Shown: one piece after another, positions 1 through 64,000 of the stretch | Layout of the letters: the number at the start of each line of letters is the position of its first letter | Position numbering within the stretch: the stretch's first letter is position 1 | Notes under the pieces: generated by a model | What the model saw: the letters and a program-made list of their open reading frames with translations, nothing else | What the model was told of the DNA's origin: nothing | The model's database searches: none | Made by a program: the position numbers and the translations under genes | Assembly (NCBI GenBank): GCA_000151295.1 | Contig: GG745328.1 | Span: forward strand, 1,797,266-1,861,265 | Origin: Allomyces macrogynus ATCC 38327 | Taxonomy: Eukaryota; Blastocladiomycota; Blastocladiomycetes; Blastocladiales; Blastocladiaceae | Direction: 5' to 3' | Length of the DNA stretch: 64,000 bases

Positions 1-48
1 GCAACCCCGCCGCGTCGCCTGCACCCACGTCGTCCTCGTCCAGTTCGG

Positions 49-1404
49 ATGACGATTCGACGGGCACCCAAGCCGGCGCGCGACGCTGCAGCACTGCTCG
101 CGACCCCGCCCGACCAATTGTCGCCCGACGACAAGAAGGCGCTGCGCAAGATCAAGAACCGGCTCGCCGCGTCCGAGTCACGCAAACGCGCGCGCGAGCA
201 CGTCGAACTGCTCGAAATGGAAGTGGCCAAACTGAAAGACGAGAAATCGGCTCTCCAGGCGCAGGTGCAGCAAGTACTCGACGACCACGCGCGGCTCGTG
301 CAGGACCACGACCGCGTTCTCGCGCAATTGCGGTTGTTGCGTGACGCGCATGCGTATTTCCAGGTGGCGACCGGGACGAACACGGCGACAGTGCCAATGG
401 TGCCGTTTACGATGACGACGCCGCAGCAGCAGCAGCAACAGGCGTCGTCGCTCGTGCATATCACGGCGGGTCCGGCGATCAAGTCGTTTGGCGCGCTGTT
501 TGCGATTGTCGTGCTCGGTGCCGCGTGGCTCTTGCCGGCGTTGTCGGCGCTCGCGCCCAATGCGTCGGCGTCGGGGTCGGCGCCGCTCAGTTTGACGGCG
601 TCGCCCGCGGCGTTCCGGTCGGCACTCGAGCTGGTCGCTGCGGCAGCTGCGCCCAATGCCGGATCGACGTCGACCGGGACCGGGAAGGCTGGAAGTGCGA
701 TGCCGTACGTGGCGACGACAGCTGGTGGCGTGAAAGTGATGGTTCTCGATGCGCCGCGGCGCAGCGACGTGGTGGCTGTTTCCGCCGCAGACAATACCGC
801 TGACCCGATGGACCTCGATGACGACGTCCCGTCCCTCCCGGCGCCCGACGCACGTGTTCTCTACCTCGGCGACGGCAAGGACGGCGAACACCGCGACCAG
901 GCCGTGGTCGTGACCGTCGTGCACTCGGAAGAAGGCGCAGGCGGTGCGTTGCCGGCACTCAGCATCAAGCTCTCGGATGACGGCACTGCGACTGGGAACG
1001 GGCCTTCGTTGCAGATCAAGGTCGAGCCGGCAAGCGATGCGGACGCGGCCATGTGTCGCGCGACGGCCGCGTCGTTGCTCACTGCTGCCACCGCAGAGAC
1101 CGAGCGCCGACCGCCGCGACCTGCTGCGGCTGACAATGTGCGACCCAAGCAGGAGGAAGGTGGCGCGATGCCGCCGCACTCGTTCTTGATTCATGTCGAA
1201 CCGCCGTCGCCGACGGCTGCGCGCGCTGGAAGTACTGGACCAGGGGACGCACTGCCACCGCCGCCGGTGACCGTGCCGAGTCCGCACGCGCCGCTGCATG
1301 GGAAGTCTGCACGCGGTGTGGATGAAGGTGGAGTACGTGTGCCGGCGCCGCCGACGGATAGCGGGCGCGTGTTTGTGCGTGGGCCCGGGTCGAAGCTGGC
1401 GTAG
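49..1404 (+). CDS. Membrane-anchored bZIP transcription factor (possibly 5' partial)
   Basis: The 451-residue frame carries a basic-leucine zipper at residues 29-100: a KNRLAASESRKRAR basic region followed by heptad-spaced leucines. A glutamine run (126-131) follows, then one strongly hydrophobic segment at about 147-168. The rest is Ala/Pro/Ser-rich with acidic patches. A bZIP followed by one membrane span resembles ATF6/CREB3-type factors held in the ER and freed by proteolysis. An RSAL tetrapeptide about 25 residues past the span fits the loose site-1-protease RxxL pattern, which is weak evidence. The frame stays open to the window edge, so the true start may lie upstream. Another frame at 3-50 encodes a serine run followed by aspartates, so an upstream exon or a frameshift is possible. 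The bZIP fold is certain; the membrane role is inferred. Confidence 0.8.
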   Translation: MTIRRAPKPARDAAALLATPPDQLSPDDKKALRKIKNRLAASESRKRAREHVELLEMEVAKLKDEKSALQAQVQQVLDDHARLVQDHDRVLAQLRLLRDAHAYFQVATGTNTATVPMVPFTMTTPQQQQQQASSLVHITAGPAIKSFGALFAIVVLGAAWLLPALSALAPNASASGSAPLSLTASPAAFRSALELVAAAAAPNAGSTSTGTGKAGSAMPYVATTAGGVKVMVLDAPRRSDVVAVSAADNTADPMDLDDDVPSLPAPDARVLYLGDGKDGEHRDQAVVVTVVHSEEGAGGALPALSIKLSDDGTATGNGPSLQIKVEPASDADAAMCRATAASLLTAATAETERRPPRPAAADNVRPKQEEGGAMPPHSFLIHVEPPSPTAARAGSTGPGDALPPPPVTVPSPHAPLHGKSARGVDEGGVRVPAPPTDSGRVFVRGPGSKLA

Positions 1405-1576
1405 GCTTGTTGAAGAGGAAGAGGAGCGTTGTCGGGTTCACGGGCGGGCCCGTGGGTTGGCGCGCGCTGAAGCTGTTGTTGTTCGTGTGATATCGTTCGT
1501 TGTGGTTGGTCGTTTTGTGTCCACCCAAGTATCCATAATACAGGCGCTCTCATTTGAGATATTCTCAGCACTGCTT

Positions 1577-1782
1577 TCACGCGTCGTTGGCAGCAGCTCC
1601 CGGATCCTTTGGCGCGTCATCGGCCTTGGTGCGGCCGTCGTCGTACCGCTCGCGCAAGTGCCGGTTCGGCGCCCAAAACTCCTCTTCCAGCCCTTGGACG
1701 TGCACGACCTCGACTCCACGCTCGCGCAACGTATCTGCGCCGTGCACTTGACAAACAAGTCGGCCGGCTCGACAATTCCCAT
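1577..1782 (-). pseudogene. Deaminase-like C-terminal remnant, frameshifted
   Basis: Two minus-strand frames join into protein-like sequence. MGIVEPADLFVKCTAQ, starting at 1782, changes frame near 1730 into TLRERGVEVVHVQGLEEEFW and runs to a stop at 1577. The TLRERGVEVVHV segment resembles the strand-helix close of cytidine/nucleoside deaminase-fold proteins, but no zinc motif is present. An in-frame stop lies just upstream of the ATG. This is either the last exon of a gene whose other exons I cannot find, or a decayed fragment. The assignment is tentative. Confidence 0.3.
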
Positions 1783-2126
1783 CGCGAGTCGATAATTGTC
1801 GCGACATTAAGCGATAGTCAAAAACACAAAGATATAGTCTTGTAAAACAAGATCTTTGCACTGGTTTTGGTTGTGGTAACACATATTATGATAACAGCTG
1901 GGAGGTGGTGGTGGTGGGTGGCCGCGTGCGAGACAACTGGACGCGGGACATGTGCACGTGAGGCACGCCATGTGCAGGTCTTCGGCGCCTTGTTGCATGC
2001 AGTGAGTCCCAGTTTGCCGGCTGCCCCCATCGTCGCTGTCGTGCAGATCCCATCGCCGAAATGACGACGACGCGGCCACCACGCGCGCACTCGAGCCAAC
2101 TTGCCGCACCCCGTCACGACAAGAAC
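1783..2126. other. Intergenic, upstream of the E2 gene
   Basis: AT-richer than its surroundings around 1800-1900. It presumably holds the promoter and 5' leader of the ubiquitin-conjugating enzyme gene. I see no convincing coding sequence or RNA gene. An in-frame ATG at 2061 would add 22 unconserved residues to the E2 and is not preferred. Confidence 0.5.
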
Positions 2127-3894
2127 ATGGCCGCCGCCGGCCAGCTGCGCGCGAGCGGCTACCTCAAGCGCATCAAGACCGAGCTCGACCTGCTCTCCAC
2201 CGACGCGCCCGACGGCGTACAATGCCGTCCCCGCGCGCACGACACTGACACACTCGAAACTTCCGGCCTGTGGCTCGACGCCGTCATCACGGGCCCATCG
2301 AGCACGCCCTACGCCGGTGGGTCTTTCCACGTCGAATGCTGCCTGTCGCGCCAGTACCCGCTATGCCCGCCGCATATTCGCTTCGTGACCAAAGTGTTTC
2401 ACCCGAATATCGACCAGAATGGCCGCATTTGCGTCGATATCTTGAAGGAGGGTTCTGACGCGGGGCGGTGGTCGGCGGCCAAGAATTTGAGGATGGCGTT
2501 GGCGACGGACCGGATGTTGTTGGCAACCCGAATCCGGACGACCCGCTGGATGCCGAGATTGCGGGGATATATCGCAGTCATCGCACGCGGTTTGTTGCGA
2601 CGGCGAGGCAGTGGACGGAAAAGCACGCGATGGGCGAAGGGAACGGGGTCGTACTGGATGGGGATGTGCCGACGACTGGTCTAGCTGATGGTGCGGATCA
2701 GGCCAAGACTGCGACCTCAGGCGCGACTTTGTCCTCAAGCGCGACTTCGACGCCGTCGGCGTCTCCATCGGCGTCTCCACCTGCGCTGCCATCGTTATCG
2801 TCTGGGCTGGTTGCGAGCGGCATGACAGTGCTGCCGCCGCCATCGTCCTCATCTTCTTCCGGATCGCGCTCCGTCGCCGTCAACCCGAAACCGGCGTCGT
2901 CCTTGGCCGCTCCGGCCGCTGCACCAGCGCCACCACCGCCATCGGCTCCACCGTCCTCGTCCTCGTCCTCGTCGCTGTTCGGTCGCGGTCCGGCCCCAAC
3001 GTCGGGCGGCGGTCTTTTTGGCGCGCGTCGATCTGGTGGTGCAATCTTTGGCGCGGGGCTACCGTCGTCATCGCCAGCTCCCGCAGGTGCAACGTCGCTG
3101 TTTGGCCGCCCGGCCGTTGCTGCAGCCACATCATCGTCAAGGGCCGTGCCAACAGCAGCGACGCCAGCCCCATTGACGACCGCCATCCCAGCTGCGACGC
3201 GCCCGAAACCGGTGCCTACTCAAACTGACGTGAAACCGGTCGCGGCCGCCCCCGCGGTGCGCCCAAGTTCAGCCGTAAAGGCACCACCGGCGCCAGTGCG
3301 TGCGCCTGCCGCGGTCTTAGCCCCGGCAACCGCTCCCGCACCTGCACCCGTCCCGGCACCCGCTCCGGCGCCCACACCGGCATCGCGCTTGTCCGGAACC
3401 AAGCGCGCCGCGAGTCCACCGCGACTCAGTGCTCGACCGGTCAAGAAACCCACGCTTGATACCGCCGCCGTCATCGCATCTCCCGCGCCAAGTGTGCCTG
3501 CACCTGCGCGCGTAGTTGCACCTCCTGCACCTGCACCCGCACCCGTCGTCTCTAAACCACTCGCTTCCGCTTCCTCGTCTTCCTTGCAACCACCACCACC
3601 TCCTGTCGTCGCCACCGCGCCGGCGGCTCCCGCGCCCGCGCCATCGCTCTTTGGCCGCCCGGGACCAGGTCTTGGCGCGCCGAAGCCTGGTGGTGGACTG
3701 TTTGGCGCGCCACGTGCGCCTGGGACCGGTGGTGGTCTGTTTGCGCCGCGGCCGCCCGGATCCGGACCGCGGTGCGGCCGGGGTTGTTGCCGGGTGGTAA
3801 CGCGACGGGGATGACGCCGCGACCGCAAGGCACGGGTCTGTTTGGCAGTGCGAATGCGCAGCCGCCTGGGTCGCTGTTTGGGCGCAAGACGTGA
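2127..3894 (+). CDS. UBE2T: Ubiquitin-conjugating enzyme E2, UBE2T-like, with GLFG-repeat tail (two frameshifts)
   Basis: The start at 2127 (MAAAGQ) leads directly into the E2 helix. The UBC fold spans about residues 5-160, with the HPN motif at 92-94 and catalytic Cys102 in GRICVDIL. The closing NPNPDDPL and ARQWTEKHA motifs are closest to UBE2T, the FANCL-partnered E2 that monoubiquitinates FANCD2/FANCI. The body changes frame at about 2520-2522 (one base missing). The tail changes frame again between 3755 and 3781 (one base missing). With both corrected the protein is 589 aa. The roughly 400-residue tail is rich in Pro/Ala/Ser and has about nine LFG/IFG units, such as GGLFGA, SLFGRP and a final SLFGRKT, resembling FG-nucleoporin repeats. 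Human UBE2T has only a short tail. The E2 identity is strong, the UBE2T subfamily probable, and the role of the tail unknown. Confidence 0.75.
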
Positions 3895-4148
3895 ACGGGA
3901 GAGAGAAGAGCGCGCGTGCTGGGTCGAGGTGCGCGCAGATGTCAATACAACAGCCATGCTCTTGCTTTCTTTCGTGTCGGGAGAGCGTTTCGGCGTTGTG
4001 GAATGCTTCCACTCAGCTCCGCGAACAGTCAACACAGGCCAACCTTTTGTTGTTGCTCGTTGCTGCCCCGCTTCGATCACGACCCTCATCAACCACGGCC
4101 ACTGCTCACTGCGCCGGCGCACTTGCTGCAATCTACTCGACATCGCTC

Positions 4149-5111
4149 ATGGTCTCTCACAAGGAAGCGCGCAAGCTCAAGCAGGCACAGCGAAGGGCCA
4201 AGACAGCGGGCCGAGCCGCCGGTCATGAGGTCGACAAACAAGATGTTCCGGTATTGACCTCGGAAAATTGTGATCAAGGCTCCATCAACGCTACCGCTGC
4301 CGACGCGCCAATCTCGCTGTCCTACACGCTGCGCGGCTACGAGGACGGCAAGCCATTCGAGCGCGATTTGCACGCGCTCGACCGATGGGCAACGCAAGCG
4401 GCCGATTCTATCAGCGTCACGATTTCAACCACGACCAACCAAGACGCACTCCCGCCGCTCACCGTGCACCTCAAGCAGCGTGCCTCCGTCTTCATCGGCG
4501 GCCAACTGTGGAACACGGCCTTTATACTCGCCTGCTGGTTCTATGCGAGACACGCACACGGGATCCACGACTACGGCGCCCTGCGCGTCTGTGAAGTCGG
4601 CGCCGGGATTGGGCTGCTCGCGCTCGCCCTGGCCGCACTCGATGCGCGCGTCACGGCGACCGACCTCGCTGACGTCGTGCCGATCCTCGACGACAATATC
4701 GCACGGAACCCGCACTTGGCGATCGGCGCCGGTGGGGTTCCGCGAATCACGGCCGCCGCGCTCGATTGGGGAGACAAGGACGCGGTCGTGCCGGGCTATC
4801 CGTTTGATTTGATTGTGGCCTGCGATTGTATTTATTCGGAGGTCTCGGCGGGGGATCTGGTCGAGTGTTTGGTGCGGCAGTGCTCGCCCGTGACGCCTGG
4901 CGGACCAAGGCCGGCTACGATAGTCTGGGTCGTGAGCGAGGTGCGCAACGAGTCGATTCAGCAGGCGTTTTTGGAGCAGGCGAGGGAAGTGTTTGAGATT
5001 GGGTACATGGACGTAGACCGCGACGTCTCGCCGTATTTGCCGAGGGAGTTGCGCACCGGGTTGAATGTGCGGTGGTATGTTATGAAGTTGAAGCCGGGCA
5101 AGGATGAATAG
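4149..5111 (+). CDS. METTL21-type protein lysine methyltransferase (Methyltransf_16)
   Basis: The start at 4149 gives a 320-aa protein; the open frame continues upstream to 3891 but without conserved sequence. The N-terminus is basic (HKEARKLKQAQRR). The Rossmann methyltransferase core begins with GGQLWNTAF (118-125). Next come motif I EVGAGIG (149-155), which binds S-adenosylmethionine, and acidic Asp172 in TATDL. The family signature DCIY is at 226-229, in the position of the DxxY motif of METTL21/EFM enzymes. These enzymes methylate lysines of chaperones and translation factors. The substrate cannot be told from sequence. It lies 254 bp downstream of the E2 gene on the same strand. I see no introns and no frameshift. 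Confidence 0.8.
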   Translation: MVSHKEARKLKQAQRRAKTAGRAAGHEVDKQDVPVLTSENCDQGSINATAADAPISLSYTLRGYEDGKPFERDLHALDRWATQAADSISVTISTTTNQDALPPLTVHLKQRASVFIGGQLWNTAFILACWFYARHAHGIHDYGALRVCEVGAGIGLLALALAALDARVTATDLADVVPILDDNIARNPHLAIGAGGVPRITAAALDWGDKDAVVPGYPFDLIVACDCIYSEVSAGDLVECLVRQCSPVTPGGPRPATIVWVVSEVRNESIQQAFLEQAREVFEIGYMDVDRDVSPYLPRELRTGLNVRWYVMKLKPGKDE

Positions 5112-5329
5112 AGTGGTGTATTTTTGAGTGGATGGTCGTCGTTGTCGGGAATGGTCGCATGGTTGTGGTCGAACGCTGCTGGTGTTGATGGCGGCTGATA
5201 CATGGTGGACGAGTCGGATGTGCAAGCTGCAAACTCGTGCCAAATTCGTTCATGATTGGATTTGTTGGTTGTACTCGACGCCAGCACCACGACGGCCACA
5301 CACGCCAGTAACCCATCCAACTCGCTGCA

Positions 5330-7149
5330 ATGGACTTTTCCGAACTCTTCAAGCAAGCCGGCAATCAATGCTCGTTCAGCCCGACCGGCACTTACGTCGC
5401 TGCGACTGTCGGCCACAAGCTCGTCATTCGTGACGCCGAAACACTTGCCGTCGTCAATGTGATCACCGCCGTCGACGCCATCTCGCACGCCTCCTTCTCG
5501 CCGTGCGGCAAGTACTTGCTGGTTGCCGCCTACGACGCTGGCGCACTGCAAGTCTGGCCTGTTGAGCCCTCCGACGCGCCGATTGCCAAGATTGATGAGG
5601 GCATCACCGGCTGCGTGCGCGCCATCTGGGACCCGCTGTCGGGCCGCAGTATCCTGTCCTGGTCGGCGTTTGGACTGCGCATCTCGATTTGGTCGCTCGT
5701 CGACGGGTCGCTCACGTACATTCAGCAGCCAAAAGTTGTTGATGCGCCCGCGGACGGTGGGTGTGCGTCGGACGCGCCGGCGGAACGGATTCCGGGGTGT
5801 GCGTTCCGCAAGGATTTCAGGTACATGGCGGTCCTGGACCGCGTCGATGGGCGCGATTTTGTAAATGTCTACGACTGTATCGACTGGGAGCTCGTCAAGG
5901 TATGCAGGGCGGGGGTGGTGGAGGGTGGAATACATGCGGGTGTGCTGTGGATTCACGACGTGCATTTTGGTCAAACCGTGCGCGTGGGTTGATTAGAGGT
6001 TTCAAGTCGACACGACCGATGCATCAAATATCGCCTGGTCGCCTGAAGGCCGGTTTATTGCCGTGACCGATTCCGTCTTTGAGGTTGGTTTACATTCGCA
6101 CGCCTCCACTTCATGCCCGCAAGCTCACGGCCTCTCTCTCCACTCCACAGTTCAAAGTCCTCATCTACTCGCCCGACGGCCACCTTCTCCACCCACCCAC
6201 GCGCGCCGCCGACCACAACCTCGGTATTCGATCTGTCGCGTGGTCGCCCACGGGCCAGTTCCTGGCCGTCGGCAGCTACGACCAGACGGTCAGCCTGCTC
6301 AACCACTACACGTTCAATTCGCTCGTCGACTGGTCGCTTGAACCGACCACGCTCGTTCTGAGCCGAAAACAGCGGCCGACCGTCTATTTCGAGTCAATTG
6401 ACGCGGCGCAACTGGGTGGGAGCAGTAACGATTGGCCATCGGCAGCCGACTTGGTGCGGCCGGTGCCGCCAGCATGTACGTTGCCGGTGTTCCTGGATTT
6501 GGAGCGGTGGGCGAGGGACGAGTAGTTGACGACTTTCGTGTGATAGATTCGGTCGTGACTCCGCCGACGGAAGCGGGCAAGACGTCGTCTGTGACACTGG
6601 CCGCTGTCAAGACCGACGCGAACACGCCCATTACCAAGCTCGGCGTGTCGGCGCTATGCTGGTCCCCGGACGGCCGGTACCTGGCCGTCAAGTGCCGTAT
6701 GTTGATGTCCTCCCATCCCGGCTCATCCGTGGACGTTGCATTGAACACACCCGTCTCCCAATCCCGCGCACGCTCCACTAGAAAACAAGCCCTCCACCAT
6801 CTTCATCTACTCGGCGCACACGCTGCGTCTCATCGCCGTTCTGCGACAAGCGCACTCGATCAAGCACATGGCCTGGCGGCACGCCGAGGCGCACAAGCAC
6901 ACGCTCGTGTTTTGCACGGGCGCCGACCACCTCTACCTGTGGCACGGGCCGCCCGACACGGCTGCTGCCGACGAGGAAGTCGACGACGAGGAACCGGCGG
7001 GGCGCACCGAGTTTTGGATGCTCCCGCACCAAAATTTTGCCGCGCACTCGTTCATGTGGAGCAACGACGGGAAGAAATTGCTGGTCGTGGGGAAGCACGG
7101 GTTTTGTTTGGGGTTTGTCACGGAGTTGCATGATGATGTGCATGTTTAA
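5330..7149 (+). CDS. WRAP73: WRAP73/WDR8-type WD-repeat protein
   Basis: Four exons: 5330-5899, 5997-6083, 6151-6696 and 6782-7149, with introns of 97, 67 and 85 nt and GT-AG borders. The protein tracks WRAP73 end to end. It opens MDFSELFKQAG, then has KIDEG, WDPLSGRSILSW, the RYMAV...DFVNVYDCIDWELVK block, IRSVAWSPTGQFLAVGSYDQ, and a closing WSNDGKKLLVVGKHGFCLGF. WRAP73 works with the SSX2IP/Msd1 complex at centrosomes or spindle poles and in ciliogenesis, which fits a flagellated fungus. Exon 3 contains one frameshift (one base missing) between about 6440 and 6500, in a poorly conserved loop. Corrected length is 523 aa, against about 460 in human. Identity is confident. Confidence 0.85.
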
Positions 7150-8637
7150 GAGTGGATGCATGTGGGGAACAGTTTTGGACGCGAGTTTTGGGGTGGAGAA
7201 TGTGGATATTTATGATTCCAGCAGGATACGCGCGGAAAACGGGACCCTTTGGTCAGGCATCAATCATTGCAGGTCACCCCATGCAGATCACAGCATAGCC
7301 GCGCTCGCAGCGCGCACGCGCAGGAGGGTAATGTAGAGCGACGGTCATGGCGCCAGGTTCCGCGTCAGCCGGCTTGCCAGCCCTGTTTCCGCGAGCGCGG
7401 CGTTGTCCTTGCAACATCTGCTGCGCGCAGGTTAACAATGGCGAGCAGCCCAGACGTTTGTATCTTCGTCGGTCGGCGAGTATTGGCAGCCAGATCGTGA
7501 GGGTATCCGAGCGCCAGGCGAGGCGGACATGATCGAGGGCCGTCTCGTAAAACGCGAGGGCTGAGGGCAGGTCAGCGGTGTGCGAATGGTGATCGCGAAG
7601 CAGTTGGCACTTGCCAAGATCGCACCCTGTGGGCCTGCCTGCTCCACGTGGGGGCGCTGGGACGCTTCTGAAGATACAGACGGCAAGTGTTGTTGCGCTC
7701 CGCCTTTCACCGCATCGCTGATCGCCCACGATCAGCAAACGATCGCAGGCGCAACCCCGTGCGAACCACGCAACCACCACCAGAACAAACGAGCCCGAGC
7801 CCGGCGTCGCGTGGGCCGATAATATTGATCAAGATCGTGTGGTGCCGGGTGCCCCCGGTGCCCTCGCCGCTGTGTATGTACTGCTCCGCGGGGGACGATG
7901 CAACTGCACTGCTTGGGCGAGATCTGTGCGGGGAGGGCAGCGAGGACTGACACCGTCACTGGACCCTGTCACCTGCGTCTGCGCCCGTGCACCCATCGCT
8001 TCTCGTCTACCGCGTATACACGTCGGCCTTTGTTCGCCACCTCCCCGCGCGCGTGCTTGTTACCGCTCGGCTGTGCACACTCGGGCGTCCATCATTCCCA
8101 ACACAGTCTCAAGGAAACCGCGGCGTACGCGATATGGCGATTGGGAGTGCCGTTTGCGACACCAAGGCAACTGGACATGGCTTGCTTCGCCCGACGTCCA
8201 TGATTCGCTCAGCCTTGGCACCCTCGACACCCTTGCTCTGTCGCGTCAGGGTAAGAGCGCACCGTCGCGGTGCGGAAGGAGATGAACCGCCAGGAGCATG
8301 GTCCTCCACGTTTGATGTACGTGGTGGATAAATCGTCGCGACGGGTGCGTCCAAGTGTTTCTTTCTCTCGACCTCGCTCGACCTCGCCCGCAACACTCTC
8401 AAGCCCTCGTCTTGACGGACACGGACGACGGCCAACCAAGCTCCAAATTATCCGGCGCAACTCTCAACGTGTCCCGCCAGATTTTTCGTTCAAGCGACCG
8501 CGATAGACCACGCGAGGTGGGCGACATTGGTATGAGGCTCTGGATGGTGGATGAGCGTTCTTTTTGCGATTTGAATGAGGTCTGACTCTGGAAAAGTGAC
8601 GAGGCCAACGCGTCGACGATCACCGCAGACCATTAAC
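7150..8637. other. Long intergenic region upstream of glucan synthase copy A
   Basis: About 1.5 kb between WRAP73 and the first glucan synthase. Apart from the VOC-like remnant listed separately, I see only GC-rich chance frames. It presumably holds the 3' end of WRAP73 and the promoter of the downstream gene. No tRNA or other RNA gene was recognised. Confidence 0.5.
7433..7710 (-). pseudogene. VOC/glyoxalase-like remnant
   Basis: Two minus-strand frames together read as a vicinal-oxygen-chelate half-module. ANCFAITIRT in one frame continues as ADLPSALAFYETAL and then LTIWLPILAD in another, with a further shift to DEDTNVWAARHC before the stop. The D(L)xxSLAFYxxxL pattern is typical of glyoxalase/bleomycin-resistance domains. 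The stretch covers only one half-domain and needs two frame changes. I read it as a decayed gene or a badly sequenced small exon. Confidence 0.3.
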
Positions 8638-11600
8638 ATGAGCTACGATCCGCGGCACACACCCATCGGTGAATTTGACGACGGTGGTGGCTCAAGTTCG
8701 ACCACAAGCATGGGACGCAGCGATCGCGACCCTCGCGCTCTGCCAGCCGCTGATGCAGCGCACGCGGCTCCGTACCATGGGCAGCACCAGAAGTACCAGC
8801 CGCCGCCGTACCAGTCGGCGCCGTTCCAGCGGCCGCATCGACTTCCCGCAACGCAAGACCGATGGGTGTCGTCCGTTCCGTTGTTGCAGCAGCCGTCGTC
8901 GCGTGGATCATGGTCGAAATCGTCCATGCCGCCCATGCTTCCCGCAAAACCGCAGCCCCAACAAGACCCGTCGCGCTTGCACGCCGTCGACCTTGCCATC
9001 CCGGCCAGTCGCATGAGCACGTTGTCTGGGTCGAACTCGTCGAACCACACGTCGATCATGGGCCAGCCCGCCGGTTTGAACGACGGGTTCACGCGGTACC
9101 CAGGGTCACATGCAGGCCACAAGCCGCAGCAGGCGTGTCACCGCACCGTCGATCGCTCGAGACTGTCGTCGAACCGGCTGTCCAAGCAGTTGTCGGTGCA
9201 GCAGTTGCAGCTGCAGCTCCCGCCGGACGGGTTATCGCACGACCATGCTGCACTCGGCGAGCGCAATTCGGTCAAGGTGCTGAACGTTGCGGGCGGCATG
9301 TTGGGCGCGGGCGCTGCGCCTAGTGCGCAGTGGACTTCACCGCATCCCAACGCAATCCGGCAGCATGACGCGCTCAGGGCAAGCACGAAGCGGCCGATCC
9401 ACGGTGACGATCTGACCACGAGTCGCGGGACGGCGCTCGTTTCTAGCGCGTCGACGGTCGCGTCGGATTTCGACGACGACGAGGACGATGACGACGACGA
9501 GTATGACGGCAAGGCGCGCGTTCAGCAACATGGGCCCGCGACGTGGTCACCCAACAACCGGCCCACGCACCAGCGGCTCAACCAAGGAAATTTGGGGTTT
9601 GATGACTTTGACAACGTGTCGGTCATGTCGGGCCGGTCGATCATTTCGTCGCGTGTCGCCAACAGTGCACGCGGATCGTACACGGGGCCCGGATTCATGT
9701 CGTCTCTCCGTCGCCTGACGGAGGGATCGGTCTTTGGCGCGGCCAACACGGCGTCGCCCGCGTCGGTCATTTCGACCCTCGTAGATACCAAGGTCGGGCC
9801 CGAGGAGTTGCTCGACGAGTTTTCGGTCGTCGACGAGCAGCGCGAGCCCAAGGGCCACACACGGTTTGTCTCGATGCAGGAACAGCTTCTCCACCCAGAA
9901 TCGCAGGATTCGCGGACGAGTTTGCCTCTGCCGTCACGGTTTGCGCCCAGCGATCCGCGGCCTGTCACGCGCGAGCTCATCGAGGACATGTTCATTGATT
10001 TGCAGCGGCGGTTCGGGTTCCAGGCCGACAGCGTGCGTAATCAGCTCGAGTATATGTTGACGCTGATCGACAGCCGGGTCGCGCGCATGTCGCTCGACCT
10101 GGCCATCGCGTCGCTGCACGCGGATATCATTGGCGGCGAGAACGCCAACTACCGCCAATGGTATGTGTCCACGTTCGGGCCTCACGAACTCGGGCCGGAT
10201 CCAAGTGCCGACCTGATGGGCACCCTGACGAAAAAAGTGGTGCGGTCGCGCTGGCGCAAGGTCATGAAGCGGCTCACGCAGGCCGATCGCGCGATGCAGA
10301 CGGCGCTGTGGTTTTGCATCTGGGGCGAGGCGGCCAATATCCGGTTCATGCCCGAGTGCCTATGCTTCTTGTTCAAGCTTGCGTGTGATCATTTGACGCT
10401 CGACAAGGCAGCGCCGTCGCCAATAGCCGTGCTCGACGGCGCGTTCCTCGACAAGGTGATCACGCCGCTCTACCGAGCGTACCGCGAGCAAGGCTACAAC
10501 TTGTCTGAAGACGGCAAACTCGTGCGGCAACGGCGCGACCACAGCGACATTGTCGGGTATGACGACCTCAACGACATGTTTCGCGATTGGGACGCTTTGG
10601 CTGCATTGGCAACCAAGGGCGGGCAAAGGCTGCTCGAAATGCCGGCGTCAGAACGGTACTGGATGCTCGACCAGGTCGAGTATAAGCTGCGCAAGACCTA
10701 CCTCGAGAAGCGCACGCCGCTGCACCTAGTCACCAATTTCTCGCGCATCTGGATCTTACATCTCGTTGGTCTCTACTACATGGTGCGTTCACGTTACGCG
10801 TTCTGTTGGCCCGCGGCCAGATTGGCGATCTGAACTCACCCATACCTTCTCGCGATCATAGGCCATGGGCCAGGCTGACTTCATGTTCCCGGAAGCCATG
10901 CACCGAGCACGTCATTGGAGTCTCGTCGCGTGTGGATCCGCGATTGGCGTTGTTGTGACCATGGTCGCGAAATGGGCCGAATATTCGTTCTTGCCCATCA
11001 CGGTTAAGCGCACGGCCTACCTCGTCTGGTGCCAGTCGGTTCTGTTTGCCATCCTCATTGCGAATTTGGCGCCTACCGCGTTTATCTACTGGTTCACGGG
11101 CCAAGATCTCGCACAGCGTGGAGCAGGGCCGGTCGCCATGGGCGTAACCGCTGCGCACCTGGTATTGTCGGTCGTCACGTCATGCTACCTGCTGTTCGTG
11201 CCACCCGCGCAACTATTCCGGCGACCGTGGCTGCTGACGCGCCAGGATTTGGTTGAGACCGGCTTCATTGCACACTTTGTGCCGCTCACGCCGTGGGATC
11301 ACGCATTGTCGCTCGGTACATGGGGCACGATCCTGTTCATCAAGTTCATTGGCGGCTACTTTTACCTCGTGCGGCCGTTCAGCGGCGTGCTCGAGAGTTG
11401 GTGGGAGGCGGCCGGCAAGTGTCCGGTTGACGAGATCATGTGCGGGCCCGTCACGTACGGCGGCATGGCGCTGCTCGTCGCGCTGCAGACGGTACTCTAC
11501 TTTCTCGACACGTACCTGTGGTACATGGTCGTGCTGGCACTCGTCTCGGTCGGGCTCAACATGGTGGATGGGATCTCGGCGCTGTCCATGTGGCGCGAGA

Positions 11601-14600
11601 CGTTCTACAAGCTGCCGAACCGCATCGTCTCGAAGCTGATTGCCGTCGATGGGGGCGTGCCGCTGCGCATGAAGCAGGCGTCGAGCGAGATTTGGAACTC
11701 AATTGTGCTCGCCATGTACAAGGAGCACCTGCTGCCGGCCGAGTCGCTGCCCAAGATGCTCTACCAGATCCACCCAAACGCGGCCGACCAGGACTGCGTG
11801 ATTGAGCCGCGCTTTTTCCTCGCGCACGAAGACTCGAAATCCAAGGGCGAGTTTTTCCCGACCGACTCGGAGGTGGAGCGGCGGCTGTCGTACTTTTCGC
11901 AGTCGCTGTGCATGAACGTGCCGGAACCGACGCCTGTGGCGCGGATGCCGACGTTCTCGGTGCTGATCCCGCACTATTCGGAAAAGATTTTGCTGTCGCT
12001 CGAGGACTGCACGGAGCGCGAGGACAAGAGCTCGCGCATCACGCTGCTCGAGTATCTCAAGACGCTGTACGTATTGCTTTTGCCTGCTCAAATCGAAAGA
12101 TTACATGAGAGAGCGAGTCGCTGACAACCTTCTCCACCCACCCACCCACCCACATCACATAGGTATCCCGACGAGTGGGACAATTTCGTTGCCGAGAGCA
12201 AGATCATGGAGCACGAGCAGGCCCTGTCCGACTCGCTCGGCGACTCGCTGCCGATTCCCGGCGGCGCTGGATTTGACGGCCATGGCTCGGACCGCATGTC
12301 GACGGCCTCGTCGCCGTCGATGCGGCCGCACGGCGGCCTGCCGCGCGCGAGCTGGTGCCCGCAGCAGGAAAAGGCGGCCGTGCACGACAATGGAACCGGC
12401 GAGCAAAACGACGACCTGCTCGCAGAAGACGACGACGAGGACGAGGAGGCGCGCGAGACGGCCGAGGAGAAAATGTTCCGCGCCGTCGGGTACACCAACC
12501 CGAGCCCGTCGTTTGTACTGCGCACGCGGATTTGGACGTCGCTGCGCAGCCAGACGCTGTACCGCACCGTCTCGGGGTTCATGAACTACAACAAGGCGAT
12601 CCAGATCCGGCACCGCGCCGAGAACCTGCACTACCTGTTCCAGGGCGTGTGCTCGGAAGAGGAAATCGAGGACGAGGCCGACTATGTCTCGAGCCGCAAG
12701 TTTCGGCTGGTCGTGGCCATGCAGCGGTACCAGCACTTTGACAAGAACGACCTCGAGTCGGTCGAGCTGTTGTTCAGTGTCTTTGCCGACCTGGCCGTCT
12801 CGTATATCGAGGAAGTGCCGAGCGCCGTCGAGGGCGAGCCGCCCACCTACTACTCGTGCCTGATTGACGGGTGGTGCAACATGACGGCGTCGGGCGCGCG
12901 GCAGCCGCGGTTCCGGATCCGGCTCCCCGGCAACCCGATTTTGGGGGATGGCAAGGGCGACAACCAAAACTCGGCCATCGTATTCACACGCGGCGAGGTA
13001 CTGCAGCTGATTGACGCCAACCAAGACTCGTACCTCGAAGAGTCGCTCAAGGTGGCGAATGTGCTGTCCGAGTTTGAGCTGCCGGGCGACAGTGTGCACT
13101 CGCCGTATTCGCCGCGTTACAACCGCGGGCGCGCGCCCGTGGCGATTGTGGGCACGCGCGAGCACATTTTCTCGGAGCGCGTCGGCAGTTTGGCCGATGT
13201 GGCGGCGGGCAAGGAGTTTGCGTTTGGCACGCTGATCCAGCGCGCCATGACGCGGTTGGGGTCGCGTTTGGTACGTTCGCGTTGATTGCAGTGACTGGTG
13301 ATCGGTCCTTGACGCGTCGCCGTGTACGCGAGTGCGAGCTTGATTGTGAAACTGATCTCCCGCGCGTCCAATGGTATAGCAATACGGCCACCCCGACTTG
13401 CTCAACTCGCTCTACATGATCACGCGCGGCGGCGTGTCCAAGGCGCAAAAGGGCCTGCACCTGAATGAGGATATCTACGCGGGCATGAACGTGCTCTCGC
13501 GCGGCGGGCGCATCAAGCACTCCGAGTACTTGCAGTGCGGCAAGGGCCGTGACTTGGGGTTCACGTCGGTGCTCAATTTCACGGCCAAGCTCGGGTCGGG
13601 TGCGGGCGAGCAAGTGTTGTCGCGCGACGTGTGGTACCTCGGCACGCGCCTCCCGCTCGACCGGCTGCTCTCCTACTATTTTGCGCACATTGGCTTTTAC
13701 ATCAACGCGGCGTTTGTCGTGGCGTCGGTCGTTCTCTTTCTGTGGACGAGTGCCATGGCCGCGGTCATGCAGGCGCGGCATCCGGGCAAGTGCACGGGCA
13801 AGGACGCGGCCAGCACGTGTCCGACCGACCTGGCGACGCTGCAGGACTGGGTGTCGCTGTGCGTCTCGGAGCTCATCTTTTCGCTGCTGATCTCGTTTTT
13901 GCCGCTGCTGCTGCAAATGGTCAACGAGTATGGTGTCGGGCGCGCGCTCAAGCGCATCTTGATGCAGTTCTTTTCGCTCGTGTCGCTGTTTGAGGTACGC
14001 TCATACTTTTCTTGGCTCACATCCATATCTCGGCGGCCACGCTTGGCACGACGCACGTTGATCACGACCCCTAACTAACCAACCAACTCCATCCAACCAT
14101 AAACAGGGCTTCGCCATCTACGTCTACTCGAGCATGTTCTGGCACAACCTCGCGCTGGGCGGCGCCGGGTACATTGCCACGGGCCGTGCCGTGTCGACGG
14201 CGCGCGCGCCCTTTTCGACGCTGTATCAGCGGTTCAGCCGGCAGGGCATCTCGCTCGGCGTGGCGCTCGGCATGCTCGCGCTGCTCGTCTCGACCCAAGG
14301 GTTCCAGGCCGCGCTCGTGTTCTACTGGATCTTTGTCATTTCGTATGCGCTCTCGCCGTTCCTGTTCAACCCCAACCAGTTTGTGCTCGCCGATTTCTTG
14401 CTCGACTACCGCGTGACGCTGCGGTGGCTGTTTGCGGGTCACCAGGCGCCGGCTCCGCGCAACCTGTCATGGGCCAATCTCGTGGTCGCGGACCGTGGGC
14501 GGCTCACGGGCGAGCGTGGGGGTGCGACGCGTGCACGTCTGCGCGTATTTATCGTGCGCAACCTGCTGGCCGACTTGGTTGTGATCGCGTTTGCCGTGGG

Positions 14601-15411
14601 CCTGTATGGGTACGCGCACCCAAAGTTTTCGATTCTCGACTCGATCATTCGCGTCGCCGCGTGGCCCGCGGCCATGCTCGGCGTGTGCTTTGCCATGTCC
14701 GCCGTCTCGCTCGCGCTCTCGCTGTTCCTGGGCCAGATCCCGTTTGTCGCGCGCCTCGTTCCGGCGATCGGGTACGGTCTCCCGACGCTGGCGCTGATAG
14801 CCATTGCGTGGGTCGCGTGGGCGCTCGAAGGATTCGCACTGCCCGGCACGCTGGTCGCACTCTTCCCGTTTGCCGCAGTATTGCACGCCATCGAGACACT
14901 GGCCTTGTTTTTCGTGCCGCCCGAGTTTGACACCAAGGGGACCGCGCACCGTGCGTTCTGGACGGGCCGGTGGCACACGCTCGGCGCGTTTGCGCCCGTC
15001 TACGTGGTGCGCGAGCTGCTGGTCGTGCCATTTGAGCTGGCGTGGTTTGCGCTCGACTGGGCCACGATCCACGTGCTCGTCGCTGCGTTGTTCCCCGTGT
15101 GCCTGGTGCCGTTTGTTTCGGACGTGCACACGCTCATGCTGCTGTGGGTGCGCAAGCCGAAAAAGAGCGATAACGGCGCGCCGGCAAATGGATCTGGTGG
15201 TGCCGTCGCCGACGCAACTGCCAAACCCAAGCACCGGCGTCGCCGGTTGCGGATCGCGGGTGCGGCCCTGATGCTCGCGGGCACGCTGCTTGTGCTGGCG
15301 GCGCTCGTGGTCGTGCCCGCCATTGTTCCGGGCCCGCTGGCCAAGATTGTGGCTGGGATTGCGGGTCACTTGCCGCTCCATGCACTGAAGGCGATTCCTG
15401 CTGCGCCGTGA
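8638..15411 (+). CDS. FKS1: 1,3-beta-glucan synthase catalytic subunit, copy A
   Basis: Five exons: 8638-10782, 10862-12066, 12163-13270, 13380-13994 and 14107-15411. They join in frame to 2125 aa (yeast Fks1 is 1876). About the first 440 residues are low-complexity and presumably cytosolic. The FKS1 domain-1 block begins at DPRPVTRELIEDMF and contains FCIWGEAANIRFMPE. A first group of membrane spans follows (AWSCGSA-like region near 10.9 kb to TYLWYMVV). The large glucan synthase domain comes next, with LRTRIWASLRSQTLYRT-like sequence, GNPILGDGKGDNQN, IDANQD and RGGVSKAQKGLHLNEDIYAG. A C-terminal membrane array ends the protein. It makes wall beta-1,3-glucan from UDP-glucose at the plasma membrane under Rho control (family knowledge). 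Everything from about 11152 onward is repeated almost exactly in copy B. Confidence 0.93.
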
Positions 15412-18400
15412 TTGTTTGGTCGACCATTTTGCTTTTCAATTGACTTTGGTGCATTTCGCTTTTTTGCCTTTTTTGCTGGTGTCAGTTTGTGCTCGCCCAA
15501 TTCCCGCACTTCCTGTATTTTTGTTTGCTCTGCCTCGTCACTGCGTGCGCGCGGGAAATACCATTGTACAATTTGTGCTCACTGTGAGTGGAGACGCAAC
15601 GCATTGGCCGCCCAAACACGGCAGTCCGTCCTGCTATTAACGGTGTTATGTTGTGCAAAAAGTCAACGATTGCTCAACAGACCTGGCCATGCTGCAAGCC
15701 AGGCACCACACCCAACACGGGCGTGCACGTTTAATCCGACAACAAAGCACAAAACGCGCCCCCACACCATTCCAAATGAAGTGACCATATTGATACATTC
15801 TGATTGTTACACGAGCTAAGCGGCAATTGGGCTCACTCAGCTCAGGTCATGCTTTGAATCAGAAGCGGAAGTGGCATGGCTTGTGGCAGAGCCCATGGTG
15901 GTGCTGCCACTCAGGGCGCGCATCATGGAGGTGGTGCCTGCAGCTGTGGTGGCTGGGTTGGTGGTGGTGGGGGAGCCCATGGTGGCGCCAACCCAGCCAC
16001 CACAGCTGCTGAGCTCCACAAGTTCAAGCGCGCCCTGAGTGGCAGCACCACCATGGGCTCTGCCACAAGCCATGCCACTTCCGCTTCTGATTCAAAGCAT
16101 GACCTGAGCTGAGTGAGCCCAATTGCCGCTTAGCTCGTGTAACAATCAGAATGTATCAATATGGTCACTTCATTTGGAATGGTGTGGGGGCGCGTTTTGT
16201 GCTTTGTTGTCGGATTAAACGTGCACGCCCGTGTTGGGTGTGGTGCCTGGCTTGCAGCATGGCCAGGTCTGTTGAGCAATCGTTGACTTTTTGCACAACA
16301 TAACACCGTTAATAGCAGGACGGACTGCCGTGTTTGGGCGGCCAATGCGTTGCGTCTCCACTCACAGTGAGCACAAATTGTACAATGGTATTTCCCGCGC
16401 GCACGCAGTGACGAGGCAGAGCAAACAAAAATACAGGAAGTGCGGGAATTGGGCGAGCACAAACTGACACCAGCAAAAAAGGCAAAAAAGCGAAATGCAC
16501 CAAAGTCAATTGAAAAGCAAAATGGTCGACCAAACAATCACGGCGCAGCAGGAATCGCCTTCAGTGCATGGAGCGGCAAGTGACCCGCAATCCCAGCCAC
16601 AATCTTGGCCAGCGGGCCCGGAACAATGGCGGGCACGACCACGAGCGCCGCCAGCACAAGCAGCGTGCCCGCGAGCATCAGGGCCGCACCCGCGATCCGC
16701 AACCGGCGACGCCGGTGCTTGGGTTTGGCAGTTGCGTCGGCGACGGCACCACCAGATCCATTTGCCGGCGCGCCGTTATCGCTCTTTTTCGGCTTGCGCA
16801 CCCACAGCAGCATGAGCGTGTGCACGTCCGAAACAAACGGCACCAGGCACACGGGGAACAACGCAGCGACGAGCACGTGGATCGTGGCCCAGTCGAGCGC
16901 AAACCACGCCAGCTCAAATGGCACGACCAGCAGCTCGCGCACCACGTAGACGGGCGCAAACGCGCCGAGCGTGTGCCACCGGCCCGTCCAGAACGCACGG
17001 TGCGCGGTCCCCTTGGTGTCAAACTCGGGCGGCACGAAAAACAAGGCCAGTGTCTCGATGGCGTGCAATACTGCGGCAAACGGGAAGAGTGCGACCAGCG
17101 TGCCGGGCAGTGCGAATCCTTCGAGCGCCCACGCGACCCACGCAATGGCTATCAGCGCCAGCGTCGGGAGACCGTACCCGATCGCCGGAACGAGGCGCGC
17201 GACAAACGGGATCTGGCCCAGGAACAGCGAGAGCGCGAGCGAGACGGCGGACATGGCAAAGCACACGCCGAGCATGGCCGCGGGCCACGCGGCGACGCGA
17301 ATGATCGAGTCGAGAATCGAAAACTTTGGGTGCGCGTACCCATACAGGCCCACGGCAAACGCGATCACAACCAAGTCGGCCAGCAGGTTGCGCACGATAA
17401 ATACGCGCAGACGTGCACGCGTCGCACCCCCACGCTCGCCCGTGAGCCGCCCACGGTCCGCGACCACGAGATTGGCCCATGACAGGTTGCGCGGAGCCGG
17501 CGCCTGGTGACCCGCAAACAGCCACCGCAGCGTCACGCGGTAGTCGAGCAAGAAATCGGCGAGCACAAACTGGTTGGGGTTGAACAGGAACGGCGAGAGC
17601 GCATACGAAATGACAAAGATCCAGTAGAACACGAGCGCGGCCTGGAACCCTTGGGTCGAGACGAGCAGCGCGAGCATGCCGAGCGCCACGCCGAGCGAGA
17701 TGCCCTGCCGGCTGAACCGCTGATACAGCGTCGAAAAGGGCGCGCGCGCCGTCGACACGGCACGGCCCGTGGCAATGTACCCGGCGCCGCCCAGCGCGAG
17801 GTTGTGCCAGAACATGCTCGAGTAGACGTAGATGGCGAAGCCCTGTTTATGGTTGGATGGAGTTGGTTGGTTAGTTAGGGGTCGTGATCAACGTGCGTCG
17901 TGCCAAGCGTGGCCGCCGAGATATGGATGTGAGCCAAGAAAAGTATGAGCGTACCTCAAACAGCGACACGAGCGAAAAGAACTGCATCAAGATGCGCTTG
18001 AGCGCGCGCCCGACACCATACTCGTTGACCATTTGCAGCAGCAGCGGCAAAAACGAGATCAGCAGCGAAAAGATGAGCTCCGAGACGCACAGCGACACCC
18101 AGTCCTGCAGCGTCGCCAGGTCGGTCGGACACGTGCTGGCCGCGTCCTTGCCCGTGCACTTGCCCGGATGCCGCGCCTGCATGACCGCGGCCATGGCACT
18201 CGTCCACAGAAAGAGAACGACCGACGCCACGACAAACGCCGCGTTGATGTAAAAGCCAATGTGCGCAAAATAGTAGGAGAGCAGCCGGTCGAGCGGGAGG
18301 CGCGTGCCGAGGTACCACACGTCGCGCGACAACACTTGCTCGCCCGCACCCGACCCGAGCTTGGCCGTGAAATTGAGCACCGACGTGAACCCCAAGTCAC

Positions 18401-20795
18401 GGCCCTTGCCGCACTGCAAGTACTCGGAGTGCTTGATGCGCCCGCCGCGCGAGAGCACGTTCATGCCCGCGTAGATATCCTCATTCAGGTGCAGGCCCTT
18501 TTGCGCCTTGGACACGCCGCCGCGCGTGATCATGTAGAGCGAGTTGAGCAAGTCGGGGTGGCCGTATTGCTATACCATTGGACGCGCGGGAGATCAGTTT
18601 CACAATCAAGCTCGCACTCGCGTACACGGCGACGCGTCAAGGACCGATCACCAGTCACTGCAATCAACGCGAACGTACCAAACGCGACCCCAACCGCGTC
18701 ATGGCGCGCTGGATCAGCGTGCCAAACGCAAACTCCTTGCCCGCCGCCACATCGGCCAAACTGCCGACGCGCTCCGAGAAAATGTGCTCGCGCGTGCCCA
18801 CAATCGCCACGGGCGCGCGCCCGCGGTTGTAACGCGGCGAATACGGCGAGTGCACACTGTCGCCCGGCAGCTCAAACTCGGACAGCACATTCGCCACCTT
18901 GAGCGACTCTTCGAGGTACGAGTCTTGGTTGGCGTCAATCAGCTGCAGTACCTCGCCGCGTGTGAATACGATGGCCGAGTTTTGGTTGTCGCCCTTGCCA
19001 TCCCCCAAAATCGGGTTGCCGGGGAGCCGGATCCGGAACCGCGGCTGCCGCGCGCCCGACGCCGTCATGTTGCACCACCCGTCAATCAGGCACGAGTAGT
19101 AGGTGGGCGGCTCGCCCTCGACGGCGCTCGGCACTTCCTCGATATACGAGACGGCCAGGTCGGCAAAGACACTGAACAACAGCTCGACCGACTCGAGGTC
19201 GTTCTTGTCAAAGTGCTGGTACCGCTGCATGGCCACGACCAGCCGAAACTTGCGGCTCGAGACATAGTCGGCCTCGTCCTCGATTTCCTCTTCCGAGCAC
19301 ACGCCCTGGAACAGGTAGTGCAGGTTCTCGGCGCGGTGCCGGATCTGGATCGCCTTGTTGTAGTTCATGAACCCCGAGACGGTGCGGTACAGCGTCTGGC
19401 TGCGCAGCGACGTCCAAATCCGCGTGCGCAGTACAAACGACGGGCTCGGGTTGGTGTACCCGACGGCGCGGAACATTTTCTCCTCGGCCGTCTCGCGCGC
19501 CTCCTCGTCCTCGTCGTCGTCTTCTGCGAGCAGGTCGTCGTTTTGCTCGCCGGTTCCATTGTCGTGCACGGCCGCCTTTTCCTGCTGCGGGCACCAGCTC
19601 GCGCGCGGCAGGCCGCCGTGCGGCCGCATCGACGGCGACGAGCCCGTCGACATGCGGTCCGAGCCATGACCGTCAAATCCAGGGCCGCCGGGAATCGGCA
19701 GCGAGTCCCCGAGCGAGTCGGACAGGGCCTGCTCGTGCTCCATGATCTTGCTCTCGGCAACGAAATTGTCCCACTCGTCGGGATACCTATGTGGGGGGGG
19801 GGAGAAGGTTGTCAGCGACGCGCCTTCTCATGTTTTTTTCGATTTGAACCTTCGCCAAGCAGGCAAAAGCAATACGTACAGCGTCTTGAGATACTCGAGC
19901 AGCGTGATGCGCGAGCTCTTGTCCTCGCGCCTCGTGCAGTCCTCGAGCGACAGCAAAATCTTTTCCGAATAGTGCGGGATCAGCACCGAGAACGTCGGCA
20001 TCCGCGCCACAGGCGTCGGTTCCGGCACGTTCATGCACAGCGACTGCGAAAAGTACGACAGCCGCCGCTCCACCTCCGAGTCGGTCGGGAAAAACTCGCC
20101 CTTGGATTTCGAGTCTTCGTGCGCGAGGAAAAAGCGCGGCTCAATCACGCAGTCCTGGTCGGCCGCGTTTGGGTGGATCTGGTAGAGCATCTTGGGCAGC
20201 GACTCGGCCGGCAGCAGGTGCTCCTTGTACATGGCGAGCACAATTGAGTTCCAAATCTCGCTCGACGCCTGCTTCATGCGCAGCGGCACGCCCCCATCGA
20301 CGGCAATCAGCTTCGAGACGATGCGGTTCGGCAGCTTGTAGAACGTCTCGCGCCACATGGACAGCGCCGAGATCCCATCCACCATGTTGAGCCCGACCGA
20401 GACGAGTGCCAGCACGACCATGTACCACAGGTACGTGTCGAGAAAGTAGAGTACCGTCTGCAGCGCGACGAGCAGCGCCATGCCGCCGTACGTGACGGGC
20501 CCGCACATGATCTCGTCAACCGGACACTTGCCGGCCGCCTCCCACCAACTCTCGAGCACGCCGCTGAACGGCCGCACGAGGTAAAAGTAGCCGCCAATGA
20601 ACTTGATGAACAGGATCGTGCCCCATGTACCGAGCGACAATGCGTGATCCCACGGCGTGAGCGGCACAAAGTGTGCAATGAAGCCGGTCTCAACCAAATC
20701 CTGGCGCGTCAGCAGCCACGGTCGCCGGAATAGTTGCGCGGGTGGCACGAACAGCAGGTAGCATGACGTGACGACCGACAATACCAGGTGCGCAA
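11152..20795. repeat. Large near-perfect palindrome of about 9.6 kb (inverted repeat)
   Basis: Positions pair as x and 31949-x across the centre: for example exon 14134-15411 with 16538-17815, 13398-14078 with 17871-18551, and 12206-13285 with 18664-19743. The outer part is offset by 3 bp because intron 3 is 96 nt in one arm and 93 nt in the other. Each arm is about 4.8 kb. It covers the 3' part of one glucan synthase gene, its last three introns and about 550 bp of 3' flank. Identity starts abruptly at 11152 and 20795. Outside these points the genes are still homologous but clearly diverged. Inside, the proteins differ at only three residues, all near intron 3. Confidence 0.95.
15922..16027. 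repeat. Palindrome core: 26-bp asymmetric spacer with inner hairpin and mismatched bubble
   Basis: From outside inward: the arms match up to CAGGGCGCGC (15912-15921 against 16028-16037). Then 18 bp differ completely (15922-15939 against 16010-16027). Then 22 bp match perfectly again (15940-15961 against 15988-16009). The middle is a unique 26-bp spacer (15962-15987). The spacer repeats the AGCCCATGGTGG word also found in the arms at 15891 and 16049. Short frames through this region are by-products of the symmetry and not genes. Confidence 0.9.
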
Positions 20796-23461
20796 TGGCG
20801 ATCCCTATCGCAACAGGGTCGGCCCCATGCCGCGCCAAGTCCCGACCCGTGTACCAGTAGATTAGCACGGCGGGCGCGACGTTGACGATGAGCATGACAA
20901 GCAAAACGGACTCGGACCACGCCAAGTAGGCCGTCCGCTTGACCGTCTTCGGCAAGAACGAGTACTCGGCCCATTTCGCGATCATCGTGATGATCACGGC
21001 AATTGCCGACCCGCACGCGACGACGCTCCAGTGTCGCGCCCGGTCAATCGCAGACGGGAACAAATAGTCGGCTTGACCCATCGCCTAGTATCGCGGGAGG
21101 AAAAGAGTCAGTTTGTGCAACTGGCACCATATATAAAACGAAGTGTGAACATACCATGTAGTAGAGCCCGACGAGGTGCAGGATCAAAATGCGCGAAAAG
21201 TTGGCCACGAGATGCAACGGCGTGCGCTTCTCATAGTACGTCTTGCGCAGCTTCCACTCGACCTGGTCAAGCGCCCAGTACCGCTCGGATGCCGGCAAAT
21301 CCAAGAGCCGCTGCCCACCCTTGGTCGCGAGCGCCGCCAATGCGTCCCAGTCGCGGAACATGTCGTTGAGGTCGTCATACCCGACAATATTGCTGTGGTC
21401 ACGTCGTTGCCGCACGAGCTTGCCATTTTCCGACACCTTGTACCCTTGGTCGCGGTAAGCGAGGTAGAGCGGCGTGATGACCTGATCGAGGAACGCGCCC
21501 TCAGGCGCGATCGCGGGTTGCGACAACGACGACGACGACGAGTTGGACGGAACCAAGGCCTTGTCGAGCGTCAAGTGATCGCACGCGAGCTTGAACAAAA
21601 AGCACAAGCATTCGGGCATGAACCGAATGTTGGCGGCTTCGCCCCAGATACAAAACCACAGCGCCGTCTGCATGGCCCGGTCGACTTGCGTGAGTCGCTT
21701 CATGGCCTTCCGCCAGCGCGACCGCACCACCTTTTGCGTGAGGGTGCCCATTGGGTCGGCACCCGGGTCGGGACCAAGCTCGGAGGGGCCAAACGTGGCC
21801 ACATACCACTGGCGGTAGTTAGCGTTCTCGCCGCCGATAATCTCGGCGTGCAACGACGCGACGGCCAAGTCGAGCGACATTCGCGCGACGCGACTGTCGA
21901 TGAGCGTGAGCATGTACTCGAGCTTGTTGCGCACGCTGTCGGCTTGGAACCCAAACCGACGTTGCAGGTCAATGAACATGTCTTCGATCAGCTCGCGCGT
22001 AATCGGCCGCGGATCGTTGGGCGCGATCCGTGACGGCAACGGCGAAATTCGCTGCTGGCCCGTGCGCGACTGCTGCTCTTGCGACCCGTTCGACGTCGGG
22101 TGGAGAGCACGTGCCAGTTGGTCTTGCATCGCACTAAAGCGTTCGTGACCCTCGGGGTCGCGCTGCTCGTCGACGACCGAGAAATCGTCGATCAGTGCGT
22201 CGGGCTCGCTCGCCGTATCGACGAGCGTCGAGATGATCGATTCGGGCGAGGCCGTGTTGCCCGCGCCGAACACGGACCGTTGCGTGAGCCGACGCAGCGA
22301 GGTAATGAAGGCCGGGCCCGAATACGATCCACGAGTGTCGCTCCGGGCACGCGCCGAAATCGCTGACCGCCGCGACCGCACCGATGCCGTGTCCCCGTCG
22401 TCATACACTGAGCTGGCAAAACTGGCCTCGGAATCGTTGCGCAAGAGCGACGGGTGCGTGGGCCGGCTGTGTGACGAGTACGGCTTGGACGGTCGCCGTT
22501 GTGACACCTGCTCGTGCTCGCCGCCACGGCCCGACACAGGCGCGCTCATCGAGTCAATATTAACCAACGTCGGTGCACGGCCCAGCGCTTCGAGGTCCTC
22601 GTGGCTCGACGCTTTCCTGCTGCTCTTGCGCGCATCGCGGCCACGATCGATTGGTACCACCGATGCCCCCACGTGAAGCGGCTCATGCTCGACCTCTGGC
22701 ACTGGGTGCGCGCTCGACGACCCGCCAAGACTCGCGGCGGCAAGTGGATCGCCTCCTGCCTGAGCGTAGTTGGGCGACAATTTGGTTGGCGAGTACTGGT
22801 GCCCGGACTGCGTGTTCTGTGACGACAAGAGCTTGGACAATCGGCTCGACGACAAGCGAGAGCGGTCGAGGTTGCGCACGCGCGACAGCGACCGTTTGCG
22901 ACCCGCACGCGACGGGTACCGTGTCAGCGCGCCGTTCATGGCCGCCGCAGGGCCCGCGAGCGCAATCCGGCTCGGCGATGACGGCGAAATCGGGCTAATG
23001 GGACTGAGCTGCGGCAGCTGGTGCAGTTGGTGCGTGGTCTGCGTCGCGTGTGGGGACGGGGATGGCGGCCATGGTTCTTGGACAATCGACTCCTCCTTCT
23101 GCTGTTGTTGTTGTTGTTGCTGGGGTGGCGGCGACGGTGGCCACGGTTCTTGAACGACGCGCGATTGCGGGGGCGCCGGTGCTGGCTGCCACTGCGGTCG
23201 TGGGTCCGGAATCGTCGGCGCGCGCAGTGTTTGCTGGAGGGACGCTGGCTCGTACGACGGTTGCCGGAGCGGCGGCCGTGTCGGTGCCGCGTAGGTCGCG
23301 GGTGCAGCAGAGGCTGCGGTCGCTGTCGTGGCCGGCTCGGCGCGATCCATGTCGATGATCATGTTCATGACGGACCCGACGTCGTGGCCGTTCTCGTCCA
23401 TGGCCGCCTGGAGCGTATAGTGGCTCGTGCCCGCACTTGTAAGCGACTTGCTTCGGCTCAT
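16538..23461 (-). CDS. FKS1: 1,3-beta-glucan synthase catalytic subunit, copy B
   Basis: Five exons on the minus strand: 23461-21155, 21084-19880, 19786-18679, 18569-17955 and 17842-16538. They close in frame to 2179 aa. The domain order is the same as in copy A. The N-terminal 450 residues differ strongly: Pro/Gln-rich, with an eight-glutamine run near 23110 and repeated EPWPPSP. The FKS1 domain-1 block is about 90 percent identical to copy A by eye. The first membrane region (20795-21084) is visibly diverged, for example FMFPEAMHRARHW against YLFPSAIDRARHW. From AHLVLSVVTSCYLL onward the two copies are effectively the same protein. Introns 4 and 5 are identical to those of copy A, while intron 1 is not. 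It lies tail to tail with copy A. Whether both are expressed cannot be judged. Confidence 0.93.
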
Positions 23462-24678
23462 GATCGTCGGCTAGCGTCGTCGGTCGCGTCAGCGTATCCT
23501 GTTGCGACGCAGCACGATATCACGATGCCGGCATCATGCGTACCCCTCCCAATCACCCCTGTTCGGGTCGTTGCGTGCGTCGTTGCTGGGTCGGAAAGCG
23601 CGCGTCCGCGGCCTGTGCGCGCAAGAGAGCCGTCACTTGACGATCGTCGTCGCGGAAACGGGCTCGAGAGCGTCGTGCGGAAGCACAGTGAGTTGGCAAA
23701 GAGGAGGGACCATTTGGCCACGGCTCGTCGCGACTGGTTTCTGCACGGATGGGCGCTGGCGCACATCAATCGTGTTGGTGGAGCACGGGTTGGATGAACG
23801 ACATGCGCCCCCCAAACCACGCCGACAGAAAGGTGGCAACCTCGAGGCCCATTTCTTCCATCCGACGTGACGCGCGGGGCAAGCGCCGCCAGTTGCTCTG
23901 CCTGGCGAACGTCCACGCCGTTCACGCGTGAGCTCCGCCGAGCAGGGCGAGGCACGCGTCGCGGATGATCCAGCATCGTTTCGTGGTACTTGTGCGCGCA
24001 ATGGTCTGTTGCACTTGCAGCAGCATTGCTTCCATGATTGGTGGAGGGCACGCGTGCGGGGGCGGATTGTTGCTGCGGATTCATCTTGCTGTCGTCGTCG
24101 TCACGCGCATTCGGGCCGGATCGTTGTGCGTTGCGAGTGGTTCCGTGATCTGTAACGAGCGGCGACGCTGGCGCGGGCGTTGTTGCAGGGTGGTGATCTG
24201 TGGTGGTGCGCCGCGACCGAGATCCGAACGTGGAGCGCCCAGGTGGTTGCTGGTCCGGCCCAGGCTGTTGGTGACAAGGCGATGTGCCACGCCATGCAGC
24301 TTGCAAGTTTGGAGTCACTGTGAGCGCACATTTGCGTAAGTTAAATTACGCTGACGCGCTCACGTGCAAATGATTTCCAACTCGTCAGTCATTGCTCAAC
24401 AGCTTACGGTTGTCGTCCGCGATTCACGAAATTCTCCACCATACCAACCGAGCCTGATACCTCAACTTGCCGCAAACGACCGGCGACGCGATCCGAACCA
24501 ATCTTGCGCCAAGACTGTTCTGCAACCCCGCGGCAGTTGCTCCCGGCCGATAGACCAATAGAGACTCCACCGCAACCACTTCCCTGTTGCCCCAGCCGTT
24601 CCCGAGCCCGCTCGCGCCAGCGCCGACTCTCAAATATTCTTTGCACTCCGAATACGACCCGCTCTCCGCGCCGACACC
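23462..24678. other. Intergenic between glucan synthase B and the EFCAB9-like gene
   Basis: A divergent promoter region of about 1.2 kb. One minus-strand frame at 23766-24035 looks protein-like but has an internal TGA (see findings). A short AT-rich patch with TTAAATTACG lies near 24340. No RNA gene was recognised. Confidence 0.5.
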
Positions 24679-25624
24679 ATGAAAGTCACGTCCAACTTCG
24701 TTAAGCGGCTGCACCTTGACCCGAAATACGGTGCGCTCGACCGTCCCCATTGAGCCATCCCCCCCCCCCCTCCCCCCCGGATCATTACTGATACCTCTCG
24801 TCCCTCCTTCTCCACCCCGTTCGCGCAGGCCTGCTCAACGCCAGCTCGGCGCAGCTCGTGCTCGAGTTTTTCCGGCTGCTCGACTGCAAGGGCACGGGCG
24901 GGATCGACGACATTCAGTTTGCTGCGTTCCTGTCGACCTCGACCGACCTGTCCAAGTCGCAAATCTACAAGATTTTCGATATCTTTGATTTGGATCGGTC
25001 TGGGTCGTGCGAGTTTGACGAGGTGCGTGCCTGTCGCGTGTGTGCTTCTGGTGTGACGAACGGGCTGACTGTTGCCCGTGATCCCATCACTCGTATAGTT
25101 CTACCTGCTCGTGTGCATTCTCGTCGCCATCAACGTACGTTTGCGCCTCTCCGTTTCCACGCGCCTGCTTGACGTTCCCCTACTTCCATTCTTCAGGACA
25201 ACAAGGCCAAGCACTTCCTCTACCGACACTGGCGCACGTGCTTTGAATTGCTCGACGAGGACGGGTCCAAGGCCGTTTCGCGCGAGGAATTCGAGACACT
25301 TGGGTTCCTGTTTGGGTTTTCACGCGCCGCCGTCAAGCGCATCTACGACGAGTTTGATGTGAGCGGGAACCAGGTCCGTCTGCCTGTGCTCCGTGCGCTG
25401 TCGTTAGGAAGGTCGCGACGCGGACTGATGCGATGGTACGCGCGCCCTGATAGGAACTCGACTACAATGAGTTTCGACTGTTCGTATTTGCCGCGATCGA
25501 CGCGCAGGAAGACCTCGAGCGGCGCGCGCGGTCCAAGGCGCTCAAGAAGAAGCACGGCAAGCCGAGGCTGCTCATGGCGCGCCTGACGCGGTCCGGCGCC
25601 GAGAACAGTGCCGCGGTCATATGA
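24679..25624 (+). CDS. EFCAB9: EFCAB9-like EF-hand protein (CatSper-associated calcium sensor family)
   Basis: Five exons: 24679-24730, 24829-25022, 25099-25134, 25197-25373 and 25454-25624. They join exactly in frame to 209 aa (human EFCAB9 is 197). The third exon is only 12 codons. The architecture follows EFCAB9: a short basic N-terminus (SNFVKRLHLDPKYG), a degenerate first EF-hand (DCKGTGGIDDIQF), and a canonical loop DLDRSGSCEFDEF that runs into YLLVCILVAI. Next is FLYRHWRTCFELLDEDGS, matching the animal YRHSRPVFDLLD block. A last loop DVSGNQELDYNEFRLF completes it. In animals EFCAB9 pairs with CATSPERZ and tunes the sperm CatSper channel to calcium and pH. Here a role in a zoospore or gamete flagellum is inferred. 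A generic calmodulin-like protein is less likely because of the matching spacer sequences. Confidence 0.8.
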
Positions 25625-26033
25625 GTGATCCGTGGAACAGACGCGGCAAGGGACTGAGGGGTCGACTTAGAGCAGCGAGCCAAGAGATAGAAGCCAAAGC
25701 ATGCGTAGCACTCTTGTGTTTTCGATTTCGGGGGGTGCGTGTATGGACACGGAGACACGGAAATCAGCGATTTTATCCCACATTCAAGAGGGGTTGGCGA
25801 GCGACACACACAAGGCGCAAAAGCAAAGCAACGCAAAAAACGAACAAACGAACGTCAACGACATGAATGTGAAGGGAAAGGCTTGGTGTGACGGATGAGC
25901 AAGACAAGGAGGAAAATGGAGAAAGAAAGAACAGAGCAACGCAAAACGAAATCACGCCCTTTTGGGGAGACGGGAGAATAACGGCACGGACGGCACGCCT
26001 GAAACGAGCGCTCGAACTCAAGCGGCGTGACAC
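25625..26033. other. Convergent intergenic region
   Basis: About 400 bp between the stops of the EFCAB9-like gene and the DUF7707 gene. It should hold both 3' untranslated regions. I see no gene in it. Confidence 0.5.
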
Positions 26034-26931
26034 TTAGAGCAAGTAGACGGCGGCCATGGCCACGACCGTCGCGGCAAACGCGAGCGCCGGGCGCGACGCC
26101 ATGGCACTGATGGCGCTGTTCTTGTTGTCGAGCACGATGCCCGTCGTCGTGCTCGTCGCCGTCGCCGAGTCGGTCGTGGCCGTGACTGTGATGTTCGGGT
26201 TGGTCTTGACCTGTTGGTTCCGGGTGGAGAAGGTCGGTCAAAACGAGGACAAGCCAAGGAAGCCACGAAAACATGGAAATGCGCGCCTTGCCGCACGGGA
26301 AGTCAGCATTGCATTTGTCCTGGCACGGCTGGCTGCCGGCCGGGCACGCGTTCACACACGGCTGCCACTTGTAGTTGAGGCAAATGAAGAACGGCAGCGT
26401 CAAGTCGATGTCTATCCAAAGGATATGGTGCGATGCGGTGCGGTGAGCGAAAGAGCGGTCGACCCGAAAGACGAGAAAGCGCGCAACGTACTGTCGTTGA
26501 ACGACACGTCCGTGTCGTTACCCTTGCACCGGCACTGGAACGCCAACGTCTTCCAGTCGCACGTGTTGATGGGCGCCTGCTGGCTGCAGTACGTCTTGCA
26601 CACCGAGGTCTGCTGCAAACACCAGTTTTGGCGCGTCGCCGGGGACGTGGCATTGATCTGGCCGGCTATGGACGAGCGTCGAGAAAACAATGGGCGCAGG
26701 CGGGACCCAGTCGACGACAGGTTAGCTCTGGTTGCCCATTTCGTGCAACGTGCGTTGTCCCCGTGCTCGCGAAGCACACGATGAGATGTGCATCGGAACG
26801 CGGCGCGACCGGCTCAGAGCGCGTGCACGGACTCTGACCACGATCGACGGGACGTGCATACCGGTCTGCGCAGCGACGGTGGCCGCAAGGGCGAGAATGA
26901 CGGCGAGAACCGTGGCAAAGAGCGCGTTCAT
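26034..26931 (-). CDS. DUF7707-type secreted, probably GPI-anchored, cysteine-rich wall protein
   Basis: Four exons: 26931-26862, 26665-26492, 26411-26287 and 26210-26034, together 181 aa in frame. The start MNALFATVLAVILALAATVA is a clear signal peptide. The Cys-rich domain has the DUF7707 pattern, with TRQNWCLQQTSVCKTYC, the TCDWKTLAFQCRC stretch, LPFFICLNYKWQPCVNAC and a final FPCGK. A Thr/Ser-rich linker follows. The hydrophobic C-terminus SRPALAFAATVVAMAAVYLL with a small-residue site before it fits GPI anchoring. The third intron (26286-26211) must use a GC-AG border (AAG/GCGCGC), because no in-phase GT donor is available. The family is fungal and of unknown biochemical function; a cell-surface location is inferred. 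Confidence 0.75.
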
Positions 26932-27831
26932 ATTTGAGAGCGGTCGGAGGGGCGTGCGGGTGCGACGAGCGGATAGCGTGCGGTTCGGCGACGAGGCGGG
27001 GCGGGCAGCGAGGAGCGGCACGCGGTCGTTCGGGTTGGTAATGGTGATGCGGGCAGTCGGGGCGAGGACGGCCGAGCGGGTGTCGCTGCTGGTGATGGTG
27101 CTGGTGGTGGTGTCGCGTGCGATCCAAGAGGAGCGGAGGAGAGAAAGCGCTGCTGGCGAGAGGAAGAGCGACAAGACGAGAGCGCGAGCGAGCGCGCGGC
27201 TGGTGATATCGGGTTTGATGGCCGCCGCAACGGCGGCCAAAAGAAAGCGTCGCAATGCGTGCACCCGCGCAGCTGGCCTCCACCGTTGCGGGGGCGCGCC
27301 GACAAAAGCGGGCCGCAGCGAGAGCGTCCCACCGGCCACGTTCTGCTCGCGGTCCACGGTTGACAACGTAAAAAACGAGGTTGTGGTGCGCCAAGGTGAC
27401 TGCGTCCGCCAACCTTTGGCCGTGAGAGGGACGGCGATCTCGTGGGTTGGGTGGTTCGCGCGCCCGCTGCGGTGCGGCGCGCCGCGCTCGCTAAGGGCAA
27501 GTCGCTCAGCCCCTGGCGCCGCTCCTCCGCGCCCTGAGAAACAACCCAGTAACAATCGCGCCCGACGAGGTCGTGGCCAAGAGGGACTCGCGGCGACGTG
27601 AAACCCGTGAAAGCGCACGGCACGCCATCGACACGTTGTAAATAAATCCGCTCGTATCCTGTATATCTCGTTTGACCGGCCCAGCCGGACCCGGCAGGCC
27701 AGCGCGTGCACCCGCTCCCAAAATAAAAATTTAACTCACGCCAAAAAATTAAGAGGGACCGCGCCGACTCGCCCGGATCTCTGCGCCAGAGCCCGTCGCT
27801 CCACGCTCTACCCGCTCGCACGTCCGGTCCG
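26932..27831. other. Intergenic, promoter side of the DUF7707 gene
   Basis: About 900 bp upstream of the DUF7707 start, reaching the 3' end of IRE1. An AT-rich patch with AAAATAAAAATTTAACTC lies near 27720-27750. Frames here look like chance GC-rich frames. No gene was recognised. Confidence 0.5.
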
Positions 27832-30800
27832 TCACCCATGGTGCAAGTTATCCGGCACGGTAAAGTACCCCGCAAACACCGACTCCCCGCGCAACTCGGG
27901 CGTGTCGCGCACGACCAGGTAGACGTGCAAAAACAACCTCGGGAACCGCGACGTGAAATACTCCAAGAACCCGGCCGGCAAGGCGCCCAACGTCCTCCGT
28001 ACGGCGGGCGGCAAGTCCGCGTAATGATGTTTCTTGTTGCGCAATGCGCGCATCAAATCGAGCACCGACCCGCCCTGATACTTGCGGTACTTGCCGAGGT
28101 TCCCCAGCAAGACCCGATCAATCCGCTTCGTCCAGTCCCCTTCGAGTACCGTGGCCGCATCGTGTTCGAGCCGCTGGACGAGCGGAGACGGCGGGTCCTT
28201 GACTTCCACCTCGTACCGGTCTGACACGTCCTGTAAGAAATTGAGCCGCCGCGCCGCCGGCCAGAAGTACGGGTGCACGAGCAGTTCAGCCGTCGAGGGC
28301 CGGTCGCTCGGCTCGTGTGCGATCATGCGAGAAATCATGTCCCGTGCAAGGGCCGCGTCTGGGACCACGGACGTTTCCGGGTCGAGGCGGTCGAGCGACG
28401 CTTGCCCGCGCAGGATATTGATTTCGCGCGAGTACCGGTCACCGAACGGGTGTTCGCCGCCTGTCAGGACGTAGTAGAACAGACACCCGAGCGAGAACAC
28501 GTCGAGCGCGCGCGTGAGCCGCCGGCGTGGTGGAGGCGTGGGGGCACTGCGCGGCGACGACGGCGCCGTGCTCACGGCCGATGCGATCTCGGTGGTCCCA
28601 GTATCGTCGCCCTCGGCGACGATCGCTTCGTCGTCGGTCGCCGTTGAGCTCGAGGGCGGTGTCGGTGGCACACCCACGGTCGTCACGACCGTCACTCCAC
28701 CCGGTGCCGACTTTTCCCACGACGAGTGCGACGAAAACGAAGTCGGCGCCGTCGGATGCGTGAGCAGTTCAGGCGCGCGCCATCCAAACGTACCCCCTTG
28801 GTGCGTTACCGTGGGTCCAAAACTCGACTGATCCAGCTCGAGTTTCTTGCACAGCCCAAAATCCGAAATCAGCACTCGCGCACCGGCCGGATTCCACGTC
28901 GCGCGCTTATTGCGCACGAGCAAGATATTCTGCGGCTTCAAGTCGCGGTGAATGATGCGCAGCGAATGCAAATGGTGCAGCCCTGACAAGATCTGGTACA
29001 GGATGCGCACGGGTTGCCAGGACCGCTGAATTTCAGCGAGCGGCGCGTCGTCGTCCTCGGCGGCCGCGGCGCCCTCGATCACGTCGGCGAGCGAACAGTC
29101 GCACAGTTCCAGCGCAATGTACAGGAACCGATTACACTGTTCCTTGCAGTGGTACCGGACCACATTGTAGTGGTCGTCCGACTCGACGAGCAACGCGACT
29201 TCGTGCGCGGCCACGTGGTAAAAATCAAGCAAGAGCCGCTTGACCGCGACTTCGCGCCCTTCAAACGTGCCGCGGTAGACGACCGTCCCGTGCGACCCGT
29301 ACCCGAGCGGCGTGTCGGTGATCGTGAGTCGCCCGATCCGCGTCGTGCCGTCCGGCTGGTGAATCGGCGTGACAATCTCGGCCGCATCGGCTCCGGTCGG
29401 CGTGTCGGGTGCGGCGGATGCACCTGCTGCCGAGCCCGGGAACGGGACCGAACCCGGGTTCGCTGGCACTGCTGGTGGGGACCCGGCTGGTGCTCCCGCC
29501 GATGCTGGTGCACCGTTCGCTGCTGGCGCCGCTGTCCTCTCCGTCCCCGGCGTCGCCCCCAAATCGACCCCCAGCTGCGCAAGGTAATGCACGACCAACT
29601 GCTGGGCAAACGCGGCCAACGTCATCGACAACGACGGCGGCCGCGGCTTCTGCACCGGTTCGGCGCTCCCCGCCTCTTTTTGCTTTCTGCGGCGCCGCGC
29701 GCGGAGCGTCTCGAGCACGGCCTGCAACTTCTTGTAAACCAAGACACCGAGGCCCATGACGACGAGCGTCACGACCACACGAATCCGAACCCGGTCTGTG
29801 GCGTGACTTCCACTTCCATTTCAATATCGAACGGCATCTTGATTGGGTGCTTGGTCTTGGCCCGCTTGGCCCGACAGACACGTGCGATGCGGTTGCGGCC
29901 TCGGCGGGTGGGGGCGCGGCGACGCGCACGGTCACTCCGACCGGCGGTGGGACCGCGCGCGGGTCGGTAAGCGGGACGGCGGGTCGTGCGGGCACGGCGG
30001 CGGACGCGGCGACGGCAGGAACCATGGGCACATCGGCAGGGTCCGCGACGGCCGGGACCATCCGTGCGGCCACGTCACCATCGACAACGCTCTCTGCATC
30101 GGTCTGATCCGCAATCGGCGCCGGGACATCGGCCGCCGTATCCGGCGGCCCATCGGTCTCGCTTGGATCAAGCCGCGTATTCAAGACCGGGTGCGCGCCG
30201 ACCAAACACGCCGGGAACGCCGCGTCCCCGTCGCGGCACGCGTAGAGGTAGGGCAATTCCACATCCGCGTCCGTGACCGAGGCCGGTGGTTGCGCGTGAG
30301 CAGGGATCGCGTCGTCCCAGAGCACGTCGAGGCACTGGGCCCCACGGTCGTCGGCGGCAGCGCCCACGAGACACCGCGGCGGGGCGTCAGGGAGGGCGGG
30401 AGCCGAGGACGGGTCGGAGACGGCAGCGCTAGAGTCGGTCACGGGAGCGGGGGGCAGCGGGTAGTAGACGCTGAGCCACTCGTCCGAGACGAGTAGCGGG
30501 AAGTGGGTCGTTGACGAGAGCGCGTAGAGCGAGCCGTGCACGACGCCGATAAAGGCCGTCGTGTAGTGCTGGTCGGCATCGTCGTCAACGTCGTCGGCAG
30601 TGGATGCGTTGGGCGGCAGGAGTGCCTTGGGGAACTTCATGGGCGCCTGGCGCATGACGTGGAATCCGGCGCGGCGGTCGGTGTCGCCGTGCACTGCGCC
30701 AGATTCGGGAACGACGTCAAAGACGGCAGCTGCAGGGAACGGGAACCGGTAAGCCCAGGCGATGCGGCCGTCAGCGTCGGTCATGACCACGTCGCCGTTC

Positions 30801-31567
30801 TGTCCAAGCGCAGCGCTCAGCGTCAGGTCCGCGGTCGTCGCAGTCGTTGCCGGCGGGCCCGCGAGCCAGTCCATGGTCATCGACTCGTACTCGGCAAACG
30901 AGATATTCCACCGCGGCGCGCGGCGTCCCGGCTCGTGAATCGAAACAACATAGTCAGTGCGCCCGAGGAAAATGGGCGCGTGCAAGCTCGCATCCACGAG
31001 CGGACTACGCACGGAGCTGTCGAGCGGAGCGCGCAGACACTCGGCCGCGTGCCGCGCACCGTCGAGCGCATTGGCATGCCCTCCCGCGCCGTAATCGTGC
31101 AGCACGCGGCCCGAGTGCGCGTCAACGGCCAAAAACCGCGTCGCCTTGTGCCCGAGGTAGACGGTGCCGTCATTGGCGCGGAACGGCGATTCGCGCACGA
31201 GGTGCTTGATGGAGACGGGAAGGCGCTGAATGGCTTTACCAGCCTGGTGCACGTAAAGCGCGCCGTCGCCCATTGGGTCGGCAATGTAGGTGAGCGGCGG
31301 TGGGCCCGTCGCGTCGCTGCGTGCGGCTGCGGCGGTCGCTGTGTGCACGAGTGGGCCGGCGTGGTCGGCGAGCGACCACACGAGGTGGCCCGTGGACCGG
31401 CGAAGCGCGTGCAGCGCACCGTCGACAGTCGCGACGAGCAACATGTCGGGTGCTGGTGGAGTGGCGGCAGCAGCGACAGCGGGTCGAGGAAGGGCGACAG
31501 CAACAAGGGCCACGAGAACGAGGGCGAGCGCACGGACCCAGGGCAGCATGGACATGGGCCCAGTCAT
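27832..31567 (-). CDS. IRE1: IRE1 ER-stress sensor kinase/endoribonuclease (one frameshift)
   Basis: The start at 31567 leads into a signal peptide (WVRALALVLVALVAVALP). A PQQ-like luminal stress-sensing domain follows (LLVATVDGALHALRRSTGHL). Then come an acidic/proline linker, a single span (TLVVMGLGVLVY) and a basic stop-transfer. The kinase has VAVKRLL, HRDLKPQN and SDFGLCKKL. The KEN RNase domain has KYRKYQGGSVLDLMRALRNK and KHHY, then FTSRFPRLF; these carry the RNase residues of the family. Between APELL and DVFSLGC lies a Ser/Thr/Pro-rich insert of about 85 residues absent from human IRE1. The frame changes once between about 29750 and 29830, just before the membrane span (one extra base), giving about 1244 aa. 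IRE1 cleaves HAC1/XBP1-type mRNA in the unfolded protein response. Identity is certain. Confidence 0.93.
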
Positions 31568-33193
31568 GGCGCGTGGGAGTGTTGAGGTAGGACAAAGACC
31601 AGGCCGGCGCGGTGGTGATGGAGCGCGTCGTGCCGGGAGCGTGGCCCTCCTGCAGGGAGAACAACAGCTGCCGCAAAGATAGACCAACCACAAATCAGGT
31701 CAGTCGCCATGAAAAAAATCACCAGCAGTCACCGGGAGCGACAAAATGAGCAAATGAATAATGATAGCGCACGAACCTTGGCGCTTTGTTGGACGAAGCG
31801 ACAGAGGGAACGAGCAACGATGGTCGCGCCAGTATCGAGCAGTCGTCTCCTGCCGGGTCCATCGTTGAGCTGGCCAGGCAGGGCAGTAGCGTGCCGTCAC
31901 CGTCACCGTCAAGAGCGCGCGCAACGAGACGGCGGCGACGTGGGGATGGTGGGCGCGGGTTGGCGTCGACGTTGGCGCTGGTCGTAGCAGGGCCTGTCGC
32001 CCTGGGGTTCGGCATGAAAACAGGCGATTCGTGATCACGAACAACGACGCCGAATCCCAAGTGCGTGGGCCGGACGGCGGCGCCAAATGCGGGCAGCGCT
32101 GCTGGGGCTCGGTGCGAACGAGGACGAGAGGCGCCGTGGTCGTGCCAGTCCATCCAGCCAACGTCGTTCCACGACGACGCTGAACGGCCGACGAGAGCCG
32201 GACGATGGCAGCGTCGGCAGGAGATTAACGTGCACGAGCACGCAGGCAGCGTCGTCGTCTGGGGCGGAGCCGAGGACGTCGTGGGGCGAGAGAGAAGAAG
32301 GGCCCGACAACAAACAGAAGGCAAAGGACTGAGGGGAGATGGGTGGCCGCTTGCTAGAATGACGTCGGGTTCGGAGCGATTTCACCCCTTGGCGTCGTTG
32401 GGTTCGAGATGGTTCGAGCGCGCGTTGCTCCGTCACGGCACGGACACAGCACTTGCACGGCAAATGCCGCCTCGTGCACCGAAATGCGGCGGACGGGCCG
32501 GGGCGGCGCGCTTCTGCAGCAGCGCGGCGCACGGGCGCACGGTTCGAACGGGCTGGCAGCGCAGGTGCAGGCCGCGGTCGGCGAGACAGCTCGGCAGCGG
32601 CGAGTGGCGACAGGCAGCGGCGGCTCTTGCGCGAGCAGCCAGTCGGGTCAGCGTCGTGCAGGTCTGGTAGACGACGGTGGTGGTGGTCGGCTTGCTGGTC
32701 AGACGGGCAGGTCCGGTGGAAGTCGAAGCGGTATCGGGCTGCGACTTGGCGATCGACGAGAGCGTGGGCGCGGAGGCGACAGGCGTGGCAGTCGGCCACG
32801 TCGCTCGTTTCAAGTGACGTCAGTGGCGGCCCTGCCCACGTGGCGCACAGCCAGCTGCCGCTTGCTGCGCGTGCCACGTGCAAGGGGCGCCCCCCCACCG
32901 ATCGACCTGCACTTGCCCAGCCATCTCCCCCGCCGCCGTCTCGTCGCGCCGCCGTCGCCCGTCGCAGTCGCATCGTCGTCTCGTCGCCGTCCTGGTGCCG
33001 CGACCGCCGCGAGACCGCTGCGACCGCCGCCGCCTCCGCTGCCGTGACGCTGCCGGTGCCGGTGCTACTGGGTCCTGCACGCCTCTGCGCTCGCTCCTCT
33101 CCGCCGCTGAGAACCCGACCGGACGACCGCCCGCGAACCATCGACCACCGACTTCGAGCACCAACCACCGCGACCGCCGCCGCTACCGCCGCC
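31568..33193. other. Divergent intergenic region between IRE1 and the sorting nexin gene
   Basis: About 1.6 kb of GC-rich sequence that should hold both promoters. Several long frames cross it on both strands, but their composition is Arg/Ala/Pro-rich and I recognise no domain. No RNA gene was seen. Confidence 0.5.
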
Positions 33194-36100
33194 ATGGACG
33201 CCGTGAAGCCGTCCGCCGCGCAGGCCGGCGTTCTCGCCACCGTGCCACGCCTGGCCGCGCGCGCGAAAGCCCTAGTTCCAGCACTGCCGACGCTCCCGCG
33301 CCGCCGCCTCGTGCAAGTCTTTCTCGTCGCCGTCGTCGCGCTCTACCTGTTCCCGGCCCTCCTCGTCCCGCTCTCCATCTTTGCCCTCGGTGCAACGCTC
33401 GCTGCCGCGCTCCTCTTGCTCGCGCTCGACCGTGCGCAGGAGCGTGACGCCCACCTGCGCGCGCGGCGCCGCAGCTCCACGTCGCGCCACCGCTCCCAGT
33501 CGCGCACCGGTGCGCGTCGCGCATCTGCCGCGTCACTGGCCCGGTGCTGACGGCGCCGACGATGCCGCCGCGGCCCTGCTCGCCGACAGCCTGCTCGACG
33601 ACCTCGACGACGAGTACCCGGTCCCGCCGATCCCGGCGCGGTACGCAACCTCGACCACCCGGATTTCATTGCAGCCTGGCCGGATTGAACGGCTCGACCT
33701 GGCGCTCGATAATGGTGGTGCTCTCGACCGCGCCGTGGCGACGTTGCGCGACGCCATTGTCCGTGACTTCGTGCTGCCCTGGTACACGGCCGACGTGGCC
33801 GCGCCCGGGTCCGAAGCCGCACGCCGCGTGTTCCCGACCGCCGTGGCCGCTACGATCGATACGGTCGTGATGAAGGCCGCCGGGTCGGTCTCGATGCGCG
33901 CGCCGCAGGAACTGCTCGTCGCGGCCGCGACGCGGTCAGCAACTGACATGGTCGCGCACATGCGCGCGTTCCACGCGTGGTACGATGAGGCGGCCGTGCA
34001 ATCGGCCGAAAAGGACACGGTCGCTCGCGCGTCCACGGTCGAGGACGGGTCAACACGCGCTTCGACCGACCCGCACGCCGCCGCGTTCCATGCAGCCGCG
34101 ACCGCGTCACAGGCCGGTGGGTGGACCGACGCGCCGGCCCTTGCGGCCGCACTTGCGCGGTTCACGGCTACGCACCCGACGTCGGCATTGGCCCGTGCGG
34201 TTGACACGAAGCGGCAGGCCGCGGCGATGCGCCGTGTCGCGCGCCGCCTGCTGCGCATGTACTTGCCCGCGCAGGACTGCGCCCACCCGCTACTGTTCCC
34301 GATGTACGTCGAGCTCGCGTGCACGGCGCTGCTCTGGCCGATTGTCAAGAAACTCGCTGCGCCGCGGACGATCAATGCGTTGTTGGTCACGGCGCTTGCG
34401 CCCGAAATGGTGGCGGTGCCGCGCGCCATGCCCGTGGCCACTGCCTACCACCAGGACCTGTGCGTGCGCTTGATCCAGACGCGGTCGCACGATGCCGCGA
34501 TTGCGGCCGTGGCCGACCCGGCCGCTTTCTTTTTGACCGTCTTGTTTCGCGGGTCGGAAAAGAAGGCGCTCGCCAAGCCACCGGGACCTGAAGGGTCGAC
34601 GGACGCGTCGCTGATCTTTGACGCCAGCATCAACTTGTACGTGCATCTGTTATTTTTCACTGACTCTGAACTGAACAGTAATCCTGACCGCCACCCAATT
34701 TTCCAGCACGCTCCGCAAACCCATTGAGCCGACCGAGCAGGTCATTTTGCAGCTGTGCAAGGCCACGAGCCCGGACGCGTCGTCGTTTGCGCTGGTGGCC
34801 GAGACCGAGGTAGGGCTCAAGGAATTGCCGCACGTCGGGTGGGTCGCCTTCCACGGGTTTGGTGGGCCGATGGAGGGTGTGCCGCCCATGGCCGAGTTGT
34901 GGCTGGAGCTGGAACGCGTCGACCCGGCACCGGCCGTCGCTGCTGCCTCGAAGCCCGTCGAGTCGGGCCGGTCGAGCCCGGCTGTGCCCGACATTGCCCC
35001 CGCCGCGGCCGACGAGCTGAGCACGCTGCCCGAAGAGGACGAGGAGGAAGAGTACGACGAGCATCAGCACGTTGTGCAGTCGCCCGATATGGTCGTGCGC
35101 GAACTGGTCGTCGACCAGGACGCCGACGACATCGAGGAAGAAGACGAGGACGACTGGATGCTTGACGAGTCCAACTGGACGCTCGACAAGATTGAGGCGC
35201 ACCCAGCGCTGTACGCCGACTTTGCGCAGTACCTTGCGCAACGTCACCTCGAACACCTCGTGCAATTCCTGTCGGCCGTCCAGTCGTACAAGGCTCTCAC
35301 CACCTTGCTCGATCCGGCCGACCCGATGTCTCGCGCTGCCGTCCAGCAAGAGGCCTACGACCTGCTCGACGCCTACTTCACAGGCCCTCGCGCCGTACAG
35401 CCGCCGCACCAGTGCAGGCACCTCGAAGAGCAAATTGTGCTTGACCCGTCCCCGGCCGTGTTTGATCCGGCCGTTTACCTCGTGCGGCACACGTTGCAGG
35501 TGGACCACGTCGCGTCGTTCATGCACCAGCACATTGAAATGACGCGCGAGATCCCGGCCCTGATTCGCGCCACCGCCTCCCAAGATTCGCGGTGGGCGAG
35601 GGCCCGTGTCGGTGGCGGCGTCGACCGTACCCGCCGCGCACACTCGCTGTCGACGTACGACCGCGCGCGCCCGCGTGGTGCGCCGCCATCGAAGATTCAG
35701 CAACTCGCGACCAAGCACACGAAACTGGTTGAGGGCGTGACCGCGTACGACGATGCGTTTGTCGTCTCGTCGATGACCACGTTCCAGACTCAGTATATGG
35801 TCGTGGAGGCGCTTTTGATGCGCGCGCTCGCGGCACGCGCCGAGGAACACGCGAACGCCCCGCCCGAACGGGATTCAGATGCGGCCTCGGACGATGCCGT
35901 CTCGCGGCTGCTCATGCAGAAGACGCAGATCGAGTGTCAACTCATGATGCTCGAGCAGATTATGGCCGGTGGGCATGCGCGGCCGGCGTCGGTGATCTCG
36001 ACCCACGGTAAGGATGGGCATCACGGCGGCGCGCACCACAAGGACGGTGGGGCACTTTCGGGGCTCGCGAGTTCGGCGTCGGCGTTGACGGCCAATATGG

Positions 36101-37245
36101 GCATGGGCATGAAAAAGGCATTCAAGGGTCTTGGCGAGCGGCGGTCCGGGTTCGGGTCCAAGTTCTTGAAGAAGAAGGGATCGACCATGTCGCTGCAGAG
36201 TGTCACGGGCACGTCGGCGCCCGCGAGTCCAGCGAATGTACCGTCGGCGCCTGCCGCGGCGTTGGCTGCATTCCGATCGTCGGTGAGCAAGGACAAGGAT
36301 AAGGACGCGCGGCGAGCCAAGTCGGAACCGCCATTGGCGCATTTGCCGGCGCCCGCGCACGTGGCGACCACCGCGCGCAACGAGTCGGCACCGACACAGG
36401 GGAAGCTCGCGCGTGTTTCGTCGCGGCTCGGACGGACCAACTCGGCGGCCAAGAAGGCGACGGCGACGGCCGCGGCCAGTTCCGAGGCCAAGGTCACCGC
36501 ATCGCCGGCACCCGCCAAGGTTACGGCGACGGCGCCGACCAGCACCGAATCGGTTGTGTCCACTTCCAAGCCCACGGCCCCTGCGGCCTCGCCGGTCCCC
36601 GCACCGGCTCCGCTCGCCGACTCGGCCCCTTCATCAGCGTCGCTGCAGGTCATGGACGTCGACCTAACCGCGCAGGAGACGACCGACTTGATCGAGGCCG
36701 CGTTTGCGGTCTTGAAACTCGTGTTTGCGCTCGACGGCACGTTGCGCGCACGCATTTTCGGGCTCGTCAAGCAGGTGCTGCGGCCGACGCTCGGCACGCA
36801 CCTCAAGGCGCACGTGGCCTACATTGCCATGCGGTTGTCGCAGCCCGAGTTTTACGCTGCCGCGATCAACGATACGGTGCTCGCCACCCTCTGGCCGAAC
36901 GGCGTCTGGCATGGCAAGGGTCACGACGCGCCAAATGACCCGGCGGCGGACGCGGCCGCGGCTGCGCGCGCGCTTGCCCTTGTTGAGGCCGCACTGCCGG
37001 ACCGGATCGCGCACGTGCTCGGCAAGTCGGCCGCGACCGCGGGCCTGCGGGCCACGTTCGCCATGGTCCAGGTCGACGCGCTCAACCAAGGGCTGCTCGT
37101 GCAGTTGCTCGAGTCGCTGGCCGAGGTGCTCGTGCCGTTCGATTTCGATGCGGATGACGACGTGGACCTCGATGACGAGGACGGCGCGTCGCAGTCGTCG
37201 GCGAGCAGCCGCGACGGCAAGGCGCGGCGCAGCAAGGCGGCCTGA
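33194..37245 (+). CDS. Membrane-anchored sorting nexin with PXA, RGS and Nexin_C domains (Mdm1/SNX13-like), no visible PX
   Basis: Two exons, 33194-34636 and 34707-37245. There is one frameshift between about 33480 and 33560 (one extra base), giving about 1326 aa. Two hydrophobic spans at residues 35-75 form an ER hairpin anchor. The PXA domain follows (about 150-390; LDRAVATLRDAIVRDFVLPW and the helices after it). An acidic linker comes next. An RGS-like domain starts near residue 635 (LYADFAQYLAQRHLEHLVQF). After a long Lys/Ala/Pro-rich linker, Nexin_C starts near 1140 (ETTDLIEAAFAVLKLVF to NDTVLATLWPNGVW). Relatives (Mdm1, SNX13/14/25) tether the ER to vacuole, lysosome or lipid droplets and bind phosphoinositides through PX. 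I find no PX fold between RGS and Nexin_C. Family membership is confident. Confidence 0.8.
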
Positions 37246-37570
37246 ACCCGGGTCGTGATTGGCTTTTGAGCCGTTTTTGTACATCTGTTTTGTTGTGTTT
37301 TACGGTGGGGCCTTGGCGCGCTTGAAAAATGATAGAAATTACCCCATTCCTCATGGCAAGATGCGAGCCAAGAGCACCTAGCCACCAAGGCCCCAGTTTT
37401 GCGTGATCTTCGTTTTTGCGTTGTTGTTCCGTCCCTTCTCCACCCTCTTTTTGTGCCATCCGACCTCAACAAATAGGAGTTGTTTTGTTTAGTTCAATCG
37501 AACGGTCTCAATTTCAAGCCAAAACTTGCATCTCCAACACTACACTCTGCGTCGCACTCAACTCTCCACC
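37246..37570. other. Convergent intergenic region
   Basis: Between the sorting nexin and PLAA stops. T-rich on the plus strand (GTTTTGTTGTGTTTTACGG) and consistent with 3' ends of both genes. Nothing else was seen. Confidence 0.5.
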
Positions 37571-40244
37571 TCATGGCAGGAGCGCCAGCGCGTCCTCGGC
37601 AGCATCGCGGGTGCGGGCCTCAATGTCCGTCCGCCCCAGCACCGTCCGGATCAGCGTCCCCACCTCGAGTGCGTTCACATACACCTTGACTGGTGCGCCG
37701 ACAGCGGCCACGGTCCCGAGCGCGGCGACCGCGCGGTAGAGCGTTTCCGGGTCGGTCTCGCCAGGAACCATTTCCACGAGCAGCGCGAGCACGTCGAGCA
37801 CTTCCTCGCTCGATCCGGTCTGGACAAAGTGCACGGCAATACTAGACACGGCGCGAAAGCACAAGGTCAGCCAAACGTTATTCTCCACCAGGTGAAACGG
37901 CAGCGGAACATGAGAACGTACTTGAGCAGCACCGTCACGACACTCTGGCGCAAGTTCTTGTTGCTCGTCACTCGATACTCGTTGAGCATGCGCAGCACCG
38001 TCGGCAGCGCGGCAATCACCGCGGCGCGGTTCCCCGGCAACGCAAACAAGTTGGCGATCGCGCGGAACCCGACCATGGCATTCGCGTCTGCGCGCGGCTC
38101 CCCCACAATCGCGCCCTCGACGGCCGCCACAACCTTGGCACCGCACCCGTCCAGCGTTAGAACCTCAACGCGCATCACATCGAGCGCCGGGAACTTTTGG
38201 GTGCGCGGCCAGCTCGCGTTCTGCACGATCTCGACCGCGACCGCCCACCCGTTGCTCGCGACATCGGTCGTGGCGAGCGTCACCCCTGACGCGGCCGCGA
38301 CCTCGCCAATCTTCTTCCCAACTGCAGCGAGATTGATCTGCTTGAACATGACAAAATCGCGCACTGGGAGAACGGGCGCGCGGTTCGGCACACGACGCGC
38401 GGGTGCAGGCGCGGCCGCGAGCGGGGCGGCAGCGGCAGCGGCCGACGTATACCCAGACGTCCACGGGTTAAACGCGGACGCATTGGTGGCGGCAGTCGGT
38501 GCAGCAGCGGCCGCGGGCGCGGCAGCGGGCGTGTAACGGCTCCCGCCCGTGAACGGATCTGCGTAACTGGCGGTCCCGGCGCCGAGCGTCTCGCCGCGCG
38601 TGTTCTGCACGATGAATTGCGCAATCTGGTCGAGGAACTCTTGCGAGAGCTCGTGTTTCCAGATGAACTGCTGCGCGGCCGCGTACGGGTTATCTAAGTG
38701 GTGGAGAAGTTAGTCGTGGTACTGGTGCACGCGATTCGATTACGATCCAACGCACCGGCCACATTGTACGGCAGCTTAAGCATCCGACCGCTGCCCAGAT
38801 CAATGTCGAACACGTAGTCGTACTCCTTGCCGTCGTGCACCTGCTTGCGCCCGCTCCCAATCGCATCGACCACGTCCCCGACCTTGACCCATTTGCGCTG
38901 TCCCATGGACCACTGGTGCGCCTCGACTGATGTCTCGGTCTTGACCATCAAAATCTGGCCCTCCTTGGTCCCGGGCGATTGCAGCGCCTCGGGTCCCGGG
39001 AGTTTTTCCTTGTTCAGGTCGCCAATCTGGTTTTTCGGAATGGCAAACGAGGCCAAGGCCTGCTCGTAGGTGGCGACCACGTCGGCGGGCGCGTACTTGG
39101 CCGGGTTGCGCGAATAAAGGTAAACGGACCCGTCGCTGCACGCGGCGGCGAGGTCGCCGGCGTCGCTAATGGCCACGGACCAGACGGATGTCGAGGGGAC
39201 GGCAATCGTTTGCGCGAGTTCCCCATCTGCAGTCGATCGAGATCAGCTGGGGCACAGTCTGGATCGCGATCCAGGCCGCGAGACCGTACCCTTCCATACG
39301 CGCACAGTGCGGTCCTCACCACAACTGATCCACTCGCCCGTGGCCGGGTTGGCCACGACACGGTAGATAAACGACGTATGGCCGTGCATTTCCTGGACCG
39401 TGGCCCCATCACGCGTCCAGATGCGAATCGACGCGTCGTTACTGCACGACGCAAACAAGTCGAGCGAGGGAAGGTAGGCGAGCCCACGAACAACGTCGTG
39501 GTGGCCTGGGAGCGTGGCGAGACACTTGGCGCCCTCCCAGACCTTGATGGTCTTGTCGGCCGAGGCTGGACCAAAAGAAACAGAAACCGAGTGAGACGTG
39601 CGATTTGACGTGTCAAAACTGACACTGAACCACCATACCGGTCAGGAAATGCGTCGCGTCGACGGCCAAGACAGCCCAGACGGCGTGCTGGTGGCCCTTG
39701 AGCGTGTAGAGGCACTCGCCATTGACCCACACGCGTGCCGTCCTGTTCACAAATTCGTACGCGTCGGTTAGCACGACGCTCTCGATGCAATCTCAACGCA
39801 CATCTTGCACAGCCAACGAAAGTACTTGTCCCAGCTCCCACTAATAATTCCGCCCGGCACCCCCGGAATCGGCTCGAGCGCGCACACGTTCTCCGAATGC
39901 CCGACCAGTGTCCAGACACTCTTCCCCGTCGCGGCCTCGTGCACGTGCACCAACTTATCGGCCCCACCCGACGCGACGAGCACACGGCCATCCTCGAGTT
40001 GAACGCGCGTCACGCTGTTCACATAGCCCGTGTGCGGTTCAGCGAGCGGTGTCTCCGAGGGGGTGCCGACAAACCCGTCGGTCGCAGCTAGGTTCCAGAT
40101 GCGCACGGCTGCGTCGCGAGACACGGTCGCGAGCGTGTCGGCGGCGAGGAAGGCCACGTCCTTGACGTCCTGCGTGTGTGCGAGTAACGTGCCAGCGAGC
40201 GCGTAGGACTTCGGCGCGTCGTCGATCTGCATTAGGTCGGCCAT
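37571..40244 (-). CDS. PLAA: PLAA/Doa1 (Ufd3) ubiquitin-binding Cdc48 cofactor
   Basis: Six exons: 40244-39826, 39742-39639, 39565-39290, 39226-38756, 38693-37922 and 37841-37571. They join in frame to 770 aa with no correction. The WD40 propeller occupies residues 1 to about 305 (repeats such as HTQDVKDVAFLAADTL, GHSENVCALEP, SADKTIKVWEG and CGEDRTVRVWK). The PFU ubiquitin-binding domain follows (PGTKEGQILMVKTETSVEAH). An Ala/Pro linker leads to the PUL domain (VLPVRDFVMFKQINLAAVGK to FRAIANLFALPGNR), which binds the C-terminus of Cdc48/p97. The protein works in ubiquitin homeostasis and in ubiquitin-dependent sorting and degradation. An upstream in-frame ATG near 40381 would add a Ser/Thr-rich extension; 40244 is preferred because the conserved region starts soon after it. 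Confidence 0.92.
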
Positions 40245-40571
40245 GATGGTGCGGGTGGTGCTTGGGGCGTGTACAGTCGAGGTGGTCACGGTCGATCTGG
40301 TGGACTTGCGCGCGGTGGTCGTCGTGCTCGTCGAAGGCAGATCGGCGCGCTTGCTCGAACGTGTCCGGAACGGTGTCGACATCGCGGCGCGCCGACTGAC
40401 GCGATGGCAGTGATCGCGTGAACGTGACAGTGACGCGGCCAGCATCACACTGCCAAATCGCGGCTGACCAGCAGCCAGCTGCGACGAGTTCACGGCAACT
40501 TGTAGCGGCACCGACGACTTGCTGCAATCCAACGGCACCAAGAAATCAGTTCAGCAAACCAACCCGACACC
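40245..40571. promoter_or_regulatory. Short divergent promoter shared by PLAA and elongin B
   Basis: 327 bp separate the PLAA start (minus) from the proposed elongin B start (plus), so both promoters must lie here or overlap the genes. No TATA element or named operator is obvious. Confidence 0.45.
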
Positions 40572-41153
40572 ATGGTCTGCCACGTCTCCACCCCACCACG
40601 CGACGCGTCCTGGCAATCCAGTACCTGACCGCCAGCTGCGACAATAGACGCTCTCAACCTTGACATTGCGCGTCAAGCGGCACAAGACGACGTACTTTGT
40701 GCAATGCAGCGCGACCGACACGGTCCTGGCACTCAAGCGGCGCGTCGCCAAGCTTGTCGGCCGCGACCCGCGCGACGTGCGGCTGCTGGTCCCAAAGGAC
40801 AAGATGACGACGACTGTCGACTATGCGGCCGTGCACTCCAAGGACAAGCTCGCGGAACTCGAGGATAAGGCAGTGCTCGACCAACTCGGCATGCCGGACG
40901 ACGCGGTCGTGTTTGCCGTGTTCTGGGTCCCGGGCGAGATCAATGCTGCGGAAGGGTACGTACTTTGGTCGGCGCTGGTGCGTTGGGTATGCATCGCGGA
41001 GGACTGACGTTGCGCGCACTTCATAGAAAATGGGAGCCTGTCGATTTGCCTGAGCCAGCACCGCTCATCGAGGCCGACGAGGAGCTGTCCGAGGCCGAGC
41101 ACGCTGACGCGGGCGCATCACGCGGCGCCGACAAGGGCAAGGCGCGCGCCTGA
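40572..41153 (+). CDS. ELOB: Elongin B (ubiquitin-like subunit of elongin/cullin ligases)
   Basis: The model is ATG-only exon 40572-40574, exon 40648-40955 and exon 41027-41153, giving 145 aa in frame. The ubiquitin-like fold begins LRVKRHKTTYFVQC, matching the RRHKTTIF start of animal elongin B. It continues with VLALKRRVAKLVGRDP and the DDAVVFAVFW strand. The C-terminus WEPVDLPEPAPLIEADEE corresponds to the elongin B extension that contacts cullin-box partners. Elongin B pairs with elongin C in SIII and cullin-2/5 ligases. It is absent from budding yeast, so its presence fits an early-diverging fungus. The first exon is inferred: the frame upstream of 40648 has no ATG, while ATG/GTCTGC at 40572 with acceptor AATAG at 40647 restores one. 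Confidence 0.75.
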
Positions 41154-41221
41154 TTTTGTATATTTTGCACCATGCCGTTTTCATCCAATCAGAAACACTT
41201 TGATGACCAACGAGTCGACGT

Positions 41222-41622
41222 TCACGCTGCACTGCCGCGCTCGTCGTCCGAGTCGGAAATGCCGAGATCCTCGTAGACCTGCCGCACGGTGATGTTCTGC
41301 CGTGTCGCGAGCTGACCAAAGAGCAGCTGTGCGAGGTCCTTGAACTCGTTCGAGGTGTGCAGGTTCTTGATATGTTGGGTCATGGCGCGCTCCATGTCCT
41401 CTTCGCTGGTGTCGGACGACACGGTGATGGATCAGGAAATGCTTGCGCACGAAACCAATATGTCAGGAGACATTGAACGAACCTGATCCCTTCGCCCTGC
41501 GCAGCGAGCAGCGCGGCGTTCTCCTGCTCGAGAGCACGCTGGTGCCCGAGACGGTCGAGTCGCCGCATTTGGGCCGCTTGCTGGGTGGAGACGGTGTGGT
41601 CAGATCTGATGTGAGCGACCAT
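41222..41622 (-). CDS. SWI5: Swi5/Sae3-type recombination mediator
   Basis: Two exons, 41622-41483 and 41405-41222, giving 107 aa in frame. The N-terminal half is a short coiled coil (RRLDRLGHQRALEQENAALL). The C-terminal half is the Swi5 signature: MTQHIKNLHTSNEFKDLAQL, then a FGQLATRQNITVRQVYEDLG helix pair and an acidic tail. The fission yeast and human proteins share the xxHIxLLHxYNEIKD...G...T...LY...G pattern. Swi5 with Sfr1/Mei5 stabilises Rad51/Dmc1 filaments. The intron uses a GTTCGT donor and an ACCAG acceptor; the exon junction (GEGIS/EEDME) is supported by frame only. The first ATG could lie further upstream in an unseen exon. It converges on elongin B with only 68 bp between stops. 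Confidence 0.7.
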
Positions 41623-42185
41623 TATGTTACATCACGACACGAACCAGTTCCTGACAATGGCGGGCGGTTCCGGTGCGGCGGCCCATTCGTTGATGGTGCT
41701 GTCGTCCAAAATAAGACACATCAGGATATGGAGAGCAAAATACAGCTTACTCCTTGATCGTCAAACGTACGCGAGCCGCGCCAATCCTGCGCTGGTGGCG
41801 ATGACTGCCGACTCTGTGTTGCCGCTGCAATCACTGCCCTGGTCTGCCTCGTCACTGCCCAGACCGAAATCGACCCACTTGGTCCTTTCCGTGTGCGCAA
41901 TCGCCGCCTCTACACCGATGACCGCGGCCCACGTCCACGCACTCGGCAGCTTGCCCTGTGAGTCATTGCGGTGGGCACGGTCATGGGCAGACGATGGCGG
42001 TGGCAGGCGTGGGGTTTGCCGACGCGGAAAAGCGTCGCGGCTTGCCATCACCACCGATCCCGCCTGCTTGGCTCCCTGCTCCGCTTGTTCCGCGCTTTCC
42101 TCTCCCTCTGCAGCGGCACGAGTCCACCACCACCGCACACGCTCGCGAAGGCCAACCAGCAGCAGAAGCAGCAGCAGCCGTGACC
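41623..42185. other. Divergent intergenic region, SWI5 / TSC13
   Basis: 563 bp holding the two outward promoters. No gene was recognised. A CAG-rich stretch at 42155-42178 immediately precedes the TSC13 start. Confidence 0.5.
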
Positions 42186-43231
42186 ATGAACGTGCAAGTC
42201 GTGTCGCGCAGCGGCAAGGTGATCGAGGCCAACCTCGAGGTCACATCGCGCTCGGGCGGTGAGCCCACCGTCGCCGACCTCAAGCGCGCGTTCCACGCCG
42301 AGAAGAAGCCCATGTACCCGGAGCGCCAGCGCTGGACCTATGGTAGCGTTCGCGCTCGCGTTTACTTCTTCAGGAGCGCACGAACACGAGCGCTAACCGC
42401 GACGCGATTTTAATTGACCAGAGGGCAATGTCCTTGACAAGGACGCGGCGACGCTCGCGAGTTGCGGCGTGCCCGCGTCGGGCGCCAAGCTCGTCTTCAA
42501 GGACCTGGGCCCGCAAATTGGCTGGCGCACCGTATTCATGCTGGAGTACCTCGGCCCGCTCCTCATCTACCCGTTCTTCTGGCACCTCGACACGCTCATC
42601 TACGGCCAAACGGTGGAGCGCAACCGCACGCAGCGCATCGCCTACATGATGCTCATGGCGCACTTTTTGAAGCGCGAGTACGAGACGGTCTTTGTGCACC
42701 GTTTCTCGCACGGCACGATGCCGCTGTCGAACCTGTTCAAGAACTCGTTCCACTACTGGATCCTCTCGGGCGTCTTGATTGCCTGGCGTGTGTTTGCGCC
42801 CAATGGTGCGCCCGAGCACTCGGACACGTATGTCGCTGCGTGTGTTGCGCTGTATGCGTTTGGCCAAATGTCGAACTACATGACGCACGCGATCCTGCGC
42901 GATTTGCGCCCGCCGGGCTCGACGGCGCGCAAGATCCCGTACGGGTACGGGTTCAACCTCGTGTCGTGCCCCAACTACTTTTTCGAGGCGGTCTCGTGGA
43001 CGGCGGTTTTGCTGCTGACACAGAGCTGGGCGAGTGCGTTTTCTGCTGATTTCTTGGCTGGGATGCGCTGATGGGAGACTGACCCTTCGGTCGACATCAA
43101 TAGCGCTCGTGTTCATCATCTTTGCCGTGGGCCAAATGTACCTGTGGGCGGTCAAGAAGCACAAGGCCTACAAGAAGGAGTTCCCGAACTACCCGAAGAG
43201 CCGCAAGGCCATGTTCCCGTTCATCGCCTAA
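42186..43231 (+). CDS. TSC13: Very-long-chain trans-2-enoyl-CoA reductase (TECR/Tsc13)
   Basis: Three exons, 42186-42342, 42422-43033 and 43104-43231, giving 298 aa in frame (yeast Tsc13 is 310). The N-terminus has the ubiquitin-like fold of TECR (QVVSRSGKVIEANLEV, then a VADLKRAFHAEKKPMYPERQ helix). The steroid-5-alpha-reductase-type membrane domain follows: GWRTVFMLEYLGPLLIYPFF, RETVFVHRFSHGTMP-like sequence, and the conserved VSCPNYFFEAVSW. The C-terminus KKEFPNYPKSRKAMFPFIA is the family ending. It does the last reduction in each cycle of very-long-chain fatty-acid elongation in the ER, using NADPH. There is no frameshift. Identity is certain. Confidence 0.93.
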
Positions 43232-43988
43232 ACATGGTGCAGCGTGACATGCGACGCCGAGACGCAACCGGGTGGAGAGTGTGCGCGGATCGTGGATGGA
43301 CCACGCGCGCGCGAGAAAAGGCCGTGTTTTTGTTGCTGTCGGCCAAGTGTTGACCGTTGTCGGTCGATTTTTGAGACGATGTGGAGAACAACGTGTAATG
43401 TTGCTGTCGTTGCATCAAACGCCGCTGGACCAACCGGCCGCTGCTCTGTTCTTGTGCGGGCCATGTTGACAGGTGCGGCGGATTCAGCGTGAGCGTGGTG
43501 TTGTTGTCCGCGCGTGCAGGAACGCGCGTGCAGGAGAGCGCACGGCAGGATGCAGCACGACCAGCGAGGAATAACCAAGGAAATGAATGCGATCAAAGGC
43601 GCTAGCTTTTGCTTTGCACGTGGGCAAGCCGAGCAAGCCTGCAACCCGCACCACCGGCCGGCTCTGTCGACGCTCAAGCGGCCCGCCTTTTCCACACCAG
43701 GCCGCGCGCGAGCACCATCATAACGCGCCGCTCGACGGGCCCCGCTCGCTGCTAGTTCCCGCACTGCACGCGCGCGCAACGACTCAACCGCGCGCCGCCC
43801 CGCGATCGGCCCCCTGGAAGCGGATTTGGGTTGACGCATTCGACCCCGCGGTTGCTGTGATCAGCTTGGTCTGCTCGCGTGCAAGAAAAAAGGCCCCATT
43901 TCCCTGCCTGCCAGCCTGCTGATTCGACCACACGACCACCACCACCATCTCGCATCCCCGCGCGCGCGCGCCCCGCCCCGGCGCCGCC
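43232..43988. other. Intergenic, upstream of the APSES-type factor
   Basis: 757 bp on the promoter side of the downstream gene. A pyrimidine/CCACCA-rich leader immediately precedes its ATG. No gene was recognised. Confidence 0.5.
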
Positions 43989-46900
43989 ATGGTCCCATCT
44001 TCCGCGCCAAGCGCCGCCGCGCGCCAGCTACCCGCGTCGGGCCTGCCCTCGTCGTCGGCCTCGCCGGCCCCATCGCTGCCCTCATATTCCGACGCCTCGG
44101 CACCGACCTCGACCACCTCGAGCAGCGCGTCCGACTCGCTCTCGCCCATCCTGTCGTCGCCACCCGCGTCACCGGCGCCGCACCGCGCCCTGCATGCATC
44201 GCATGCATCCATGATGCTCACCGGCCTCTTCGCCGACGGGTTTTTCTTGCCCGACGATTACGGCGCCGACCCGCCCGCCGACGCTCTCCCACCGCCGCCC
44301 GCTGCCGACCCGCCCGACGCGCCCGTTGACCCGCTGCTGCACCGGTCGCGTAAAGCCAGTTTGAGCGGCGCCTGGGCTGACATGCCCGGTGGGCCCATGT
44401 CGACCTCTTCCGGATCCTCGTCTACATTGTCGTCGTCGGCGCATCGAAAACGCAAGTTCTCCAACCTCTCGCCCGCCAATCACCACTGGAACGACGCGCG
44501 CCATGCCGGTGGGCCCAGTCCGGGCGGGACTTTGACCTCGAGCCACGTTCTCGCCGGATTGCGCATGCGCCGGCCGTCGGTCCTGGCCGCAGTCGCGCGC
44601 GAGCGTGAACGCGCCCGGGAGCGTGATCTTGCGGCGACCATGGACCCGCCCACGACGGCCTCGTCGTCGGCATCGACCAGCTCGACCGCAACCGACGGCG
44701 CCGATACTGGACCGACGTTCGCCATGCCAGACCCAAAAAGCTTCTTTGCGTCGATTTTCGAAGACTCGGAACCCGATTCCGACCCGGACGAGCACGGTAA
44801 CGACCACCGAGGATCGCCCCCGACGAGCCCGCCGCCAACGCAATCCGCATCGGCAGCTTCCCTACTCTCCTGGCCCGCAAGTGGGCCGTTCAGTGCATCC
44901 GGATCGGCAACCCCGCCACGACCCCGCGCGCCCGACGGGCCCTGGACCGCGGCTGTTCACCGTATGCTCGCCGACTTGCCGCGGATCGACCCGACGAGCC
45001 CATTACCGCCATCGTTGCCGCCGATTATCCTGACGCTCGTCGAGGGTGTGCCCGTGTTCTTGTGTGTCCTGTCCTTGCCTGCCAACTCGGAGTCGTCTGA
45101 TTCCCTGGACCTCGATCAGGCAAGGACGTTGGGCTCGTCGGCACTCGCGTCGCCGCCCTTGGCACCAACTTCTACTGGATCGGCTATGGCCGCAGCTGCC
45201 GCGAACGCCTGGTGGCTCAACCGACCGCCAAAGGAGGCGAGGCATGGGCGACCGAAATCGCCGCGGCTGGCGGGGTCGACGGGGAATGCCGGTGGATCGT
45301 CACCCAATATGACCGCGTCGCCCGCCGTGTTCATGTTGGGTCCGGCTGCGATGACGTCGGGCAACGGTGCAACGGCAGCAGTTCCGCCACACCCGCTCGT
45401 CCTGCCGCGATCGCCGCACGGACCGAGACCGCCGTCGCCGTCACTCATGCAGTCGTCATCGTCCCCGGGTCGTTCTCGGCCACCACCGCCCTCGTCATCC
45501 ATTTCCGGTCACGATATGTCAAGGCGCAAACCCGTCTTTCTGCTCCGCCGCGCCGATGAGTCGCAATACGTGAACGCGACCACCTTACTCCTGGCCGGCG
45601 GCGTCGACTCCGACAAGGAACGCAACATCGTCCTCTCACTCGAACGCGGGCGCGTACGTGTGCGCCGCCCCTCCCTGACAGCGGCCACCGCCGCGGGCTC
45701 AGGCGGTGACGCAAGGACACTGGACCCGCCGACACTCGAAGGCACCTGGATCCCACTCGCTCGTGCGCGCGCGCTCGCGTCCACGTGCTCGCTCGACCAC
45801 CATTTAGCGCTCTTCCTGTCGGATAATCTACCGAGTCTGTTCCCGTTCCCGCTCGCCGCGGTCGCGCCGACGGCAGATGTTGCGGGGGCAGCGGCGGCGG
45901 CAGAAGCGGCGGTCTCAGCTGCAGCTGCCGCGGCCGCATTGGCGGCCAGTGCGGCACAGACCAACGTCGCGCGCGACCCGCGTTCCGTTGTCCTGCACCC
46001 GGCCCCACCCGCACGTGTGCGGAAGGCGTCATCGTCGACCCGGTCAAGAGCCCCCGTCGACGACGTGGCCGCGTCCGGCGCGGGACCGAAACCGGGCGGG
46101 CACGACGTGCAGGCCGTGCAGACGATGCCGCGGCTCGGGACGAGTTTCCCGACCCATCGACCCACCGCCGAACCGGTCGTCACATCGGTTATTGGCAACG
46201 CGCCCGCGCGGCTCGCGCAATTGCACGCGCGCGCGCCGCCCGCACCAGCCGCGGCGCCGCAGCCGTCGGCGCTCGCGCGCGAACAGCTCAAGAAACGCGC
46301 GCAGGGGAAGAGGCCGAAAGTGATTGGCGTGCCGCAGCCGCAGTCGTTTTTCTCGGACGCGCATTCGAGGCTGCATCCGCATGCGACGTCTGCCATGGCA
46401 GCGAGTGCGGGTGCGACAGGGGCAGCGGGGCCGAAGAAGGGAGTCATGCCGGTGTCACCGTCAGGGCGCAAGTTTCCGGCGGGCGCGTTTCGAGTGCCGA
46501 CGGCCGCGGCGGCAAGGGCGAGGTTGACGTCCGCGTCAGTAGCAGCGTCAGCGGGGCCGGTGCGTACCGCGGCGGCGACAGCAACGATAGCGGGGTCCCG
46601 GGTGGATGCGGATTTGACCGAGGACGAGACGGAAGACGAGGACGAAGCGAATGGTGCGACGGCGACTGACGAGGACGAGTCCATGGATGAAGACGATGGC
46701 GACAGCGCGCGCGCAAGGATGCCGCCGGGCGCGGTGCGACGACGTGCGGGGACGGTTGTGCCGACAGCTCCGTCAGCAGTTGCGGCAGCGGCTCCGCCAC
46801 GACTCGCGCTGCACCCGCGCATCTTTCAGCGGTTCCCGGCGCCGCTGTCCCCGGGTGATGCAGGGCGGCGGACTGCGGCCATCTCCCCGAAAGTACGTGC

Positions 46901-47892
46901 GGCGGACTACTTCACGGATTCGGATAGCGACGAGTTTGCGACCACATCAGACGATGATGACGATGCGACCGCGTCGGACGCGAGCGACGTGCGCAGTGCC
47001 CCGAGGCCGGCGGTGAACGTGCCGCTGCCCAGGGTCGCCTTGGGGAGAGACGAGGAGACCGACTCGACGTCGTCCGAGTCGGGCAGCGACGATTTGGCGG
47101 CCGTGCCGGCACGTCGTCGCTCAACGACGGCGGTGGTACCGCCACCTCCGCCGTTCAAGCGCAAGGTGGCCCGCGAGCAGTGCGGCAGCCGCGAATCCAG
47201 CACCAGTCAAACGCGCGCGGCGCGTGAATGGGTCCGCGGCACCACCACAACCGCCGGCGGCTCCCGTACCGGCTGCTCCGAAGAAAGGGGCCACGACGCG
47301 TGCGAGGAAAAGTGCTGCCGTGGCTGCAGCGGCCGCAGCGGCAGCTGCCGCGTCTGCCGCACCATCGGTGGCCGTGAATACCCCACCGGCACCTCCACCC
47401 AGTACCAACGGCACGGCAACGGCGAATGGGGTGGCCGGGCGGCCGAAGCGCACACGTGCCGCGACGACACGTCCTGCTGCAAGCGATGCGCCGTCGACGA
47501 CCACGACCACGCGCGCGAGCCGATCGCGGACCAAGGCTACACCTGCCAACGTCGTGGCAGCGCCCGTCCGAGCGGCCGCACCCGCCGCTCTCGCTCCACC
47601 TCCACCACCAGCGGCACCCGCACGCGGTGCTGCTGTCGCGGTGGCCAAGGCGGCCGCGGGCAGGCCTGCACGACGCACGTCGGTGCGGCCCTTGCCGGCT
47701 CATGACTCGACGGCGAGCGAATCGGACGAGCCGGTGCGGCATGGCAACGGTGGAGGGGGGTTCGAGACGGAGACAGACGACGACAATGACGACGATGTAA
47801 TCGGCGGGTCCCGCGCGCTGACGAATGGGCGGCGCATTCTCGCGCAGCTTGATGCCGAGGCCGCGACCGAGTCCGAGTCCGAGTCGGATTGA
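43989..47892 (+). CDS. APSES/KilA-N-type DNA-binding protein with long disordered regions (one frameshift)
   Basis: The frame from 43989 stays open to about 47160, then needs one base removed. After that the C-terminal frame runs to a stop at 47892, for about 1300 aa. Most of it is Ser/Pro/Ala-rich. A split APSES-like domain is visible. A first strand, IILTLVEGVPVFLCVLS, is near residue 350. After about 150 low-complexity residues come KPVFLLRRADESQYVNATTL (near 515) and LEGTWIPLARARALA with a following helix (near 585). The R-R-x-D...YVNATxLL and GTWIPLxxARxLA words are hallmarks of Swi4/Mbp1/StuA-type DNA binding. Acidic patches follow. The C-terminus has PVKRARR and GRPKRTR, resembling a nuclear signal and an AT-hook. 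Ankyrin repeats are not seen. The class is probable; target genes are unknown. Confidence 0.65.
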
Positions 47893-48332
47893 TGAGCGCG
47901 CTTTTGAGGAGGTGACCGGATGCATTCCCGCTTCCCAATTTTTTACTCTTTCAGTATCGACAACATGTCGACTGTTCTGTGGTCGCTTCATCGTCAACCC
48001 TGGCTCTCTCGCGATCAGAAACCGGTCACACCAACCATCACACCCCGCTGCCCACAACTGCACAACCATGTTTTGCAAAAGAACGCACCAAATTATTTCA
48101 AGTCGATCCCCACGCTCATGGCACATCTCAAAAAAACGATCCCCTCCTCCATCCAGCATCCATCCATCGGGCCTGCTTCTGGCCCCGGCAGGGCTCCCGC
48201 AAAACGGCGCGAGCGATAAATATTCAACCACACACAAAGAAAACAACGTCCCAAAAAGAAAAAGCAAAACCTCAAACTCAACTCCGACTTCCCGTGCGCA
48301 AACCATCCCGTTCCCTTCTCCTCCTACAATCA
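47893..48332. other. Convergent intergenic region
   Basis: 440 bp, AT-richer than its neighbours, between the stops of the APSES-type gene and the RapGAP gene. No gene was recognised. Confidence 0.5.
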
Positions 48333-51300
48333 TCATTCTGCACCGCCCCCATCCTGATGCGTATCCGGCACAAACACCGCATGCGCGGGCGCCGGCGGCG
48401 ACGCACTCGCGCTATTCCCCGCACCCGGGTTCCTGCGCAGCATCGCCGCAAAGAACCCGCGTCCACGAGGGCGCGGTGGGGACCCGACCGGAGGGGCCGC
48501 TGAGGCAGGCACAGCCGTCGCGAGCGTCGGCGACGTAACCGTATCGGCCGGCTCTGCGGGGAACGCGACCGTGACGGCGCTCGGGTTCTGAAGCGACGCC
48601 AAATCCCCCGCACCGGGGGCCACTGACTGTCTTGCCTGCGTGCGGAACCGCGACTTCCCGCGCCGACTGGTCGACGGCGGGACCGGTAATCCCGCGGCGT
48701 CGCCCGGTTTCTCGGACATGGCACCACGGCCACGCGATCCGCGGCTTGGCTGCGGGCTGGCATTCGCAGCCGCGGCCGCATCAGAGGCGTCACCGCACGA
48801 ATCGTCCTTGGCGTTCTTGGCCGCATTCGGCTTATCGTACCCGCCGTACTTCACGAGCGTCGTGACGAGGTCGCGCACCATCATTTCGCGAGTGCGCCGA
48901 TGCAGGCGCGCGATCTTGCCGGCGCGGAAGGCCGCGGCCTCGCCGTTGACGAGTTTCGCGTGCAAAAAGTGCCGCAGTTGAGTCGCGTCCCCGAAAAACC
49001 CGTCGGGCGGTAACGGCGGTCCGAACGACGGAACGTCTGCCTGGGCCACGACAGCGACCCGATGTCCGGCAACTCCATCCATGACGCACGGTGCCACGAC
49101 CAGGTAAACAGTCAAGAAGTGCGACTGGATCATGGTCGGGTCGAACACGGGCGCGACTTGCGCGAGGTCCGCGAGCGCAGCATCGTGGTGCGCGTCGGCG
49201 CCCGCCGATGCCGGTGGCGGCGCAAAGTCGTCGACGTAAACGACGCACACGAGGTCGTTACCAATCTTGGCCTTGCGCTGCACCTGCTGCGGGTCTGTCG
49301 GCGAGTACGGCAACAGCGTCGACACGTGGAACATGGAGGTCAAAGTGCCCGCATTTGCCCACGACCGACTCGGGTCCATCCAGTTCGTGCCGGTTATCCA
49401 GTCCACCGAGGAACCCTTGGTACCCAACGAGTGGGACGCGGTCACCGAGCACGTCGAGAAACTCATCAAACGCGCGCGAATGCGTCTGGGTTTCCAAACA
49501 CGGCATTCTCATTCGTCTGCCCACGGGGCATATAGAGCACGCCAACCTTGACCCCAAACGTGAGTCGCATCTGGTCGAGCTTGACCAAGTCCGACTCGAG
49601 CGACTTGGCGCGCACTTTCACGAGCTTGTGCACAGGGAACCGCTGGTAGACATACTTGATCACGTCCTTGTGCCGCTTCACGCGCGCCTTGACTTCCGAG
49701 ACGGGCACCTCGATCCGCACGTCGCGGTCCTCGGACCGCACCAGCATCCGGAACACGCCAGCGGCCACGTCGTGCCGGACGGAAATGACTAGTGGGCCCG
49801 TGAGCCCGTCGTCGAGCGCGGACGCGGCGTTCCCGCTCCCACCGCCCCCGCCCATACTCATGGCCGCCGAAATTGCGCCCGCCACACCCGAACTCCCACT
49901 CTGCGCGCCGTCGAGCACCATGACGTAATTGTTATGGTCGTGGCCAGCAAAGTACTGCCGGTAATACATGGCGGTCACATCCACCTGGTCGAGCAACGTG
50001 GGCGGTGCGCCCGGGTACGGCGTGTACTCGACGTGCGCATAATCAACCAACATCGCATTCAGCCTCGAGTCACTGACGAGGTACGGGTTCGTGCCACGAC
50101 TGCGCACGCTCGCATGCGGACTGCGCGCCGAGATCGACCCGCCTGCTGCAGCCGCCGTCGCCTGGCTGACGACACTGCCGCCGCCATTCGATTGCACGCT
50201 CGCGACCGACGCCGCCGAAGATACAAACTCGTGCGCGATCTGCGGCGACGTTGGCAGTGGCGGCGGTCGTGCCGTCACCGCCAAACTCCAATCCTCGTGC
50301 GGTCCGGGCCCGGCCAGCGGCGCCGACGCCGGCGCCATCCCGAAAATGGGCACCGCGCGCGGTGGGGGTGTCTCGACCACAAACCCGTCAGTCCGGTAAA
50401 TCAAATCCGGCAACGCCGCCGGCGCGGCCGCACCGGCCGTCCAAATCGACGCGACCGCGCCCATCGATTGCGCTCTTTGCTTTTTCAAGTGTGTGTACTG
50501 CACGCGCCGGTGCGGCGCAAACATCGCCAACTACTTCGTCTCCNNNNNNNNNNNNNNNNNNNNNNNNNNNNNNNNNNNNNNNNNNNNNNNNNNNNNNNNN
50601 NNNNNNNNNNNNNNNNNNNNNNNNNNNNNNNNNNNNNNNNNNNNNNNNNNNNNNNNNNNNNNNNNNNNCGGGTCGGGGACGACGCAGACAAGCCGCCGGG
50701 TCGGCGCCGTGCACTCAGCGAGGCCGGGTTGCCAAGGGCCATTCGCGCGAGATGCGCGCGAGAACGTGGTCGGGTCGCGCGGTGGACGGGGCGGGAGGTC
50801 GCTCTCGTCCCCTGCGACGGGGACGGCGACGTGTCGTACTCGTTCTCGTCGTCGGTCGTCGCCTTCGTCGACGCCTGGCAACGTGCGTGCATGTGGGTGC
50901 GTGCCGGGGGCCGTGCCGAACGCGAACGAGGTAGACCGGGGTGGGAGGCGCTTGAAGTCGCCGCCTCCCGCGGAGGTGGGGGCGGTACGTGGGGACGCGC
51001 CGGGACTCGGATCCGGTGGGGTCGGGCATGTATCGAGCAATCGGGTGCCCGTGCTGCCGGTGCCGGTTCCGACGGCGCCGACGAGTGAGGACGCGGCGAG
51101 GGCTGATGGCGCGTACGTGTTGGGCGGCGTATATCGTGCATCGACGGGAGGGGACGGTAAGGTGTCGGTTCGTGCGAGGTGAGGGTGATGGGAATGACGA
51201 TGGCGACGGTGATGGTGGTGGTGGTGGTGGTCGTCGACGTCGCAATCATGATCGTCGTCGTCCTCGTCGTCTTCGTCATGACCATCGACCTCGTCATCCT

Positions 51301-52649
51301 CGTCATCATCATCCTCATAATCCGGGTACGGCTCCGGCGGAGCTGGCGTGTCCTTGCCACCGCCCATGCCACCGGATTTCTCTAATCGTGGGAAAGAACG
51401 TGCGTTAGCGTACCGCGGAAGATCCCGTGCCAACGACAACAACGGGTTTTGCGGTCAGGAGGCGCATCCGCACGCTCACACCCGACATTCCATGAAACGT
51501 GGTGCGAACGCTTGCGCTGCGCCAAGTCCTCGCCCACCAGCACGACTCGAAAACAAGGCACACGTACGAAACAAGGAAGCCAGCGATACGGCCGAAACCG
51601 ACGTGGCCGATGGGAACCGCGACCGCAAATTACTGGCGGACCCAGCGCGCGCGCGCGTCTGTGGCGGTCCCGGCGGGTGCGTATCGTCCTCGACGTTCAT
51701 CCTCGGATGCGGCACGTGGTCGTCCTCGTCCCACGGCTGCGAGAGCGGCGAAGTTGGCCTGCTCGTCGAGAGTGGGACGACGGTCGGTAATCCTGCCGGT
51801 TCCGCAGCGGCGGCCGCTGCAGCCACGTGGGACTGGTACCGCCGCGACCAGGACAGCGACGACGACGACGAAATCGACGACGTGTGCGTGGACCCCGGTG
51901 TCGCACGGCTCGGTGGAGAGACGCCCGTCATCGATGGCGAGACGCCCGTAATCGATGGCGGTGCCGCGACACGGTCGGACGCGACAGGACTGAGCCGGCG
52001 CGTGATTTGCGTAAACGGCGCCGCATAGGTCGCCTCGGGGTCCCAGTGCACGTGCGCGCTGGCGGACGAGAGCGTCGGAGAGACGACCGTCTCAGCGTGT
52101 CGCGGCAATGGCGCGGGGACCGATGGTGGTGGTGGCGGCGGGTTCGTGACGGTCGATGCCGACTTGGTCAGGAACGACGCGGGGCGGCGGAAGAAGAAGC
52201 GCTTGGCCGTTGACGCTGAGGACGACGGTGCCGGCGGCGGGCCCGCGGCCGGGTTGTGCTTGGTGCAGTAAATGTCGCCGTTGAACGCGAGCACATTGTC
52301 CATGGCGAGCGGGCGATGGCACCGCGAGCACTTGAAGCACTAGAGACATGGAGGACGGCGGACACACGCGCCGATCGATCGGTCAGTTTTGTTCTCGTCC
52401 GGGCTTCGCCAATAGCGACGAGCTTCGACTCGATGCGACAAGGCCGGGCGCGCGTACTTTCTGATGGTAGACCATCGTATCAAACGCAAAATAGGGCTCA
52501 AACGCCATGATCGTCTCGCCGCACCCAGCGCACGCCGTAGCCGCGTGCGTGCGCGACATGCCAGAGAGCGCCGACGGCAGCGCGTGGGGGCCACCGCCGC
52601 CGCCAGCGTGCGGGACGGGCGCGGGCGTTTCGCGGCGCGGGAGCGGCAT
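48333..52649 (-). CDS. LIM-domain Rap/Ran-GAP protein (gap and two frameshifts)
   Basis: Exons 52649-52458, 52339-51568 and 51381-48333. The first two join to form one LIM zinc finger with C-x2-C (CAGC), H-x2-C (HQKC), C-x2-C (CSRC) and a final C-x2-H (CTKH). A long Pro/Ser/His/Asp-rich region follows and is interrupted by 125 N. The Rap-GAP domain then has GVLYMPRGQTNENAVFGN, AFDEFLDVLGDRVPLVGYQG, FHVSTLLPYSPTDPQQVQRK, IGNDLVCVVYVDD and DVPSFGPPLP. Frame changes are needed near 49490-49470 and near 49385-49350 (one extra base each). The corrected length is about 1336 aa if the N run keeps frame. The domain stimulates GTP hydrolysis by Rap-type GTPases. That LIM and GAP belong to one gene rests on frame continuity. 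The start is uncertain: a seven-C run at 52711-52717 shifts the upstream frame. Confidence 0.7.
50544..50668. other. Assembly gap (125 N)
   Basis: A run of N inside the disordered region of the LIM-RapGAP gene. Its true length and coding content are unknown. Confidence 0.99.
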
Positions 52650-54097
52650 CGTGGTGGGCGGAGCAGCGCGGTCGTTTCCGGTCGAGACGGTACGAGCAGT
52701 AGTAGCCGCGGTGGGGGGGTGATAGTCGTGGTGGATGGGCCGGTAATCGTCACGCGCGCCACGGTCGTTCGGTCAGCTAAATCGGTCCAATCGACCGCGT
52801 GAGCCGATGCCACGTCGACAGCCGCGACTCGGCGGCGTGAACCCGGGCGGACGAGGCGCAACGCGAGCTCGTGCGCGAGAGAGCAAATTCACCGCGCGCG
52901 GGGGGCCGAATGAACGCCGGCGCGCGGAGTCCGCGTCTTCGGCGAGGTTGATGAATCGTGGACGAGGGCAGGCGCAATTGACGCAAAGCAGACTGGACAG
53001 GGCAGTGCGGGAGGAGGGAAACCGGCACGGATGGGGTCAGTCCAGAGGTGGAAAAGCGAAAATGAAGGCAGCACCGCCGCGACGGAAGCAGAGTGAAGTG
53101 AAGCGAAAGGAGCGGCGGAGATGAAGGTTGCGAGCGCTGCCTGCCCCTGCCCCTGCCCCTGCCCCCACCCCCACACTTGCCCAAGCTTGCCCCGCGCCCG
53201 TCAGCCTTGCCGGAACTTGCGCAACACGCTCCGTTTCGCTTCGGCGCGGGTGTCAGGAACGGCAGTGACCCGCAGTCGTTGTGGCAAGCGCAGCAACATG
53301 GGAACGGCCATGCTCTGCCAGCATCGACGCGGGCACGGTCTAAAGTCCCGCCGGCCCATCATCCCCGTGCGGTGGACAAGGTCGCCTGGGCGTTGTCCGA
53401 CAAGGAACACCGAGCGACGAGGCGCCGCCGACCGCGTGTGAGGAAAGACGGGGCGCGACGCGGCCGGCCGATGGAGTGGGCGTGCCGTGATCGCTCAGGC
53501 AGAGTTCCTCGTGTTGGGCGGCACACGGCACATGGCAGGGCGATGCACGAAGGCACGACCGACAGCACCATGCCACAAGGCACGCGCGCGCGCACGCGCA
53601 CGCTCGCACGACGGCGCATGCGAGGCGGGAGCGGGGCGAGGGCACGGTGAACAAGGTGGGCCGGGGGATGCAGCAAGCATGGGCGGGGGCAGGGGACCGG
53701 GCGCGACGTGGTCGGCACGACCAGCGGGCCCCCACGGCGCGAGCTGGAGGTCGGGTGTGGGGCGGGGGCGGCGAGCACGTCGACGGTGATGGCGTGGGCG
53801 GACGGTGTGGCTCTCGGAGAACGGTGTGGTCGGCGAGTACGTACGTGCGTGTGGCCGACGATGGGTGAGCTGGCGGTGGGGCGCACCAGCAGCGGTGGGC
53901 CAGTTGCCCTCTTTGACGGAGCCTCCAGTCGGTCTGCGCGCGGCGTGCCTCGAGCACGCACGCCGCCGCGACCGTGCACAAGGTTGAGGCGCCCGCCGGC
54001 CGCCTCGGTCAGGATCGACGTGCGTGAGCTGGGCCCGTTTGCAAGTCGGAGCAGCGCAATGTGAGCCCTGGCTGCTGGCGTGCGGGCTGCAGGTGGG

Positions 54098-54099
<2 letters not shown>

Positions 54100-54129
<30 letters not shown>
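54100..54129. repeat. CTG/CAG trinucleotide tract (about 10 units)
   Basis: An uninterrupted CTG run on the plus strand. On the minus strand it would encode polyglutamine, but the frame there has no recognisable domain. Confidence 0.9.
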
Positions 54130-54130
<1 letters not shown>

Positions 54131-54519
54131 CTGTTGCTGCTGGCGGCCGTTGCTGCTGATGCGACCGCGGCCACGCGGCCGTCGGTGCGGTGCGGGCGGT
54201 GAGGAGGGGCCGTGCTCGTCGCCGGCGTGCGGCTGCAGGGCGGGTCGAGGACGAGGAGGAGTGACGGGAGTTGCTGCGACCATGCCAGCGACATGCCACT
54301 TGGACGCAGGCAGCCGACGCTTCTGCAAGCAGCGCACGTGCTGAACCATGACTTGGCCAGCGAACACTCCGAGCTCTCTGCGCACCGCAGATGGGGGTGG
54401 CAGGATGACTGTCACATCCATCGGCCCTTCCTGCAGCGAGCAGCGTGACTCGGAACAGGCACGAAGCGCTGAGCTCACCGCAAGTTCCAACACCGAGCGT
54501 GTGCGCACCGACCCGCCAT

Positions 54520-54527
54520 TATTTATA
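54520..54527 (+). promoter_or_regulatory. TATA-like element upstream of HSP10
   Basis: TATTTATA in an otherwise GC-rich region, about 200 bp before the proposed HSP10 ATG. Its position is plausible for a core promoter; function is not shown. Confidence 0.3.
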
Positions 54528-54723
54528 CACCCCCACCCCACCCCGCCCGCGTCCGCGACTCGAATTGTTCTCTTGGATAGTTGCCTGTACCAGCACCCGC
54601 TCCACCTTCTCCACCATGGTCCGTGCCGCTTGCTGCAACCCGACCCCCGCGGCCGGCCCCGCGCGCTCCACCAGTCTCGTCGCGTGATCGGCCCCAAGAT
54701 CCAACCCGATTCAAGCACGCGCC

Positions 54724-55243
54724 ATGTCGGTGAACAAGACAGCGATCACAATGGACCATGCCGATGGAGCCGCACGCGGGCCGGCCGAGACTAGAAGCAA
54801 TTTCTCCCGCGAACCACGGTGGCTGACCACGATCAGGACACGCTGCCACTTTTGACTGACAGTCGGCCGCCGCTAAGCGCATTGTCCCGCTCCTCGACCG
54901 CATCCTGGTCCAGCGCGTCAAGCCCGTCGAGGTGCGTCTCTGTCGCACAGTGGTTCTATTTTGTGAAGAACGCCAGCTCATCGATCCGATCCCGCTCTCC
55001 CTTCTCCAGCGCACCGCATCGGGCATCTTCATCCCGGAAAAGGCGCAGCAGGCGCTCAACGAAGGCGTTGTCCTCGCCGTCGGGAACGGTCTCGTCACCA
55101 AGGACGGCAAGAACATCCCCGTCAACGTGGCCGTTGGCGACCGCGTGCTCCTGCCCGAATACGGCGGTTCCGCCGTCAAGCTCGGCGAGGAGGAGTTCAC
55201 CCTGTTCCGTGACTCGGAGATCCTTGCCAAGCTCAACCCGTAA
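54724..55243 (+). CDS. HSP10: Mitochondrial 10-kDa chaperonin Hsp10 (GroES family)
   Basis: The model is exon 54724-54729 (two codons), exon 54863-54931 and exon 55010-55243, giving 102 aa, the usual Hsp10 length. The first beta strand reads AAKRIVPLLDRILVQRVKP. The mobile loop is RTASGIFIPEKAQQA. The body has DGKNIPVNVAVGDRVLLPEY, then GGSAVKLGEEEFTLFRDSEI. Hsp10 caps the Hsp60 barrel in the mitochondrial matrix. The conserved exons are certain. The six-base first exon (ATGTCG with donor GTGAAC) is inferred: it is the only nearby ATG that joins in frame to the GACAG acceptor at 54862. Confidence 0.88.
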
Positions 55244-55493
55244 GAAAAGGAATCGTCGATTTCGTAGTTTTTTGTCGTTGTTCCCGTGTTTTTGGATACA
55301 ACTATTTTTTAGGGTGCTCTGATCGGTTCCTCGAAGCGTCGTGCTGCTCGTTGCGTTAGCTGGATCGCAGTCATCGAAGGTGGTCAAGAGTCTCTTAGTC
55401 TAAGCATCTGTGTATCGACAAAAATGACAACGAGGAAAACCACGAACAACAAATCCGAAACGCCGAAACCACCACCGCCGCACGCGCGCGCGA

Positions 55494-58400
55494 TCACAAC
55501 GGCGCAGCCCCACCGTACAGCTGCCAGCACGTCTGCTGGCCGCCCTTGGTCATGAGCGGCAGCATGCTCGTGCGCGAATACACAAACGCCGGCGCAAACT
55601 CGGACCCGACCAGCCCAAAGATGGCCGTGACCAATAGCATCACCGCCAGCGGTACGCGCAGCGTGCGGTTCACGACTTTCGGTTCCTGGCACACGCGCAG
55701 CATGCGGTACTTATCCACCAGGTACTCGCTGCCGGACACGATCGCGCCGAGCAGGGCGACCATGGGGAACTGCGACGAGCCGAGGTAAATGATGTACTGG
55801 CTGCAGAGCGGGAAATGGAGTGATCAGTTCATGGCCGCGCGGGCTGGTCCAGAGCACAGAGGCGCGTACCGGTAGAGCAACTCGACGTATTCAGCCGCCA
55901 CGTCAAACTCGGGCTTGTTCTCCTCGTCCGACTTGGTGTTGACATTGGCCCACGGGAACTTGACCCACGTAATCACTTGCGGCGCAAAGATCTCAAACGC
56001 ATTGCCGAGCAATAGATCTGAAATGAGCAGCGTAAAGAACTTGACGCCGCCCGAGCACGGGTCGGCCTGGTAGATGGCCTGGTAGAAGGCAATGACGCCA
56101 ATCACGCGGAACAGGAACAGCTTGATGCTAGATGACAAAGTGGCGAGCGTCGGTCAGTCTTTATGACTTCAAGAGCAAGATGCACGGTGCCCATCAACGC
56201 ACATGGCCGCCTTCCACGTATGGTCGCGCGTCTTGAACCGGTCAAACACGGTCAACTGGTTGATCACAAACGCCGACGCGAAATTGATCATAGTCAAGGC
56301 CATTGAGATGCCCCAATCCATGAGCCGCAGCGTGCCGCTCGATGACCCGCCGCCCGGCTCGTTCTTTTCCGCCTCACGATTGCGTGTTGAGATATTCTAC
56401 AGAGCACCACACGCTCGAAGGTCAGCTGTGCTGAAAAAGAAACATAGACCAGTGGAGATGCGATACCGACTTGCAGCGTCTCGGTCAGGAGATACGACCC
56501 AATCACCATGAGCACAAACACGGTCGACGTGAACGTGCGCCGCATGACCAGCTGGTAGAACGGCACGTTGCGGTTTTGCGGGATAATGTTTTCCTCGGTG
56601 TCGTAGTGCTCCGTCTCGCGCTCGGCGTCCGGGTCGGCACGGAAAAGCAGCAGGTACGCGCCTGGGAGTAGGAACCAGAGCACGCACTGGGTGATGCCCG
56701 CGCCGCGCCTACATACACGTGGTTCAAGATGGTCAGCGAGCTGTCACGCAATGACATGCGCCGCGTCGGAATGAGCGGGTGGAGACGAACCAAAAACTCG
56801 TGAACTGCGAACCGAACGAGATGGTGAAGAGGCCGCCAAAGAAATTGGACGTTTCCGACGCCATCACGTGCGGGAGCCACACGACGAGCCCAAACAGCGC
56901 GAGAAACAGGTTGGCGCCTACAATGAACCGGATAAACTTGTAGTAGCGCTGAATGCCGACACCATACCGCTCCTTGAGCTCTTGCTCGGTGACCATGAGC
57001 GGCACGAGTTCTCGAACGTGCTCGTTGGCGGCCTGGTCGGCCAATCTGTTCGTCATCGCAATATGGTCAGGGCATGACCGTTCAAAGCCCGATGAAATCG
57101 AAAGAGAGCGTACCGCGTCGGATCCACCTCAATCCCCGCAGCCGACGTGGAAATCGACGCCGGCAGCGTATCGAGCGACACGACCATGGGTTTCGGCGGC
57201 ACGGCCGGCGCCAGGGACGGCGACGGGAAATTGGGTCCAAGTGGACTCGGCGGGACCACACCGTGACTGGGCGTACTGCTCGGTCGCCGCCCCATGTGGC
57301 TCCCGTTACTACTGGGCCGTCGACCGAGTGGGTAATCGCCGTACGGCGACTGCGCCGATGCGGGTGACGGCAGAAACGGGCCCGACGACGATACGCCCGC
57401 CGAAGACGGTGTTGCGAGCGGTATCGTCGGCCGTGTCGCCGGAGATTTTGGTGGAGTCGCTGGCGGGTACGGGGTGGTCGGGATCACGGGAATTCCAGGA
57501 GAGACGGGACCAAATCCGGGGGACGGCATCGGGAACTGGGCGCTGCCGGGCGACACGGGCGCGATTCCGGGCGAGGGAGGGTACAGGGCAATTGACGACG
57601 TTGGTAGCGCAAGACCAGTCGTCGATTGGCTCGCGACCGACGCAGCAGTCGGCGAAGTCGGAGTCGTTGGCGTCGGCATTGGCATGACCACGCTCGCACT
57701 GCCCGAAACGACCGTTTGCGCTCCAGGCGCCGTGGGTGTGGGCATCGGCATGACCGTGCTCGCACCGCTGGGAACAGCAGTTGGCGTTATTGGCACCGTT
57801 GGTGTCGGCATCGGCATGACGACACTTGCGCCCGCCGACGACGGCACCGCGCTCGACCCCGTGGGCGGGTACGGCGAGAAAGTGGTCAGCGGATACCCGG
57901 ATGGCGCAGGTGGCGGGTAACCGGGCGACGCCGGCGGCGGGTATACGGGCGAAGGAGGCGGATAGACGCCTGGTGACGGGGGCGGGTAGATGCCTGGCGC
58001 GATCGAATACGAGCTACCGCTCACTGCCGGCTGATAGAACCCCGGCGATGGTGGCGGCTGCGGTGACGGCATGACGAGCGGCGAGACCGGTTGCGGTTCC
58101 GGGAACGCAATGATCGGCGAGAGCCGTGCAGGCGATGCGTTCGACGCGACCCCGGACGACCGGCGAGACTGGACGCTCGACGCGCTCGTCAATGGCATGG
58201 GGCCGGGCCTGCCGCGCGCCTGCGCGATCCGCGACGGTCCGGGCGACGCGGTCGTGTTGGGCGATCCGGGCGGCGATTGCAGCCGCGTCGGGTCTACGGG
58301 CTGCGGCATGGCTTGCAGCGGTGGGGGCGTCGGCGTGTCGGGCGGGTAGACCGAAATGACCACCTTGTCCTCGGGATTTGCGCGGTGGAGACGCGCGTTC

Positions 58401-58606
58401 GCGTGCGCGTGCGCGTGTCCGTGCGCATGTTGTTCGTGTCCGGCAGGTGCAGCAGCAGTTGTCGTTGTAGCCGTCGTGCGCGCCGTTGCGGGTCCCGCAG
58501 TCGCTCCGCTGCCCGCAGACCCTCGGCGCGGTGCCCCGGCGCTTGGATCCGAGGGACGGCGTGCTGCGCCCGTGTTCGTGTCGGACCCGCGGCGCGAGTC
58601 CACCAT
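55494..58606 (-). CDS. TMC-like (transmembrane channel-like) protein
   Basis: Six exons: 58606-57114, 57045-56791, 56708-56471, 56396-56203, 56127-55870 and 55800-55494. They join in frame to 914 aa. The first 470 residues are Pro/Ser/Thr-rich with repeated SPGxxPPPSP and VVMPMPTPT units. A multi-span region follows, with about nine hydrophobic segments. These include YYKFIRFIVGANLFLALFGL, STVFVLMVIGSYLL, LFLFRVIGVIAFYQAIY and LRVPLAVMLLVTAIFGLVG. The TMC family region is recognisable: a Cys then FFTLLISDLLLGNAFEIF, then KPEFDVAAEYVELLYRQ and a VDKYRMLRVCQEPKVV block, matching the KPEFDI...ELIYGQ...YVKK...NCQAP order of animal TMCs. Animal TMC1/2 form mechanotransduction channels. Function here is unknown. 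The GTCGGT donor at 56470 is the least certain splice site. Confidence 0.72.
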
Positions 58607-59163
58607 GACTGGTCCCTTGGTGACGTGTCTAAGTGCTTGGTCGATTTACGTTGCACACGCGGAGAGATTGGTCCAGTTTGAGCTGCTTGGAGGTCTACCA
58701 CCACGCGTGCCGGCACGCCGTAGATGGGCGGCGCGGCCGAGTCGGCTGCGGGCTTCTGCGTCGTTATGCCAAGAGCCGCTGCAAGGTTGTTGCTGACGGC
58801 GGGGACGTGTTGATGCAAGCCGGGGTGCGTGGTGGTGTGTGTTGTGCCAGGGGCGACGGCCTGTCCGTGGTTCTCCTGGTTTCCTTGCGTCGCCGCCTCG
58901 CCGTGGCGGCGCCATGCAATGAATCGTGCCTAGCAACGCGCCATGTGCCACCACGCCACCGCCCAAGCACAGTCGCGCAGTTCTGTTGCGCGCGCTGATC
59001 GCCAACCAGATCGCAATCTCAGCCTTCACGCAGCACGACCACCGGCGAGGACGAGCCCAGAAACCTGCCAGCATCATTCGACACCGCCATGGTAGGCACC
59101 TGACGCACGCCCACCGGCCCAGCTGGACTCGAGCCCCCAAATTGACGGCCATCTCGCGTGTCA
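58607..59163. other. Divergent intergenic region, TMC / WDR55
   Basis: 557 bp between two outward-facing starts. It should contain both promoters. No gene was recognised. Confidence 0.5.
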
Positions 59164-60724
59164 ATGGCACAGGAACCTCTCCAACTCGGCCCAGCACCGG
59201 CTCCCATCACGCTCAAGGACACGGTGCCGCTCTCCGTCGACCTGCACCCGTCCGCCGACCTGCTTGCCGCTGGCCTGATCACGGGCCAGGTCAATTGGTA
59301 CTGTCGACGACCGCCAGCGCACCTGTTCTGCTCGAATCGCTGCTGACGATGCCATTGCACACCAGCTACTCGTACACGGACACGACGTCGAAGCGTCTTT
59401 TCGCGTCCAAGCACCACAAGGACTCGGTTCGCTGCGTCAAGTTCAGCAATGACGGCGCGCACCTTTACTCGTGCTCGACCGACAAGTCGATCCAGGTCAT
59501 GGACACGGAAACCAAGCAGGTTTTCTTGAAAAAGGCCAAGGCACACGAGTACGTGCTCTTTTCCACCTTCTCCACTCTGTCCCCGTGCAATGCGGCCTGA
59601 CCCGCACCCATTTACTTCAGTGACGGTATCAACACGCTCCTCCCACTCAACGAAACCCTCGTCGCATCCGGCGACGAGAACGGCGTCGTGCGCGTCTGGG
59701 ACCTGCGCGCCAAGAACATTGTCCAGGAGTGGCACGAGCACGAGGACCTGGTCACGGACCTGCATTTCGTCCCGCACAAGAAGACGATCGTCTCGACGGG
59801 CGCTGACGGGTACCTGTCCGTCTACGACCTGCGCAAAAAGGACGTGGTCGCGCGGTCCGATCAAATGGAGGTGGAGATGCTCTGTGTGGCACCCGTGCGC
59901 AACGGCAAGCGGCTCGTCGTGGGCAACTCGGACGGGTCGCTGAGTATTTGGTCGTGGGGATGGTGGGGCGACTTCAAGGACCGCTTTCCGGGCCATCCGG
60001 CGTCGGTTGATACGGTGGTTGCGATTTCCGACGATATGGTCGTGACAGGGTGCGCCGATGGGCTTGTCCGGTTCGTGGCATTCGCGCCTGCTGGACGATT
60101 TGCGCACGATTGACGCTGTCCCTGTCACCTGCATGTAGTGTTCTCTCGATCCACCCCAACAAGCTGCTCGGCGTGCTCGGCGCGCACGACGAATTCCCGA
60201 TCGAATCGCTCGCGCAGTCGCACGACAAGCGCTTCCTCGTCTCGTGCTCGCACGACCACACGATCCGGTTCTGGAACGCGTCCATTTTGCACGACTCGGG
60301 CAGCGACGACGACGAGCCCGAAGGCCAGGAGGAGGAGGCCGACCTGCCAGGAGGAGATGGCTCGGGCTCTGATGGGTGGGAGTCGGCCTCGGATGATGAG
60401 GACGCTGACGCCGACTCGAACGCCGACGGCAGCGACAACGACGAGGAGGACGCTGATTCTGATGCCGAAGCCGAAATTGACCCGAGTCGAGCAGCGGCGT
60501 TGGATGACGACCCGTTTGCCGAGACGGCCGACGATGACTTGGCGCTTGGCGAGGCACCAGTTCCAGACTCAGCCGACGCACCAGCAAGTGGCAATGAGAG
60601 CGACAGTAGCAGCAGTGACGAGGAGCCCGACGACCAGAAGAAGCGCAAGAAGAAGAAGGGTATTCTGAAGCGGTCGTTTGAGGTGAAGAAGCCCAAGAAG
60701 GACACGTTTTACTCTGGCCTGTGA
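59164..60724 (+). CDS. WDR55: WDR55/Jip5 ribosome-biogenesis WD-repeat protein
   Basis: Four exons, 59164-59297, 59366-59548, 59621-60070 and 60139-60724, giving 450 aa in frame. The WD40 propeller has VDLHPSADLLAAGLITGQV, SVRCVKFSNDGAHLYSCSTD, SGDENGVVRVWDLR, STGADGYLSVYDLRKK and VSCSHDHTIRFWN. A long acidic Asp/Glu/Ser tail follows. It ends in a Lys-rich patch and KKDTFYSGL, matching the FFxDL-like ending of Jip5/WDR55. Family members act in nucleolar pre-rRNA processing and large-subunit assembly. There is no frameshift. It converges on the helicase gene with 60 bp between stops. Confidence 0.85.
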
Positions 60725-60784
60725 ACAGTAAACCATTCATTCCCGGTGTGCCTATTTGATCATTCCAGGACTGCGTTTTGACAA

Positions 60785-63682
60785 TCAACCAACACGTCTC
60801 CTCTTCAACGCTCGTTCGCGAGCCGCGGCAATCGCTGCTTCTCGCTTGGCCTTTTGCGCATCGTCTGCACCGCTCGAGGATGCGGAAGGTGGAGGATTCT
60901 CAGACCGCGTCGCAGCCTTCTCCACCCTCTCGTCACCATCCTCGGTCCCTTCCGGGGCCGCCGCCGCTGCCATCGCGCGATCCAGTCGCGGGACATACGG
61001 CTCGACCCACTCCCACCGCCAGATGCGCGACACGAACCGCATATTCGCGCGTGTCGTATACATGATGTCGTGGTAGAACACCCACTCAATCTCACCCACA
61101 CGCGGGTCGTCCTTTTCCACGGCCGCGGCGAGTGCGCTCGTTGGGTGGATGGCCAGCGACATGAGCGCGTCGCTGTCGGCACGTTTGCCGTGGTGCACCG
61201 CGTACTGGTAAAAGACGGGCCGGCCGACCTGTTTCTTGGCGAGGTTCGGGTAGTAGGCCGTGCACAGCGCGCGCAGGATCGGGACGGGGTCGATCCGCGA
61301 CGTGGTTGGGTCGCGCGCGGAGGTGTCGGGAACGGACCACTTGTCGAGAATCGATTCGAGCTGGCGCTTGATTTTTTGGGCTGGTGGTGGATCATGATCG
61401 AGTTGTTTAGATGCGTCGCAAGGTCAGAGCGGGAGTCCACACATACCTTGCTCCAACGCACGATGGTGAAGCATGTTCTCGCGACACCACGACCTGCTAT
61501 AGTCGTGATCGCGCCACGCCGAGTAGACCTAGGAAATTGAGCGGTCAGCTGAGACACATTCCCAAGCAAAGCAGTGCGCGCGACAGCGTACGTTGTACAG
61601 CGCCAAGTGGTCCCCCGTCCGATCAAAAAACTGCCGACGCAGCTCATATACCTGCGCCTGCCGCTTCGAGTCCGCCGCGCCCTTGCCGCGCAGCTCAACC
61701 CAAACGCTCTCCACCGACAGCTTCGGGGGCAATCACGAGCATTTCGCGCGCCCCTTTAAACTTCGGCCGGGCCCCCAAGGAGGCCCCCCCCCCGCCCCCA
61801 CGGGAACCCGGGCCAGTTGCTTGAATTCGTCTCCAAAAGGGGGTTTCAAGGGCCCGAAGTCCCTTTTTGGCCCTTAAGGCCCCCAAAGGAGGAAAAAAAT
61901 CCGCGCAGGCGTACCCGGAGCAGGTCCGGGTTGGGCGCGTCAACAAAATCAAAGTTCTGCACGTTGTGCACGTTCATGGCCTTGAGGGCCAGGACCGTGT
62001 CGAGCAGCGCCGACCGCTGGATCTCGGGCTCGGTATTGGGCGGCAGGTCGCTGAAGGCCTCGTGCGAGTAGAGCCGGTAGGCCTTGCCGGGTTCGGTGCG
62101 GCCGGCACGGCCGGCGCGCTGCGTCGCGGCCGCTTGCGAGATGGGTGTGACGACGAGCGCGTCCATGTGCGTGACGGGGTCGTAGAGTTTTTGCTTGACG
62201 AAGCCGCAATCGACGACGAACACAATGCCGGGGATCGTGATGGAGGTCTAGTGATGGTACATGGGTCAATTTTGCAACAATGCCACACCATGAGCCAGCG
62301 AACCGCACGCAAACGTACCTGCGCAATGTTGGTCGCAAACACGACTTTGCGGTACCCTGGCCGCGCCGGCTCAAAAATCTCGCGCTGCTGGCCAGTCTCC
62401 AACGACGCGTAGAGGCCAAACACGCTCATCCCGACGACGCGTCGGCCGTCCGGGTCCTTCGAATGGTAATGTGCAACGTCGCCTCGGTAATCGAGTTTTG
62501 CGTCGAGCTTTTCCGTCGCGGTTACGGCACGCTCAATCTCCTGCGACCCGGTCAAAAAAACGAGTATGTCCCCCGGTCGCTCGTGGCGGTGAATGTGCAG
62601 CACCGTGTCGACAGCACGGTCGACAAACGACGACTGCAGCGCAGCGAGTCGCATGTTGCGCGCGTACATGATTTCGACGGGGTACGGCCGCCCGGGGATT
62701 TGGAAAATCGGGCAGCCGTAAAAAAAGTCGGAAAACTTTTCGACATCTAGGGGGATCGAGGTCTGAGCCGGTGAGATGGTGGACATGAAAGAGCGTTGCC
62801 ATTGCATCCTCAGCTGGTGCATACCGAGCGTCGCACTCATGATCAAGAGCTTGAGGTCGGGTCGCGTCCTCTTGCATTGCTTTAGCAGACCCAGCAAGAT
62901 ATCAGTTCCAACGGTGCGTTCGTGCGCCTCGTCTGTGGGTGGTCAAGTGAGTGAGTAAGGCCGTCCAGTCCGACAAACAGGCGCAAAAGGCGAACGCACC
63001 AACAACCACAACGTCGTACGCGGACAGCGCACCGTCGTCGACCAACTCGCGCAGCAACACACCGTCCGTCACGTATCGCAACTGCGTCGTTGGGGATACA
63101 ACTGCCTCAAACCGGATCGCGTATCCGACGCGATTGCCTAAGTTTCGTTCGCCCATTTCCTCGGCGACGCGCTTGGCATTGGAGATGGCAGCGATACGGC
63201 TGCAACGAGTGAGCGGGAGGTGGTCAGGAAAACAATCCTCACAACGAGGGTTCAACGTGAAGGATGCTGAGACGCACCGCGGTTGCGTGACAACAATGCG
63301 TGCATTTGGGTCGTGGCCGAGAATGTATTGCGGAATCTGCGTCGTTTTACCCGAACCAGTCTCGCCTGAGAAGAGATGTGTGAGTACTTGGCTCAAGACT
63401 GCCTTACCTGTGGTCATGAGAACGCAAAGCAAACTGACCGACAATGACCAAAAGGCCGTGTTCGGCAATGGCCTCGACGAGCTCCTTGCGGTACGGCTCG
63501 ATGGGCAAAGGCTGGCCAGTGGAGATTGCAGCTGATGGTGTTGGAACTCGGCTGGCGACAACGGGGTCCACGGAATGATTTGATATGGTCCTCAACCGCG
63601 GCCGTTCACGGGCTGATTCCTTTTCCGTGTGCCCATGCCCATGACCTGCATCGGTCTGGCTGACTTGGTCGTGTTGTTCCAT
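60785..63682 (-). CDS. DEAH-box RNA helicase (DHX/Prp family), damaged in one patch
   Basis: Eight exons: 63682-63439, 63365-63278, 63199-63000, 62932-62825, 62746-62319, 62247-61592, 61528-61447 and 61380-60785. It has [20 protein letters not shown], motif I GETGSGKT, Ia [27 protein letters not shown], and motif [21 protein letters not shown]. The C-terminal HA2 and OB-fold regions follow: [57 protein letters not shown] and [20 protein letters not shown]. The frame is intact except in 61755-61885, where it fails. Relatives remodel spliceosomal or ribosomal RNPs. The subfamily is not certain; DHX35/DHX40-like or Prp2-like are both possible. Confidence 0.87.
61755..61885. other. Sequence patch with inflated homopolymers (probable base-call damage)
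   Basis: Within a conserved exon of the helicase there are unusually many runs: GGGGGGGGGGG, CCCCC, TTTTTT, GGGGG. The reading frame breaks while both flanks are intact and conserved. The number of bases is out of phase with the flanking exon borders. This is the signature of locally poor sequence. Confidence 0.7.
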
Positions 63683-64000
63683 GATTGCCGTGCGATTGGA
63701 TCCGCGGTTCGTTGATGGCAGAACTGCTGTCTCCAGCTTTCTTCCGACCAGTTGCGACAAGTCGTGTTTGCCCGCCCGGGCAAGTGATTGTTGGTTGCGC
63801 GGCTAGCCAACATCGCCAGCGACGCGTCGTGATTCCCATAGTGATCAACTGGCGCAGCAACTGACCACGTGAGGGGAGTAAACAACCACTCTCGATCTCA
63901 AGAACGATCGCGAGCTGCCTGACCTTGCTCTTTACGTTTACCCCGTCGGCTCAACAAACATTGTGCTCAAGCACCCTTGCGGTGCCAGGAGCTCCGTGTC
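63683..64000. other. Upstream region of the helicase gene, to the window edge
   Basis: The helicase frame stays open upstream of its ATG to about 63760 without another ATG. The rest is presumed promoter. Nothing else was recognised. Confidence 0.45.

Follow-up and report, generated by a model that had tools for sequence, protein, structure and literature searches.

Near-identical 3' halves of two facing glucan synthase genes of Allomyces macrogynus: a palindrome probably shaped by recurrent gene conversion

Two FKS genes lie tail to tail in the genome of Allomyces macrogynus ATCC 38327, and the locus raises the question of how their 3' halves and 3' flanks came to be almost the same sequence, while their 5' halves are clearly diverged. 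The window, i.e., the whole stretch of DNA that was analysed (64,000 nt of contig GG745328.1, positions 1,797,266 to 1,861,265), carries these two genes, designated L and R, and a left neighbour of L (window coordinates throughout):

5330-7146 (approximate ends), + strand: WRAP73-like WD40 gene
8575-15411, + strand: L, predicted FKS/GT48 1,3-beta-glucan synthase, 2146 aa (gene model, PF02364); exons 8575-10782, 10862-12066, 12163-13270, 13380-13994 and 14107-15411
16538-23461, - strand: R, predicted FKS/GT48 protein, 2179 aa (gene model, PF02364); exons 23461-21155, 21084-19880, 19786-18679, 18569-17955 and 17842-16538

Both gene models have five exons and zero internal stops, and their assignment to the FKS/GT48 family is a sequence-based prediction (PF02364, an intact frame and similarity to the solved Fks1). 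Translation of L may instead start at the ATG of residue 22, which corresponds to the first residue of the A. javanicus model. Besides this locus, R and its homeologue H, a search for a second locus of L returned only a short upstream match on C73, the contig that carries H.

Self-alignment of the window gave one inverted match (9619-22384; 12,870 columns, 92.8% identity), in line with the check proposed in the initial annotation, and an inverted-repeat search found a 3782-nt inverted pair with arms 106 nt apart. The parts of the palindrome and of its surroundings are as follows:

8575-11151, + strand: L-specific 5' part, dS to R about 1.0 in its conserved portion
11152-15921, + strand: left arm, the 3' half of L with 510 nt of 3' flank
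12014-12306, + strand (counterpart 19643-19932): diverged patch holding intron 2, read as spared by the latest conversion
15922-16027, no strand: spacer, 106 nt
15940-15961 and 15988-16009: 22-nt inverted repeat within the spacer, with a 26-nt core and 18-nt asymmetric stretches outside
16028-20794, - strand: right arm, the 3' half of R with 510 nt of 3' flank
20795-23461, - strand: R-specific 5' part

Compared base by base, the arms (about 4.77 kb each) are 99.7% identical over 4756 aligned bases, and every difference (13 mismatches and three indels of 11, 1 and 13 nt) falls within 12014-12306, which leaves exact runs of 862, 72, 85 and 3615 nt; these 100% runs could be slightly overstated, as they are based on a draft assembly. 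The last mismatch beyond the arms (11151/20795) sets their outermost limit, and the palindrome of about 9.6 kb made of two FKS 3' halves is as first described, except that its right end had been placed at 20795, one base too far. As a control, the longest inverted exact match was 15 nt inside 1-8000 and 18 nt inside 24001-64000, each part being scored within itself. The spacer is predicted to fold as a hairpin tip, and a hairpin of the centre follows from the symmetry. No further gene was found at the centre, as the longest reading frame in 15412-16537 encodes 135 aa and the frames there are all short, and a DNA search with the centre sequence matched this locus alone.

The two halves of the genes differ sharply in their divergence. 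The dS value between L and R is about 1.0 over 419 conserved 5' codons, as expected of the ordinary diverged paralogues that the 5' halves had been taken for, and 0.002 over 1313 3' codons, with a drop from about 1 to about 0 within a codon or so at L residue 834; considered together with the baseline for homeologues (median 0.46, see below), these values make the duplication far older than the arm identity implies. Only 3 residues differ between the 3' halves of the two proteins. The 510 nt following the stop codons are identical between L and R, as are introns 3 and 4, while the arms differ most in intron 2 (identity at 76 of 82 aligned bases, and indels in addition); the near-identity earlier ascribed to the 3' flanks and to all three arm introns thus holds for the flanks and for introns 3 and 4, but not for intron 2. 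Across the exact tracts, approximately 1677 sites (synonymous, intron and flank) show zero differences, which places the divergence since the last event at or below about 0.0018, or about 0.4% of the homeologue dS (a rough bound). The patch around intron 2 is bordered by exact identity on either side (outermost, the runs of 862 and 3615 nt) and contains L-only differences in 29 columns (24 of those in indels) and R-only differences in 8; L thus appears to have been R/H-like there already, through an earlier round of conversion.

A yardstick is provided by contig C73, which is colinear with the locus and carries H without L:

8272-16373, no strand: stretch absent from C73, which has 1171 bp instead, without L
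16373-22400 (approximate ends), - strand: stretch of R that is unusually H-like, read as an older conversion in trans

A search of the C73 gap for remains of L returned one 40-bp match at 8304-8339 (E 0.08) and nothing else. The dS value between R and H stays at 0.06-0.09 over the greater part of the gene, whereas the local baseline has a median near 0.46. This baseline was obtained from 25 matches of reading frames of at least 200 aa kept at dN/dS <0.35 (rows failing the filter were left out); the matches do not represent 25 genes, since some of the frames overlap on the same DNA. R and H are also 96% alike in introns 3 and 4, and their divergence starts just past the stop, so the two genes look homogenised in trans. 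L was probably lost on C73 rather than gained elsewhere, and it is dS that points to this loss, because at the protein level A. arbusculus, R and H are separated by nearly star-like distances; the same nearly star-like picture, on two proteins, applies to the order in which A. arbusculus, C75 and C73 split.

The related species carry comparable mosaics with other borders. In the A. javanicus L protein (P0001), 87 of the 96 diagnostic residues up to residue 517 are L-type, 2 are R-type and 7 are neither, and from residue 613 onwards 35 of 40 are R-type and 5 L-type; the switch from L to R between residues 517 and 613 is highly significant (Fisher p ~1e-23, 136 diagnostic residues), although P0001 could be an assembly chimera. 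An R-type gene of A. javanicus was not found among the best 120 of 1043 matches and candidates of limited length, where a 90% cluster could hide one. In A. arbusculus, the R-type P0121 and the L-type P0122 end in the same eight residues that open P0003, and P0003 is located on a 4,289-bp contig that forms the shared 3' end of the L-type and R-type contigs. These contig ends suggest that L and R are joined tail to tail in A. arbusculus as well. The last L/R difference lies at residue 888 and the border at approximately residues 888-898; beyond residue 905, where both sequences come from the one shared contig, L and R are necessarily identical, and this part was left out of the counts. The WRAP73 homologue of this species lies on a 216,714-bp contig, equal in length to that of P0122. 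Compared with the 3 residues that separate them within A. macrogynus, the 3' halves of L and R show 98.6-98.8% identity with the A. arbusculus sequence. The three species therefore have three different 5' borders (residue 834 in A. macrogynus, 517-613 in A. javanicus and 888-898 in A. arbusculus), with an R-like 3' half in all of them, and conservation of the protein across the Allomyces sequences is higher in the 3' half than in the 5' half.

The arms, the patch, the dS cliff, the locus without L, the A. javanicus mosaic and the A. arbusculus contig ends are all observed in the sequences, and they very probably reflect an old tail-to-tail FKS pair with recurrent conversion in cis, an older exchange in trans with H, and the loss of L on C73. 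As judged from dS, an inverted duplication predating the split of the homeologous chromosomes would have created a facing pair of full-length FKS genes, and an old origin of this pair would agree with the position of L in A. arbusculus, which appears to be unchanged. Only some 100 nt separate the two facing copies, and the 3' half of each could therefore serve as a repair template for the other, either in cis or with a sister or homologous chromosome as the partner. The conversion would be non-reciprocal, replacing L sequence by that of R in tracts that run from near the centre to an intragenic border, and it would be recurrent, as the border varies among the three species and a patch from an older round seems to survive in the A. 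macrogynus arms. The 5' halves would by now be too diverged for easy conversion and would keep paralogue-specific N-termini, while the catalytic part (PF02364), the C-terminal part and the 3' flank would remain common to both genes; R would have been homogenised with H by the older trans exchange, and C73 would have dropped L. We infer this molecular route, as well as a prevailing direction from R to L, which does not extend to the very last event, as L was already R-like by then. Gene conversion between the arms, favoured from the start as the simplest account, is thus strengthened by the homeologous locus lacking L, the A. javanicus border and the A. arbusculus contig ends.

Selection on protein or codons without any DNA exchange could draw on the better conservation of the 3' protein half in Allomyces. 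Provided that the assembly is right, however, identical noncoding sequence (introns 3 and 4 and the 510 nt of 3' flank) refutes this reading, and it is hardly credible given that dS falls from about 1 to 0 over roughly one codon and given the 60 synonymous differences in the 3' half of H, which is under equal protein constraint. The likeness is accordingly recent and acts at the DNA level, as had been proposed. A collapsed assembly, in which both 3' halves were filled from one sequence and near-perfect arms do not exist in the cell, is another concern: the draft is gapped with N runs, an exact repeat of 3.6 kb is difficult to resolve, merged reads may have erased a few arm differences, and some R-only changes of the patch (a C run and two-base swaps) resemble possible consensus errors. 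We still regard such an artefact as unlikely, since there are zero N in or near the arms, the patch variants stayed separate between the arms, A. javanicus L has an R-like 3' half, and in A. arbusculus, which was assembled independently, the L-type and the R-type contig run into a single common contig, as identical 3' halves predict.

A single recent fold-back or template switch, copying the 3' half of R once and without recurrence, would suit the exact identity beside the centre and the short spacer with its nested inverted repeat; it is nevertheless very unlikely, as it predicts unbroken identity where the diverged patch interrupts the arms, and L of two other species is R-like in its 3' half with different borders. 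Facing genes with identical 3' ends, an L locus apparently common to A. arbusculus, and a centre able to fold as a hairpin (a consequence of symmetry) might instead mean that the mirror layout itself is selected, e.g., through read-through transcripts forming long double-stranded RNA that tunes FKS expression; C73, however, does without a facing pair and conversion by itself accounts for the pattern, which makes this quite unlikely. A broader proposal, in which the pair is a long-lived, genus-wide domain-sharing device with a selected mirror layout, a border moving by species and trans exchange feeding the pool, is conceivable but doubtful; if true, conversion would maintain a single catalytic half in two glucan synthases that differ in their N-termini.

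Recurrent conversion at this locus offers a case in an early-diverging fungus with three yardsticks: (i) unconverted 5' halves, (ii) a homeologous locus lacking the partner, and (iii) relatives with differing borders. Allomyces is a free-living water mould, and the echinocandin angle raised earlier therefore carries little weight. Hairpins, cruciforms and copy-number change, also raised earlier, may be consequences of the palindrome, with the missing L of C73 as the one hint. In Allomyces, this locus can render FKS gene trees and assemblies from short reads chimeric or broken.

The process itself is known; the locus adds a clear-cut new case of it and does not represent a new kind of element. 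Gene conversion has been proposed by Zhao et al. (2007; PMC1803023) for the long inverted repeats that convergent or divergent paralogue pairs form in Caenorhabditis. Those pairs are likewise old inverted paralogues, their arms often resemble each other more closely than they resemble the arms of other species, and some also show 99-100% identity near the centre only and diverged far gene ends. Unlike those pairs, the present one occurs in a fungus, has a coding length of about 6.5 kb per gene and a border that could be placed in three species, can be compared with a homeologous locus and carries an extra trans layer. In human Y and X palindromes (PMC3723533, PMC8981503), arm-to-arm conversion keeps the arms near-identical, with multi-kilobase tracts and a possible GC bias; the Allomyces palindrome has near-identical arms too, but is smaller, with half of each gene in the arms. 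Glucan synthase paralogues also exchange sequence in Candida glabrata, where hot-spot gene conversion between FKS1 and FKS2 in serial echinocandin-resistant isolates is reported, by its title, in one study (Zajac et al., 2025, cited in PMC12715860); unlike in those isolates, the pair described here is a standing inverted one, apparently common to related species. What is new is the fungal lineage, the half-gene border differing among species and the layering of cis and trans exchange. No paper describing this locus was found by title or abstract start among open-licence papers, which does not prove absence.

The locus would allow the rate, direction and tract length of conversion to be measured beside an inverted centre in a laboratory organism. 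A minor observation concerns base composition in the arms, where R exceeds H in G/C (49 versus 28 sites, p 0.02, counted up to 15411), a signal that is weak and unpolarised.

The genome searched (54.0 Mb in 75 contigs) contains the window at C75:1797266-1861265. Genes L (8575-15411, +) and R (23461-16538, -), the facing glucan synthase genes, have five exons apiece with GT..AG introns and no internal stops, and base-by-base self-comparison resolved the structure that joins them as follows:

Palindrome at the L/R pair
11152-15921, left arm, inverted relative to the right arm
15922-16027, spacer between the arms
16028-20794, right arm, inverted relative to the left arm

Over 4756 aligned bases the arms differ by 13 mismatches and three indels, every one of them inside a single patch (12014-12306). 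The spacer contains a 22-nt inverted repeat whose halves flank a 26-nt core; outside the repeat, 18 nt at each end lack symmetry. As single-stranded DNA the palindrome centre is predicted to fold into a hairpin, which follows from the symmetry and is uninformative on its state in the cell.

The near-identity of L and R begins at a sharp border, residue 834, where L turns R-like. Calculated in steps of 150 codons, dS(L,R) lies between 0.86 and 1.12 ahead of the border (the first step being saturated) and between 0 and 0.02 beyond it; the 3' half as a whole, with 1313 codons, gives 0.002. In this half dS is 0.063 both between L and H, the homeologue of R on contig C73, and between R and H, and therefore the sequence common to L and R is R/H-like. 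Across about 1677 sites in the exact tracts (synonymous positions, introns and flank) no difference is present, so that divergence since the latest event is at most about 0.0018, approximately 0.4% of the homeologue value (a rough estimate that assumes neutral flank and introns).

Within the patch, R equals H against L in 29 columns (24 of these in intron 2 indels), L equals H against R in 8, and in one column all three are unlike. L itself is therefore R/H-like there already, and at least two rounds of conversion are on record. Some of the R-only changes may be consensus errors; the Allomyces arbusculus protein P0003 carries the L/H residues at these positions. Copies that face each other about 100 nt apart, with tracts starting beside the centre, would fit repair of breaks from the facing copy, either in cis or off a sister or homologous chromosome.

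Palindromes of this kind are already known. Inverted pairs of the same structure, including pairs identical just near the centre, are described in Caenorhabditis (Zhao et al., 2007; PMC1803023), and the Allomyces pair resembles the latter in that near-identity is restricted to the portion near the centre. Y and X palindromes and the FKS1/FKS2 conversion of Candida glabrata are further relatives. The Allomyces case adds to this group, with good though indirect evidence that conversion has been recurrent.

Exchange may also have occurred in trans. From the 5' end, dS(R,H) in 150-codon steps is 0.43, 0.54, then 0.21, 0.12, 0.07 and 0.09, and in the 3' half it ranges from 0.02 to 0.14 (0.063 overall). 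Conversion between the homeologues is the simplest account of this low divergence; codon constraint alone would not explain the similar introns (93% identity for intron 1, 96% for introns 2 to 4). The 3' flanks of R and H begin to diverge within about 165 nt past the stop. At sites differing between R and H, R has an excess of G/C over H in the arms (49 vs. 28, p 0.02) and none in the 5' part (97 vs. 106), a weak and unpolarised signal that would fit GC-biased repair.

Most of the window has a colinear counterpart on contig C73 (C73:665686-758000; aligned pieces 72-91% identical, with gaps at C73 N runs), in keeping with a genome that is duplicated or hybrid. The homeologue baseline dS, drawn from 25 partly overlapping matches, has a median of 0.46 (range 0.13-0.83). 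The frame at 42418-43068, with a homeologue dS of just 0.13 against the local median of 0.46, is a candidate for homeologue exchange or strong codon constraint. H is the counterpart of R, and the C75 interval from 8272 to 16373 (L and the centre) corresponds to an N-free stretch of 1171 bp on C73, in which no L sequence was found except a 40-bp match (E 0.08). Because dS(L,R), at about 1, is above the baseline median, L should be older than the homeologue split and have been lost later on C73; L may instead have been gained on C75, given that protein distances with A. arbusculus included are almost star-like.

Related species carry borders of their own. The Allomyces javanicus protein P0001 has an L-type N-terminus. 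At 136 diagnostic sites, on whose L and R states A. macrogynus and A. arbusculus concur, it is L at 87/96, R at 2/96 and neither at 7/96 through residue 517, and from residue 613 on R at 35/40 and L at 5/40. These five late L sites (residues 791, 798, 817, 821 and 825) look like leftover islands. The tag GGF32_000001 suggests that the P0001 gene lies at a contig end. In A. arbusculus, the R-type P0121 (932 aa) and the L-type P0122 (806 aa), both named partial and ending in FIGGYFYL, are encoded on contigs of 362,811 and 216,714 bp, respectively, and P0003 (1249 aa; contig of 4,289 bp) starts with FIGGYFYL; the final difference between P0121 and P0122 is residue 888. This L-type locus very probably corresponds to that of the window, because the A. 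arbusculus homologue of the WRAP73-like left neighbour of L also sits on a 216,714-bp contig. The border thus falls at 834 in A. macrogynus, between 517 and 613 in A. javanicus, and between 888 and 898 in A. arbusculus.

A PF02364 profile search of the genome gave 17 matches, which we grouped into five places: L and R (the facing pair, with matches within the arms), H on C73, C75:330-333 kb and C57:269-272 kb. The latter two hold remoter FKS genes that may form a homeologue pair; one C57 match runs across a TAG, perhaps intronic. L residues 752-1146 align to 490-887 of the solved yeast Fks1, with residue 908 at yeast position 643, which a review places among hot-spot residues (PMC12715860). 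The A. macrogynus border lies approximately 74 residues ahead of residue 908, and that of A. arbusculus just ahead of it. The H protein matches AMAG_02086 (P0002) of A. macrogynus ATCC 38327 over its full length (96.5% over 2176 columns, 59 gap columns), and the AMAG_02086 model lacks about 59 residues present in the C73 frame. L may be absent from the public annotation or differently modelled, because no public protein among the matches listed (best 120 of 1043) equals it.

Elsewhere in the window, the region 27832-29820 (-) encodes a protein kinase domain with a Ribonuc_2-5A domain after it, the arrangement known from the stress sensor Ire1. A 9.5-kb N run on C75 stops at the window start, a 125-nt N run (assembly gap) occupies 50544-50668, and a 90-nt direct repeat lies at 57665-57820 as two overlapping copies (77% identical).
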